A program made the translations under genes and the position numbers. Below the pieces are notes generated by a model. It made no database searches. It was not told where the DNA came from and was given only the letters and a program-made list of their open reading frames with translations. A DNA stretch of 64,000 nucleotides from Prostheceraeus crozeri (Eukaryota > Platyhelminthes > Polycladida > Euryleptidae): positions 344,090 through 408,089 of the forward strand of contig CAJQUW010000891.1 of the NCBI GenBank assembly GCA_907163375.1, given 5' to 3'. Below, piece after piece: positions 1-64,000 of this stretch (its first letter is position 1; every line of letters starts with the position of its first letter).

Positions 1-1879
1 GGAATGAAAGATATCAAAATAATCAAATTTTGAATCTATGAAGCAGAAGGAGCTAGCATAAAGTTATTAGCTGACAAAAATTCTAAAACTTGCGTATTTT
101 ATGTGATTTTGATGTCGATACCTCTAGGCAATCCACATCAAATTAAGTATATGTGAGAAGTAACGGAATAAATTGAAGGTTTATGGGAACAACTGTGATA
201 TTACTTTAGAGCTTAGGCTTGCAGCAGGATATTTTGATTTGAAAAGATAGACGCAAGGTAAACGATGTGATTAAAATGAATGAATTGCGATGTTAAAATC
301 TATGAATCATTGAACCATGCACAACACTGCACCTCAGTTGGAATGTTGAGGTAGCATAGAAATCTAGGATCTTTTCCTTCCCCCCTCATTTACTCAACCC
401 TAAGGTTTTACCATTTAAGTTGATCTTTCCTTAATATAATTATTGCACGCAATGCGTTGTGGAGCTGCAGTCACGTAGGCGTTCACAGACACAGTATTCA
501 CAGAGACGAGGTCACCGATCTAGCATGTGAGGAAAGAACACTGCTTTCCATGTGATATCGAGTTTAACCAAACTCGCGTAGAGGATAAAGAAGGAGAAAC
601 CCATCCGTTTCCGACAGACAGCACAACGAAGCTTGCCAATCATAACGATATTACACAACAACACTATAATGCGATTTATGGAATGTTTGGCCATTTTCAG
701 TCAGAAAAGCGGGGAAAAAGATCCGAAATTTATTTCTAATTGAAATACATGCAATTTAAATTTCTCTAGCTCTTCCATATTATTATTATCAATTTTTACA
801 GTGTAAGCACAACATGCAACTTTTGTTTACCTTATCTGGGATGCAGAACTCGCATGATTTGAATTTCGTTACCATGATTGAAGATCGTTTTCACCTGAAA
901 GGGAGGATAGCCTTTAAGATGTATGAAAGTTAATAATTTCAAAAGCAAGGTTCTGGGTCCCCCTGAATTTCATTCAGTATTATCCACTCAATGGTGGGGG
1001 TATCACTGGCTTCCAACCAGCTCATTGTCGCCCAGTTTTGCTTCACATCAACTGTACTTATGTGATAAACAAAACTGGACAGTTAAAATTCATGAGTATA
1101 TTATACTACAATAAATCACATAATTTAGGGGAACGGTTTACTCTTATCAATTCCAAAATTTTAGTTGATCGAAAAATATGTTACCAATTAATGCACAATC
1201 GGTAGAAGTTCGACGCAAGGATACAGAATCTATTCTTGGTTGTCTTGGACTCATGAGCTCTCCATACTTGATAGAACATTTTCGCATAATGTATAGAGCA
1301 TTCATCGTAGTGTGCACACTAGTTATTCAATGTTCTTGCCATGGAAAGTCATAAGTAAAATAACTTTCATGAACTGTATTTCTTTGAATATGAGACGCCC
1401 TGGAATAAGAGACGCATGTACAAAAATATGCTATTAGTAATATTACATGCAGGCTATTATAATTTGGGAACTACATCAACCAAGTTAAACGCATAACTTG
1501 GAATCAGTTTATAATAATTATTATCAGTATTAATAAGTGTTAAAGACATTAGATATGCCACTACATGTACAAACCATAAAACTCGTTTCATTTTCGAAAC
1601 ATCTGAATTATGATAAAAGGTGTATACTGTAAAGAACAAGCAACATATTTTTCTAATGAAATAATGAAAACTTGAAAATTTAATAAATAAGAGACGCATC
1701 AATCATAGCTCTGAAAAAATAAGAGACGCTTCTCTTATTCGAAGAAATACGGTATGTTCTATCAATCTTACTTGGATTATGCATGAAAGGCGTGACATGG
1801 TGCATTCAGCAATTGAAAAATAGGGTATACCTGGAAAGTTCTATTGACACCGTCAAAAATTACAAACATCTTTCAGTTT
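1..1879. other. no gene supported; 3' flank of the recombinase gene
   Basis: Small ORFs occur on both strands (for example 527-739 plus, 512-694 minus), but they overlap one another, lack recognisable motifs and have no splice context I trust. The stretch just below 1880 is presumably the 3' UTR of the minus-strand gene. A minus-strand ATTAAA at about 1678-1683 is a possible polyadenylation signal, which is weak evidence. Confidence 0.4.
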
Positions 1880-2050
1880 TCAACACCACCTTGGAATGCA
1901 GTGACCACAAACAAACGTTGTAGTATACTTGTAGCAGTAGCCACAGTACCATAGATTGCAGACTGTACACTTGGACCAATCCGGTCCATCATAATTAATG
2001 TAGTCGCAGTCGCATGATGAACATGCTTCATCATTTCCACTCGCTTCTTT
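1880..2050 (-). CDS. terminal exon with Cys-rich zinc-binding domain
   Basis: Acceptor ATTTTTTACAG precedes 2050 and a TGA stop lies at 1880-1882. The 56 residues contain CSSC-x-C, then DWSKCTVCNLWYCGYC, then CGHC and a final WC. The spacing C-x2-C ... W-x2-C-x2-C-x2-W-Y-C-x2-C ... C-x2-C resembles PHD or RING-like zinc folds found at the ends of several transposase families, which bind histone tails or partner proteins. The aromatic before the third Cys pair is typical of PHD fingers. It is not a textbook PHD, since the usual His position is replaced. Confidence 0.65.
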   Translation of the reverse strand, partial: KEASGNDEACSSCDCDYINYDGPDWSKCTVCNLWYCGYCYKYTTTFVCGHCIPRWC

Positions 2051-5000
2051 CTGTAAAAAATTTCAATAAGTTAAGGATGAGACAAAAAAATAAGTAAAGA
2101 TATCAATTTAGACTGAAATAATCTGAATAAATTATCACTTTGATTAATTGAAGCAAATATTCATATTCGATCGAAAATTACTGATATGGCTGATACCCTA
2201 CACATTTGACAAAAAATTGAGAGGAAAAATACAAGTATACAAATTTAACTCTGGCCGCACCTGTTCTTCCGAAGACGCCCACATCAAAAGGGCTTTGGTA
2301 CTCAATCTCCGACATCTTCGTAACTTGCATCTTGGTGGCGTAATCTGCTAAATAAAAGATGACACAATTAATTAGCTAATTAAAATAAATATTCTTTCAT
2401 TACTCATACATTTTCATGCTTTAGAATTCTGGAAATATCAATTTTCTTCTTCGTCAAGCTACTACTCTCCTGAAATGACCTGCCAGCTACGGATACCTTT
2501 TGGATAATTGAATTCCTTAACCATTTTGCCACAAAATATTACATAGCAGTTAAAGTATGACTTAAGTTGTCATCAAAACATAAAACTCCGACATTTACGT
2601 GTTTCGTTTCAATGACTGATGCAACAGAGTTTAATGAATAGACTAATAAAATTTGACTCATGTATCTCTGCTCATAAAAACAGGTCTTTATTCTGCATAT
2701 AAAACCTAGATAATTGTGTTCTTCAATGTATAAGAAATAGAAGTCCATGAAACAAGTCATGATGTTTAAGAAGCCTAAATATGTCTAGAAGAAAAATTTC
2801 CTCTGTTAGAAGATAGGCGAAATGAGTAAGCGTAAGCGCTTAATATGAATGACATTCGACTACATTTTTTCTTCAAACGCGTCTGTAGTTTGTTTACAGC
2901 CTTACTTAAAATCTACTTCGTTGTTTTGATTTTACTGTATCATAGATCATCATTTTGCTATAGCAAGACCTATTTTGGCTATGTATGATCTCCACAACGA
3001 AGCCATAAACGATGCATTTAAGATATTTTGTGATGAAATATAAATGTCGCTCAATAAAATCGAATCGGGTATACCAAAAAATTACGTTTCATTAGCATTA
3101 CTTCAACCCTAATATAAAAGACTATAGATAATAAGACTATACCGACCGATCACATAATGCAATTGTGGGCATGCAATTCTAGGTTCCGAATTCGGCGACG
3201 ATGAGGTCGAATATCGACAAAATGTCTCGAACATGGAAATCCAATGTAAAATCGATTTTTGTTTTTAGATATGTGCATATTACAATATCTCTGTATCCAA
3301 TCAATTCCAAAGATATCTTCGGAAGGTTCAAATGCCGTTATCTTATCTATTACTACGATAATGTTAATACGCAAAGTGTCTCAAATGCAGTCAACTAAAA
3401 ACTCACTTCAGTATTCCTTGGTTCATGATTACTTTCTTCCGGGATTGATGCCACCATCTGTAAAAGAGAGCAGACTATTTGGTTAACCTACCCGGAGTTA
3501 CTATGAGCATGTTGGCAACAATACAAAATACTTTACAACTGTAAACTTACCTCAGCTTTGTTTGGTTCACTATCAAGTTCTTCCGGAATTGATGCCACCA
3601 TCTGTAAAAGAGAGCAGACTATTTGGTTAACATATCCTGGAGTCACTATGAGCATGTTGGCAACAATACAAAATACTTTACAACTGTAAACTTACCTCAG
3701 CTTTGTTTGGTTCACTATCAAGTTCTTCCGGGATTGATGCCACCATCTGTAAAAGAGAGCAGACTATTTGGTTAACATATCCCGGAGTCACTATGAGCAT
3801 GTTGGCAACAATACAAAATACTTTACAACTGTAAACTTACCTCAGCTGTGCTTGGTTCACTATCAAGTTCTTCCGGAATTGATGCCACCATCTGTAAAAA
3901 AAGACCAGACTATTTGGTTAACATATCCTGGAGTCACCATGAGCATGTTAACAACAATACAAAATACTTTACAACTGTAAACTTACCTCAGCTTTGTTTG
4001 GTTCACTATCAAGTTCTTCCGGAATTGATGTCACCATCTGTGAAAGAGAGCAGACTATTTGGTTAACCTACCCGGAGTCACTATGAGCATGTTAACAACA
4101 ATACAAAATACCTGACAACTGTAAACTTACCTCAGCTTTGTTTGGTTCACTATCAAGTTCTTTCGGGATTGATGCCACCATCTGTAAAAAAAAGACCAGA
4201 CTATTTGGTTAACCTACCTGGAGTCACTATGAGCATGTTGGCAACAATACAAAATACCTGACAACTGTAAACTTACCTCAGCTTTGTTTGGTTCACTATC
4301 AAGTTCTTCCGGAATTGATGCCACCATCTGTAAAAGAGAGCAGACTATTTGGTTAACCTACCCGGAGTTACTATGAGCATGTTGGCAACAATACAAAATA
4401 CTTTACAACTGTAAACTTACCTCAGCTTTGCTTGGTTCACTATCAAGTTCTTCCGGGATTGATGCCCTCACCTGTGAAGGGATAGTTTCAGTTAATGGTT
4501 CATATGAAAGACAGATATTACACCGGAATTTTACATGAAAATGTAAGTTATTATAATCATGGAATATGTCAATCAATTTGAATTAAAAACCATCATAACT
4601 GGAACCCGAAAACTGCGTATTCTATTATACTTGCACATATGTCAAGTTCTTTAGAGAATATCGAATGAATTCTAGGTAAGTTGACTGTCCTTGGAAAAGC
4701 AATTTTTCGAGGATCAAACGAGCTACCCCTCTAACATGCTTACCGTCGATGAACATTTGGTTATGAATTTATGTATTAACAGTAAAAGTAATCGTTCTGG
4801 TATAGGCACATTAGGGTATATTTCAACAGCATTTATGTACCAACGTGTGACGGAAACTTACTTCATCATTCAGTATAATTGTGTCACCGTCTTCACTTTC
4901 AGTTTCCATCTGTAAGAAGTAAAAAAATCTTTCATTGGGTAACCTACTAATAATTGATCGTCTTCAGAGTCCTGTCACGTATCAGTTCAAATGATTACCT

Positions 5001-8000
5001 CATTTTCGACATAACCAGCAACTTGCTTCACCAAAGAGCTGCCTGCTGCGGCAAGGCGGGAAGTCGTCGCTTGATAACTCTGTCGAGCTACTTGAGGCCT
5101 ATGCCCCAACCGATCATTCAGTGCTATTTGCGCATCCGTCGACAAGTTTTCCTTCCCCTGAAATATGACAGAAGCAGAATGCCATTATCAATATGTATAA
5201 ACGCTTTTGCATTTGAGAATCAATAAAGCCCTAACTCTTTAAAGGATATTCACGTCGAGACATCTCTCCTAAATTGTAGGATAGCTAGCAATATTTCATC
5301 TTTTTTAAAAATACGTGGAAATCACAACAATTAAATAGGTAAACATAATGACCGACACAAAATTTAAAGAAATGGCGGGCCCCAAAAAAATAAGGCAAGC
5401 AGATCATTACTTCATTTCGTTGAAGTGAGGATGACCATCGATGACGACTGAAAGGCCTTGCTTGTAAATAAAAACGTAAATAGAATTAGAATAATAATAT
5501 GGCAATAGTACATGAGCATCTTGGTAAACACAAATATGGAATCGAAAGGAAATTGTTCACAAATCGAGATTCAGTAGTCAATGAATATAGTGACACTCAT
5601 GAATTTCTTAATATATTTCTGAGAAATCTGCGCTAATGATAGAAATATCTACAGTAAACGGAGGAAAATGATCGATGCGCTATAATTTGCTTGAATTTCA
5701 TGCGATTTCGGTTTGGTTCGCGGACGTGATGTCCCTACCAGTGTCCCGGCCAGGGAGTTTCGTCCAATTTCATCAGAATTAAGATTTATCATACCTGCAC
5801 GACTCTCATTGTGAAACTTACACTAAAATATCTTACTGTTTGTCTACTTTCACTTGAATCATGAATCATGCAAATTTCATCATAAAATACAATGCAGTGG
5901 AATATTGTCTATTTTTATCAATGGTAAAAAGCTTAATTGTGAATTCTGATCTGAAATAAGAATTTATGCGTAAGCGATGTGCAAATTTACGCGCGTTGCT
6001 TCCAATTTACGCTCAAAATGTTAGATTTACGCGCTGGCCGGGACACTGGTCCCTATACTCCAGGTGAACATACGATAAACATAAGTTAGCACAAATCGTA
6101 ATCTTCGTAAAAGAAATGGACTTCAACTTGACTCAACAAACAAACACGCTAAACAATCAAAAACGCAAAATTATGCCGCCATGAAACAGCATCTATAACA
6201 GATTGAAATAAATATTTGAATTATCGTAGATTCTTACCCTAGTCTCGATGTAATGGCGGTATTTGGTATGCGTAATATTTTGAATTCCATAACGAAGACG
6301 AATTTTGCGCCACGCAGTACTGAAGTCATGCGATCCTCGTTCCCCAAATGTGAATAGCGGTGGTGAATCGTCGTTGAATTGTCTCGATTCGCCTCTTCTC
6401 GCAAGTAACGCATATGGATGACATGGTATATTTCGACTGTGTTCTTGTTCATAACTTCTGACCCTATCATTTCCAAACTGAAGAAGTATGCTCGCTGAAT
6501 CACTATCAATGGTAACCCATTGGGCTCCATATAAATGCGCTGTCTTGTGTTTATGCACTCTGAATTGAGGCGTCGAATTTTGTCCATTCGTCAGTTCCGT
6601 TTTCCACCCAATGAATTCAGCCAAAGTCGCATTCGATGCTACATCAGGTCGATTACTATTGCCGGGTCCGAAACAAAAAATAGAAGCAAGAAATATTGAC
6701 ATGGAGAACGAATCTTTTGCTTCTTCTCTCAACTGGTCCATCACTTTTTGAAGACTTTGAATATCCTCGTTTGTCAGTAGCGTGTCATCCAACTCATTCT
6801 GAAATATGTCCAAAAGATAAAATCAGTTATGATCAGAGGGGTGCAGTTTAACTATTAATACTCCGGTTTTGATACTCGGAAGCTTGAATACATTTATTAG
6901 GAATTTTTGCGTAACATTTGTACCGAGTGGCCCAAAAATGCCCCATACAGTCATATAAAACAGAAACTGATAAAAAAAAATTGTAAATCATTACAACTCT
7001 GTTATTTATATAACAAATTATTGCAAAACGCCAGTTAGTTTCACGACAGTCTACATGTAGTATATTAGTGAAAGTCAGGTCTAGTGAGAGTAACTTAGTT
7101 TCATTGGGTTTAGGATCATTGAGAGGATACGCTTGATCTGTCACGTACTAACTCACAGTATCAAACACACTGTGCTGACACACACATACACAGTTACACA
7201 CTATGATTGGCCTCACAGTTAATTGTTAGAATATAGGAGAACTTAACTTCTTCATTCAGTCTGATCACAAACTTCGTGGAATTGTTGTCCACAATGAACG
7301 ACAAAGCAAAGGCTGCTAATTTCTACAAACCAACTGAATTTCACACACAATGCTTTTGCAACGGTGGTCATGAATAGGGTTCAAAAGTACACTGCTTGTA
7401 ATAAAACATTATCTTAAATATATAGGCGGGATGATTGTAATATTTGCTTATTTCGAGACAGGTGGCGGATAGTTGATTTGTAATTTCCATTTAATGTAAA
7501 CAGATAAATTACAGCTCAGGGTACTCTTATTATGTCTGTTACAACCGTCCATGGCGTTAACAACTCATTTAGTAGGAATTACACTTTAAAAAATGTCATA
7601 GAATGATAATACTCAAAGAAACAATTAAAACAACAAAAGCATCATGTTTTTTTTGTTTCAAAACATTTTAAAAAAATTTGGTTTTTTTTCAACTCTGGTC
7701 ATGAATGGAGACCGCGTAGGAGCGAGAGACGATCGTTGCGGGGAGAAAGAGTACAAGAACCGGAGAACCGGATGCGAGAGGACATTACTAACAGCTTCTT
7801 GTTCTTTAGATGTAATAAGCTGGCATAGTGTGCTCAAACATCAACTTTCTGCTCCGCAAAAATATAGAAATATTATATACATGTAATATAATGAATTTGT
7901 AGTTTTCATTATAGGATATTTGTAATTTTTCACATCCAATCAGTTAAACCGTATGGAATATTGCTGTTTTAACCTGTAGCTCATGTGTTGTCAAATTGTA

Positions 8001-11000
8001 GAACCCATATAACTATTCTAATGCTGCTCGTGTAAGATATGTTCAATAACTTGATCATTCCATGTTGACCTCGATTAATAATCCTGACCTCGATCTCGAA
8101 CTCGACCTCGAATGGAATTTAATTGAGTTTGCATCTCTGATTATAATATGTTCAATTTGAACTCAGCTGTCGTTCTATTTACCATCAGCAGTTTTCATTG
8201 AGTGTATGTTACACATATTATAAAATGGTAACTCACTCTTAACTTGACATTAGTTTTCTTCTTGTTCGCCGAGTTGCTTCGGTTCCATAACTGTAGTTGT
8301 TGTTCCAATGATTTCAGTTCCGATTCCAGATTTAATTCGCTAACGACTGACATCTTATTGCATTGTATATGTCGGTGTAGTAGGGCCAGGGCTCCAATCG
8401 TTGCAGTACAATTACTTGGGGACTTCATAGCAAGATCTTTCAGATATTTTGATATCTTCCAACGATTCTCCGTAGATAGGAGGAATGTCTCCAAATGAAA
8501 AAATTCGTTTGCCTTCATAACTTGCTTGATGTAGCGTACATGCTTGCTAATTGTAGCCTCAGATAGATTCCCGCCGCCCCAATACTTCGCGAATTCCTGT
8601 GAAACAAAATAAGCTAGAAAAACATGCAAAATCATAAAATGTTCATGAAAAAGTTTATACATGTATAATCTGAGATTGATTTGTCAGTGGAGATTGAGAG
8701 TGGGATTAGAACAGGGCACTTCTTTAAGAGAGTGTTTCGGCCGGGATTTTTCCCTTTTTCTGCTACTTTGATATACCTATCACCAGTATAGATATTAAAA
8801 TTACCGGAAAAATTGGAAAAATTACCGGGAAAATTGAAAAATAGCTTAGTCTTCTCTCTTTCTCGCTATTCGACACGATAGATCCCTGTTGGTTATACTT
8901 CTTTTTCGTATCTTCCCGTAAGGTCTAAAAGCTAAATCATACGTATGTTGGCTTTTATTTAGGACTTTATAATTAAGTGAGATACATGAAAATATTGGTT
9001 AATTACGATAAATCTTAATTCTACTCTTAAATCTAAACAAAAAGTAGAACCTTCTTATTCCTAGGCTATACCTTACCACAGTCTCGTGATATCTCTTATT
9101 ATAGACAACAGGAGGATTATATATAGCTTGTTCGATGATTGTTACATCAAGTTAACAATTAATTGAATATAAGGCCTCTAGAGACTATAATAGCCTACAT
9201 TATATATAGCATGTATCATATAGATGGAAAATATTGAACAGGTCTTTTATCATCCTTACGTTTTGATCACAACCCTATGAAAATAATCATTATATATTTG
9301 CAAAGAATAGGGATCAAATAGGGATATGCATTGGGCAGCTGTCAGCTGATTAACTTCAGCTGACATGCCAGTCCACGTACGTTCAGACCATATGCCTCAT
9401 TATAACGATATGATGACAGCTATGTTTTGAGGGCGTCAATGGCAAATTAGAGGGCCGCGTTAGCGGCCCGACAATTTGCCATTGACAGCCCGAAAAATGT
9501 AGATGTCATAATCATTGTATGCCATGTTGCGAAATATTTCTATGGTTTCATTTCCAGGCCATGAATTCATATCCATGAATTCCGGGCCGTTAATGAATTT
9601 CTGGGCATTATCAAAGATATCAGTCTTATATACATGGTATACAATAAGTCTTAATGTCGATCGGGAAAAATTAGGCTATAAAGTTCTGTTATCCCTCGAT
9701 GTAAGGAACTTTTTTCGGACGCGAATCCAAAACATTGTTTGATTGTCGAATAAGCTTCGATCAAGATAATCTTCCGTATATTACAAATTTACAATTAGAC
9801 AAGAAGAAATGCTTAGTTAGACGTCACTATACAATCTAAAGATATCCGAAAATTCGGATACCCGAGTGGAACAAAAAGTCAACCCGAATCCGACCCGTTT
9901 GTTACCATTAACCATGCATGACAAGGGATTAAACTATATCAGACAATATGCGACTCGAGAAGTAGTTGAATCTTCAGACAGAGAACATATATCATTGGAA
10001 ACATCACAGCGCTATCTAACTGGTAGGTCTTCTTCACGCAATTTCGATCAATAATCATCATCCCAACTTTGCTGACTCAACAATACGGCTTGTATTTTGG
10101 GAGTCGAGTCAAATTATGTCTAACAGTTAATGAATAGAAATCTAGTCAGCATGCATTTCTGTACTTGTGACCTATTTCACGCAATTTCGATCGATATAGT
10201 CATCGAAAGATGAACACACAGTGAGATCGTTATGTGTTTCGTTGAGGTTCTATGAATTCAACAAAAGTGAATATCTTAAATCATTGCACAAACCGAAAAA
10301 GCTGTTTTATCTCTTGCTAATTCTCATCAAATTTAACTGTATGCTCATTTACTTGATTACTAAACTTATTCACTTGGTCAGCTAAGACACTTACATTGCA
10401 CAGTAGTACTTGGTGCATGAAACTGTGTGGTCTGTCTAATTAAATGAAGTAATTAGAAGTTTATTTACTACTTCATAATGATCATATCATAAATGATCCA
10501 GTTATAACTGCCCCGTCTCTTGTCACTCATCATGAGTTGCTAAAAATCTTGTCGATTCACACGGACGCCACTGCCAGCGCAGCGACTAAATCGTGACAGA
10601 TAGATGTTTGTGAATAGGTGGTGACTGGTGAGCCAAACTTTCCTGCGCGGAGATCAAGGATTTTAATTATATAATATTTGATGTAGATCAGAACCGTCAC
10701 TCATTACAACAAATGATTTTCGAGTTTCACTACTTCGAATCAATATATTTTGTAATTCTCACATTAGTTTATATAATTACATTTCTGATTATAATCGAGT
10801 CATGGATTTTTATTTGACAATGTGAATTTTTCTCCAATGTGTCAGAATGATTAATGTAGATGCCACCGCATTAAAAAAGCAATATAGTTTGTTTACAAAT
10901 GTACAAGTATGACCTCACTATTAGAAACAATGATCTCGAAAACAATGCAGTAATCATTATTATCTATTAAATTATTAATAATTGCTAATTTTCAGCATAT

Positions 11001-13334
11001 ACAGTGATTCGTAGGCATCGACTGGCTAACAAATCTGTTCATTGTCATCATCGTGGATAAAGTATTCCATATGATTGGCAAAGAATCGTCATCATTCCAT
11101 TACTCAAAGGCAATGGCGAGTGTATTTAAGTATCTCGTATCATAAGTTTTGTTACCATTAACCATGCATGACAAGGGATTAAACTATATCAGACAATATG
11201 CGACTCGAGAAGTAGTTGAATCTTCAGACAGAGAACATATATCATTGGAAACATCACAGCGCTATCTAACTGGTAGGTCTTCTTCACGCAATTTCGATCA
11301 ATAATCATCATCCCAACTTTGCTGACTCAACAATACGGCTTGTATTTTGGGAGTCGAGTCAAATTATGTCTAACAGTTAATGAATAGAAATCTAGTCAGC
11401 ATGCATTTCTGTACTTGTGACCTATTTCACGCAATTTCGATCGATATAGTCATCGAAAGATGAACACACAGTGAGATCGTTATGTGTTTCGTTGAGGTTC
11501 TATGAATTCAACAAAAGTGAATATCTTAAATCATTGCACAAACCGAAAAAGCTGTTTTATCTCTTGCTAATTCTCATCAAATTTAACTGTATGCTCATTT
11601 ACTTGATTACTAAACTTATTCACTTGGTCAGCTAAGACACTTACATTGCACAGTAGTACTTGGTGCAAGAAACTGTGTGGTCTGTCTAATTAAATGAAGT
11701 GATTAGAAGTTTATTTACTACTTCATAATGATCATATCATAAATGATCCAGTTATAACTGCCCCGTCTCTTGTCACTCATCATGAGTTGCTAAAAATCTT
11801 GTCGATTCACACGGACGCCACTGCCAGCGCAGCGACTAAATCGTGACAGATAGATGTTTGTGAATAGGTGGTGACTGGTGAGCCAAACTTTCCAGCGTGG
11901 AGATCAAGGATTTTAAATTTTCTGACCTCAACCGATGGAAATGATGACTCACCAAATGACTGAAAATGGGTACGATGGAAATTTGAAGAATCTTGAGTAG
12001 GCATTGCAATCTCGAGGTCATTTCTTCAATCTCGAGATTTCAGAAATCCCAATCTCGATATCTCCGAGTCGTGAATGATCTTTGAAGTACATTTCATGCA
12101 AACAGTATTCAATTAGTGTTGTATTGGAATTTGTTCAAAAATAGGGGGACCTGCTTATCAAAAAATTCTAAAAGTTATACATTTAAAATTCTCAATTACC
12201 TTCAACTCAACAAATTGTTCCTCCGGCTCCATATCCTTCGAACGTTCCAACAGAATGACCGTTTTGGCTTTCTCCACTGATAATGGAGGGTCACGTAGGC
12301 CTACCTCACTTCTGGATCTATTATGCAATCGCCTGAGATGTTTCGTCAAATGCTTTTTCCGCTGAGGCGAGTTGCAAACAGGACATGACACATAATTCGG
12401 AATGTCGCATTTACGAATAGTGTACTCCTTTATCTCATTGATGAATTCTGACAAAGACGTTTCAGCGTTTGAGCGCAGAAAATCTTTATGCACCCTCTTC
12501 AAATGTTCGGACAGTCTGCTTTCAGTGATCACATGAATGCCACCAAGCCTTGCTCGTTCTAAAGGACAAAGATATGTCCTTCCCTTCTTTTTCACTATTT
12601 CAGAAACGGAAGAGTCATTCCACTTTTCATCATCACTGTCTACTCCCTGGACACTAGCGCCTAAAAGAAAAGCAACAATTAATATTCAGATTATTAAGTA
12701 TATGATAAACAATCAGAAATAGAGGCAATTTAGAGAAAATTCCCTTTTACACAGTCCATGAATCAAGTCTAATGCAAATGACAAAACATGAACAATTCTG
12801 AAAGTGAAATATGATGAATGCATTGAACAGTTACTTTCCTCCACTAACTTTCGCCTTGCAAACATTCCAATATCAGATAAGTACAATTTAAATTTATGAC
12901 AGCAAAAGCAATGACCAGTCATAGATTTGTGTTTATATCATCACTGCATTATGCGTATTTATCTAGTATAATGTGGAAAAGGAGAAAATTTAATATTATA
13001 ATATTTTTCTCAGAATATGAGTTTCAGAAAGTATAAGAATAAATCAGGATTTCTCAAACCCTGTGCAATTACCCAAAGTTGGATAAAACCGAAAAATCCT
13101 CTAACTAAACTACTATTATCAGTGGAGATTTTTCAGTTCAACGTAGCAAAGTGCGTCAAGGTAACAAAGTTAAAAAAACAAGCTAATGACTAGTTAATTT
13201 TCAATAGGTACAAAGTATGATTTAAAAGAAAATTTTTATATCCTAAAATGTCTAAAAATTTTAAAAATACTTACTAGAAGGACAAACAACGCTTCTCCTC
13301 TCCTCATGTGTAATGAATTGGCGAGTAAGTCGTT
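1880..13334 (-). CDS. multi-exon zinc-finger / tyrosine recombinase gene (gene-level model)
   Basis: Exons, in transcript order: 13275-13334, 12200-12660, 8237-8596, 6238-6798, 4999-5157, 4862-4909, eight of 51 nt between 4471 and 3407, 2410-2469, 2261-2344 and 1880-2050. All have AG acceptors and GT donors, and reading frame is kept throughout. Counting from 12660, the product is about 769 residues: zinc fingers 1-153, core-binding segment 154-273, catalytic domain 274-513, acidic linker 514-665, basic segment 666-713, Cys-rich end 714-769. Order and spacing of Arg, Lys, Arg-His, LGH and Tyr match eukaryotic tyrosine recombinases of the Crypton-like broad group, which cut and rejoin DNA through a 3'-phosphotyrosine. 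The N-terminus is incomplete: no in-frame ATG lies in the first exon listed. Whether this is a mobile element, a domesticated gene or one of a family cannot be told from one locus. No flanking terminal repeats were recognised. Confidence 0.72.
2261..2344 (-). CDS. penultimate exon, basic, of recombinase gene
   Basis: Acceptor TTTTATTTAGCAG precedes 2344. The donor GTGCGG after 2261 is weaker than the others. The 28 codons read ITPPRCKLRRCRRLSTKALL then MWASSEEQ, a basic stretch with a TPP turn. Another frame of the same DNA is also open, but it does not connect to either neighbour at phase 0, so I prefer this one. Confidence 0.58.
2410..2469 (-). CDS. small basic exon of recombinase gene
   Basis: Acceptor GGTCATTTCAG, donor GTATGA, 20 codons, phase 0 both ends: ESSSLTKKKIDISRILKHEN. 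The run KKK and the following Arg and Lys residues could be part of a nuclear localisation signal, which is inference. The next intron is only 65 bp (2345-2409). It supports the model that this exon, found from splice signals, falls in the phase shared by its neighbours. Confidence 0.58.
3407..3457 (-). CDS. microexon 8 of 8, divergent (MVASIPEESNHEPRNTE)
   Basis: The first eight codons match the consensus, and the rest has diverged to SNHEPRNTE while keeping length, frame and the EP pair. Its donor is GTGAGT instead of GTAAGT. As the terminal copy it escapes unequal exchange more often, which would explain the divergence. Confidence 0.7.
3551..3601 (-). CDS. microexon 7 of 8 (MVASIPEELDSEPNKAE)
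   Basis: Consensus peptide, differing from copy 6 only by a synonymous Ile codon. Confidence 0.75.
3696..3746 (-). CDS. microexon 6 of 8 (MVASIPEELDSEPNKAE)
   Basis: Consensus peptide; splice sites as in copy 2. Confidence 0.75.
3841..3891 (-). CDS. microexon 5 of 8 (MVASIPEELDSEPSTAE)
   Basis: Asn14-Lys15 are replaced by Ser-Thr, adding two possible phosphorylation sites. Acceptor TCTTTTTTTACAG and donor GTAAGT. Confidence 0.73.
3987..4037 (-). CDS. microexon 4 of 8 (MVTSIPEELDSEPNKAE)
   Basis: Ala3 is replaced by Thr. The acceptor reads CTCTCTTTCACAG, one base different from its neighbours, and remains a good site. Confidence 0.73.
4131..4181 (-). CDS. microexon 3 of 8 (MVASIPKELDSEPNKAE)
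   Basis: Glu7 of the consensus is replaced by Lys (codon AAA). The acceptor tract is longer here (TCTTTTTTTTACAG). Confidence 0.73.
4277..4327 (-). CDS. microexon 2 of 8 (MVASIPEELDSEPNKAE)
   Basis: It has the consensus peptide, acceptor CTCTTTTACAG and donor GTAAGT. The 93-bp intron upstream is full of sequence shared with the other units. Confidence 0.75.
4421..4471 (-). CDS. microexon 1 of 8 (VRASIPEELDSEPSKAE)
   Basis: Acceptor CCTTCACAG, donor GTAAGT, 17 codons, phase 0. This is the only copy that does not start with Met (Val-Arg in place of Met-Val). The 390-bp intron upstream is the longest in the local cluster. Confidence 0.72.
4862..4909 (-). CDS. small acidic exon METESEDGDTIILNDE
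   Basis: Acceptor TTTTTTTACTTCTTACAG and donor GTAAGT are both near-ideal. The 48-nt exon is phase 0 on both ends and encodes METESEDGDTIILNDE. The intron separating it from the catalytic exon is only 89 bp. Like the microexons downstream it opens with ATG straight after the acceptor and is strongly acidic, so it may be a distant member of the same exon family. Confidence 0.65.
4999..5157 (-). CDS. catalytic-domain exon 2 (LGH and nucleophile Tyr)
   Basis: Acceptor TCATATTTCAG precedes 5157 and donor GTAATC follows 4999. The 53 codons are phase 0 on both sides. They contain DRLGHRPQVARQSY: His19 followed nine residues later by Tyr28, the His-to-Tyr spacing of the tyrosine recombinase active site. 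Tyr28 is therefore the proposed nucleophile. The rest (ATTSRLAAAGSSLVKQVAGY) looks like the C-terminal helix that packs beside the active site. Splicing from 6238 to 5157 places 24 residues between the box-II Arg and this His, close to the usual distance. Confidence 0.82.
5158..6237 (-). other. intron between the two catalytic exons
   Basis: A 1080-bp intron splits the recombinase active site. It contains a hAT-type MITE (5739-6048). A possible acceptor-bounded segment near 5403-5443 was considered and rejected. Confidence 0.65.
5739..6048. mobile_element. hAT-type MITE, 310 bp
   Basis: Termini CAGTGTCCCGGCCAG (5739-5753) and its exact inverse at 6034-6048 form a 15-bp perfect inverted repeat starting with CAG. 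They are flanked by 8-bp GTCCCTAC (5731-5738) and GTCCCTAT (6049-6056), a target duplication with one mismatch. An 8-bp duplication with CAG ends is the signature of hAT elements. The interior has no ORF, so it is non-autonomous. Confidence 0.8.
6238..6798 (-). CDS. catalytic-domain exon 1 of tyrosine recombinase
   Basis: Acceptor CATATTTCAG precedes 6798 and donor GTAAGA follows 6238. It has 187 codons, phase 0 both ends. Exon residue 50, in GNSNRPDVASNATLAEF, sits where the first catalytic Arg lies in this superfamily. Lys83 or Lys85 (RVHKHKTAHLYG) is in position for the beta-hairpin Lys. R181-H182 in THTKYRHYIETR matches the second Arg box; residue -3 is Thr rather than His, as I recall for animal members of this group, so I do not count it as damage. 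The exon ends directly after that box and the next supplies the His and Tyr. The ORF stays open into the intron, so length alone would misplace its end. Confidence 0.82.
6799..8236 (-). other. intron; nothing else recognised
   Basis: AT-rich sequence with no supportable gene on either strand. The minus ORF 6848-7144 has no family features and no splice context. A short run of TCGA-rich repeats (CTCGATCTCGAACTCGACC) lies near 8070-8115. Confidence 0.45.
8237..8596 (-). CDS. core-binding (SAM-like) exon of tyrosine recombinase
   Basis: Acceptor TTTGTTTCACAG precedes 8596 and donor GTGAGT follows 8237. The exon has exactly 120 codons and is phase 0 on both sides. It begins EFAKYWGGGNLSEATISKHV and continues as a run of amphipathic helices ending in a Lys-rich segment (NKKKTNVKLR). 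Position immediately N-terminal to the catalytic domain, the GGG-LSE-TISKHVRYI pattern and helical character fit the N-terminal core-binding domain of tyrosine recombinases, which clamps DNA opposite the catalytic domain. Assignment rests on position and general resemblance, as this domain has no invariant residues. Confidence 0.72.
9431..9491. repeat. composite inverted repeat (61-bp hairpin)
   Basis: Outer arms GGGCGTCAATGGCAAATT (9431-9448) and AATTTGCCATTGACAGCCC (9473-9491) pair with one indel. Inside them GGGCCGC (9452-9458) pairs with GCGGCCC (9463-9469) around a GTTA loop. The result is a nearly continuous two-storey hairpin. Confidence 0.7.
9898..10666. repeat. 769-bp direct repeat, copy 1
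   Basis: It matches 11148-11916 base for base at a constant offset of 1250 bp with about four substitutions and no indels, so the duplication is recent. The plus strand has a reading frame ending NYIRQYATREVVESSDREHI and running to a GTAGGT that could act as a donor. I have no family for it. Confidence 0.88.
11148..11916. repeat. 769-bp direct repeat, copy 2
   Basis: Second copy of the 9898-10666 repeat. Differences seen include TGCAAG for TGCATG, GTGATT for GTAATT, and two changes near the right end. Confidence 0.88.
12200..12660 (-). CDS. C2H2 zinc-finger exon of recombinase gene
   Basis: Acceptor CTTTTAG precedes 12660 and donor GTAATT follows 12200. The exon carries two bases of a split codon and then 153 codons ending in VELK at phase 0. 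Residues 92-112 form a finger with C92, C95, H107 and H112 (CPVC...KHLRRLH). A looser one upstream has C31 and HLKRVH at 52-57 but lacks the second Cys. The first 20 residues are acidic and Ser-rich. C2H2 fingers would supply DNA binding or targeting; that role is inferred. No Met precedes the fingers in frame; the first in-frame ATG of the open frame is codon 143, downstream of them, so the true start lies in an earlier exon. Confidence 0.75.
13275..13334 (-). CDS. upstream exon of recombinase gene (phase 1 to phase 1)
   Basis: The donor is strong (GTAAGT at 13274-13269). The acceptor AG at 13335-13336 has only a mediocre pyrimidine tract. The frame that fits the next exon reads RLTRQFITHEERRSVVCPS, and a Ser codon is then split across the intron (A|GC). 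The 60-nt exon is symmetric, phase 1 on both sides. An in-frame stop lies just upstream and there is no ATG, so at least one earlier exon is required. Because it begins with AA, an upstream exon cannot end with a lone T, which would create a stop. Confidence 0.5.
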
Positions 13335-14014
13335 CTGTTCAAAATTATGTTTATCACTTATATATTGAAAGGATCCTATTTAACAGTCTGCCCATTCAGA
13401 TGATAAGAGGACAGGTCTGTTTCCAATCAAAAAACCAGATCTAGCTAATAACACAGCGGGATTACGCTATCTAAAATCTACCAGGTGTGTAAGAGAATTA
13501 ATATTAGTTCCTTAAGCTAAAACGTGAAATAGAATTGTACAAAATATGTATACAAATTATTTGACTATTTTTAGTGAGGTCATCAACAGGAACTTGGTCA
13601 GGACGATCGCGTTTCGACCGCTTAATCCTGGACGCTCAAACCCGACCAAGCGCGGTCCTGTACATTTAGGATGCACAGCCTCAAAAATTAAATTTATAAT
13701 AGAGAAAGATTAGCATCTATCAAAAAAAAAAAAAAATAGAGTCACTATTGAAGAGTCACTCAGTGGAAGTTTTGGATTCCATCTATCAAAATTAATAAAG
13801 TTTTAACATTATTCTATGTTGAAAATATTGTATCGAAAATAAATAGAAAGATCATGTTCGTGTGGTTGAATCCCAAATGTCATTGGTTGGAAATCGACAG
13901 GACCGGTATCCAAACTGAAAAAATCACAATACTCCAGCAAAGTCTGACCATGTCAGCACCTTTCAAGCACACGGTATGTCATTGAAAGGCGGCCGGATTA
14001 TACATACATACATT

Positions 14015-14016
<2 letters not shown>

Positions 14017-14064
<48 letters not shown>
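14017..14064. repeat. (TA)n microsatellite
   Basis: About 24 uninterrupted TA dinucleotides preceded by a short CATA run. Confidence 0.95.
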
Positions 14065-14066
<2 letters not shown>

Positions 14067-14082
14067 AAAGTTAGTTGAAAAA

Positions 14083-14825
14083 ATGGTTCGAACATTCCTC
14101 AAACGAAAGGAACAGAACAATGTGACCAATGACGAAGGTGAAATATTACTTTACTACCGAAGTCAATGGACGTCAAGTTCAATTGTCGAGGAACAGCGCT
14201 TGAACAAGATAATAACAACAGCTGTGAGTCCTACGAAGGATACGAACAAAATGAAACTTAGAATCTATTACAAAATGACACTGTTGCAACACATACTAAA
14301 AAACTGACGAATGTAATAGCGTCACAGACATTGGCTATACAACAACACTCACAAACAAATGTCAGAAGCGCATGTCAAATGGATCAATTAAATCCCTCTT
14401 GTTAACACACAAGAAGATCAAACCAGGCTATAAGCTAATACGATCAGATAAATAAAAATAAATAAAAGTGATTGCTAAATACAACTTCAAGAAAGATTTG
14501 GTAATTGCCGAAGCCCTACTGATAAAGGAACATCAACCGAAATTGAATAAACAAGATCAAAGCTTGACTCATTGACTAATGGTTTGGTTATGTACCTACT
14601 TCGCGCACACATTTTTGACATCTTCATGTCTATATTTTTCTTAAGCAGGCAACTCATCTCTATTTTCTATTCCTTATTCAGATATTGTCTTGTATTAGGC
14701 CTATACTCCGTACTTTTCTATAGCTTCAGTTTGAATATTTTCTATCTAAGGACTTTGAATATTTCAGTACAAGTACATTTTTGTAACCCTGATGATGGAC
14801 ATTGTTACAGTCCTAAGTAGCGGTT
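14083..14825 (+). mobile_element. Penelope-like retroelement remnant (GIY-YIG end)
   Basis: The frame 14083-14307 includes IVEEQRLNKIITTAVSPTKD and LRIYYKMTLLQHILKN, which resembles the linker between reverse transcriptase and endonuclease in Penelope-like elements. After stops and shifts, 14480-14575 reads YNFKKDLVIAEALLIKEHQP ending LNKQDQSLTH, the usual end of their GIY-YIG endonuclease. The core of the endonuclease is lost, and the reverse transcriptase is absent. Downstream at 14789-14820 is a decayed hammerhead-like motif, also known from this class. It is a 5'-truncated, broken copy. Confidence 0.55.
14789..14822 (+). ncRNA. degenerate hammerhead-ribozyme-like motif
   Basis: The conserved core CTGATGA (14789-14795) is followed by a stem GGAC/GTCC (14797-14800 with 14810-14813) closed by a 9-nt loop. 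The second core box, GAAAC in active ribozymes, reads TAAGT here. Hammerheads are an established part of Penelope-like terminal repeats. This one should be inactive. Confidence 0.4.
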
Positions 14826-17505
14826 TTATCATAAAATGGCTATCAAAATGCATTTTACCTTTTTTAACAACAGACGAAAAGAAACTATATAGACAGATGG
14901 GACATCACTACCTGAAAGTTAATAAGATCGACTGCAACATTTTATATAATAATGACACATGCCTAGATAATGATTTGCTGCCAACCTTTACATATACAAT
15001 GTAGATATGTAAGCTTGTGCAAAAATGTAACAAGTAACGCTTTTGTGTGAACGCCTTGTTATCGGTTTCGGCGTTAAGTGATTACGTCATGCAATGCGCT
15101 ATCTACGAGCAATCATTGCATTACGGATCAACCCTATCTACACCGAGCTCTGGAGCGCATCGATATCCCAGGGGGGCGATTCAGCCCCCCTCCTTAACTT
15201 CTAGAGTATAACACAAAATTCACGGTACAACACATTTCGTGTCTGAACTTTATAATGGTAGTATCCATTCACACTGACCCGCTCATCTTCGTACTATAAA
15301 TAGCCATTCAAAATTTAAAATCATCAATTTTGACAGATTTTTGAAATTTTCGACATTTTATCAATTTTTGGCATTAAATCTCATTAATGATAGTCACTTG
15401 CGATGCCAAACTGGTAAAATGAACTGACACGTTGATTGATGGTAGAAGAAAAAAAATTATATGATCGATTTGTGCAAAGAACAATGCAAAAATGCAGAAA
15501 TACTAAATGTGGACATTTTCTTTCAAAAGTAAAGTTTCCAAGTACATCTGTGAAATAGTGTTCTCCTGTTCTACCAAACTTCAAATATGACTACAAAGAG
15601 GAAAGATAACTCGAAGTCCAAGAATTCAAATGATTGGGAAAATAGAAAAAAGTGACTGCTTAAATGCGACTTTGCTCTTATAAATTTTTTTGCATAAATT
15701 GCATAAAATTTGAATTTTGAATACTCTATCCAATGTCTGTGATATAATAGATGAACATAATGTGATTCATTGACAGCTGCAGTCATATTGAAAATCGATG
15801 CGTCTCATTGGAAGTTATCACGTAAAATTTCTCCAAAAAGTGGCAAAATTCCGACTTTCAAAAAAGTAGGGCCTACTTTTCAAAATAGGCCATAAATTTG
15901 ACCTTCCATAAAGTCAAATCCAAAATTTTTTGTGAAAAGTTTGGAAATACGCTAAGACTAAAAGTCACAAAAGCGTAGGTCGATCGGCTTAGTTTTACGA
16001 GGGCCATAGCAAAAATGCAGTGTAATTGGGGACCCGAATCGGTCCTCCTCACCCCCTCCCCGGTATGGACAGGGTAAAAAACAAATACAAATTTGTTAGT
16101 GTAATTTTTAGTTTTGTGTTTGCCAAATAACTTACATATAGAGTTTGTAACAAAGAATCTTGATTGCAGTGCCTTCAATTCTACGTTTTACAATACATAC
16201 AAGCGAGTAGGGGAAAGTGCAAATCCAAAATTCTCGTTTTGCAGTTCCAATTTCAAATTGCCGAATGATGAAAGAAAGCAATGACATGTAGTTTGTGAAA
16301 TGTTGTACGTGTTCAAAAATACCTAAGATGAAACGATGAAGTAAATTTAACAGACAAACAAAACTTTTCTAACAAACTGAACAAAACTTAAAAACGAGTT
16401 AGCATACCACTTAATAAATCCGCTCTGAAATGAAATCGATAGATAACTTATTATGTACGATCACCTATCTTCAGCCACTACGCATAGAACACCATATAGC
16501 GATAATAAATCATGAGCTAATGGAATGGACATTTAGGTAGTTTCCATTCTAACTATTTCGCTAAGATTGTCAATATCTTCATCAGTTTTCAAAACATGCA
16601 AATCATGCAATTTAGCTTTTGAATCGAAAATTTGAGAAATATGATTAGTAGGGCCTACAATATCTCTGTTGTGTGTTCTGCTTTCGCTTACATTTCTTGT
16701 AAATATCACGCTTCTTCATTGGGATATCATATGTAGAAGTTACGGTGCACTTTGACATTACGTTTAGAAAATGTCAAGCATAATAAGGAGCATGAAACAG
16801 GAAAACAAATTATCTCGAAGTGAAACATGCAAAAAACGTCTCTTTCTAAATGAAATCCAGAGATGTTTGTAGAGGATTTCATGAAATTAACAGAAACTAA
16901 TTCATTGATCGACTAATTTATTCATTAACTAGCTGATCCTTCCTTATCCAGAAACACAATCTGACAAGGCCTTGTATTTTAAAAAGACTTTCAACTATTA
17001 GTACTAATACGTCGAATAATTTACAGTACCCGGTATTATTGCAAGATTATTCAATGGAATATTTCAGATATTACTTAAAAATGTTCCTTGACCTATATTA
17101 CACGATAAATCCTTTGTACGTATATTCAACGCCGTAAAAGAAAGAAACTTTCGTAAAGTTGACATAAAAAAAGCAAAAATTGTAATACGATTTTTGTACG
17201 TGTACTGTCTTCAAGTACACATTTAGGTGGATAAAAATCATTCATTTGCAGGTTGGTGCAATGGAGATATTTTCCGTTAGACCCCATCACTTATAAAACT
17301 CCTGCAATACAATCTAGTAGCATATAGTCGTTCAATTGAGTGGCGTTTCATAGATGTTCATCAATGGTTTTCATTGGATATGATGCAGGTCAGAAATCAG
17401 ACCGTGAAAATTGATCGGTGTCCAACAGACTGCTTAACAGAAAAGATTCGAAATATTTCACGCTTCGTGTGTTAAGTTCAAATTCATTAACCTTATGTGT
17501 CTTAC

Positions 17506-17573
17506 CTTGAATGTAGAGGCCACTCATCTCCACTTCCCATTTCTTCCTTCAATACAAATTCATCCATGAGTTT
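17506..17573 (-). CDS. candidate upstream exon (acidic)
   Basis: Acceptor CATTTGTAG precedes 17573 and donor GTAAGA follows 17506. The only open frame reads KLMDEFVLKEEMGSGDEWPL then HS plus two bases. It enters in phase 0 and leaves in phase 2, so it cannot join 13334 directly. It may be an early exon of the recombinase gene or belong to another transcript. There is a Met at codon 3. Confidence 0.4.
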
Positions 17574-19456
17574 CTACAAATGGATATAAGCTTCGTTAGT
17601 CAGAAAAAGCCGACATAATCAATAATGCAAGGGAAAAAGATATTACTGTTTAGGCTACACCCTTATATAAGTCGCGCTTACTTTTTTGCATGATATCCTG
17701 TTTCAAAATCAGGGTGCGGCTTGTAGGGTGGGGAAAGACGTAGCCCACAACTATGAAGCTATAATACAGTTGAAACTGCCTCGTCTGTGCTAAAGTTCTG
17801 AGAATAATCAAGTTTCTAAGAAATCGTAGAAACTGGCATTGGTACCATCTAGTACAAACACTTGAATTTTGAAAAGTTATGAAAAAACCAGGGATGGAGT
17901 AAGACGCCCAAGGGATGATCCAAAGAATTTTCAGCTCTAGAAAGCACTCCAAAGCTCATCAAACAATAAACATATATATGCAATCTCATCATGGTTTATC
18001 TGTAGTGTAGTCCACTTATTACATCGCACATATAAATTACCCTTGCTGATTTTTTATTCCTGTAAGCCAGCTGTGGGCAACGTGCCGTCCCCGGACCTCT
18101 TTGTGGCCCATCAGCCCATTGTGACTGATTCTTACATTTAAAGGGACACAATTCAATCGGTTTTGACTTTTGAGAAAGTGGCACATTTCCGATTTTGACC
18201 TTAGAATTGAAATATAGGCTACTTTGAAAGCTAATCAAATTGAAACACGGTATATCTAACAAATACGAAGATCCCGGAAAAGGAAGAATGCAAAGTTAAA
18301 CAACACCCTAATGGAAACTCCTAGAATAAAAATAGCTAATTAAAAGTCTAGCACGTACAAGTAAAATTAATACTGGCAATCGACAAGATAAAGAAGATGA
18401 TGTTAAACTAGACACCGATGTTTAACAAAGTTTATCATGAAATTAAATTCTGTATTTAAGTAAAGGAAGATTTGCACAGCGGGTTGCTAATAAAAAGAAG
18501 TTGTATACAATGCTGAAACAAGCAAACAACGGATCTTTTCGATCCATCTAATCCTCTCAATCAAATGTTTGTTCGCTTATCTTTTCTTACTCAATTTTCT
18601 GCGGTGCAAGAAAAAATGCAGCTTTCCCTCAATTTAGACGAATTTTTAAAATTGACTTACAGCTATATTTTACTTGCATCGTAGAAAATTGAGTTGTGAA
18701 CCTCCCGTACAAGACAACGAAAGATCTATCTTCTCTTAGCATACGCCTATTAATGCAGAAATCATTCCTTGTGGTTGAGCTTCCATGCCATCTTATGCAG
18801 ACACAGTAGTCATTGATTGCGACGAGCACACAATTACTAGAATGTGACCTTGTGAAGCTACAGCTTCCTCACTTAATACTTAGATTTCGAACCTAATCCA
18901 CTTCGTGCCGCTGGTGGTCGAATACGTGAAACCTGCCGCCGGTCTGTGTCTAGCATTTAAGGAAATAAGTCAAGAAAAATTAAAGATAATTCATAATTGA
19001 TGATGATATTATCCCGAGACGCGGTAGTGCAATCTGTGGAACGTTCGAAATAAAATATCTGTGGATGTTGTTTTATCGATGATGAGCTTAGACAAGGTAC
19101 AGTATAACGGCATAATGTATATTGTCTTCTCAAGTTAGTGGTCCGCTGAGTCTCCCGACGGTGGCCTGCAAGAGGATTCGTATGGTTGCCCACCACTGCT
19201 GCAAACACATATCAGCTGATTCCAAACTGCAACTTTCATCATTATCAGTTCAGTTACTTTGCTTTGATTTTGAAATCAGGTGTACCCAGCATACTTAGGT
19301 CAAGTCAAGGCCAAGTCACGAAAATTCAGCCTGGCATTCCAACACTTAATCTGTTCTCTCAAACGTATAAACATGATCATCTCGGAAAAAGAAAGCAAGT
19401 TTACATACAATTTATCACAAACAATATTTTTCATAAAACATAACTAAACAAAAGTA
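17574..19456. other. no gene supported
   Basis: Minus ORFs at 17650-17952, 17996-18262 and 18957-19208 have no recognisable motif. A stretch at about 18070-18120 (AGCTGTGGGCAAC ... TGTGGCCC) recalls the ends of hAT elements, but no partner or target duplication was found. Confidence 0.4.
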
Positions 19457-19537
19457 GGGGAAAGTGAGGTATGGGCAGGTGGGAGGTATGGGCCACCGCT
19501 CTCAGCGCAAAACGAAACTGAATGGGGGAACAAGCTA

Positions 19538-19677
19538 CGTGGTGTGATCCAAAATGTCCCGGACTAACCTACTTGCAGATAACCTGTGATAACGAATACT
19601 ACTTCAGATGTAAATTTAGGTCTTTAAGGCATGAGAAATATGGTCGCCGAAATTTTTCCGGTCAGTTTTCTATTTTT
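19538..19677. repeat. mariner left terminal inverted repeat
   Basis: 140 bp beginning CGTGGTGTGATCC; the inverse of 21133-21272. Confidence 0.93.
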
Positions 19678-19922
19678 AAAAAATATTTTTACATTTTAAC
19701 ATGAATTTCTGTATTTTCTGAATTGATCGAGATCCGATTTGTCTTATTGTTATAGTTAGATTGATTTTGATTTGTACCTTATTTGACGGATATCTTTGCC
19801 ATGAATATTGCACGTCTTTTGTTAATTGCTTCATGTGTTACGATATCAATCAGTGAAGTTCATTCAGCACGCATTCATTAAGAAATCCGTGTCAACGATG
19901 GTTCTTTGTTCTATCAGTTTTC

Positions 19923-20975
19923 ATGATGGATGTGACAAGCGTGTCTTCAGTCGAATATCGCAGTGTGATACGATACCTCCTGATCCGCGGCTTCGCTAAT
20001 GGTGACATTCTAAAGGAATTAAGCCTGGCATATGGAAGCAAAGCTCCATCGAGAACTACTGCTTATTTCTGGATAAGCGAATTTAAACGCGGAAGACAAT
20101 CTGTGGAGCAAGATTTTTCAACTGTTGGTCGGCCGCAGGAGATTCCGGAAGAGAAATCGAGTCAGTGCGATGAAGTGATTACAGCACACAGAAGGATAAC
20201 CATCCGTGAGTTGTCAAGAGAGTTGTGAATCAGTTATCACTCCTGTCATGACATCATCGAGAGACTTGGATATCGCAAACTGGCATCACGTTTCGTACCG
20301 AAGTTTCTGTCACCTGAAATGAAGGAGAACAGACTTCTGGCGGCACAGTCAAATTTGGATCTCCTCGAAATGCACGGAGATCAGTTTCTGAACTGCATCC
20401 TTACAGAGGATGAAACATTAAGTTTGTATCTGCCTCAAAGTAAGCGAGAATCTGCAGAGTGGCGAAAATCAGGCGAGTCTGCCCCTTTGAAAATGCGATC
20501 CGGAACATCACATCGCCGGTCGTTGATGCTGACGGTCTTTTGGAACGCTTCGGGAATCCAACTGGTTGACTTTGCGGATAAAGGAGTAAGAATCAATAGC
20601 GAATATTATTCCAATCTGTTATCTGAAGCGAGGAAGAAAATAAGAAAGCCACGAAACATTCCCCTCTACTTGCTTCATGACAATGCTCCGATTCACACCT
20701 CGCAGGAGACAACCAATGCCTTAACGAGAAACGGATTTCAACTATTGAGCCATCCTCCTTATTCACCTGACTTGGCCCCAAGTGACTTCTATCTGTTTAG
20801 ATTCCTCAAAAAGCATCTTCGTGGACACCATTTTGAATCGCCAGTTGAATTGCGGGATGCAGTTACTGAGTTTTTTGATTCTTTGACACCGGAATTTTTT
20901 CATAAAGCTTTTTGTGAATTGAGACTTCGTTGGCAAAAAGTGACGAATGCTAACGGCTCATACATTGAAAAGTAA
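19923..20975 (+). pseudogene. mariner transposase, one nonsense codon
   Basis: The frame is 350 codons, full length for mariner, interrupted only by TGA at 20226-20228. The N-terminal half has the paired helix-turn-helix region with the GRP hinge (VGRPQEIPEE). The catalytic triad is D in LTEDETLSLY, D in LLHDNAPIHTS and D in DLAPSDFYLF, with 34 residues between the last two (DD34D). The enzyme would cut and paste the element at TA sites. The stop lies in the second helix-turn-helix, before the whole catalytic domain, so no active product is expected. No other damage was noticed, which suggests recent inactivation. Confidence 0.9.
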
Positions 20976-21132
20976 ACTGTTTTCTGGAACAAAACATTTG
21001 TTTTTCCGTTAATTATTAGTCAGGTTATTAGTGATAGCTTAACTGTCAAGTTAATCTAAATATATTAATTCTAAATCGCTAGAATTTATAGGAAAATCTT
21101 GAAATTCAGACAAAAATGTTTGAAAATTTTGA

Positions 21133-21272
21133 AAAAATAGAAAACTGACCGGAAAAATTTCGGCGACCATATTTCTCATGCCTTAAAGACCTAAATTTAC
21201 ATCTGAAGTAGTATTCGTTATCACAGGTTATCTGCAAGTAGGTTAGTCCGGGACATTTTGGATCACACCACG
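21133..21272. repeat. mariner right terminal inverted repeat
   Basis: 140 bp ending GGATCACACCACG; the inverse of 19538-19677 without a mismatch by eye. Confidence 0.93.
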
Positions 21273-21627
21273 TATATATCATTTGAACGCTATCTTAGTG
21301 CTCATTAACACACGCAATTTTCAGCTTTTCAATTGCATTGGTTCTCGAGTTATACATATGAATAGGTTTCATGCACTGTTTTGAATTTTTTTGGAAAAAC
21401 GCCATTTTTCTATTAATTGAGATATATGCCGCCTAGCATTCTCAAGCTTAGCCCTTTCTTAAAGATTGTATGTAGTATCGAGAAAGTAGCACTACTCCTT
21501 GTACATTTTTTCAAGCTTAAGATTTTTGTACCCTATGGGGGGAGGTATGGGCCACCTAATCGGGGGTGGTATGGGCCGGCCTCTGCAACGTATGAGAGTA
21601 CAAGCCGATCAGAGCCTGTGCCACTGA

Positions 21628-22334
21628 CAAGCTGACTCAGTCGAAGCAGCTCCATCTACTCCATCTGGAAGAAGGGCAATCCTCAGGTCTATTAAACCAG
21701 TACCCAAGGCTGTTCCTGTTGAACAGAGAACTCAGCGCGGTCGTGAAAAGAGTCCAATGGAACTAACTTCATCACCAGTGAAAGAAAAATTGGGTTCCGA
21801 ATCAAAGCAACGTCGGTTTCCTTCGCTAGTCATACCCTCCGAAGAAGTCGTGATTGCTGACACAGATGATGTGGCTGGTCCTGCTCGAACTATCAGTCGA
21901 TCAAACATCGTTGCTACACAAGACTTCAGACAGGAACAATCGAAAGATCCTCGGAAGCAAGAATGGACCCTGAACGAGACCAAGGCTGGAGACTGGCTGC
22001 TCGTCTGTATTATTGGTGGTCGTCGCAACTTGACGAGTTATCGCTACGTTGTACAGACATTGGAAACATACGATGGAGATCGAGATTGGATCAAAGTCCA
22101 AGGATTCCGATCATTGAATTCAGAAAGGACTAAATTTGAGGTAGGCCCACAAGTGTTAGATGATTTTCATTATTTTTCAATTTTCAATATTTGTATTTGC
22201 AGGTACGGGAGGTGGACCGATTTGAGGTACAGTGGAAGGACGTGATGTGTGGGCTCCGAGAACCGGAAATCGCACTCAATGGAAGGACGTTGGTGTATGA
22301 ATTTGACGGGGAGGTGGAAGTCAACGAACTCTAA
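21628..22334 (+). pseudogene. spliced C-terminal tail of a pogo/Tigger-like transposase
   Basis: The frame opens after a stop at 21625-21627 and reads through a low-complexity Pro/Ser/Arg linker. It then enters a compact domain, TKAGDWLLVCIIGGRRNLTS then RYVVQTLETYDGDRDWIKVQ. A 62-bp intron (22141-22202, GTAGGC...TTTGCAG) joins exon 2 in phase 0, which reads VREVDRFEVQWKDVMCGLRE and ends NEL at 22334. A 'GDW(L)LV ... Y(V)xQ ... RS' domain that ends in a short beta-rich tail is common at the C-terminus of pogo-type DDE transposases. The DDE core is missing. Confidence 0.5.
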
Positions 22335-23072
22335 TGAACAGTGAACTGCAACTTTTTATTCGCAATTAGCGAAAACATACATTTCTTTTGCCTGTCTCCT
22401 ATAGTGAATCTCACATAGTGAATCTATTCAAAGTCGGTTGTTTTCCTTCAAAAGTAGTTCATTCATGATGGTCTATTTATTCTGGGTATGACACATATCA
22501 TAGCTGTTATTAAATCTGTAGACTATGAAAATGACGAAAAGCGCCAAGTTCAATAACTCAATTCTACTTGCTATAGTCAGACATTATAACTTATCAAAAG
22601 ATGTTATACACCAAAAAGTATCACGACAGGCGTAATTTACTGCTAGCAAATGTAGCCTATATTAGTCATTCTACATTAGGAAATGTGCATTCGATTAGAC
22701 CAGGCAATGGATTTCGCAAGTGGCCCATACCTCCCACCCAAAATTGAAAAGTCGATTTTTTCAGATTTTCGTTTTTTGCCATTCATGTCCAAATGATAAA
22801 TTTTAAGGGTAATTATGATGCAAAGTTTTTTTCCTTGGGTATTAAGACATCGCACAGTGGCATATAGGTTCTCATTAACAGAATAGATGAAGCGCTAGAT
22901 CAACCGATTCTAGGGTGGCCCATACCTCCTCACTTTCCCCTACATGTAATTACTACCGGTAACAAAGCTAGATAAAACATAAAACAATGATTTACATAGC
23001 AAGTGTATTGGTAGATCTAAAAAAATCAAGTTACAATCCGTTGAGCTACTTTTAATACAACAACTATCATTT

Positions 23073-24643
23073 CATGATAAAAGCAGAAAAGGCCTATTTG
23101 AAAATACTTTATTAAAACTCTCAAAAAAATTGACAAAGTGATCGGGTAGAAAAAGTCTTCCAGCGACCGGTAATCAAAACTTCATGACTTGTATTTACAA
23201 TAGTAAATAAGGGCAAACAATTCATCCGTGGCAAAAATTACGAAAACCAACACTATCTTATTGACCATCTACTAGACAAACAAAATACATCCATGAGAAA
23301 TGTTGTATCCCACAGGTACATAAATTCTCAAATAGAGTTTTACACTCTTCGTGCGCTCTATTCGTATATATGTCGACGCTACAGACAATGTATCCAAACT
23401 CTCAAGCAGATTTGAGCTTGAATTCGCCATGTATGACACACAATTGTAGTTTGACGAGCCTGCGAAGTTTCTAATTTTCTTGCTTGGTTAATTATTCCTT
23501 TGTATAATATGTAAGTTATCAATGAATGATAAATATCTATCTCTTAAGGAAAATGCACTACATCCGGTGTCACAAAATTATCAGGATTAGGCTAATATAT
23601 TTAAATAGTTCATTCATTATCGACCTAGATCTAATTTTTTAAAATTGGTTAGAAATTCGTTTGATTTTTACTACTTAGAAAAATTGTTAGAATTCGCACT
23701 ATACTTTGGGATAAAGAGACAAAGAAAGTAGAGTAGGATGACAGAAGATAATAATTAAGGATTGGCTTATAGGTAATTGTCTGAGCCTGGCCTCAAATAG
23801 TCGGCAAATAAGATACTCAAACATATTCATTGTCAAAGATAGACAAACAAATGAGAAATATGTTCAATAGTCATACGGTAAAATATACATTAACTTAATT
23901 TAAACACGACTGCTGATAAACAAAAATATGCTAATAAAATAAGAAGACAGCAACAACACTTTCTAAAGACCCTCCCTCCTATTATCATCAGATGATTTGC
24001 TATAAGATAACAAACTTTACTCGATTTAGACATCATCTTATTTATTTATTCAATTTATTCTGTAAAATATATATAGACAGTATATATAAAATATAAAATC
24101 TTATAGACATCCACTTGTACAATTCACGTACTCGTACCTGAGTTACTAATCGACTGAAATTGCATAAGCGTTACAGTCTAAGTTATTGTCTCAATTTCTT
24201 TAAGCAAGCAACCCATTCCCATGAAATTTGATTTGCGGCTAAGTTGATTTGATTTAAGTATTAAGTAAAATACATGCACCTATCAAAGGAATTGTCCCTT
24301 TTTACTGAACATTTCAATTGAATTTGATCTAGACTTCTAATATCTTCGATTACCAGTCACGTCAATGATACCGGCGGTCTCACTTACAACTTAAACTTAC
24401 CTCTTCTTCTTCAGATCGTTATCACCATAATTTGTACGCGACTCGAGAAGTATTTGAATCTTCAGACAGAGAACATATATCATTGGAAACATCACAGCGC
24501 TATCTAACTGGTAGGTCTTCTTCACGCAATTTCGATCAATAATCATCATCCCAACTTTGCTGACTCAACAATACGGCTTGTATTTTGGGAGTCGAGTCAA
24601 ATTATGTCTAACAGTTAATGAATAGAAATCTAGTCAGCATGCA
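23073..24643. repeat. segmental duplication, copy 1
   Basis: 1571 bp closely matching 31208-32743 in direct orientation. Copy 1 has about 40 bp after 23790 (GGCCTCAAATAGTCGGC...) that copy 2 lacks, with differing segments near 24240 and 24380. Its right end runs into the dispersed repeat related to 9898-10666. Confidence 0.88.
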
Positions 24644-25125
24644 TTTCTGTGCTTGTGACCTATTTCACGCAATTTCGATCGATATAGTCATCGAAAGATG
24701 AACACACAGTGAGGTCGTTATGGGTTTCGTTGAGATTCTATGAATTCAACAAAAGTGAACATCTTAAAATATTGCACAAACCGATAAAGCTGTTTTATCT
24801 CTTGCTAATTCTCATCAAATTTAACTGTATGATCATTTAATTGATTACTGAACTTATTCACTTGGTCAACCAGGACACTTACATTGCACAGTAGGACTTG
24901 GTGTACGAAACTGTGTGGTCTGCCTAATTAAATGAAGTAATTAGTGTTTTGAAGTTTACTTATGCGGTTTGTATTTCGGAGGTCGAGTCAAATTATGTCT
25001 AACAGTTAATTAATAGAAACCTAGCCAGCATGCATTTCTGAACTTGTGACCTAGTATTTCCCTCAGTTTCAATCGATTAAGTCATCGAAAGATGCACACA
25101 CAGTGAGGTCACTATTTGCTTTGTT
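24438..25125. repeat. partial dispersed-repeat copies, tandem
   Basis: 24438-24962 matches the interior of the 769-bp repeat from its GCGACTCGAG word onwards. A second, more diverged partial copy follows at 24963-25125, starting at GCGGTTTGTATTTCGG. The second copy restarts inside the unit, so it arose by a separate event. Confidence 0.8.
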
Positions 25126-28100
25126 GTTCCCGCTAACTTTTCAGTGAAAAAACGCAGGCATTTCTGAAGTCTTTGCTTGGTTGGAAGTTGAAGATTAGTA
25201 GCTATATTTTTTTGAATAAAAAGTAAAATATAATAGCAATGAAAATTGAAAAACAAATTGTTAACAATGAAATCTACACGTAGAAGATGCAGTACTGGAA
25301 AAAAAGAAAAATATATAGCATTTAGTGGCCTACTATGGAAAGTATTTATGATGGTATGCAGAGAGTACTATAAACATTGCAAGAAGCTCTTGTTTTTTTA
25401 ATTTTAAACATCGTATGAGAATGACATATATCACAATAATAGCCCAGGTCAAAACAACTGAAGCTTATAATAGACTATATTATCGACTTGATCAACTAAA
25501 GTACATTGACCAAAAATTATTCAGCTAAATTGTCATAGCATTTAAATGTGAATATTTTCAAATTGTTAAAATTTATCATAAACTCTACCTCAGATATTAA
25601 AAATCAAGGTAGCTAGACTGAAGTATAGTGCAGCAAATGTGCCATATCTATCATTACCAAGACAGTTGACTTCATATTATTAGGGCAATTTTGCAACTTT
25701 TTGTCTTTTATCCGTAACTTTTGAAATATTAAACCTTTGATGTCAATTTTTTCAAAATGACCAGAAAAGAACACTTCATCATGCGCAACCATTATGTTTT
25801 CAAAATAAACTTCATTCTCGCTCTAGATGATGCGTTTCTCCCCAAAAAAGCTGAAACTTGATGTCCACCAATTAAGTTTTTTCATTGAAGTCATTTGCTG
25901 AGTTAATATTAACGCAATGCTACCTTATGAATATTTACACTTCATTTTTGAAGTCTCATTTCACTATTTTGCATAGTAAAGTGTAAAGTATGAAAAAATT
26001 CCACTTTTTGATTTTTTAATTGAAAATGTTTCTGTCGAATGATTCAATCGAAATGATTCTACATGAAATTCTAAATGAATCGATTCTATATGAAATGATT
26101 CTATCGACACAAAATGCGATTCTATTGACAGGAAATAGAACATGTTTTACACATCGCTTTCCCAATTTTTATGTTCAAGTCCATTGACAGAATGAATATA
26201 CATAAACCGCACCGACTTAACCTATCGTATTCATAGCAATCTATCATCTTGTGGCCTATTATAAAATGCTACAAAATATGCATATCATAAGTGTGAGTTC
26301 TATCGATGCGTGAATCTTTCGACATTCGGGTAAAAACTATTTTCTACTTACTATTTCTTGTCTAATAATCATTTTTGTTAGTTTAAATGGAAAATTGGTT
26401 CATATCAGATCACATTTACATATATTTACATTTCTACTATTGCACTTGTGATTCTATTGACTTTCGATGTCAATCTATCGACAGCCCGATAATTGAAGTT
26501 ATTCTCCATTACAAGCATTTCTTCATAAACTGTTGTTTTGATCAAAACGGCACTAACGTATGTCAGTCAGTGATGATAACAGATTCTATGCAGGGCCTGC
26601 ATATGTATTGCAGATGCATATTGCATTCAACTTTTATTTATATTACATGTGATTCTATCGACCTAAAAGTGATTCCATCGATCATAAATTATGGAACAGT
26701 GTCGAATTAATGCAAAATTTGTGCTTTTGAGTGTCATTTTTGTGATTAAAATAAAAAAGTGGTCTATAAAAGTGTTATTAAAATGAAAAATTCGAAATTT
26801 AATATTAGTGCATTAAAATCGCAACATTTAAAATGGGAACTGCCATTACCTCAAACAGACCATTTTGTCGATTCCTCAGTTTAAAAAAGTTGTGTATTGC
26901 ATGTATCAGAAGTGCATTGGCATAAGCCGAAATAAAACATCCACTTTCATGTGGTGCATGAAACAAAACAAAATATATAAAACACAGGAAATGTGACGAC
27001 TGTTATTCGTGGAATGACTTTCTTGCTTTTGTACTTTTGACTAAAGCAATGTGAAAGTGGCTATTTTGGGTTGAAAAGTTGTAAATAATGGGCCAAAAAG
27101 CTTAGGATAGAGCATTTTCGGAACACAAGTCGGTTTGTTTCAATTGTCCCAAAGTTAATTGCGCCTCATAAGTGCGTCCCCTTTATGCAAGTGTTACAGT
27201 TTTGCAGTAGTACTTTATTATCAGGAGTGATTTTACAGCACCAATTTTACTACTATTTTACCACTCAAAATCACTTAATCAGGAATATTGACGTTAGTTC
27301 ACAGTAGGCCTACCGGTTGATAATTAACTTGAAAACCGGAGGATACGCAGAAAAACGAAGCAGAGGGAACACTGGAACTTGATATTTCATGAATTCAACC
27401 ACAGGCCTCACAGCAACTAAGCATGCAAAAATAGGAGGTTAAATTTAGTAGTGTAAAATGGGTCAAAAAGAGGACAATGAACATGTTTTTCGACCAATTC
27501 TTATTTTTTTTTGTTTATTTTCTTGCGGTTTTCAGCTCTCTCCAAATTAATTCAAATTAAAAAATACTGAGATTTCAACAAATTCCAAACAAGTGGTGTC
27601 ATGAGTTTTTTTAATTAATGGGATGCGATTAATGGCAGCCGAATTTTGATTTCTTCAATCGAAGATGGAAACAGTACTCAAGTAGCATTTATGCTATGGA
27701 GAAAAAAAGTCTCTGTACGATTTAACAAAGCACTAACTTAAATCAGCGAATATTTGTCGACGTCATCAACGTCATTGAATATACCTTAAGTCATGAGCCT
27801 TAGAAAACTATTGTTCCATTGACGCTTATTTGATTTCTTAGGGCACTATAGAAAAATATTCACACTATAAAAAAACACGAGGAAAAAATGGCGTAAATTC
27901 AACTATCAAAAAATCCAGATAGAATAAAGTGGAAAATAATAGAATAAGTTCCAGTGTAGAGGCTACGTTATCAAAAATGTGCACTGTAGATATTTATAGG
28001 CACCTGATATTGGCCAATTTTATGGGCTTCGTCAATGTCCCAATGTACGAATTTGTCTCTCAGGCACTGATGAAGTACAGCAAATTCCGAAAAATAGGAA

Positions 28101-30238
28101 AAATAGGAGAAAACCAGAAAATAGGAGACCCTAACCGAAAAAATAGGACAAATCTTCAAAAAGTAGGAATAATAGGAAAAATAGGAGGTCTGTGAGGCCT
28201 GCAACCATCCTAAAGAAGACTAATGATCACGAACTGTAATCGAATTAAATATTCATTGACTTCTTGCACCTACATTTATGATTGCATATATGATCGGTTG
28301 ATACTTTATCATATTATAGTTTAGAGTCTCGTACTGCATCGTTTGCGTATCATCCGTATCAACATGATAGACGAGCAGTACTACATGTATATGTATGCTA
28401 GATATTAATATAGGTATATTTGATGTCAAATCTAACATACGATTTACATCAATTAATTGAAGTCTTAATTCAGGTCTATCTATCATGATGATATCAAGAA
28501 AGTATGTGTTCTATTATGAAACAAATTTTGATATTGCCGCTAAAAAGATTTGCAAACTACAGTTTATGCTAATTTTGATTGCAAAGTGTGGGAATGATAT
28601 TTATGCTTAGTGGATAAATATAATCATTCAACTGAGTCAAACAAAATTGCGTAACTTAACTTTTCTATGTACACATACCACAACTAATAGTGTTGAAATT
28701 TAAGGCATTTTTCAGAATTCCTTTGATTTTTTGACCTTACATGATTTTTTATAAATTTTGAGTGAATAAGTCGATGATCAATTTTCATATCAGAGCACAA
28801 TTACTTCTGTTTGCCCAATCGTCCAAACGTAGGAAATGGGCATTCGTTGAAGACTATCAACTAAGGAACGGCAATGTGTGACGCAGTAATTACTAAGTCA
28901 ACGTCATGGTTTTCTAGAAAACCCCGTCGCGAAGCTGCCTTTAGCTTCAAAGTGCACATTGTATGCAGAAAAATTGTCAAAGAAACTTTTGTGTCAAAAT
29001 TGACACAGTTGGTGTTTCTAGGAAGAAATGAAATTAAACCATGTTAACGTGTATCAATGTAAAATTTGACCACGATTTTTGTTACACTTTGCAAAGCTGA
29101 CTAAACTAATGTCCACGAATCTTAGAATGATACTCAAAAGTCTTGATACTTTAAGATGGAACGGAAAAGTCATTTGTGTCAATTTTGACATATTGGTGCT
29201 TTTAGTGTTAACAGAATTTACAGATAACGATTTACTTTTGATAATGATATACCTGAAGTATCCTTGTGTGTTGTACCTTTCATGGACAGTACGAGTACCT
29301 AAGTATCCTTCTGAACTCATAATATTTTGAGATCTTATAAATTTACTCATTCGACACGTAATAAATAAACAGATGACATGATATATTTTGTTTGAAAGGT
29401 ATTTTCTACATTAAATGAAATTTATGCCCTCAGAAAGGCTGACAGCCGAATTGCATTACGTCTAAAATTATGTTCATATTTATTTATTTAATGCGCGTCG
29501 AATGAGTGACTTTATAAGATATTATAAGTTTACAAAGTAATAAAATTCATTCCTTGCTTCGGAACGAGATCTTTGTTCGAGGACAAAAGTATCCATAACA
29601 TTATAAACTAAAATGTTCTTAACAAACTACGGTCAATATACGGCTCACTACAAATACAAACAAAGACAGTAATGTACAATTTCAGTAGAATATAATCAGG
29701 AATGTTACTAGCCATGTTCACACCAATAAATGATCTCGAGAAAACGATCAGATAATCTCACATTGTAAAATTTTTAAATTTCGATCTCAAGTGTATGGGC
29801 TAAGTCCCTTTATGAATTATTATTCGTCGTATTGAGAACACTAGACTCTAGCGCACAATTTTTAAGTTTCTCTGAGAAACGAATCAATTCAGCAAGTCAT
29901 CAAAGAATAAGAAAAAGACAAGACTGCGAAAAACTTCTATCATTGTATTAATCTGTAACGTAAAGCGTTACCTAGATAAGCCTATGGAACACTATCTTAA
30001 TGATTAATGATATGTCCCTGCTACTAACGTAGTATAAATTAAGACTCATAAATCATATTATATAATTATGCCGTTAAAAACCTTGTGCACAAAACAAAAT
30101 CGACCTAGAATCCTGCGGGCCACGTCATACACCTAGTCAAATTCATCGATAATTTTACAATGCTCCTGAAAATCAACTACACACAGCCTCTTTTAATCCT
30201 TTCAATTATTTGAATAAAATGTATCATACAATAACAAA
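25126..30238. other. AT-rich stretch without a supported gene
   Basis: No ORF here has family features or convincing splice sites. Low-complexity segments include GATTCTATCGAC-like words at 26030-26690 and an AAATAGGA-rich purine run at 28085-28195. Two TGTCAAAATTGACA-type palindromes lie at about 28993 and 29176. Confidence 0.45.
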
Positions 30239-30329
30239 GGTTAGCTTTCACTGATTACTCCGAAACGTGATTAAAACATAAATGATTAAAAAAACTGATA
30301 CCACAGTTATGAAACGGTATCTTCGTATC
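30239..30329. repeat. 91-bp direct repeat, copy 1
   Basis: Starts GGTTAGCTTTCACTGATTAC and matches 30823-30913 with a few substitutions. Confidence 0.85.
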
Positions 30330-30822
30330 ATATCATATCATGGTTAGCTTTTATTAATATATGGTTAATAGAGATAACGCCTCTAATCGTTGAAAATTAT
30401 TATTCACGAATCGATTTCTACATGTCCATCGACAACTGATATATCTATTTCTGAGTAACTAATTAGTAGGATAGAGTAACAAATTAGTAAATTACAGTAA
30501 CAATTTATAAAAGTCATTGAATTCATGAACTAAATATTAAGTAGAATGTTAAGTCATTGTCCTTTAGTAGAAATGAAAGGAACCTTTCTTGAAAGTGTTT
30601 CCACTAAATAGACCTTCCAATCGATTTTTCTTGATGGGAATGGTCTCTGTCGGGAAAATTTATACAATGTTTTAGACGGATACAACTCCTTGTTCTTCTT
30701 TCTGACTTCAAAAATAAACTTTTGCAATAAAAAATCGAAGTCGCCTTTGATCATTTCATTTTAGTCTTTATATACACTATAGTTTGCATACATTCGTTCT
30801 CATTTAGAAAGTTTACTTCATT

Positions 30823-30913
30823 GGTTAGCTTTTACTAATTACTCCGAAACGTGATTAAAACATAAATGATTAAAAAAGCTGATACCACAGCTATGAAACG
30901 GTATCTTCATATC
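30823..30913. repeat. 91-bp direct repeat, copy 2
   Basis: Starts GGTTAGCTTTTACTAATTAC. It lies about 300 bp before copy 2 of the segmental duplication. Confidence 0.85.
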
Positions 30914-31207
30914 CTCCTCACTATGAAACGCCATGTGAGAATCTAACAAACTTCTAACAACTTATTTTCTAACAAACTAATCAAAATTGGCTAGAATAAC
31001 AAATGTGGAGTACACATCTGTCATGATCAAAAACGCACCAGTTTCACTTTTTCACAAAAAATCATCGATTCTTATTTGCCTGGTTTTTCTACATTTCGAA
31101 GGAACCACAGGAGCTACAGGAATATTGGGAGTTCTCAACTTCATGTCTCTCCCTTGCTCCTCGGCGACCACACATTTCCTGTGAATTTTAGGCAAGTGGC
31201 AACAAGC

Positions 31208-32743
31208 CATGATAAAATCAGAAAAAGCCTATTTGAAAATACTATATTAAAACTCTCAAAAAAAATTGACAAAGTGATCTGGTAGAAAAAGTCTTCCAGC
31301 GACCGGTAATCAAAACTTCATGACTTGTATTTACAATAGTAAATAAGGGCAAACAATTCATCCGCGGCAAAAATTACGAAAACCAACACTATCTTATTGA
31401 CCATCTACTAGACAAACAAAATACATCCATGAGAAATGTTGTATCCCACAGGTACATAAATTCTCAAATAGAGTTTTACACTCTTCGTGCGCTCTATTCG
31501 TATGTATGTCGACGCTACAGACAATGTATCCAAACTCTCAAGCAGATTTGAGCTTGAATTCGCCATGTATGACACACAATTGTAGTTTGACGAGCCTGCG
31601 AAGTTTCTAATTTTCTTGCTTGGTTAATTATTCCTTTGTATAATATGTAAGTTATCAATGAATGATAAATATCTATCTCTTAAGGAAAATGCACTACATC
31701 CGGTGTCACAAAATTATCAGGATTAGGCTAATATATTTAAATAGTTCATTCATTATCGACCTAGATCTAATTTTTTAAAATTGGTTAGAAATTCGTTTGA
31801 TTTTTACTACTTAGAAAAATTGTTAGAATTCGCACTATACTTTGGGATAAAGAGACAAAGAAAGTAGAGTAGGATGACAGAAGATAATAATTAAGGATTG
31901 GCTTATAGGTAATTGTCTGAGCCATTGTCAAAGATAGACAAACAAATGAGAAATATGTTCAATAGTCATACGGTAAAATATACATTAACTTAATTTAAAC
32001 ACGGCTGCTGATAAACAAAAATATGCTAATAAAATAAGAAGACAGCAACAACACTTTCTAAAGACCCTCCCTCCTACTATCATCAGATGATTTGCTATAA
32101 GATAACAAACTTTACTCGATTTAGACATCATCTTATTTATTTATTCAATTTATTGTAAAATATATATAGACAGTATATATAAAATATAAAATCTTATAGA
32201 CACCCACTTGTACAATTCATGTACCTGAGTTACTAATCGACTGAAATTGCATAAGCGTTACAGTCTAAGTTGTTGTCTCAATTTCCCTAAGCAAGCAACC
32301 CATTCCCATGAAATTTGATTTGTGACTAAAAAACCTAGCAAGATCGGGTGTCAACAAATTAAGTTTTCAGTAAAATACGTGTACCTAACAAAGGTATAGT
32401 CCCTTTTTATTTAACATTGTATTTAATTTAGACTTCTAATATCTTCGATTACCAGTCACCTCAATGCTACCGGCAGTCTCACTTACAACTTAAAACTTAC
32501 CTCTTCTTCTTCAGATCGTTATCACCATAATTTGTACGCGACTCGAGAAGTAGTTGAATCTTCAGACAGAGAACATATATCATTGGAAACATCACAGCGC
32601 TATCTAACTGGTAGGTCTTCTTCACGCAATTTCGATCAATAATCATCATCCTAACTTTGCTGACTCAACAATACGGCTTGTATTTTGGGAGTCGAGTCAA
32701 ATTATGTCTAACAGTTAATGAATAGAAACCTAGTCAGCATGCA
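31208..32743. repeat. segmental duplication, copy 2
   Basis: 1536 bp matching 23073-24643. It ends at TCAGCATGCA, where unique sequence carrying the candidate first exon (32762-32785) begins. Its last 206 bp (32538-32743) are the fourth copy of the dispersed repeat. Confidence 0.88.
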
Positions 32744-32761
32744 CTTTCAACTTTAACTTAC

Positions 32762-32785
32762 CTCTTCTTCTTCAGATTTGGCCAT
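32762..32785 (-). CDS. candidate first coding exon (MAKSEEEE)
   Basis: ATG in a good context (GCGAAATGG) begins eight codons, MAKSEEEE, followed by the strong donor GTAAGT at 32761-32756, phase 0. The segmental duplication carries a related GAAGAAGAAGAG|GTAAG at about 24414 and 32503. Phase 0 would suit joining to the exon at 17506-17573. If so, the recombinase gene starts here and spans about 31 kb. This is inference from signals only. Confidence 0.35.
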
Positions 32786-33095
32786 TTCGCAAAACGAGCA
32801 CGTCTGGACCGAATCACAACACAGCTATTCATTGTCACCACAGCTTGTAGCGATTTTATTCATAACCTGCAGATAGAGGTCATGTTGACTCACACAATCC
32901 ATCGATGAATCATGACGTCAGTTTTGTGACGAATTGAAGTTATTGTCGTGAAAGAGGTTTCTCCGTAAGTCAGGTTATTTGGTTTATCAGTCTTCCCACG
33001 CAAGCGAAAGATAGGTCAATTGTAACTTCAAAAGAGTTGAGGAAGTTGAAGAGATTTGTGGGATAAAGTCCCTCTTGCGTTCGCTCCAGGGTTAT
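32786..33095. other. unique sequence upstream of the candidate first exon
   Basis: Somewhat richer in GC than its surroundings, it could hold a promoter and 5' UTR for the minus-strand exon at 32762-32785. No TATA or initiator could be assigned. It runs directly into the satellite. Confidence 0.3.
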
Positions 33096-34421
33096 AGGGG
33101 AAAATTTTGAAAATTTTCCAAAATGTGTCATTTCGACCTGGGACCTTCACCAAAACATTTTTCATCAAATTTCACTGACCTCCCCCCCCTCGGGAGAACA
33201 AGCTTCTAACTTTGGTTCTAGTGAACGGATTTTGTCTTACAGCTACTCGTTTGAAAGAGGAGAAAAAACTGCTCGACGCCATTTTTGCCGCGAGTCAATC
33301 GGACCAGCCGTTCAAAAGTTAGAGCTGTTGCAAGATTTTAGGTCGGAGCTCACCTGAAAAAATCCTAAGTGTCAGAGTGGCTTTGTATGGGGAAAATTTT
33401 GAAAATTTTCCAAAGTGTGGCATTTCGACCTGGGACCTTCACCAAAACATTTTTCATCAAATTTCTCGTACCCCCCCCCCCCGACAGCAATCTTCTAACT
33501 TTGGTTCTAGTGGACGGATTTTGTCTTACAGCTACTCGTTTGAAAGAGGAGAAAAAACTGCTCGACGCCATTTTTGCCGCGAGTCAATCGGACCAGCCGT
33601 TCAAAAGTTAGAGCTGTTACAAGATTTTAGGTCGGAGCTCACCTGAAAAAATCCTAAGTGTCAGAGTGGCTTTGTATGGGTAAAATTTTGAAAATTTTCC
33701 AAAGTGTGGCATTTCGACCTGGGACCTTCACCAAAACATTTTTCATCAAATTTCACTGACCTCCCCCCCCTCGGGAGAACAAGCTTCGATCTTGGCTTCC
33801 AGTGGACGGATTTTGTCGTGCAATAGCTCGTTTGAAAGCTAAGAGTGAGACAAATTCACTGAAAGAATCGGCTTGTTCATATCTGTCTCCGTTTAGATGT
33901 GAGGCGCCATTCAAGATTTTAGGTCGTAGCTCACCTGAAAAAATCCTAAGTGTCAGAGTGGCTTTGTATGGGGAAAATTTTGAAAATTTTCCAAAGTGTG
34001 GAATTTTGACCTGGGACCTTCACCAAAACATTTTTCATCAAATTTCTCGTACCCCCCCCCCCCCCGACAGCAATCTTCTAACTTTGGTTCTAGTGAACGG
34101 ATTTTGTCTTACAGCTACTCGTTTGAAAGAGGAGAAAAAACTGCTCGACGCCATTTTTGCCGCGAGTCAATCGGACCAGCCGTTCAAAAGTTAGAGCTGT
34201 TACAAGATTTTAGGTCGGAGCTCACCTGAAAAAATCCTAAGTGTCAGAGTGGCTTTGTATGGGGAAAATTTTCCAAAGTGTGTCATTTCGACCTGGGACC
34301 TTCACCAAAACATTTTTCATCAAATTTCTCGGACCTCCCCCCCCCGACAGCAATCTTCTAACTTTAGTTCTAGTGAACGGATTTTGTCTTACAGCTACTC
34401 GTTTGAAAGAGGAGAAAAAAC
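33096..34421. repeat. 290-bp satellite, left segment
   Basis: Four to five units of about 290 bp, cut off on the right by the copia element. The unit contains GGGGAAAATTTTGAAAATTT, GACCTGGGACCTTCACC, a poly-C run and AATCTTCTAACTTTGGTTC. The unit at about 33680-33940 is a divergent type that matches variants at the far end of the array. Frames of 65-90 codons are open on both strands of many units, but they are shifted by the poly-C length and are not taken as genes. Confidence 0.93.
34417..34421. repeat. target-site duplication AAAAC, left
   Basis: Same five bases as 39379-39383 on the other side of the copia element. Confidence 0.85.
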
Positions 34422-34775
34422 TGTTGTTGTAGCGCAGGTTAAAAAGCAAAACAATGCGAATAACTTTAATTGTATTTGAGTCAGATGTATAGTTGGCAAA
34501 GATACAGACGTGATAACAGCACGTGATAAGTGGGTTGTGTTTGAAAAGTTTCTGACACATTACATTTATACCGAGAGGATGCATGTTCACTAAAACAACT
34601 TTTGCATTAGCCAATACAACACAGCGCTGCAGAATAAACTGACACTTCACGATACGATACAATTATAGCGATATCAAACATGGGAAGTTACTTACTAACT
34701 TATTCAGTAGTACCAATAATTATGCCAACTTATACAGGGAACAAAAGAATATTTGAGTGCCATCTACACTCAACA
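34422..34775 (-). repeat. copia 3' LTR
   Basis: 354 bp starting TGTTGTTGTAGCG and ending CACTCAACA on the plus strand. No poly-A signal or promoter box could be assigned with confidence. Confidence 0.95.
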
Positions 34776-34788
34776 CTCCTTCTCACTC
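34776..34788 (-). other. copia polypurine tract
   Basis: On the minus strand GAGTGAGAAGGAG ends exactly at the 3' LTR, where plus-strand DNA synthesis would be primed. Confidence 0.75.
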
Positions 34789-34804
34789 AAAATATGAATT
34801 ATAC

Positions 34805-37800
34805 TTATATTTCATTAATTGTACAAAGACCAAGAGAATTACGCAATCTCAAAAAGGTGTCTTTTGGAAGTGGCTTTGTAAAAATGTCTGCTGTCATTTC
34901 TTGCGACGAACAGTACTCAAGTTTTATTACACGATTTTCAATACAATCACGAGTGTAATGATACCTCAAAGCAATGTGCTTTACTTTAGGATTTTCACCA
35001 GGACTTGCCAAAGCAATGGCGATCGCTGCTTTATTGTCTTCATAGACAATCGTAGGTTCCGTTTGAGGACAATTAAGGTCAGTAAATAAACGACGAGTCC
35101 ACACTATCTTCTTCGCAGCTTCACACAATGAAACGTATTCTGCCTCAGCAGTAGAAAGAGCGGTAATAGACTGTTTCTGACACAACCAAGAAATTGGACA
35201 TTTACCATTAAACAAAACATGGCCAGAAGTGGACTTGCGATCTTGCAAATCACCGGCAAAGTCGGCGTCACAAAAAACAACAATAATATTGCCAATACAC
35301 TCCTTCTCAAACTTGATTCCAAGTTTTAAAGTACCTTTCAGGTAGGACAAGACACGTTTCACAGCTTTCCAATGAACTTCACTGGGATCTTTAGAAAACT
35401 GAGCCAACTTGTGAACAGCAAAACACAAATCAGGTCTAGTAAAATTACTCAAATACAAAAGACAACCGATTGCTGACTGGTAAATAAAAGGATCAAATTC
35501 CTTGTCACCTTCAGTGCGCTTCACAAGTACACTACCCGCTTCCATGGGAGTAGAAACAGGAAAAGAATCATCCATGCGAAACTTTTTCACAACGTTTTCA
35601 GCGTATCTATCTTGCACAAGTAGAATAGAATTTGGGTGATGCACAATACGCACTCCGAGAAAATATCGCAAAGGCCCAATATACTTAACATCAAAACGGT
35701 CAAGAAATAATTTATGTGCATGTTTGATAACATTTTCGGACGTCGCTGCTAAAATCATGTCGTCAACATAAACAGCCAACATAACACGTTCGCTATCAAT
35801 GATACCTTCATAAACACAAGGATCATTCTCAGAGCAGTTCAGTCCCATGTCCAGTAACTGATCTTTCAAAACAAAATTCCAACACCTTGGAGACTGTTTC
35901 AACCCATACAACGAACAACTCAATTTGCACACAAGATTTTCTTTTCCCTCGACAATGTAACCCTCAGGTTGTTTCATAAATATTGTCTCATCTAACTTGC
36001 CATTAAGAAACGCAGTTTCAACATCAAATTGGTGCAATAACATCCCACGATTTACGGCAATAGAAATTAAACATCTAATGCTGTCATGACGTACAACAGG
36101 AGCAAAGGTCTCTAAATAATCAGTTCCGTATTTCTGAGAAAAACCTTTAGCAACAAGTCTAGCCTTAAAACGACAAGCTTCACCAGATTCGTCTGTCTTC
36201 GTTCTAAAAACCCAACGATTACTAACAACATTTCGTCCAGCAGGCAATTCACACAAAGTCCAAGCATTGTGACGCATTAGTGAATTATATTCTTTATCAG
36301 CTGCATCTTTCCACTTATTTTTAAGTTGAGAATTCATAGCATCCTCCCATGACTTAGGGTCATCAACACAAAATTCTTCGGCAGAGAACGCATCAAAACC
36401 ATAGCGTTCTGGAGGAATAGAAAAAGTGGAACGAGACGAGCGCCGGGTTTCTGTGGCAGACTCGGGTACATCAGGACCGCTCAGCATCTCAGAATTAATT
36501 TCAGAACTTTCAAGCGTTGGCTCACTGTCTCGAGTATCAGATATTACTCGAAAAATGCCAGGATCAGTGTCAACAGGGTCTGTACTAGATTCAGTCAACC
36601 GCCTTGCGGGAAATTTCACACGACCCATTGTGACCTCATCGAACACCACATCACAGCGTTCAATAACCTTTTGGCGTTCAACATGCCATAAACGATAGCC
36701 TTTCGAGGCCGGGCTGTAACCCAAAAATATACATTGATCTGCCTTAGCATCAAACTTACGCCGCTGATTAGATGGGATGTGAGCAAAGGCTACACAGCCG
36801 AAAACACGCAAATGACGAACAGACGGCTTACGACCAAAAAATGCTTCGTAAGGGGTCATACCAGTACTTAATGCACGAGTTGGGCATCTATTTCGTACAT
36901 AACAGGCAGTACAAACTGCCTCCGCCCAAAAAGACTTTGGTAAATTACATGCACAGAGTAGGGTTCTCGCTCGTTCAACTAGGGTGCGATTCATGCGCTC
37001 AGCTACGCCATTTTGTGGTTTTGCCTCAGGAATAGCTAACTCACGACGAATTCCTCGTTCTTCTAGAAAAGAAGAAAATTCACGAGACAAAAATTCGCCA
37101 CCGCAATCTGACCTCAATGCCTTTACTTTTCTCTCCTTCTGAGTCTCTAACTCAGTCACGAGCTTTTTGAAGGCTGAAAAACTGTCAGACTTATTTGCTA
37201 AAAAACGCACCCAACAATAACGAGTACAGTCGTCGACTATAACCATTACAAAACGACGACCCCCAAGTGACGTTACTTCCATTGGACCCATCAGATCCAC
37301 GTGTAACAAATCTAACAAACCATCAGCACGAGTACCAGATTCCTTTGGAAAGGGTAACGTATGGCTTTTACCCTTAGCACAATCATCACAAAATGCTTTG
37401 TCGTTACGATCATCACTAATACTCAAATCACTTACAGCAGCACTAGTTAGTAAATTTCGCAATGATGACTGATTTATGTGCGCAAAACGTTTATGCCATG
37501 TTTCAAATGAGACTGAAAAACATTCGGTTTTCACATCATGTACAATAGAATCACAATTATCAGCATCATTTATGTAAACTTTCGAATGAAGTGAGCAATC
37601 AACTTTATACAATTTATCGAACAACTTTCCAGATAAAACAGTATTACCCGTTTTATTCAAAACTTTCATACCGCCACTATCAAACAAAATTGAGTAACCA
37701 CGTTTTGTCGTTTGGGAAACTGACATTAACGTACATCGCAGTTCAGGTACATATAGACAATTGACCAGTTTGATAATTTTGTCTTGACCATCATCAGTTT

Positions 37801-38881
37801 TGATAACCATTTTGACAGAACCTGAACCAACAGCTTTGAGCCGATCTTTATTTCCTAACTGAACAAAATTACGAGAATCAACCTCAAAGGGCTGATAATC
37901 ATCATCAAAAGACTCAAAAACTGGTGACATATGTCTAGTAGCACCCGAATCTGCTAAAACGGTAGAAAGATCACATTTCACATCAGGTGTGAATAAACAC
38001 TCAGCAAGAAGAAAGGAAGAATCACTCTCATGCTGTACTGTGACCGCAGAATCGGGTTTTCTTCGAGGACACACACCCGCTCTGTGACCAAGTTCTTTGC
38101 ACTTGAAACACCGCACAAATTTTGAATGATTACTGATACACTGCTGCGACGTCGAATTACCGCGACGGTTCCAATTCGATCGTTGACGTTGATTGAATTT
38201 CACATTGAGCGCTTGACTATCATGATTTTCAGGAGCTGGAATTTTCTGCTTCGATGAACCATTCATTCGATACCAATCAGCTGCTTTTTGCATCAGGAGA
38301 GACATGTTTAAGTCCTTACCAAGAACAAAGTTCATCATGTTCTTAAATTCTTTCCAAGATGGTGGAAGCGAATTTAAAGTCTCGATGCACTGTTCCATCT
38401 CGTCGATGGGATTACCACTCATCGCATATTGTTGATATAGTCTCAGACGTTCCTTTAACCACTTCTCCGGGTCAGTGCGATCCTTCAAAACAAGAGAATC
38501 AAGCTGCGCACGAACAGAAACGCGATGGCTGTGAGTCTGCGTTTGAAAATGAGTGACGAGATCAACCCATAACTTTCTAGGGTCATCAGGAAAACCATCC
38601 CACAAATAAAACAGTTCACCACTAATTCCAGTGACGAGAATCTTGATGGCTCTCTTCACTTTATCGTTGAACGTAGAAATCTGTTTTTCTCTGACTCTGA
38701 CATCAGCCGCATTTGACCCGTCAGCAAGAAGGGCAATGGGCAACGGCTTCTTCTCGGTACCAGTGCCAACTACTTCCCATAAGTCGTCCGCCAATAGAAG
38801 GGCTTGCATATGCATTTTCCATCCTCGCCAAGACTCGAATCTGTCTTTGAGTAAGGGTAATTTCGCCGATGTTGCCTCCAT
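34805..38881 (-). CDS. copia Gag-Pol polyprotein, intact, 1358 aa
   Basis: One frame encodes all functions in copia order (integrase before reverse transcriptase). Gag is at about 1-250; a zinc knuckle CFKCKELGHRAGVC is at 258-271, binding RNA. The aspartic protease is marked by DSGA at 311-314. The HHCC zinc site of integrase includes H463, H468, C498 and C501. Integrase catalytic residues are D529, D592 and E628. Reverse transcriptase has FDVETAFLNG (951-961) and YVDD at 1038-1041. RNase H residues include D1205, E1247 and D1282, followed by the DIFTKPLP block (1332-1339). No stop or frameshift is present, and all key residues are in place. Gag and Pol in one frame without a shift is usual for copia, where Gag excess comes by splicing. 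Confidence 0.97.
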   Translation of the reverse strand: MEATSAKLPLLKDRFESWRGWKMHMQALLLADDLWEVVGTGTEKKPLPIALLADGSNAADVRVREKQISTFNDKVKRAIKILVTGISGELFYLWDGFPDDPRKLWVDLVTHFQTQTHSHRVSVRAQLDSLVLKDRTDPEKWLKERLRLYQQYAMSGNPIDEMEQCIETLNSLPPSWKEFKNMMNFVLGKDLNMSLLMQKAADWYRMNGSSKQKIPAPENHDSQALNVKFNQRQRSNWNRRGNSTSQQCISNHSKFVRCFKCKELGHRAGVCPRRKPDSAVTVQHESDSSFLLAECLFTPDVKCDLSTVLADSGATRHMSPVFESFDDDYQPFEVDSRNFVQLGNKDRLKAVGSGSVKMVIKTDDGQDKIIKLVNCLYVPELRCTLMSVSQTTKRGYSILFDSGGMKVLNKTGNTVLSGKLFDKLYKVDCSLHSKVYINDADNCDSIVHDVKTECFSVSFETWHKRFAHINQSSLRNLLTSAAVSDLSISDDRNDKAFCDDCAKGKSHTLPFPKESGTRADGLLDLLHVDLMGPMEVTSLGGRRFVMVIVDDCTRYCWVRFLANKSDSFSAFKKLVTELETQKERKVKALRSDCGGEFLSREFSSFLEERGIRRELAIPEAKPQNGVAERMNRTLVERARTLLCACNLPKSFWAEAVCTACYVRNRCPTRALSTGMTPYEAFFGRKPSVRHLRVFGCVAFAHIPSNQRRKFDAKADQCIFLGYSPASKGYRLWHVERQKVIERCDVVFDEVTMGRVKFPARRLTESSTDPVDTDPGIFRVISDTRDSEPTLESSEINSEMLSGPDVPESATETRRSSRSTFSIPPERYGFDAFSAEEFCVDDPKSWEDAMNSQLKNKWKDAADKEYNSLMRHNAWTLCELPAGRNVVSNRWVFRTKTDESGEACRFKARLVAKGFSQKYGTDYLETFAPVVRHDSIRCLISIAVNRGMLLHQFDVETAFLNGKLDETIFMKQPEGYIVEGKENLVCKLSCSLYGLKQSPRCWNFVLKDQLLDMGLNCSENDPCVYEGIIDSERVMLAVYVDDMILAATSENVIKHAHKLFLDRFDVKYIGPLRYFLGVRIVHHPNSILLVQDRYAENVVKKFRMDDSFPVSTPMEAGSVLVKRTEGDKEFDPFIYQSAIGCLLYLSNFTRPDLCFAVHKLAQFSKDPSEVHWKAVKRVLSYLKGTLKLGIKFEKECIGNIIVVFCDADFAGDLQDRKSTSGHVLFNGKCPISWLCQKQSITALSTAEAEYVSLCEAAKKIVWTRRLFTDLNCPQTEPTIVYEDNKAAIAIALASPGENPKVKHIALRYHYTRDCIENRVIKLEYCSSQEMTADIFTKPLPKDTFLRLRNSLGLCTINEI

Positions 38882-39010
38882 TACTACACTGAATCCACAG
38901 CTGGAGACACCAAGGTCACAACGACGAACGCGAGGTAAAATTCAATGTCAGATGCACGACGACAATAATGAGTTACAGTTATTCACAATAACACGGAGTT
39001 GAGACGTTTT

Positions 39011-39024
39011 CTGGGCCCATAACC
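39011..39024 (-). other. copia primer-binding site (internal initiator tRNA-Met)
   Basis: The plus strand reads CTGGGCCCATAACC directly beside the 5' LTR. This is the anticodon stem-loop of initiator tRNA-Met, CAT included, rather than the tRNA 3' end. Drosophila copia is known to prime from a half-tRNA cut there. Confidence 0.85.
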
Positions 39025-39378
39025 TGTTGTTGTAGCGCAGGTTAAAAAGCAAAACAATGCGAATAACTTTAATTGTATTTGAGTCAGATGTATAGTTGGC
39101 AAAGATACAGACGTGATAACAGCACGTGATAAGTGGGTTGTGTTTGAAAAGTTTCTGACACATTACATTTATACCGAGAGGATGCATGTTCACTAAAACA
39201 ACTTTTGCATTAGCCAATACAACACAGCGCTGCAGAATAAACTGACACTTCACGATACGATACAATTATAGCGATATCAAACATGGGAAGTTACTTACTA
39301 ACTTATTCAGTAGTACCAATAATTATGCCAACTTATACAGGGAACAAAAGAATATTTGAGTGCCATCTACACTCAACA
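39025..39378 (-). repeat. copia 5' LTR
   Basis: 354 bp, identical by eye to 34422-34775. A 143-bp leader separates it from the Gag-Pol ATG at 38881. Confidence 0.95.
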
Positions 39379-39383
39379 AAAAC
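39379..39383. repeat. target-site duplication AAAAC, right
   Basis: Matches 34417-34421. Confidence 0.85.
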
Positions 39384-42021
39384 TACTCGACGTCATTTTT
39401 GCCGCGAGTCAATCGGACCAGCCGTTCAAAAGTTAGAGCTGTTGCAAGATTTTAGGTCGGAGCTCACCTGAAAAAATCCTAAGTGTCAGAGTGGCTTTGT
39501 ATGGGTAAAATTTTGAAAATTTTCCAAAGTGTGGCATTTCGACCTGGGACCTTCACCAAAACATTTTTCATCAAATTTCTCGGACCTCCCCCCCGACAGC
39601 AATCTTCTAACTTTGGTTCTAGTGAACGGATTTTGTCTTACAGCTACTCGTTTGAAAGAGGAGAAAAAACTACTCGACGTCATTTTTGCCGCGAGTCAAT
39701 CGGACCAGCCGTTCAAAAGTTAGAGCTGTTGCAAGATTTTAGGTCGGAGCTCACCTGAAAAAATCCTAAGTGTCAGAGTGGCTTTGTATGGGTAAAATTT
39801 TGAAAATTTTCCAAAGTGTGGCATTTCGACCTGGGACCTTCACCAAAACATTTTTCATCAAATTTCTGGGACCCCCCCCCCCCCGACAGCAATCTTCTAA
39901 CTTTGGTTCTAGTGGACGGATTTTGTCTTACAGCTACTCGTTTGAAAGAGGAGAAAAAACTGCTCGACGCCATTTTTTGCCGCGAGTCAATCGGACCAGC
40001 CGTTCAAAAGTTAGAGCTGTTACAAGATTTTAGGTCGGAGCTCACCTGAAAAAATCCTAAGTGTCAGAGTGGCTTTGTATGGGGAAAATTTTGAAAATTT
40101 TCCAAAGTGTGGCATTTCGACCTGGGACCTTCACCAAAACATTTTTCATCAAATTTCTCGGACCTCCCCCCCGACAGCAATCTTCTAACTTTGGTTCTAG
40201 TGGACGGATTTGTCTTACAGCTACTCGTTTGAAAGAGGAGAAAAAACTGCTCGACGCCATTTTTGCCGCGAGTCAATCGGACCAGCCGTTCAAAAGTTAG
40301 AGCTGTTACAAGATTTTAGGTCGGAGCTCACCTGAAAAAATCCAAAGTGTCAGAGTGGCTTTGTATGGGGAAAATTTTGAAAATTTTCCAAAGTGTGTCA
40401 TTTCGACCTGGGACCTTCACCAAAACATTTTTCATCAAATTTCTCGGACCCCCCCCCCCCCGACAGCAATCTTCTAACTTTGGTTCTAGTGGACGGATTT
40501 TGTCTTACAGCTACTCGTTTGAAAGAGGAGAAAAAACTGCTCGACGCCATTTTTTGCCGCGAGTCAATCGGACCAGCCGTTCAAAAGTTAGAGCTGTTAC
40601 AAGATTTTAGGTCGGAGCTCACCTGAAAAAATCCAAAGTGTCAGAGTGGCTTTGTATGGGTAAAATTTTGAAAATTTTCCAAAGTGTGTAATTTCGACCT
40701 GGGACCTTCACCAAAACATTTTTCATCAAATTTCTCGGACCCCCCCCCCCCCGACAGCAATCTTCTAACTTTGGTTCTAGTGAACGGATTTTGTCTTACA
40801 GCTACTCGTTTGAAAGAGGAGAAAAAACTGCTCGACGCCATTTTTGCCGCGAGTCAATCGGACCAGCCGTTCAAAAGTTAGAGCTGTTACAAGATTTTAG
40901 GTCGGAGCTCACCTGAAAAAATCCAAAGTGTCAGAGTGGCTTTGTATGGGGAAAATTTTGAAAATTTTCCAAAGTGTGTCATTTCGACCTGGGACCTTCA
41001 CCAAAACATTTTTCATCAAATTTCACTGACCCCCCCCCCCCCGACAGCAATCTTCTAACTTTGGTTCTAGTGAACGGATTTTGTCTTACAGCTACTCGTT
41101 TGAAAGAGGAGAAAAAACTGCTCGACGCCATTTTTGCCGCGAGTCAATCGGACCAGCCGTTCAAAAGTTAGAGCTGTTACAAGATTTTAGGTCGGAGCTC
41201 ACCTGAAAAAATCCTAAGTGTCAGAGTGGCTTTGTATGGGTAAAATTTTGAAAATTTTCCAAAGTGTGGCATTTCGACCTGGGACCTTCACCAAAACATT
41301 TTTCATCAAATTTCTCGGACCCCCCCCCCCCGACAGCAATCTTCTAACTTTGGTTCTAGTGGACGGATTTGTCTTACAGCTACTCGTTTGAAAGAGGAGA
41401 AAAAACTGCTCGACGCCATTTTTGCCGCGAGTCAATCGGACCAGCCGTTCAAAAGTTAGAGCTGTTACAAGATTTTAGGTCGGAGCTCACCTGAAAAAAT
41501 CCAAAGTGTCAGAGTGGCTTTGTATGGGTAAAATTTTGAAAATTTTCCAAAGTGTGTAATTTCGACCTGGGACCTTCACCAAAACATTTTTCATCAAATT
41601 TCTCGGACCCCCCCCCCCCGACAGCAATCTTCTAACTTTGGTTCTAGTGAACGGATTTTGTCTTACAGCTACTCGTTTGAAAGAGGAGAAAAAACTGCTC
41701 GACGCCATTTTTGCCGCGAGTCAATCGGACCAGCCGTTCAAAAGTTAGAGCTGTTACAAGATTTTAGGTCGGAGCTCACCTGAAAAAATCCTAAGTGTCA
41801 GAGTGGCTTTGTATGGGTAAAATTTTGAAAATTTTCCAAAGTGTGTCATTTCGACCTGGGACCTTCACCAAAACATTTTTCATCAAATTTCACTGACCCC
41901 CCCCCCCCCCGACAGCAATCTTCTAACTTTGGTTCTAGTGAACGGATTTTGTCTTACAGCTACTCGTTTGAAAGAGGAGAAAAAACTGCTCGACGCCATT
42001 TTTGCCGCGAGTCAATCGGAC
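39384..42021. repeat. 290-bp satellite, middle segment
   Basis: About nine units. Most have CTCGGACC before the poly-C run, and several read TGGACGG, unlike the segment to the right, where CACTGACC and TGAACGG dominate. The first two units share the variants TACTCGACGTC and GTTGCAAG, a sign of local homogenisation. The segment is cut by the 5.9-kb element at GTCAATCGGAC. Confidence 0.95.
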
Positions 42022-42057
42022 CCCTAGATGCCCGTTTTTGGATAAAACATGCATGAT
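42022..42057. repeat. left 36-bp terminal inverted repeat
   Basis: Perfect inverse of 47855-47890, extending into ACATGCATGAT. Confidence 0.92.
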
Positions 42058-42275
42058 TCCCATGCATGATCATACATGATTCATGCATGATCATGTATGA
42101 TTTATGCATGACCATGCATGTTTCATACATGATCATGCATGTCTCATGCATGATCATGCATGCACCATACATGGCCATGCATGATTTTCATGCATGTTTT
42201 ATCCATGAGACATCCATGTTATATGTATGAGACATGCATGTTATATCTATGAGACATGCATGTTTTGTCAATGAA
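42050..42275. repeat. CATGCATG subterminal palindrome cluster
   Basis: About 20 CATG words, many as TGATCATGCATG, alternate with GAGACATGCATGTTAT units. Related words (GATGTTTTATCCATGAGC, ATGGATCATCGATG) recur near the other end at 47500-47700. Such clusters often bind transposase. Confidence 0.8.
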
Positions 42276-42299
42276 ATATCAATGATTTAATCATGTGAC

Positions 42300-43849
42300 A
42301 TCTATAATTTTACCATCGAATAGATGAAATTAACCAGGGATGCTAGTATCATTGTACAATCTGTATTGTAAGTTTATAGCACATTTTTGTCGTGGAGTGA
42401 TGAATTCTACATGTTGCATGAATACAACATTGTAAAATTTACGAACATGAAGAACTTACTTTACAAATTGAAATACATTCATTACATTCCTGGCAAATTC
42501 CAGTCACTCCAGCATAGATGTGGCGCAAAGGCCATACATTATCTTCGATATAAATTGCACATGTCACAGAGACATTCAAATGCAAATTAAATAACCGTGT
42601 ATAAAATCAACATCATGTTTATAGCAATGTATTGAAGACACAAGGAAAATTCATGCACAACGTGAATTAATGAAACGCAAATGAATCAGTCTCTAACACA
42701 GTTTTCAATCTCCGATTCAAAAAACATTTCTAATGAATTTATGGAATAAAAAATTAGAAAGAAGAGCTTTTACATGTTATTTGTAATTAGTAAAATAAGG
42801 TATTTTTCAAAAAAGACTCTGATCGAATAACAAATCATAATTCTAAAAGCTATCAGAGAAGTGTATTTTCTAGAAATGTTTTAAAACGATTAAAATGGCA
42901 GTGCAAGCGATTATTCGGAAGATGTTACTCTGAAATATTCTTTATATATTTTCTTGATGCAGCATTGTCGACCGGAAGGGTGCCATGACAGTTTATTGAG
43001 AAATTTAGTTGAAAGATATTTGAAATCATAATAAGAAACGATTGATCACTCATTCAGCTTATGGAGTTTTCTTCTGGAGCAAATATGTTATGGCACGGTA
43101 CGCTTCTTCCCTTTGAGCTATACCGAATATAACGCTGTAGATTGAAGTGTATTCTTTTGTTCTTAATTCAAATTTCAAGCATGATTGATTTTCCGCACAA
43201 TAGTAATCGTGTAAGAAAATATTTGTTAGACCTACATTTGGTAAAATAATTGTTCTTGCTAAAATTATCCTTTGTACGATAGCATTCATAGAGATTACAA
43301 AAACTGAGCCCTGCTCTCCCCAAGTAAACAGCAGAAGGAATGGATATCCTTCAAAAATAAAATTTTCCATACGTATTTAGAAAATGCACAAAGTTTTACC
43401 ACCGTATAGGATGACGTTCATATAGTAGCACACATCGAACGATCAGATACAAATAATTTTGAAGAAAATCACTGTTATCAACATAAAGAAAATTTCTCTT
43501 TCCGGATTTGATCATCCTTCATTTGAAAATCCTTCCAACCAGAAAACATGCCCACAGTCCGAATGGCGTATTTCACGTCATCTGAAACACTGTCATTTCG
43601 AGTCGAACACCGTCGCGACGTCATCATCACATTTTTAAGAATAGAGGTGATGTCACGAAAAATTTACAGTTCAACGGAGAAACAATCACCAGTACTATGA
43701 AGTTTGAAGCGATGATACGAGGTCACTGAAAAAAACATCTTCAGTTGGACCACAAGACGTTTGTCCGAATCTGATGATCGGTGGGACGTTGCGAATATAT
43801 GAGAGATTTATGGGTAAATAATAATTCCAGTATTTCGGGGTTAATTAGC
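42300..43849. other. left interior of the 5.9-kb element, no gene recognised
   Basis: The longest frame, 43059-43370 minus (103 codons), has no motif I know. Nothing resembling a DDE transposase is visible. Confidence 0.4.
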
Positions 43850-43945
43850 TCACAAGACAAGACGAAAAAACAGCCGAGCGTAGGTCAGGTATTGAGTCAT
43901 TGATGCATAGATACGACGAGTTTGCGCAGCCTCAGCAATAAGCAC
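43850..43945 (-). CDS. possible terminal exon inside the 5.9-kb element
   Basis: A strong acceptor, GTCTTCTTTTTTACAG, precedes an open frame of 31 codons beginning VLIAEAAQTRRIYASMTQYL and ending in TGA at 43850-43852. No partner exon was found, so coding status is uncertain. Confidence 0.22.
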   Translation of the reverse strand: MLIAEAAQTRRIYASMTQYLTYARLFFRLVL

Positions 43946-45413
43946 CTGTAAAAAAGAAGACAAATTTTGTGCTGATGTGCAGAGCAGCTAGAATTATCAT
44001 ACTTAACTAATCTTAATTAACATTCTATAGGTAGGCCTACTCAAAGTTGAGAAGAGAAATCATTTATAGTAATTTTAGGTGTTGTAGTAAAGACTATTAA
44101 GAAAACTGCTTTTGACTCATTTCATCTCTGACAATGTGGCAAGCGATATTATTCTTAGGAATTTTGATAGCAAATGAAGATATTCAGGAGTGGTTGAATT
44201 GTGATCATTAACAATTTATGAATTATTTTTTAATCAATGTTTGTAGTATCTATTAATAATTTTATTTTGATATTCAAGTACCGGTAACTGTTTTTACAAA
44301 AATGCAATCTGCAAATAAAAAACGGAGTATAGCCTATTGCCGACCGCCTGTCAATCGTTCGTGAAATGAAGATAGTCAGGAATGCTTGAATTTTCTATAA
44401 TATTAACACCGTACATGTAATTTCATTTTGTTAAAATCACAATCTGCAAACACACACATAATGTCATCTTGTCTACCGTTTATATGACAGCATCTCTTCA
44501 GGTATTCATGGTGACATGCGGGCCTACAACTAACATGTGACCATAATAACTAGGCCTACGATGATATGAAAAGTGCGATGCATAATTTGTAATAAGTAAA
44601 CACAAATTGATATAAAAGAGTGGCAATGAGTTTGTACTTCGATTGTTTTTTATTAATCGTAAGGCATGAAAAATAATTGATTTTGCAAAACTAAACCTAT
44701 TGTTGGACTGCAACGCATAACTGATCTTTATTACAGTGTGCAGTCCGTCGTGTAGCATCTATGCCTTTTGTGTGCTTGATCATTTTTCTTAAACGACTCG
44801 AAATATCAAATTGATATCATTTTCTAAAATGTAGCGATTCTGAAAAAATTAATTGAATATCATGGGCGTTAGCTACAGGTTTTCAGTTCAATATTTATGA
44901 AATGGAAATAGTGACCTATTTAAACAAGCTTCCTTGATGAATCCATTTTTCAGAAACAAGATTAAAATTGTATAACTTAAGCAGATATCGAATAGCTCAA
45001 TAGTTTGTCCGTATTGATAAAAATATTCTCCATCTAAACTTTTTGTAGTCTTGGAATAGATTTTTTATGCCTTATACCATGTTCAATTGTTTCAATTTTT
45101 TTTCAATTATTTGTCATCCAAATATTGATGCCATAGCACAAGTATAGCCTACTATTGAAGTGCTAAATTGAAATGGTTTTAATGCGTTAATTTAAGTTCT
45201 TTCATGCTCATAGTTTCTAGCATGCAACTATTTTGTCTCAACATGCCCAGATTTTTGTGCTATTTTCAAAGCAATCAGAAATTACGAATTTAAAAGCAGT
45301 GTATTACCGTTTCAACATATTCCCATTTGATTATGATTCTTTTCACGACTTTTGATCGATTTTTTCAACGAGAAACGTCGTCGTGAAAACTGATATGCAT
45401 GCACATTCTCATG

Positions 45414-45495
45414 TTGAATTCAAAGTGAATAGGTCTTGGGTTTTCCATCACACAAATGATGTCACATGCCCAAGACTTATTCACTTTGAATTCAA
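45414..45495. repeat. inverted repeat, 27-bp arms
   Basis: Arms 45414-45440 and 45469-45495 pair with one mismatch (TTGAATTCAAAGTGAATAGG...), loop 28 bp. This is the form of a very short MITE or hairpin RNA. Confidence 0.85.
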
Positions 45496-45506
45496 TATGC
45501 CAAGAA

Positions 45507-45595
45507 TTCCTCTTAGCAGCACATTTTAGGAGTTCTTGATAGTTATGATATTTATGTATAAATAAAGGATTCCCAAAATGTGCTGCTAAGAGGAA
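45507..45595. repeat. inverted repeat, 25-bp arms
   Basis: Arms 45507-45531 and 45571-45595 pair with one mismatch (TTCCTCTTAGCAGCACATTT...), loop 39 bp. It lies 11 bp after the previous hairpin. Confidence 0.85.
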
Positions 45596-47854
45596 CCGAG
45601 AGGAATTGAGATATTTTGTTGTTGCCAGTAAATTAAATTAAGTGTGACGCTAGTAGCTTTCTAGTATTTGCAAAATTAATAGCAGAGATAGCAGCACAGT
45701 CATAGAAATGTCTCTACGTGTTCATGGTCAATAAACCAACTTTTGATTTATCGATTGTATCATATGACCAAATCTTTCCTTTGATTTTGTTTTCGGGATT
45801 TCCAAATACATGTACCTAGACTTGCAGTTAAATGCTGTAAGTTGACAAAATAAATTTGGAAACATTTAGAAGCTTACCCTTTTTCTGCGGTTTGATCCAA
45901 GTGATGAATTTTTAATTCTGATGCACAAATCAAAGGAACTTGATGGCTTCATTGAGTGGAAGAACTCACTGACTACATGCGAGTGTTCATTTTTGAATTG
46001 TGCTCCATGTTGTGCATGAAAACTAAGTAAGATAATGAAAAAACGTAGACGATGAATAAATAAAGGTGTGTAAGTAGAATATCCTCTTGATGCGCTGACT
46101 TTTGTAATATTAAGCAGTTAACACGGGTTCACGAGAACGAAGAGCGCACAACTTGGGCAGCTTTCTGTCCCACGCACAGAACTAGATTCATCTGCGCGCG
46201 CTTCGGTTTCCTAGAAAGGAAGAGTTATATGTAACCTTATATCGAAATGGCACAGAATTAGACAACTTGCTCCTTCTCGAATGGAAAATTCGTGTATCGC
46301 TTGCTATTGGAAATGGCAAACAATAAGCTGTCAGCAAAGGACAACAGAGCCAGTGAGAGATGCGTGCGTGCTGTGATATCACTTCGCACACACCAAAACA
46401 CACATCGATGCCTGGCTTCGATTCAATGTATGCACTATACAGTGAGCAATGCCGAGGAGAGGATGTGAAATCATCAAGTGAACTAATTTTCGTACGCCTG
46501 CTACTTTCTTTAATAATGATCGGAAGGGTCAACATTATGGAGAAAACTTGTGGGCAATGATCTGAATTCTTCGAATCTGAAGGAATTTTGGCAATCGAAG
46601 CACTTCGCTGGAACTCACATTAATCCCCAAGCGACGCACGACTTTTTTCCTATCTCTGTAAGGTATTAGGAATTCCTTTTTGGCCACCTAATAGGCTCCT
46701 CAATGTGCCGTCCATTTCGTATTAATCACGCTTCTAGCAAACCGAAGCAGAGAAACAAAATATTTAATTCTATGGTCCCACGTGATGGGCGGACAATAAT
46801 TATTAAGCAGGGACGCTGAGTCACAGGTATCAACAGTTCCCAGCGAGAGAATATTATCGACCGCTCATGGCTCGCGAATGCGGCCACGATCAGGCTGCCA
46901 ACAATGTGACCGAACTTCCTCAGCTGCGTGCGCGTGGCGAATTTCCTTAATATAGTGACGGAAAGTTATAGAAGCGAGATACGATTACGCAGACTGAGCG
47001 AGATACTTATGCAATTGTTTCTTTCAGTTACATGCTGATTTAATATCATAAGTTTTGCAAATTACTAGCTAAGTAATTTAGCGATCACACGAGCAAACTG
47101 ATCAAAGTCGACTTGCTGATGGGCACGGTGTGGAACTTAGAAACTTCAATAAATGTTTCAATTTGAGAAGAAAAATGTGTGCCGATAGAATTGCTTAATA
47201 TTGAAAAAATATGTCATGTGTAGGCCTAATATTGTTGACCTGTTCGTCAGCATTGACTGATGTTATTGCCATTGTAGCTACAATGTACATGTAGTGAATG
47301 TGAAAGATGATGAAAAATGAGTAGAAGAAGAGGAAGAAAAGAGGAACGAGTGAGTGAGTGAGAAAGAGAGAAGCGATGAAGTCACCTGAATATCTTAATT
47401 ATACCCACCATTTCATCAAATATAAAGGGCATATATAAAACACTCGAAATAATAGTAGACATGCATATTTCATATGTCGTATAGGCCCTATATGTTTCAC
47501 ATGTCGATATCCATGGATCATCGATGTTTTATCCATGAGCGATTCTTTGAGTAATTTAAATGCATTTGTTACTTCTTACAGCATCAATATTATTAGTAAA
47601 GTCGGTATCTAACTCAAATGGACAATTCTTCTCTACAGGAAACGCTCTTTTAATTATGTATTTTATCCACGTACATGGATCATCGATGTTTTTACCATGT
47701 ACAATTCCAAATTACTATTCTGAGTAATTTTTATATACATTTCCCACTCTTTACAATGCTAAATATTATTAATATAGTTATATCTACACCAAAATAGACC
47801 ATTTTATTTAATAAGGAATGAAATTTCTTGATAGGATTTATCCATGATACATGC

Positions 47855-47890
47855 ATCATGCATGTTTTATCCAAAAACGGGCATCTAGGG
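47855..47890. repeat. right 36-bp terminal inverted repeat
   Basis: Ends ...CGGGCATCTAGGG; identity with the left end stops after 36 bp. Confidence 0.92.
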
Positions 47891-50800
47891 TTAGAGCGGT
47901 TACAAGATTTTAGGTCGGAGCTCGCTCACCTGAAAAAATCCTAAGTGTCAGAGTGGCTTTGTATGGGTAAAATTTTGAAAATTGTCCAAAGTGTGGAATT
48001 TCGACCTGGGACCGTCACCAAAACATTTTTCATCAAATTTCACTGACCCCCCCCCGACAGCAATCTTCTAACTTTGGTTCTAGTGAACGGATTTTGTCTT
48101 ACAGCTACTCGTTTGAAAGAGGAGAAAAAACTGCTCGACGCCATTTTTTTACCGCGAGTCAATCGGACCAGCCGTTCAAAAGTTAGAGCTGTTACAAGAT
48201 TTTAGGTCGGAGCTCACCTGAAAAAATCCAAAGTGTCAGAGTGGCTTTGTATGGGTAAAATTTTGAAAATTTTCCAAAGTGTGTCATTTCGACCTGGGAC
48301 CTTCACCAAAACATTTTTCATCAAATTTCACTGACCCCCCCCCCCCCCCCCGACAGCAATCTTCTAACTTTGGTTCTAGTGAACGGATTTTGTCTTACAG
48401 CTACTCGTTTGAAAGAGGAGAAAAAACTGCTCGACGCCATTTTTGCCGCGAGTCAATCGGACCAGCCGTTCAAAAGTTAGAGCTGTTACAAGATTTTAGG
48501 TCGGAGCTCACCTGAAAAAATCCTAAGTGTCAGAGTGGCTTTGTATGGGGAAAATTTTGAAAATTTTCCAAAGTGTGGCATTTCGACCTGGGACCTTCAC
48601 CAAAACATTTTTCATCAAATTTCTCGGACCCCCCCCCCCCCGACAGCAATCTTCTAACTTTGGTTCTAGTGGACGGATTTGTCTTACAGCTACTCGTTTG
48701 AAAGAGGAGAAAAAACTGCTCGACGCCATTTTTGCCGCGAGTCAATCGGACCAGCCGTTCAAAAGTTAGAGCTGTTACAAGATTTTAGGTCGGAGCTCAC
48801 CTGAAAAAATCCAAAGTGTCAGAGTGGCTTTGTATGGGTAAAATTTTGAAAATTTTCCAAAGTGTGGAATTTCGACCTGGGACCTTCACCAAAACATTTT
48901 TCATCAAATTTCTCGGACCCCCCCCCCCCCCCGACAGCAATCTTCTAACTTTGGTTCTAGTGGACGGATTTTGTCTTACAGCTACTCGTTTGAAAGAGGA
49001 GAAAAAACTGCTCGACGCCATTTTTTGCCGCGAGTCAATCGGACCAGCCGTTCAAAAGTTAGAGCTGTTACAAGATTTTAGGTCGGAGCTCACCTGAAAA
49101 AATCCTAAGTGTCAGAGTGGCTTTGTATGGGTAAAATTTTGAAAATTTTCCAAAGTGTGTCATTTCGACCTGGGACCTTCACCAAAACATTTTTCATCAA
49201 ATTTCACTGACCCCCCCCCCCCCCGACAGCATCTAACTTTGGTTCTAGTGAACGGATTTTGTCTTACAGCTACTCGTTTGAAAGAGGAGAAAAAACTGCT
49301 CGACGCCATTTTTGCCGCGAGTCAATCGGACCAGCCGTTCAAAAGTTAGAGCGGTTACAAGATTTTAGGTCGGAGCTCGCTCACCTGAAAAAATCCTAAG
49401 TGTCAGAGTGGCTTTGTATGGGTAAAATTTTGAAAATTTTCCAAAGTGTGTAATTTCGACCTGGGACCTTCACCAAAACATTTTTCATCAAATTTCACTG
49501 ACCCCCCCCCCCCCCGACAGCAATCTTCTAACTTTGGTTCTAGTGGACGGATTTTGTCTTACAGCTACTCGTTTGAAAGAGGAGAAAAAACTGCTCGACG
49601 CCATTTTTGCCGCGAGTCAATCGGACCAGCCGTTCAAAAGTTAGAGCTGTTACAAGATTTTAGGTCGGAGCTCGCTCACCTGAAAAAATCCTAAGTGTCA
49701 GAGTGGCTTTGTATGGGTAAAATTTTGAAAATTTTCCAAAGTGTGTCATTTCGACCTGGGACCTTCACCAAAACATTTTTCATCAAATTTCACTGACCCC
49801 CCCCCCCCCCGACAGCAATCTTCTAACTTTGGTTCTAGTGAACGGATTTTGTCTTACAGCTACTCGTTTGAAAGAGGAGAAAAAACTGCTCGACGCCATT
49901 TTTTGCCGCGAGTCAATCGGACCAGCCGTTCAAAAGTTAGAGCTGTTACAAGATTTTAGGTCGGAGCTCACCTGAAAAAATCCTAAGTGTCAGAGTGGCT
50001 TTGTATGGGTAAAATTTTGAAAATTTTCCAAAGTGTGGCATTTCGACCTGGGACCTTCACCAAAACATTTTTCATCAAATTTCACGGACCCCCCCCCCCC
50101 CGACAGCAATCTTCTAACTTTGGTTCTAGTGAACGGATTTTGTCTTACAGCTACTCGTTTGAAAGAGGAGAAAAAACTGCTCGACGCCATTTTTGCCGCG
50201 AGTCAATCGGACCAGCCGTTCAAAAGTTAGAGCTGTTACAAGATTTTAGGTCGGAGCTCACCTGAAAAAATCCTAAGTGTCAGAGTGGCTTTGTATGGGT
50301 AAAATTTTGAAAATTTTCCAAAGTGTGTAATTTCGACCTGGGACCTTCACCAAAACATTTTTCATCAAATTTCACTGACCCCCCCCCCCCGACAGCAATC
50401 TTCTAACTTTGGTTCTAGTGGACGGATTTTGTCTTACAGCTACTCGTTTGAAAGAGGAGAAAAAACTGCTCGACGCCATTTTTGCCGCGAGTCAATCGGA
50501 CCAGCCGTTCAAAAGTTAGAGCTGTTACAAGATTTTAGGTCGGAGCTCACCTGAAAAAATCCTAAGTGTCAGAGTGGCTTTGTATGGGTAAAATTTTGAA
50601 AATTTTCCAAAGTGTGTCATTTCGACCTGGGACCTTCACCAAAACATTTTTCATCAAATTTCACTGACCCCCCCCCCCCCGACAGCAATCTTCTAACTTT
50701 GGTTCTAGTGAACGGATTTTGTCTTACAGCTACTCGTTTGAAAGAGGAGAAAAAACTGCTCGACGCCATTTTTTGCCGCGAGTCAATCGGACCAGCCGTT

Positions 50801-53800
50801 CAAAAGTTAGAGCTGTTACAAGATTTTAGGTCGGAGCTCTCTCACCTGAAAAAATCCTAAGTGTCAGAGTGGCTTTGTATGGGTAAAATTTTGAAAATTT
50901 TCCAAAGTGTGTCATTTCGACCTGGGACCTTCACCAAAACATTTTTCATCAAATTTCACTGACCCCCCCCCCCCCGACAGCAATCTTCTAACTTTGGTTC
51001 TAGTGAACGGATTTTGTCTTACAGCTACTCGTTTGAAAGAGGAGAAAAAACTGCTCGACGCCATTTTTGCCGCGAGTCAATCGGACCAGCCGTTCAAAAG
51101 TTAGAGCTGTTACAAGATTTTAGGTCGGAGCTCACCTGAAAAAATCCTAAGTGTCAGAGTGGCTTTGTATGGGTAAAATTTTGAAAATTTTCCAAAGTGT
51201 GTCATTTCGACCTGGGACCTTCACCAAAACATTTTTCATCAAATTTCACTGACCCCCCCCCCCCCCCGACAGCAATCTTCTAACTTTGGTTCTAGTGAAC
51301 GGATTTTGTCTTACAGCTACTCGTTTGAAAGAGGAGAAAAAACTGCTCGACGCCATTTTTGCCGCGAGTCAATCGGACCAGCCGTTCAAAAGTTAGAGCT
51401 GTTACAAGATTTTAGGTCGGAGCTCACCTGAAAAAATCCTAAGTGTCAGAGTGGCTTTGTATGGGTAAAATTTTGAAAATTTTCCAAAGTGTGTCATTTC
51501 GACCTGGGACCTTCACCAAAACATTTTTCATCAAATTTCACTGACCCCCCCCCCCCCGACAGCAATCTTCTAACTTTGGTTCTAGTGAACGGATTTTGTC
51601 TTACAGCTACTCGTTTTGAAAGAGGAGAAAAAACTGCTCGACGCCATTTTTGCCGCGAGTCAATCGGACCAGCCGTTCAAAAGTTAGAGCTGTTACAAGA
51701 TTTTAGGTCGGAGCTCACCTGAAAAAATCCTAAGTGTCAGAGTGGCTTTGTATGGGTAAAATTTTGAAAATTTTCCAAAGTGTGTCATTTCGACCTGGGA
51801 CCTTCACCAAAACATTTTTCATCAAATTTCACTGACCCCCCCCCCCCCGACAGCAATCTTCTAACTTTGGTTCTAGTGAACGGATTTTGTCTTACAGCTA
51901 CTCGTTTGAAAGAGGAGAAAAAACTGCTCGACGCCATTTTTGCCGCGAGTCAATCGGACCAGCCGTTCAAAAGTTAGAGCTGTTACAAGATTTTAGGTCG
52001 GAGCTCACCTGAAAAAATCCTAAGTGTCAGAGTGGCTTTGTATGGGTAAAATTTTGAAAATTTTCCAAAGTGTGTCATTTCGACCTGGGACCTTCACCAA
52101 AACATTTTTCATCAAATTTCACTGACCCCCCCCCCCCCGACAGCAATCTTCTAACTTTGGTTCTAGTGAACGGATTTTGTCTTACAGCTACTCGTTTGAA
52201 AGAGGAGAAAAAACTGCTCGACGCCATTTTTGCCGCGAGTCAATCGGACCAGCCGTTCAAAAGTTAGAGCTGTTACAAGATTTTAGGTCGGAGCTCACCT
52301 GAAAAAATCCTAAGTGTCAGAGTGGCTTTGTATGGGTAAAATTTTGAAAATTTTCCAAAGTGTGTCATTTCGACCTGGGACCTTCACCAAAACATTTTTC
52401 ATCAAATTTCACTGACCCCCCCCCCCCCCGACAGCAATCTTCTAACTTTGGTTCTAGTGAACGGATTTTGTCTTACAGCTACTCGTTTGAAAGAGGAGAA
52501 AAAACTGCTCGACGCCATTTTTGCCGCGAGTCAATCGGACCAGCCGTTCAAAAGTTAGAGCTGTTACAAGATTTTAGGTCGGAGCTCACCTGAAAAAATC
52601 CTAAGTGTCAGAGTGGCTTTGTATGGGTAAAATTTTGAAAATTTTCCAAAGTGTGGAATTTCGACCTGGGACCTTCACCAAAACATTTTTCATCAAATTT
52701 CACTGACCCCCCCCCCCCCGACAGCAATCTTCTAACTTTGGTTCTAGTGAACGGATTTTGTCTTACAGCTACTCGTTTGAAAGAGGAGAAAAAACTGCTC
52801 GACGCCATTTTTGCCGCGAGTCAATCGGACCAGCCGTTCAAAAGTTAGAGCTGTTACAAGATTTTAGGTCGGAGCTCACCTGAAAAAATCCTAAGTGTCA
52901 GAGTGGCTTTGTATGGGTAAAATTTTGAAAATTTTCCAAAGTGTGTCATTTCGACCTGGGACCTTCACCAAAACATTTTTCATCAAATTTCACTGACCTC
53001 CCCCCCCCCCGACAGCAATCTTCTAACTTTGGTTCTAGTGAACGGATTTTGTCTTACAGCTACTCGTTTGAAAGAGGAGAAAAAACTGCTCGACGCCATT
53101 TTTGCCGCGAGTCAATCGGACCAGCCGTTCAAAAGTTAGAGCTGTTACAAGATTTTAGGTCGGAGCTCACCTGAAAAAATCCTAAGTGTCAGAGTGGCTT
53201 TGTATGGGTAAAATTTTGAAAATTTTCCAAAGTGTGGAATTTCGACCTGGGACCTTCACCAAAACATTTTTCATCAAATTTCACTGACCCCCCCCCCCCG
53301 ACAGCAATCTTCTAACTTTGGTTCTAGTGAACGGATTTTGTCTTACAGCTACTCGTTTGAAAGAGGAGAAAAAACTGCTCGACGCCATTTTTGCCGCGAG
53401 TCAATCGGACCAGTCGTTCAAAAGTTAGAGCTGTTACAAGATTTTAGGTCGGAGCTCACCTGAAAAAATCCTAAGTGTCAGAGTGGCTTTGTATGGGTAA
53501 AATTTTGAAAATTTTCCAAAGTGTGGAATTTCGACCTGGGACCTTCACCAAAACATTTTTCATCAAATTTCACTGACCTCCCCCCCCTCTGGACAGCAAT
53601 CTTCTAACTTTGGTTCTAGTGAACGGATTTTGTCTTACAGCTACTCGTTTGAAAGAAGAGGAGAAAAATTCACTGAAAGACGGCGATTTGTTGCCCGGCG
53701 TCAATCGGACCAGCCGTTCAAAAGTTAGAGCTGTTACAAGATTTTAGGTCGGAGCTCACCTGAAAAAATCCTAAGTGTCAGAGTGGCTTTGTATGGGTAA

Positions 53801-56800
53801 AATTTTGAAAATTTTCCAAAGTGTGGAATTTCGACCTGGGACCTTCACCAAAACATTTTTCATCAAATTTCACTGACCCCCCCCCCCCGACAGCAATCTT
53901 CTAACTTTGGTTCTAGTGAACGGATTTTGTCTTACAGCTACTCGTTTGAAAGAGGAGAAAAAACTGCTCGACGCCATTTTTGCCGCGAGTCAATCGGACC
54001 AGCCGTTCAAAAGTTAGAGCTGTTACAAGATTTTAGGTCGGAGCTCACCTGAAAAAATCCTAAGTGTCAGAGTGGCTTTGTATGGGTAAAATTTTGAAAA
54101 TTTTCCAAAGTGTGGCATTTCGACCTGGGACCTTCACCAAAACATTTTTCATCAAATTTCACTGACCCCCCCCCCCCCCGACAGCAATCTTCTAACTTTG
54201 GTTCTAGTGAACGGATTTTGTCTTACAGCTACTCGGTTGAAAGAGGAGAAAAAACTGCTCGACGCCATTTTTGCCGCGAGTCAATCGGACCAGCCGTTCA
54301 AAAGTTAGAGCTGTTACAAGATTTTAGGTCGGAGCTCACCTGAAAAAATCCTAAGTGTCAGAGTGGCTTTGTATGGGTAAAATTTTGAAAATTTTCCAAA
54401 GTGTGGAATTTCGACCTGGGACCTTCACCAAAACATTTTTCATCAAATTTCACTGACCCCCCCCCCCCCGACAGCAATCTTCTAACTTTGGTTCTAGTGA
54501 ACGGATTTTGTCTTACAGCTACTCGTTTGAAAGAGGAGAAAAAACTGCTCGACGCCATTTTTGCCGCGAGTCAATCGGACCAGCCGTTCAAAAGTTAGAG
54601 CTGTTACAAGATTTTAGGTCGGAGCTCACCTGAAAAAATCCTAAGTGTCAGAGTGGCTTTGTATGGGTAAAATTTTGAAAATTTTCCAAAGTGTGGAATT
54701 TCGACCTGGGACCTTCACCAAAACATTTTTCATCAAATTTCACTGACCTACCCCCCCCCCCGACAGCAATCTTCTAACTTTGGTTCTAGTGAACGGATTT
54801 TGTCTTACAGCTACTCGTTTGAAAGAGGAGAAAAAACTGCTCGACGCCATTTTTGCCGCGAGTCAATCGGACCAGCCGTTCAAAAGTTAGAGCTGTTACA
54901 AGATTTTAGGTCGGAGCTCACCTGAAAAAATCCTAAGTGTCAGAGTGGCTTTGTATGGGTAAAATTTTGAAAATTTTCCAAAGTGTGGAATTTCGACCTG
55001 GGACCTTCACCAAAACATTTTTCATCAAATTTCTCGGACCCCCCCCCCCCCCCCGACAGCAATCTTCTAACTTTGGTTCTAGTGAACGGATTTTGTCTTA
55101 CAGCTACTCGTTTGAAAGAGGAGAAAAAACTGCTCGACGCCATTTTTGCCGCGAGTCAATCGGACCATCCGTTCAAAAGTTAGAGCTGTTACAAGATTTT
55201 AGGTCGGAGCTCACCTGAAAAAATCCTAAGTGTCAGAGTGGCTTTGTATGGGTAAAATTTTGAAAATTTTCCAAAGTGTGGAATTTCGACCTGGGACCTT
55301 CACCAAAACATTTTTCATCAAATTTCACTGACCCCCCCCCCCCCGACAGCAATCTTCTAACTTTGGTTCTAGTGAACGGATTTTGTCTTACAGCTACTCG
55401 TTTGAAAGAGGAGAAAAAACTGCTCGACGCCATTTTTGCCGCGAGTCAATCGGACCAGCCGTTCAAAAGTTAGAGCTGTTACAAGATTTTAGGTCGGAGC
55501 TCACCTGAAAAAATCCTAAGTGTCAGAGTGGCTTTGTATGGGTAAAATTTTGAAAATTTTCCAAAGTGTGGAATTTCGACCTGGGACCGTCACCAAAACA
55601 TTTTTCATCAAATTTCACTGACCTCCCCCCCCCCCCCCCGACAGCAATCTTCTAACTTTGGTTCTAGTGAACGGATTTTGTCTTACAGCTACTCGTTTGA
55701 AAGAGGAGAAAAAACTGCTCGACGCCATTTTTGCCGCGAGTCAATCGGACCAGCCGTTCAAAAGTTAGAGCTGTTACAAGATTTTAGGTCGGAGCTCACC
55801 TGAAAAAATCCTAAGTGTCAGAGTGGCTTTGTATGGGTAAAATTTTGAAAATTTTCCAAAGTGTGGAATTTCGACCTGGGACCTTCACCAAAACATTTTT
55901 CATCAAATTTCACTGACCCCCCCCCCCCGACAGCAATCTTCTAACTTTGGTTCTAGTGAACGGATTTTGTCTTACAGCTACTCGTTTGAAAGAGGAGAAA
56001 AAACTGCTCGACGCCATTTTTGCCGCGAGTCAATCGGACCAGCCGTTCAAAAGTTAGAGCTGTTACAAGATTTTAGGTCGGAGCTCACCTGAAAAAATCC
56101 AAAGTGTCAGAGTGGCTTTGTATGGGTAAAATTTTGAAAATTTTCCAAAGTGTGGCATTTCGACCTGGGACCTTCACCAAAACATTTTTCATCAAATTTC
56201 ACTGACCCCCCCCCCCCCGACAGCAATCTTCTAACTTTGGTTCTAGTGAACGGATTTTGTCTTACAGCTACTCGTTTGAAAGAGGAGAAAAAACTGCTCA
56301 ACGCCATTTTTGCCGCGAGTCAATCGGACCAGCCGTTCAAAAGTTAGAGCTGTTACAAGATTTTAGGTCGGAGCTCACCTGAAAAAATCCTAAGTGTCAG
56401 AGTGGCTTTGTATGGGTAAAATTTTGAAAATTTTCCAAAGTGTGGAATTTCGACCTGGGACCTTCACCAAAACATTTTTCATCAAATTTCACTGACCCCC
56501 CCCCCCCCGACAGCAATCTTCTAACTTTGGTTCTAGTGAACGGATTTTGTCTTACAGCTACTCGTTTGAAAGAGGAGAAAAAACTGCTCGACGCCATTTT
56601 TGCCGCGAGTCAATCGGACCAGTCGTTCAAAAGTTAGAGCTGTTACAAGATTTTAGGTCGGAGCTCACCTGAAAAAATCCTAAGTGTCAGAGTGGCTTTG
56701 TATGGGTAAAATTTTGAAAATTTTCCAAAGTGTGGAATTTCGACCTGGGACCTTCACCAAAACATTTTTCATCAAATTTCACTGACCCCCCCCCCCCCGA

Positions 56801-58988
56801 CAGCAATCTTCTAACTTTGGTTCTAGTGAACGGATTTTGTCTTACAGCTACTCGTTTGAAAGAGGAGAAAAAACTGCTCGACGCCATTTTTGCCGCGAGT
56901 CAATCGGACCAGCCGTTCAAAAGTTAGAGCTGTTACAAGATTTTAGGTCGGAGCTCACCTGAAAAAATCCTAAGTGTCAGAGTGGCTTTGTATGGGTAAA
57001 ATTTTGAAAATTTTCCAAAGTGTGTCATTTCGACCTGGGACCTTCACCAAAACATTTTTCATCAAATTTCTCTGACCCCCCCCCCCCCGACAGCAATCTT
57101 CTAACTTTGGTTCTAGTGAACGGATTTTGTCTTACAGCTACTCGTTTGAAAGAGGAGAAAAAACTGCTCGACGCCATTTTTTTTGCCGCGAGTCAATCGG
57201 ACCAGCCGTTCAAAAGTTAGAGCTGTTACAAGATTTTAGGTCGGAGCTCACCTGAAAAAATCCTAAGTGTCAGAGTGGCTTTGTATGGGTAAAATTTTGA
57301 AAATTTTCCAAAGTGTGGAATTTCGACCTGGGACCTTCACCAAAACATTTTTCATCAAATTTCACTGACCCCCCCCCCCCCGACAGCAATCTTCTAACTT
57401 TGGTTCTAGTGAACGGATTTTGTCTTACAGCTACTCGTTTGAAAGATGAGAAAAAACTGCTCGACGCCATTTTTGCCGCGAGTCAATCGGACCAGCCGTT
57501 CAAAAGTTAGAGCTGTTACAAGATTTTAGGTCGGAGCTCACCTGAAAAAATCCTAAGTGTCAGAGTGGCTTTGTATGGGTAAAATTTTGAAAATTTTCCA
57601 AAGTGTGGAATTTCGACCTGGGACCTTCACCAAAACATTTTTCATCAAATTTCACGGACCCCCCCCCCCCGACAGCAATCTTCTAACTTTGGTTCTAGTG
57701 AACGGATTTTGTCTTACAGCTACTCGTTTGAAAGAGGAGAAAAAACTGCTCGACGCCATTTTTGCCGCGAGTCAATCGGACCAGCCGTTCAAAAGTTAGA
57801 GCTGTTACAAGATTTTAGGTCGGAGCTCACCTGAAAAAATCCTAAGTGTCAGAGTGGCTTTGTATGGGTAAAATTTTGAAAATTTTCCAAAGTGTGTCAT
57901 TTCGACCTGGGACCTCACCAAAACATTTTTCATCAAATTTCACTGACCCCCCCCCCCGACAGCAATCTTCTAACTTTGGTTCTAGTGAACGGATTTTGTC
58001 TTACAGCTACTCGTTTGAAAGAGGAGAAAAAACTGCTCGACGCCATTTTTTGCCGCGAGTCAATCGGACCAGCCGTTCAAAAGTTAGAGCTGTTACAAGA
58101 TTTTAGGTCGGAGCTCACCTGAAAAAATCCAAAGTGTCAGAGTGGCTTTGTATGGGTAAAATTTTGAAAATTTTCCAAAGTGTGGCATTTCGACCTGGGA
58201 CCTTCACCAAAACATTTTTCATCAAATTTCACTGACCTCCCCCCCTCGGGAGCTCTCTTCGATCTTGGCTTCTAGTGGACGGATTTTGTCGTGCAATAGC
58301 TCGTTTGAAAGCTAAGAGGAGAAAAAACTGCTCGACGCCATTTTTGACGCGAGTCAATCGGACCAGCCGTTCAAAAGTTAGAGCTGTTACAAGATTTTAG
58401 GTCGTAGCTCACCTGAAAAAATCCTAAGTGTCAGAGTGGCTTTGTATGGGTAAAATTTTGAAAATTTTCCAAAGTGTGGAATTTCGACCTGGGACCTTCA
58501 CCAAAACATTTTTCATCAAATTTCTCTGACCCCCCCCCGACAGCAATCTTCTAACTTTGGTTCTAGTGGACGGATTTTGTCTTACAGCTACTCGTTTGAA
58601 AGAGGAGAAAAAACTGCTCGACGTCATTTTTGCCGCGAGTCAATCGGACCAGCCGTTCAAAAGTTAGAGCTGTTACAAGATTTTAGGTCGGAGCTCACCT
58701 GAAAAAATCCTAAGTGTCAGAGTGGCTTTGTATGGGTAAAATTTTGAAAATTTTCCAAAGTGTGGAATTTCGACCTGGGACCTTCACCAAAACATTTTTC
58801 ATCAAATTTCACTGACCCCCCCCCCCCGACAGCAATCTTCTAACTTTGGTTCTAGTGAACGGATTTTGTCTTACAGCTACTCGTTTGAAAGATGAGAAAA
58901 AACTGCTCGACGCCATTTTTGCCGCGAGTCAATCGGACCAGCCGTTCAAAAGTTAGAGCTGTTACAAGATTTTAGGTCGGAGCTCACA
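47891..58988. repeat. 290-bp satellite, main segment (about 38 units)
   Basis: A head-to-tail array of units 288-295 bp long. Length differences come mainly from the poly-C run (about 7-18 C) and from T-run slippage before GCCGCGAG. Three positions vary among units (GTGTGGCAT, GTGTGTCAT or GTGTGGAAT; CACTGACC or CTCGGACC; TGAACGG or TGGACGG). Two units are exceptional: one near 53580-53700 with an AATTCACTGAAAGACGG segment, and one near 58240-58330 matching the divergent unit at 33.8 kb. The array ends abruptly at GGAGCTCAC. Confidence 0.97.
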
Positions 58989-59081
58989 CTAGTCAACTGC
59001 ACTTACAGATAATTGCAGCATACTTGCACCACAAGTGACTTACAATTACGATAAGATAATTGCAATTACCACTTGAAGTAA

Positions 59082-59275
59082 ATTGCACCTCACTTGCGTA
59101 CCGGAATTTTTGCCTAAGTGAGGTGCAATTATGCGCAAGTATAAACGCAATTACCCTTCAATTAAGCGGCAAGTATAAACGCAATTACCCTTCAATTAAG
59201 CCGCAAGTATAAAACGCAATTTACCTTCAATTAAGCGCAAAGTATACCTGCGCAAGTGCCCTTCAATTATGCTCA
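59082..59275. repeat. short inverted pair and 34-bp tandem repeat
   Basis: ATTGCACCTCACTT (59082-59095) is inverted at 59116-59129. From about 59135, units reading CAAGTATAAACGCAATTACC and TTCAATTAAGCGG repeat about four times with a 34-bp period and growing divergence. Confidence 0.8.
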
Positions 59276-62200
59276 AGTGTATATTCAACTTCTTTATATA
59301 GGCCTACTTGATATTTAATGTCAATGTCTGCCTTTAAGCTATAACAGGTATGTCTCTTGACCGCAGCCAACGCATTAATGGATTAATTCATTTATGCATA
59401 AGACAGTGCAGCGATCAACCTAGAACACTCAATCCTAATTTTCCGAAAAGGATTACAGGAAAGCAATGATGTCCTTTTATGCAACTTTATTTTAGCAGTT
59501 GCAAATCTTGAACCAGTTGCTCGACTAATAAAACATGGGTACAAGAGAGGAGATGCAATGCTTGCATCAAAAAGGACAATCCACACTTTGCAGAAAAGAT
59601 AAAAAATACAATCAGCAATTCGCAAGTTGACATTTATAAAAGGAATTGATGCGGTTTTAATGTGGTGGTTGCTATCTGCAAGAAGCGTTCTCACTACTAT
59701 TAGAGGTTGTCAACATCAAATTCATGTTATTAGCATGCATATAATGACATGGGTGTGGCATCCAATACATATTATTAGCTGTTCACTTTGTTACGTAAAG
59801 AGGGCCAAACTTTATGTCTTGTTTCATAAATATAGAGCAGATTAAACGTGCAATACGTTGGACAAATGCCATTTAGCGTTCTACATGCGCGGAACTTTAA
59901 CTGTAAGAATGATGAATCGAAGCACGTGAAGTTAGCAGTAACTTAAGCAGCAAAAATCCGCAGTTATTTTTCGCTCATACTTAAATGTTTTAGAATTCAA
60001 TACAGCATCACAAACTGATTTTGTTCACTATATTATTCTTCAAGTATAGTCTGCTTCATTGTAAATTATGATTTTCTAGCAAATAATAATTTTTAGTGAA
60101 GTTGAGCTTAAGAATGTGATAATCTGTTAGTCCTGTTAACAATGTCAACTTTTGGTGGGAATCCACTTACAGCAAATACAGGTGTAGAAGAATAAAAATA
60201 GCTTGAGAAATATGCTATCGTGAACAAAATCAGCGCATGACATTTTACAGAATCTCTAGAAAATCAAGTAACGAAAGAGTATCACGGCCAAGTTTACTGA
60301 CAAGTTCATGTGGTTTATATACGCTTTCACGTTTCTTTAATAAAATTCTATATCGCTTAGATGGTGACAATCGCTCTCAAAGCAGGACAGATCAGACCTA
60401 ATTTGCAGAAAATGCCTGAAGTAAATGAATAGAATGTCAGTGAAGATAGAATGAAAAGATCAAAGATCCTTTCACTATCAAAATATTGTCAACTTGATGC
60501 GAAATACATGTATTTTTTCTATCTGCAGATAATTAATTGACAATATCATTGATCCTAAAAAAAGTTACTGTAAACAAACAGATGTTGGCCTCAATGATGC
60601 ATGTCACAAGATGATCGAATGGAATCGTTTGCAAGTGTGATCACGGAAATATCTTAATAAAAAAGCGGGAATTTTCATACAGATAATACATAATTGAGAC
60701 AAGTTCTAATAAGGATGATCAACAAAGATTGAACGAAAGTCTAAAAGGACACGTCCAATCATACTTTCAATGAGATAAAGCATGCTGATAAGTCAAGAAA
60801 GTTTTGAGTGTGGATGATCAAATTGAATCTTATACAGGCGGTCGGAATCACGGAATATCTAACAAAAGCGGAAATGTAACACAATACATAATATAGAGAA
60901 CAGTCTAACAAACAAGATCAACAAAGATTGATGTAAGTGTAAAATCACATCAAAAACTTGTAAAAGCAACGAATAGACAATTGTGACTGAATGATCATCA
61001 CACATAGATGAAAATTCTATTATGCAATATTGGTAAAAAATGAAGAATTAAAAACATAGTGAATTGATAGATGTCAGCACAAAAATGCGCGAGTTAATAT
61101 CTCCTACTACCATAATAAAAATACAAAAATACGATGGACCAGTTGAATCAGCGAGTACATAGCAGTGAGCAATTGTTGCAATGGATACCGACATCGGACT
61201 TATTTTTCAGTACTAGAAGGCGTTTCAGGTCAGCTTCTATCACGCATGTGCATTATTATCACGTGAATAACAAACAACTTCTGATTTTGACCATTGGACA
61301 GGAGGAAAACATTGGCTAACTGCCCTTTCTTTTAGCTAAATCTTACCATAATTCTTACGTCTACGTTACCTAAAAATTATTCCAAATCTCATGTGTTAAA
61401 TTTTACAGACTAATAAACACATGACTTTATAATACGAAATTATAAGTATGAGTCATCGTTTCAAATATTCACTCGTCTTTATTAATTGTAGAAACATCGT
61501 TAACTTGCCACTTTAATGCAACCTAAAATTTACTTTCCTTCGGTTATGCTTTCTTGATCCGGGTAAGTTGACAAACCGTGAGAGGATAGAGATAGAGAAT
61601 GGGAGACGCGTAGATTCGTAATAGTCAACTGGTGGTCTGACCTACCTCACTCTGAAGAGGGACTAGCCTTTCGGTCTTTGCTCCCTAAATAAAATCGCGC
61701 CGGGACACCGAGCAGTGGTACTTTTGCTAAGAGGATTGACCTCTTGATATTCAATACATGAATTACATTAAAATTAGTCGAACATCGGCTTGTCCCATTC
61801 AACAGTGACACATTTCAATGAGTGTATCCATGTCAATTTGCCTCATTTATATACTCGTACAAATCACATCATCACTTATTTTCGCTCTCGCATTTCTTTG
61901 AACGATTGCGAATATCTCTAGCTGCTTGATTAACCGACTTTCGAACTTATTAAAAAACAAAAGGAATGAAAATGATTTGAAAGTGCATCTTTCAACTTTT
62001 CTGCACTATTTCAGAGCTTACAGGGGCTTAGTTCAGTAAGGTCCTTGGGTTCTATAAATAGTATTCTTAAATCCGAGGGTCCTAAAAATTTTTTTCATGA
62101 AATTGATTGCAAATTGATTGGGGTTGGAATCGGGGAAATGTCAACTAACAGAAAAACTCTTATTCTCAAAATCTACGTACTCTTTTTTCCGTCTCCTCCA

Positions 62201-62375
62201 TCGGACTGTGCTGGCACTCAACAAGAGCCTTCAAAAGTCCATGATGGTGTCCCATTTCTGTTTTTGCATACATTTCAAAATACGATTGGATTTCACTGAG
62301 TCCACTGTCTTCTTCTTTCTTTCAACGTTGGTTTGTTGGTGGCCGTTGCATCTTCACTGCGACATGGCCTATTCA
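59276..62375. other. AT-rich stretch without a supported gene
   Basis: Frames such as 59392-59694 minus, 61134-61319 plus and 62045-62299 plus show no family features. A diverged direct duplication lies at 60639-60945. Confidence 0.45.
60639..60945. repeat. diverged direct duplication
   Basis: 60639-60750 (GATCACGGAAATATC ... GATCAACAAAGATTGA) corresponds to 60845-60945 with many substitutions and small gaps. Confidence 0.6.
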
Positions 62376-62783
62376 CTAGCCGTGCGTACTGGTGGTTCGA
62401 TCTCCGGAGTCTCGCCAGATCGACACAACAGGAGCTGTCGTCACCCAAGAAAGAATCCGAACCTTCCGCGCCTCATCAGCTATTTTGCGAAATACATGTC
62501 TGCACGTCGCTTGGATCCTTGCTTGAAGTTGTGGCAGTGGCGCAGGTTCTTGTAGCGGCGAGAATGTAGGGGGGGTTTTTTGGCTGAGGTGAAGGTACTT
62601 GCAGCGGCGCAGATTGAGATTGATGTTCAGGTTTCTTGTGAGCGAACCTGATGTGCAGGTTGTAGCAGCGATGGAACTTGGTGATTGGAAGGGCGTACAT
62701 TGTGGCAGCGCAGATTTGAGCTGTGAATTTTGAGACAACTCATCGTAGATCTGATCGCTGTCGATCTGCTCTCCCTCATGGCA
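62376..62783 (-). CDS. downstream exon of the tentative minus-strand gene
   Basis: A 58-bp intron (62784-62841) joins it in phase 0 to the exon above. It opens CHEGEQIDSDQIYDELSQNS, is acidic at first, then Ser/Thr/Pro/Gln-rich, and remains open to 62376. The second half lies in a degenerate GCAGCGGCGCAGATT-type repeat where another minus frame is also open. The true end of the exon is therefore uncertain. Confidence 0.35.
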   Translation of the reverse strand, partial: CHEGEQIDSDQIYDELSQNSQLKSALPQCTPFQSPSSIAATTCTSGSLTRNLNINLNLRRCKYLHLSQKTPPTFSPLQEPAPLPQLQARIQATCRHVFRKIADEARKVRILSWVTTAPVVSIWRDSGDRTTSTHG

Positions 62784-62841
62784 CTGCAATAATCCTCCCC
62801 ACTAAGTACCGCTCCATACTTAGACAGGTTTTGATAGCTAC

Positions 62842-62896
62842 CTTTTCAGACATTATTCGGCATTCAGTGCCACCTTGGATAGTAATATAGTCGCCA
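62842..62896 (-). CDS. exon of a tentative minus-strand gene
   Basis: Acceptor TTTTCTTCTCTTTCAG is excellent and the donor is GTAGCT. The open frame reads GDYITIQGGTECRIMSEK and leaves in phase 0. I do not recognise the protein. Confidence 0.4.
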
Positions 62897-63183
62897 CTGA
62901 AAGAGAAGAAAATAATTTATTCATATAGAAACAGAAATGCAGTATACAGGCGTGATTCATAGAAATCCAAACTACAAAATAACATCACAGCAAAACTCTT
63001 TTATTTGTTTCCTAGGATGTAATGTAGGACATCCTGTATGTAAAGCATATATTATTTGCCTGCGCAAGAGATACTATTTATTTCCAATGCACTGGAAGCA
63101 GCATAATCTATGCCAATATGGAATGAGCCTGTCCGAGACCGCCAAGGCGGCCGAGGCTGTAATGATCATTGATGCAGTTCTCA

Positions 63184-64000
63184 TTTAGTTTTGATCTAGT
63201 TTTCAGCTAGTTTTCAGTTAGTTTTCAGTTATTTTTTCAGTTAGTTTTCAGCTATTTTTCAGTAATTTTTTCAGTTATTTTTTTCTTTTCTTTGTTCTTT
63301 GTTCTTTTATTTTTTTCGTTTATTTTTTTCTTTTTCCTTTCATTTTTTCTTTTTCTTTATTATATCTTTTTCTTTTACTTTTTTCTTTTATTCTTTTTCT
63401 TCTTTTCTTTCTTTTTTTTTATTAATTTTTCCGGTGATTTCTTTTTTTTGTTAGTTTTCTGTTAGTTTTCAGTTTTCACTTACTTTACAGTCAGTTTTCA
63501 GTTACTTTTCAGTTAGTTTTCAGTTAGATTTCAGCTAGTTTGGAGTTAGTTTTCAGTCAGTTTTCAGTTAGTTTTCAGATATAGCTTCCAGTTAGTTTTC
63601 AGATATAGCTTCCAGTTAGTTTTCAGTTAGCCTTCAGTTAGTTTTCAGCTAGTTTTCAGTTAGTTTTCAGTTAGTTTTCAGTTAGTTTTCAGTTAGTTTT
63701 CAGTCAGTTTTCAGCTAGTTTCAGTTATTTTTCAGTTAGCTTTCAGTTAGTTCTCACTTGGTTTACAGTCAGTTCTCATTTAGTTTTCATCTAGTTTTCA
63801 GCTAGTTTTCAGTTAGTTTTCAGTTATTTTTTCAGTTAGTTTTCAGCGATTTTTCAGTAATTTTTTCAGTTATTTTTTCTTTTCTTTTTTTCTTTATTAT
63901 CTCCTTTATTTTTTTCTTTTAGTTTTTTCTTTCATTTTTTTCTTTTCTTTCTTCTTTCTTCTTTTTTCTTTTCTTTTTTTTTTCTTTTTTTTTCTTTTTT
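63184..64000. repeat. TTTTCAGTTAG minisatellite and pyrimidine-rich tracts
   Basis: Dozens of 10-11-bp units (AGTTTTCAGTT and variants) alternate with T/C-only blocks at 63280-63420 and 63870-64000. On the plus strand every unit contains TTTTCAG, a splice-acceptor-like word. It continues past the window. Confidence 0.9.

What the first reader, a model, noticed from the sequence alone, without database searches (positions are those of the whole stretch)
3407..4471. Array of eight tandem, splice-competent 51-nt microexons
Seen directly: eight units at 144-146 bp spacing, each with its own acceptor, a 17-codon phase-0 open exon and its own donor. None has decayed. Because each cassette is symmetric, any number can be included or skipped without shifting frame, giving an acidic linker of 0-136 residues between the recombinase and its C-terminal domains. 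A length-tunable linker made from a satellite-like exon array in a recombinase gene is not something I know to be described. Unequal exchange could also change copy number between individuals.
Basis: partly seen in the sequence, partly recalled or inferred. Interest (0 to 1): 0.88.

Follow-up and report, generated by a model that had tools for sequence, protein, structure and literature searches.

The report
Tandem array of eight repeated exons
A gene of an unidentified organism, probably an animal, that loosely resembles a DNA recombinase carries eight nearly identical tiny exons in a row; the array is real and looks usable, but repeated-exon arrays are a known kind and nothing here shows that its length is tuned by splicing.

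Summary
On the minus strand, 4471-3407, eight 51-nt segments lie at 144-146 bp spacing. Each has an acceptor, an open phase-0 17-codon frame and a donor. At the strength of the array's sites, no other symmetric open 30-150 nt segment occurs in 46.8 kb of the rest of the window, both strands. The eight other predicted exons are multiples of three too.
The evidence offered for function is weak. The units are young and homogenised; without selection all eight would stay intact with probability 0.47 (19 changes) to 0.30 (30 changes). Exon and intron parts vary at the same rate (8/51 versus 11/93 sites, p 0.61), and 1 of 8 exon changes is silent. Better evidence comes from older copies: the diverged unit 8, and a 48-nt exon (4909-4862) that is probably an ancient copy, are both still open and spliceable.
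Best reading: a symmetric exon multiplied by unequal exchange. If transcribed, most copies are probably spliced in, giving an acidic linker of up to 136 residues. Skipping, tuning and copy-number variation are untested.
The architecture is not new (Schistosoma, Tetrahymena, titin). "Recombinase" rests on motifs read by eye; Pfam, PDB and PHROGs gave no support.

The parts
4421..4471 (-). array exon 1 (VRASIPEELDSEPSKAE); left edge, three of its first five bases differ from the other units
4277..4327 (-). array exon 2 (MVASIPEELDSEPNKAE)
4131..4181 (-). array exon 3 (MVASIPKELDSEPNKAE)
3987..4037 (-). array exon 4 (MVTSIPEELDSEPNKAE)
3841..3891 (-). array exon 5 (MVASIPEELDSEPSTAE)
3696..3746 (-). 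array exon 6 (MVASIPEELDSEPNKAE)
3551..3601 (-). array exon 7, identical in DNA to exon 2
3407..3457 (-). array exon 8 (MVASIPEESNHEPRNTE); right edge, last 27 nt 17/27 identical to exon 7, donor GTGAGT
3458..4420 (-). span holding the seven array introns (93-95 nt each, between the exons listed), with GTTAACCAAATAG (possible branch point) in all seven
4862..4909 (-). 48-nt phase-0 exon (METESEDGDTIILNDE), probably an old diverged copy of the same unit
   Evidence: local alignment score 18 versus shuffle mean 9.8, p 0.007 uncorrected, lowest of 6 regions tried; 4 of 2066 real 171-nt stretches, at two loci, score as high or higher; open, acceptor 10/12, donor 7/9
4999..5157 (-). predicted exon with LGHRPQVARQSYQ, candidate end of the recombinase-like domain with its tyrosine
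   Evidence: motif reading by eye
6238..6798 (-). predicted 187-aa exon, recombinase-like core (NRPDV, HKHKTAHLYG, THTKYRHYIET)
   Evidence: open frame; no Pfam, PDB or PHROGs support
8237..8596 (-). predicted 120-aa exon upstream of the core
   Evidence: open frame, acceptor and donor
12200..12646 (-). predicted 149-aa exon with a C2H2-like motif (CPVC..HLRRLH); its acceptor is uncertain
   Evidence: weak zf-Di19 E 0.009, below cut-off, on the ORF holding it
2410..2469 (-). predicted 20-aa exon after the array
2261..2344 (-). predicted 28-aa exon
1880..2050 (-). predicted last exon with stop, Cys-rich (zinc-binding-like by eye)
   Evidence: no Pfam family

Best explanation
A small symmetric exon of a recombinase-like gene with a zinc-finger-like exon was duplicated together with its intron and multiplied by unequal exchange to eight copies that have been homogenised (sequence-based, well supported). 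If the gene is transcribed, the spliceosome probably joins most or all copies, because the sites are strong and the introns short, giving an acidic, probably disordered, repeat linker of up to 136 residues between the recombinase-like part and a Cys-rich C-terminus (inferred). The amino acid sequence looks weakly constrained; frame, splice sites and perhaps overall length matter more (inferred). Length would change mainly by copy number between alleles; skipping would cause no frameshift but is not shown.
For: 8 of 8 units open, symmetric and flanked by AG and GT. 0 comparable segments in 46.8 kb outside the array on both strands. The eight other predicted exons are also multiples of 3 and join in phase 0 (the first one's acceptor is uncertain). 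Length differences lie only in introns. The diverged unit 8 stays open with a donor (neutral expectation 0.31 for open and GT, 0.13 with donor >=7/9) and so does the likely ancient 48-nt copy (0.025 for open, AG, GT, pyrimidine tract and donor >=6/9, before any penalty for indels). Homogenisation: introns 1 and 7 identical over 93 nt, exons 2 and 7 identical, a 290-bp period that outscores 144, divergence strongest in exon 8 and the 3' flank.
Against: Exon and intron parts vary equally (p 0.61) and 1 of 8 exon changes is silent, as under neutrality. Intactness of all eight is not surprising without selection. The kinship of the 48-nt exon is only moderately supported: exon alone p 0.087, preceding intron without its splice tail p 0.045, or 0.30 by global alignment with both ends trimmed; and since its splice ends helped to recognise it, the 0.025 is partly circular. 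Two places in a dispersed repeat align with the unit better than it does. No transcript, relative, second allele or species is known. The left flank shows no significant kinship to the array introns (p 0.15).
Confidence: 0.6

Rival explanations
1. Intronic minisatellite: an exon or exon-like segment was caught in a tandem repeat that expanded neutrally; the copies are rarely or never used in mRNA and look intact only because they are young.
For: Equal variation in exon and intron parts, mostly amino-acid-changing substitutions, neutral probability 0.47-0.30 of eight intact units at 19-30 changes. The window is rich in tandem repeats.
Against: A random unit would seldom hold a strong symmetric open exon (0 in 46.8 kb at that strength). 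The diverged unit 8 and the 48-nt exon remain open and spliceable.
Confidence: 0.27
2. Regulated cassette array: cells choose how many copies to include, tuning the linker length.
For: Every copy is symmetric and phase 0, so any subset keeps frame.
Against: No expression data; sites are uniformly strong and near-identical, leaving little to distinguish copies; the fold of one 290-nt stretch is not unusual (z -1.38). The other predicted exons of the gene are symmetric too, so symmetry is not special to the array.
Confidence: 0.1
3. Assembly artefact: the true copy number differs, or the array is a misassembly.
For: No reads or second assembly could be examined; short tandem arrays are prone to collapse or expansion (general knowledge).
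Against: Several units carry private substitutions or T-tract lengths, and the right edge is diverged, which a simple duplicated-read artefact would not produce.
Confidence: 0.03

Closest known systems
Schistosoma tandemly repeated exons encoding 81-base repeats (Davis et al. 1988) and micro-exon genes
   Same: Tandemly repeated short exons (by the 1988 title); micro-exon genes are mostly made of small symmetric exons with alternative splicing (PMC4350168 and PMC10526429, passages seen). The 1988 paper is known here only by its title in a reference list; it is not held.
   Different: Micro-exon genes encode secreted proteins and have mostly 15-bp exons with introns of 100 to almost 5000 bp; here exons are 51 nt, introns 93-95 nt, and the gene has DNA-binding-like motifs by eye.
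Tetrahymena LRR genes with tandem arrays of exactly 90-bp exons (PMC6564038, passages seen)
   Same: Exons of one fixed length multiplied with their introns, with unequal crossing over proposed; one dominant intron phase; 1 to 51 copies per gene in T. thermophila.
   Different: Phase 2, leucine-rich repeats, thousands of genes; here one gene seen, phase 0, acidic linker-like peptide.
Titin PEVK exon repeats (PMC6469411, passages seen)
   Same: Many repeated exons coding for an extensible region whose length and exon structure change in evolution, with exon duplication and loss proposed.
   Different: About a hundred exons (113 annotated in human), part of a muscle spring protein.
Variable internal tandem repeats in human segmental-duplication genes (PMC2812944, passages seen)
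   Same: Tandem repeats inside genes that change exon and intron structure and lengthen amino acid repeats, often copy-number variable.
   Different: There repeats lie within exons or at exon-intron boundaries; here each repeat is a whole exon plus intron.
Mutually exclusive tandem exons (PMC9013439, passages seen)
   Same: Tandem exon duplication.
   Different: There only one copy of a group is included; here copies are near-identical, so choosing one would bring little diversity.
Cryptons and DUF3504 genes (PMC3212892, passages seen)
   Same: Animal genes or transposons with a tyrosine-recombinase-like domain, several of them domesticated.
   Different: Animal Cryptons have no C-terminal domain according to that paper; Pfam gave no recombinase or DUF3504 hit here, and the box II histidine seems replaced by threonine.

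Membership tests
Tandem exon array evolving by unequal exchange | head-to-tail exon plus intron units of uniform length | tested here: met
   8 exons of 51 nt, 7 introns of 93-95 nt
Tandem exon array evolving by unequal exchange | homogenised interior, diverged edges | tested here: met
   exons 2-7 share 47-51 of 51 with each other, exon 1 45-47 with exons 2-7, exon 8 39-41 with all others; introns 1 and 7 identical
Tandem exon array evolving by unequal exchange | copies joined in mRNA | not testable with these tools
   no transcripts, genome or relatives available
Tandem exon array evolving by unequal exchange | purifying selection on exon parts relative to introns (expected if used, not strictly defining) | tested here: not met
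   8/51 versus 11/93 variable sites, p 0.61; 1 of 8 silent; low power
Schistosome-type micro-exon gene | most of the coding region in very small symmetric exons with long introns | tested here: not met
   exons of 561, 447 and 360 nt carry 1368 of 2298 predicted coding nt; array introns are 93-95 nt
Mutually exclusive exon cluster | alternative copies with distinct sequences | tested here: not met
   exons 2 and 7 identical, exons 2-7 at most 4 differences between any pair
Tyrosine recombinase (Crypton or DUF3504 type) | significant profile match to the family | tested here: not met
   no recombinase among Pfam, PHROGs or PDB matches; Pfam scanned with single exons and with the joined 360 aa, PDB with one exon and the joined 360 aa, PHROGs with the joined 360 aa
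Tyrosine recombinase (Crypton or DUF3504 type) | catalytic tetrad R-H-R-Y | tested here: inconclusive
   by eye R in NRPDV, R in TKYR, GH and Y in GHRPQVARQSY in order, but T where HxxR has H; AlphaFold model of the 187-aa exon unusable, pLDDT 33

The most novel reading that the evidence does not exclude
A recombinase-derived gene whose acidic linker length is set by an unstable exon array, so that individuals, and perhaps cells through partial skipping, carry proteins with a graded spacing between the DNA-binding or recombinase-like part and the C-terminal Cys-rich part.
Probability: 0.12. Interest if true: 0.7.

Novelty: new member of a known kind. Interest (0 to 1): 0.36.

Why it matters
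If spliced, it would be a clean, compact case of an exon plus intron unit behaving like a minisatellite, useful for asking how splicing copes with near-identical neighbouring exons and how linker length evolves by recombination rather than by point mutation. As it stands it adds an example to a known kind in an unusual gene.

Tried and rejected
Kinship of the array with the 290-bp satellite of the window: rejected (one unit from 47,891 on, score 9 in both orientations). Other copies of the unit or of the gene's exons in the window: none significant by tblastn (nine exon queries, best non-self E 0.27). Relatives elsewhere: none in viral contigs (3 stretches matched a pattern, none confirmed) or genome contigs (27 matched, none confirmed) with the 187-aa exon; none in viral contigs with the exon-donor DNA pattern. 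These collections are of viruses, bacteria and archaea, so this says little about animals. Whole genome: not held. Structure: AlphaFold without an alignment was unusable (pLDDT 33), so no fold search was made. RNA structure: one 290-nt stretch is not unusual (z -1.38, 15 of 200 shuffles as good). No Rfam family at gathering threshold and no tRNA in the window. The bacterial promoter scan is not meaningful in a eukaryote; most of its hits repeat with the unit. Decayed further units in the 390-nt upstream intron or in two downstream stretches: none significant (p 0.61, 0.39, 0.21), nor around the exons at 5157 and 2469 (p 0.97, 0.22). The right flank of unit 8 resembles the array intron over 93 nt (p 0.006), mainly through the donor end (p 0.056 without it).

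Full report
Observation. The region was read on the minus strand and segments of 51 nt between AG and GT that carry the unit's sequence were extracted. Eight units are there exactly as described, at 4471 down to 3407, starts 144-146 bp apart, each open in phase 0. Seven donors read GAG|GTAAGT and the eighth GAA|GTGAGT; all acceptors are CAG. Tandem Repeats Finder reports the same array with a period of 290 scoring above 144. The seven introns are 93-95 nt; the length differences lie in the introns, and the motif GTTAACCAAATAG, a possible branch point (consensus recalled, not from a call), is present in 7 of 7.

Chance. With a donor match of at least 8 of 9 and at least 8 of 12 pyrimidines before the acceptor, 7 of 8 array units pass (unit 8 has a 7 of 9 donor), while 0 open symmetric segments of 30-150 nt pass in 46,798 bases outside the array and the large satellites, on both strands. 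The filter is strict: the gene's own internal exons of 48, 60 and 84 nt do not pass it either. With donor 7 of 9, 11 segments pass outside, 3 on plus and 8 on minus (some share an end); three are predicted exons of this gene or a variant of one (4909-4862, 2344-2261, 2347-2261), and the only one of 45-57 nt is 4909-4862. At looser thresholds pseudo-exons become common (47 and 110 segments). The thresholds were chosen after the array was seen, and the units share one ancestor.

The gene. After a C2H2-like exon (12646-12200, 447 nt) come exons of 360, 561, 159 and 48 nt, the eight array exons, and exons of 60, 84 and 171 nt. These eight non-array exons are multiples of three and join in phase 0; the acceptor of the first is uncertain and the gene's start was not found. 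So symmetry is a property of the exons identified, not of the array alone. The recombinase label rests on motifs read by eye: NRPDV, HKHKTAHLYG, THTKYRHYIET, LGHRPQVARQSY. By memory these resemble a family of animal tyrosine-recombinase-like proteins in which box II histidine is replaced; no call confirms it. Pfam, PDB and PHROGs gave no supporting match (the weak matches listed are to unrelated families), while the same Pfam scan recognised a mariner-like transposase and a Copia-like polyprotein in the window. The AlphaFold model of the 187-aa exon is unusable (pLDDT 33).

Selection within the array. Exons 1-7 vary at 8 of 51 sites and the seven introns have substitutions at 11 of 93 sites (Fisher p 0.61; exons 2-7 alone 5 of 51, p 0.79); mean pairwise difference is 0.054 in exons 1-7, 0.037 in exons 2-7, 0.095 in all eight exons and 0.053 in introns. 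One of eight exon changes is silent, against 24% of random non-stop changes (p 0.69). In a neutral simulation all eight units keep AG, GT and an open frame with probability 0.60, 0.47, 0.30 and 0.11 for 12, 19, 30 and 54 changes. The minimum observed, exon 8 left out, is 19 substituted sites; the mean pairwise difference would suggest about 30 on a star-like history (my arithmetic).

The older copies. Exon 8 is identical to exon 6 in its first 24 nt but matches exon 7 at only 17 of the last 27, yet is open with donor GTGAGT; neutral expectation is 0.31 for open and GT and 0.13 with a donor of 7 of 9. The 48-nt exon 4909-4862 aligns with the unit across the end of the preceding intron and the exon (score 18, shuffles 9.8, sd 1.4, p 0.007 uncorrected, the lowest of six regions tried). 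Among 2066 real 171-nt stretches of the window 4, at two loci, score as high or higher; among 29 pseudo-exons 0 do. The two loci are copies of a dispersed repeat. Exon alone gives p 0.087 and the intron without splice tail p 0.045; a global alignment of the intron is p 0.006 whole but 0.30 with both ends trimmed. So kinship is probable, not proven. If it is kin, its retained frame and sites have a neutral probability of about 0.025 before any penalty for indels, a figure that is partly circular because its splice ends helped to recognise it. The right flank of unit 8 still resembles the array intron (p 0.006; 0.056 without the donor), the left flank of unit 1 does not (p 0.15).

How the array evolved. 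Introns 1 and 7 are identical, exons 2 and 7 are identical, other variants are shared in mosaic, and divergence is strongest in exon 8. This is the pattern expected from repeated unequal exchange or conversion (established knowledge). Copy-number differences between individuals are therefore likely but unseen.

How it works. Shown: sequence competence for splicing and frame neutrality. Inferred: that the gene is transcribed, that most copies are joined, and that the product is a disordered acidic linker (136 residues, 38 acidic, net charge -29). Strong uniform sites and short introns favour inclusion of most copies over regulated choice. One 290-nt stretch of the RNA folds no better than usual (z -1.38).

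What is known. Davis et al. 1988 reported tandemly repeated exons encoding 81-base repeats in Schistosoma (title seen in the reference list of PMC10526429; paper not held). Tetrahymena LRR genes carry arrays of 90-bp exons, 1 to 51 per gene in T. thermophila, with ectopic recombination proposed (PMC6564038, passages). The titin PEVK region varies in exon structure, with exon duplication and loss proposed (PMC6469411, passages). Internal tandem repeats change exon and intron structure of recently duplicated human genes (PMC2812944, passages). Schistosome micro-exon genes use small symmetric exons for protein variation (PMC4350168, PMC10526429, passages). About 10% of animal genes are said to hold tandemly duplicated exons (PMC9013439, passages). 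Paper searches made. None of the titles and abstract openings listed showed a repeated-exon array in a recombinase-like gene, but most lists were capped (for example 30 of 286, 15 of 2785), the library lacks most subscription journals, and the terms were narrow.

Verdict. A real array of spliceable repeated exons, a new member of a known kind in an unusual gene. The tunable-linker claim is open, and the deciding tests are cDNA, genotyping and relatives.

Noticed in passing
window 24424-24384 (-) and 32524-32483 (-): Two copies of a dispersed repeat contain GAAGAGGTAAGTTT..AAGTTGTAA-like sequence that aligns with the array's exon end, donor and intron start (scores 20 and 19.5, above the 48-nt exon's 18). 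The reason for the likeness is unexplained.
   Followed up: partly
window 24944-23073, 32746-31208, 11916-11148, 10666-9898 (-): A dispersed repeat with at least four partial copies; the last two lie 1250 bp apart in one intron of the gene and are 99.5% identical over 769 bp.
   Followed up: partly
window 32785-32762 (-): ATGGCCAAATCTGAAGAAGAAGAG followed by gtaagt, looking like a short first coding exon (MAKSEEEE).
   Followed up: no
window 34805-38941 (-): Copia-like retroelement with one open frame of 1378 codons (Pfam RVT_2, rve, Retrotran_gag_2).
   Followed up: no
window 19857-20975 (+): Mariner-like transposase region: one frame interrupted by a stop codon into 123 and 248 codons; the second part matches Transposase_1 and DDE_3.
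   Followed up: no
window 33097-34423, 39378-42022, 47890-58987: Satellite-like arrays of 289-290 bp period, up to 38 copies, 85-97% matches, on both sides of the Copia-like element; a unit of the largest is not related to the exon array.
   Followed up: partly
window 63169-64000: GTTAGTTTTCA-type 11-bp repeats and a long T-rich stretch at the end of the window.
   Followed up: no
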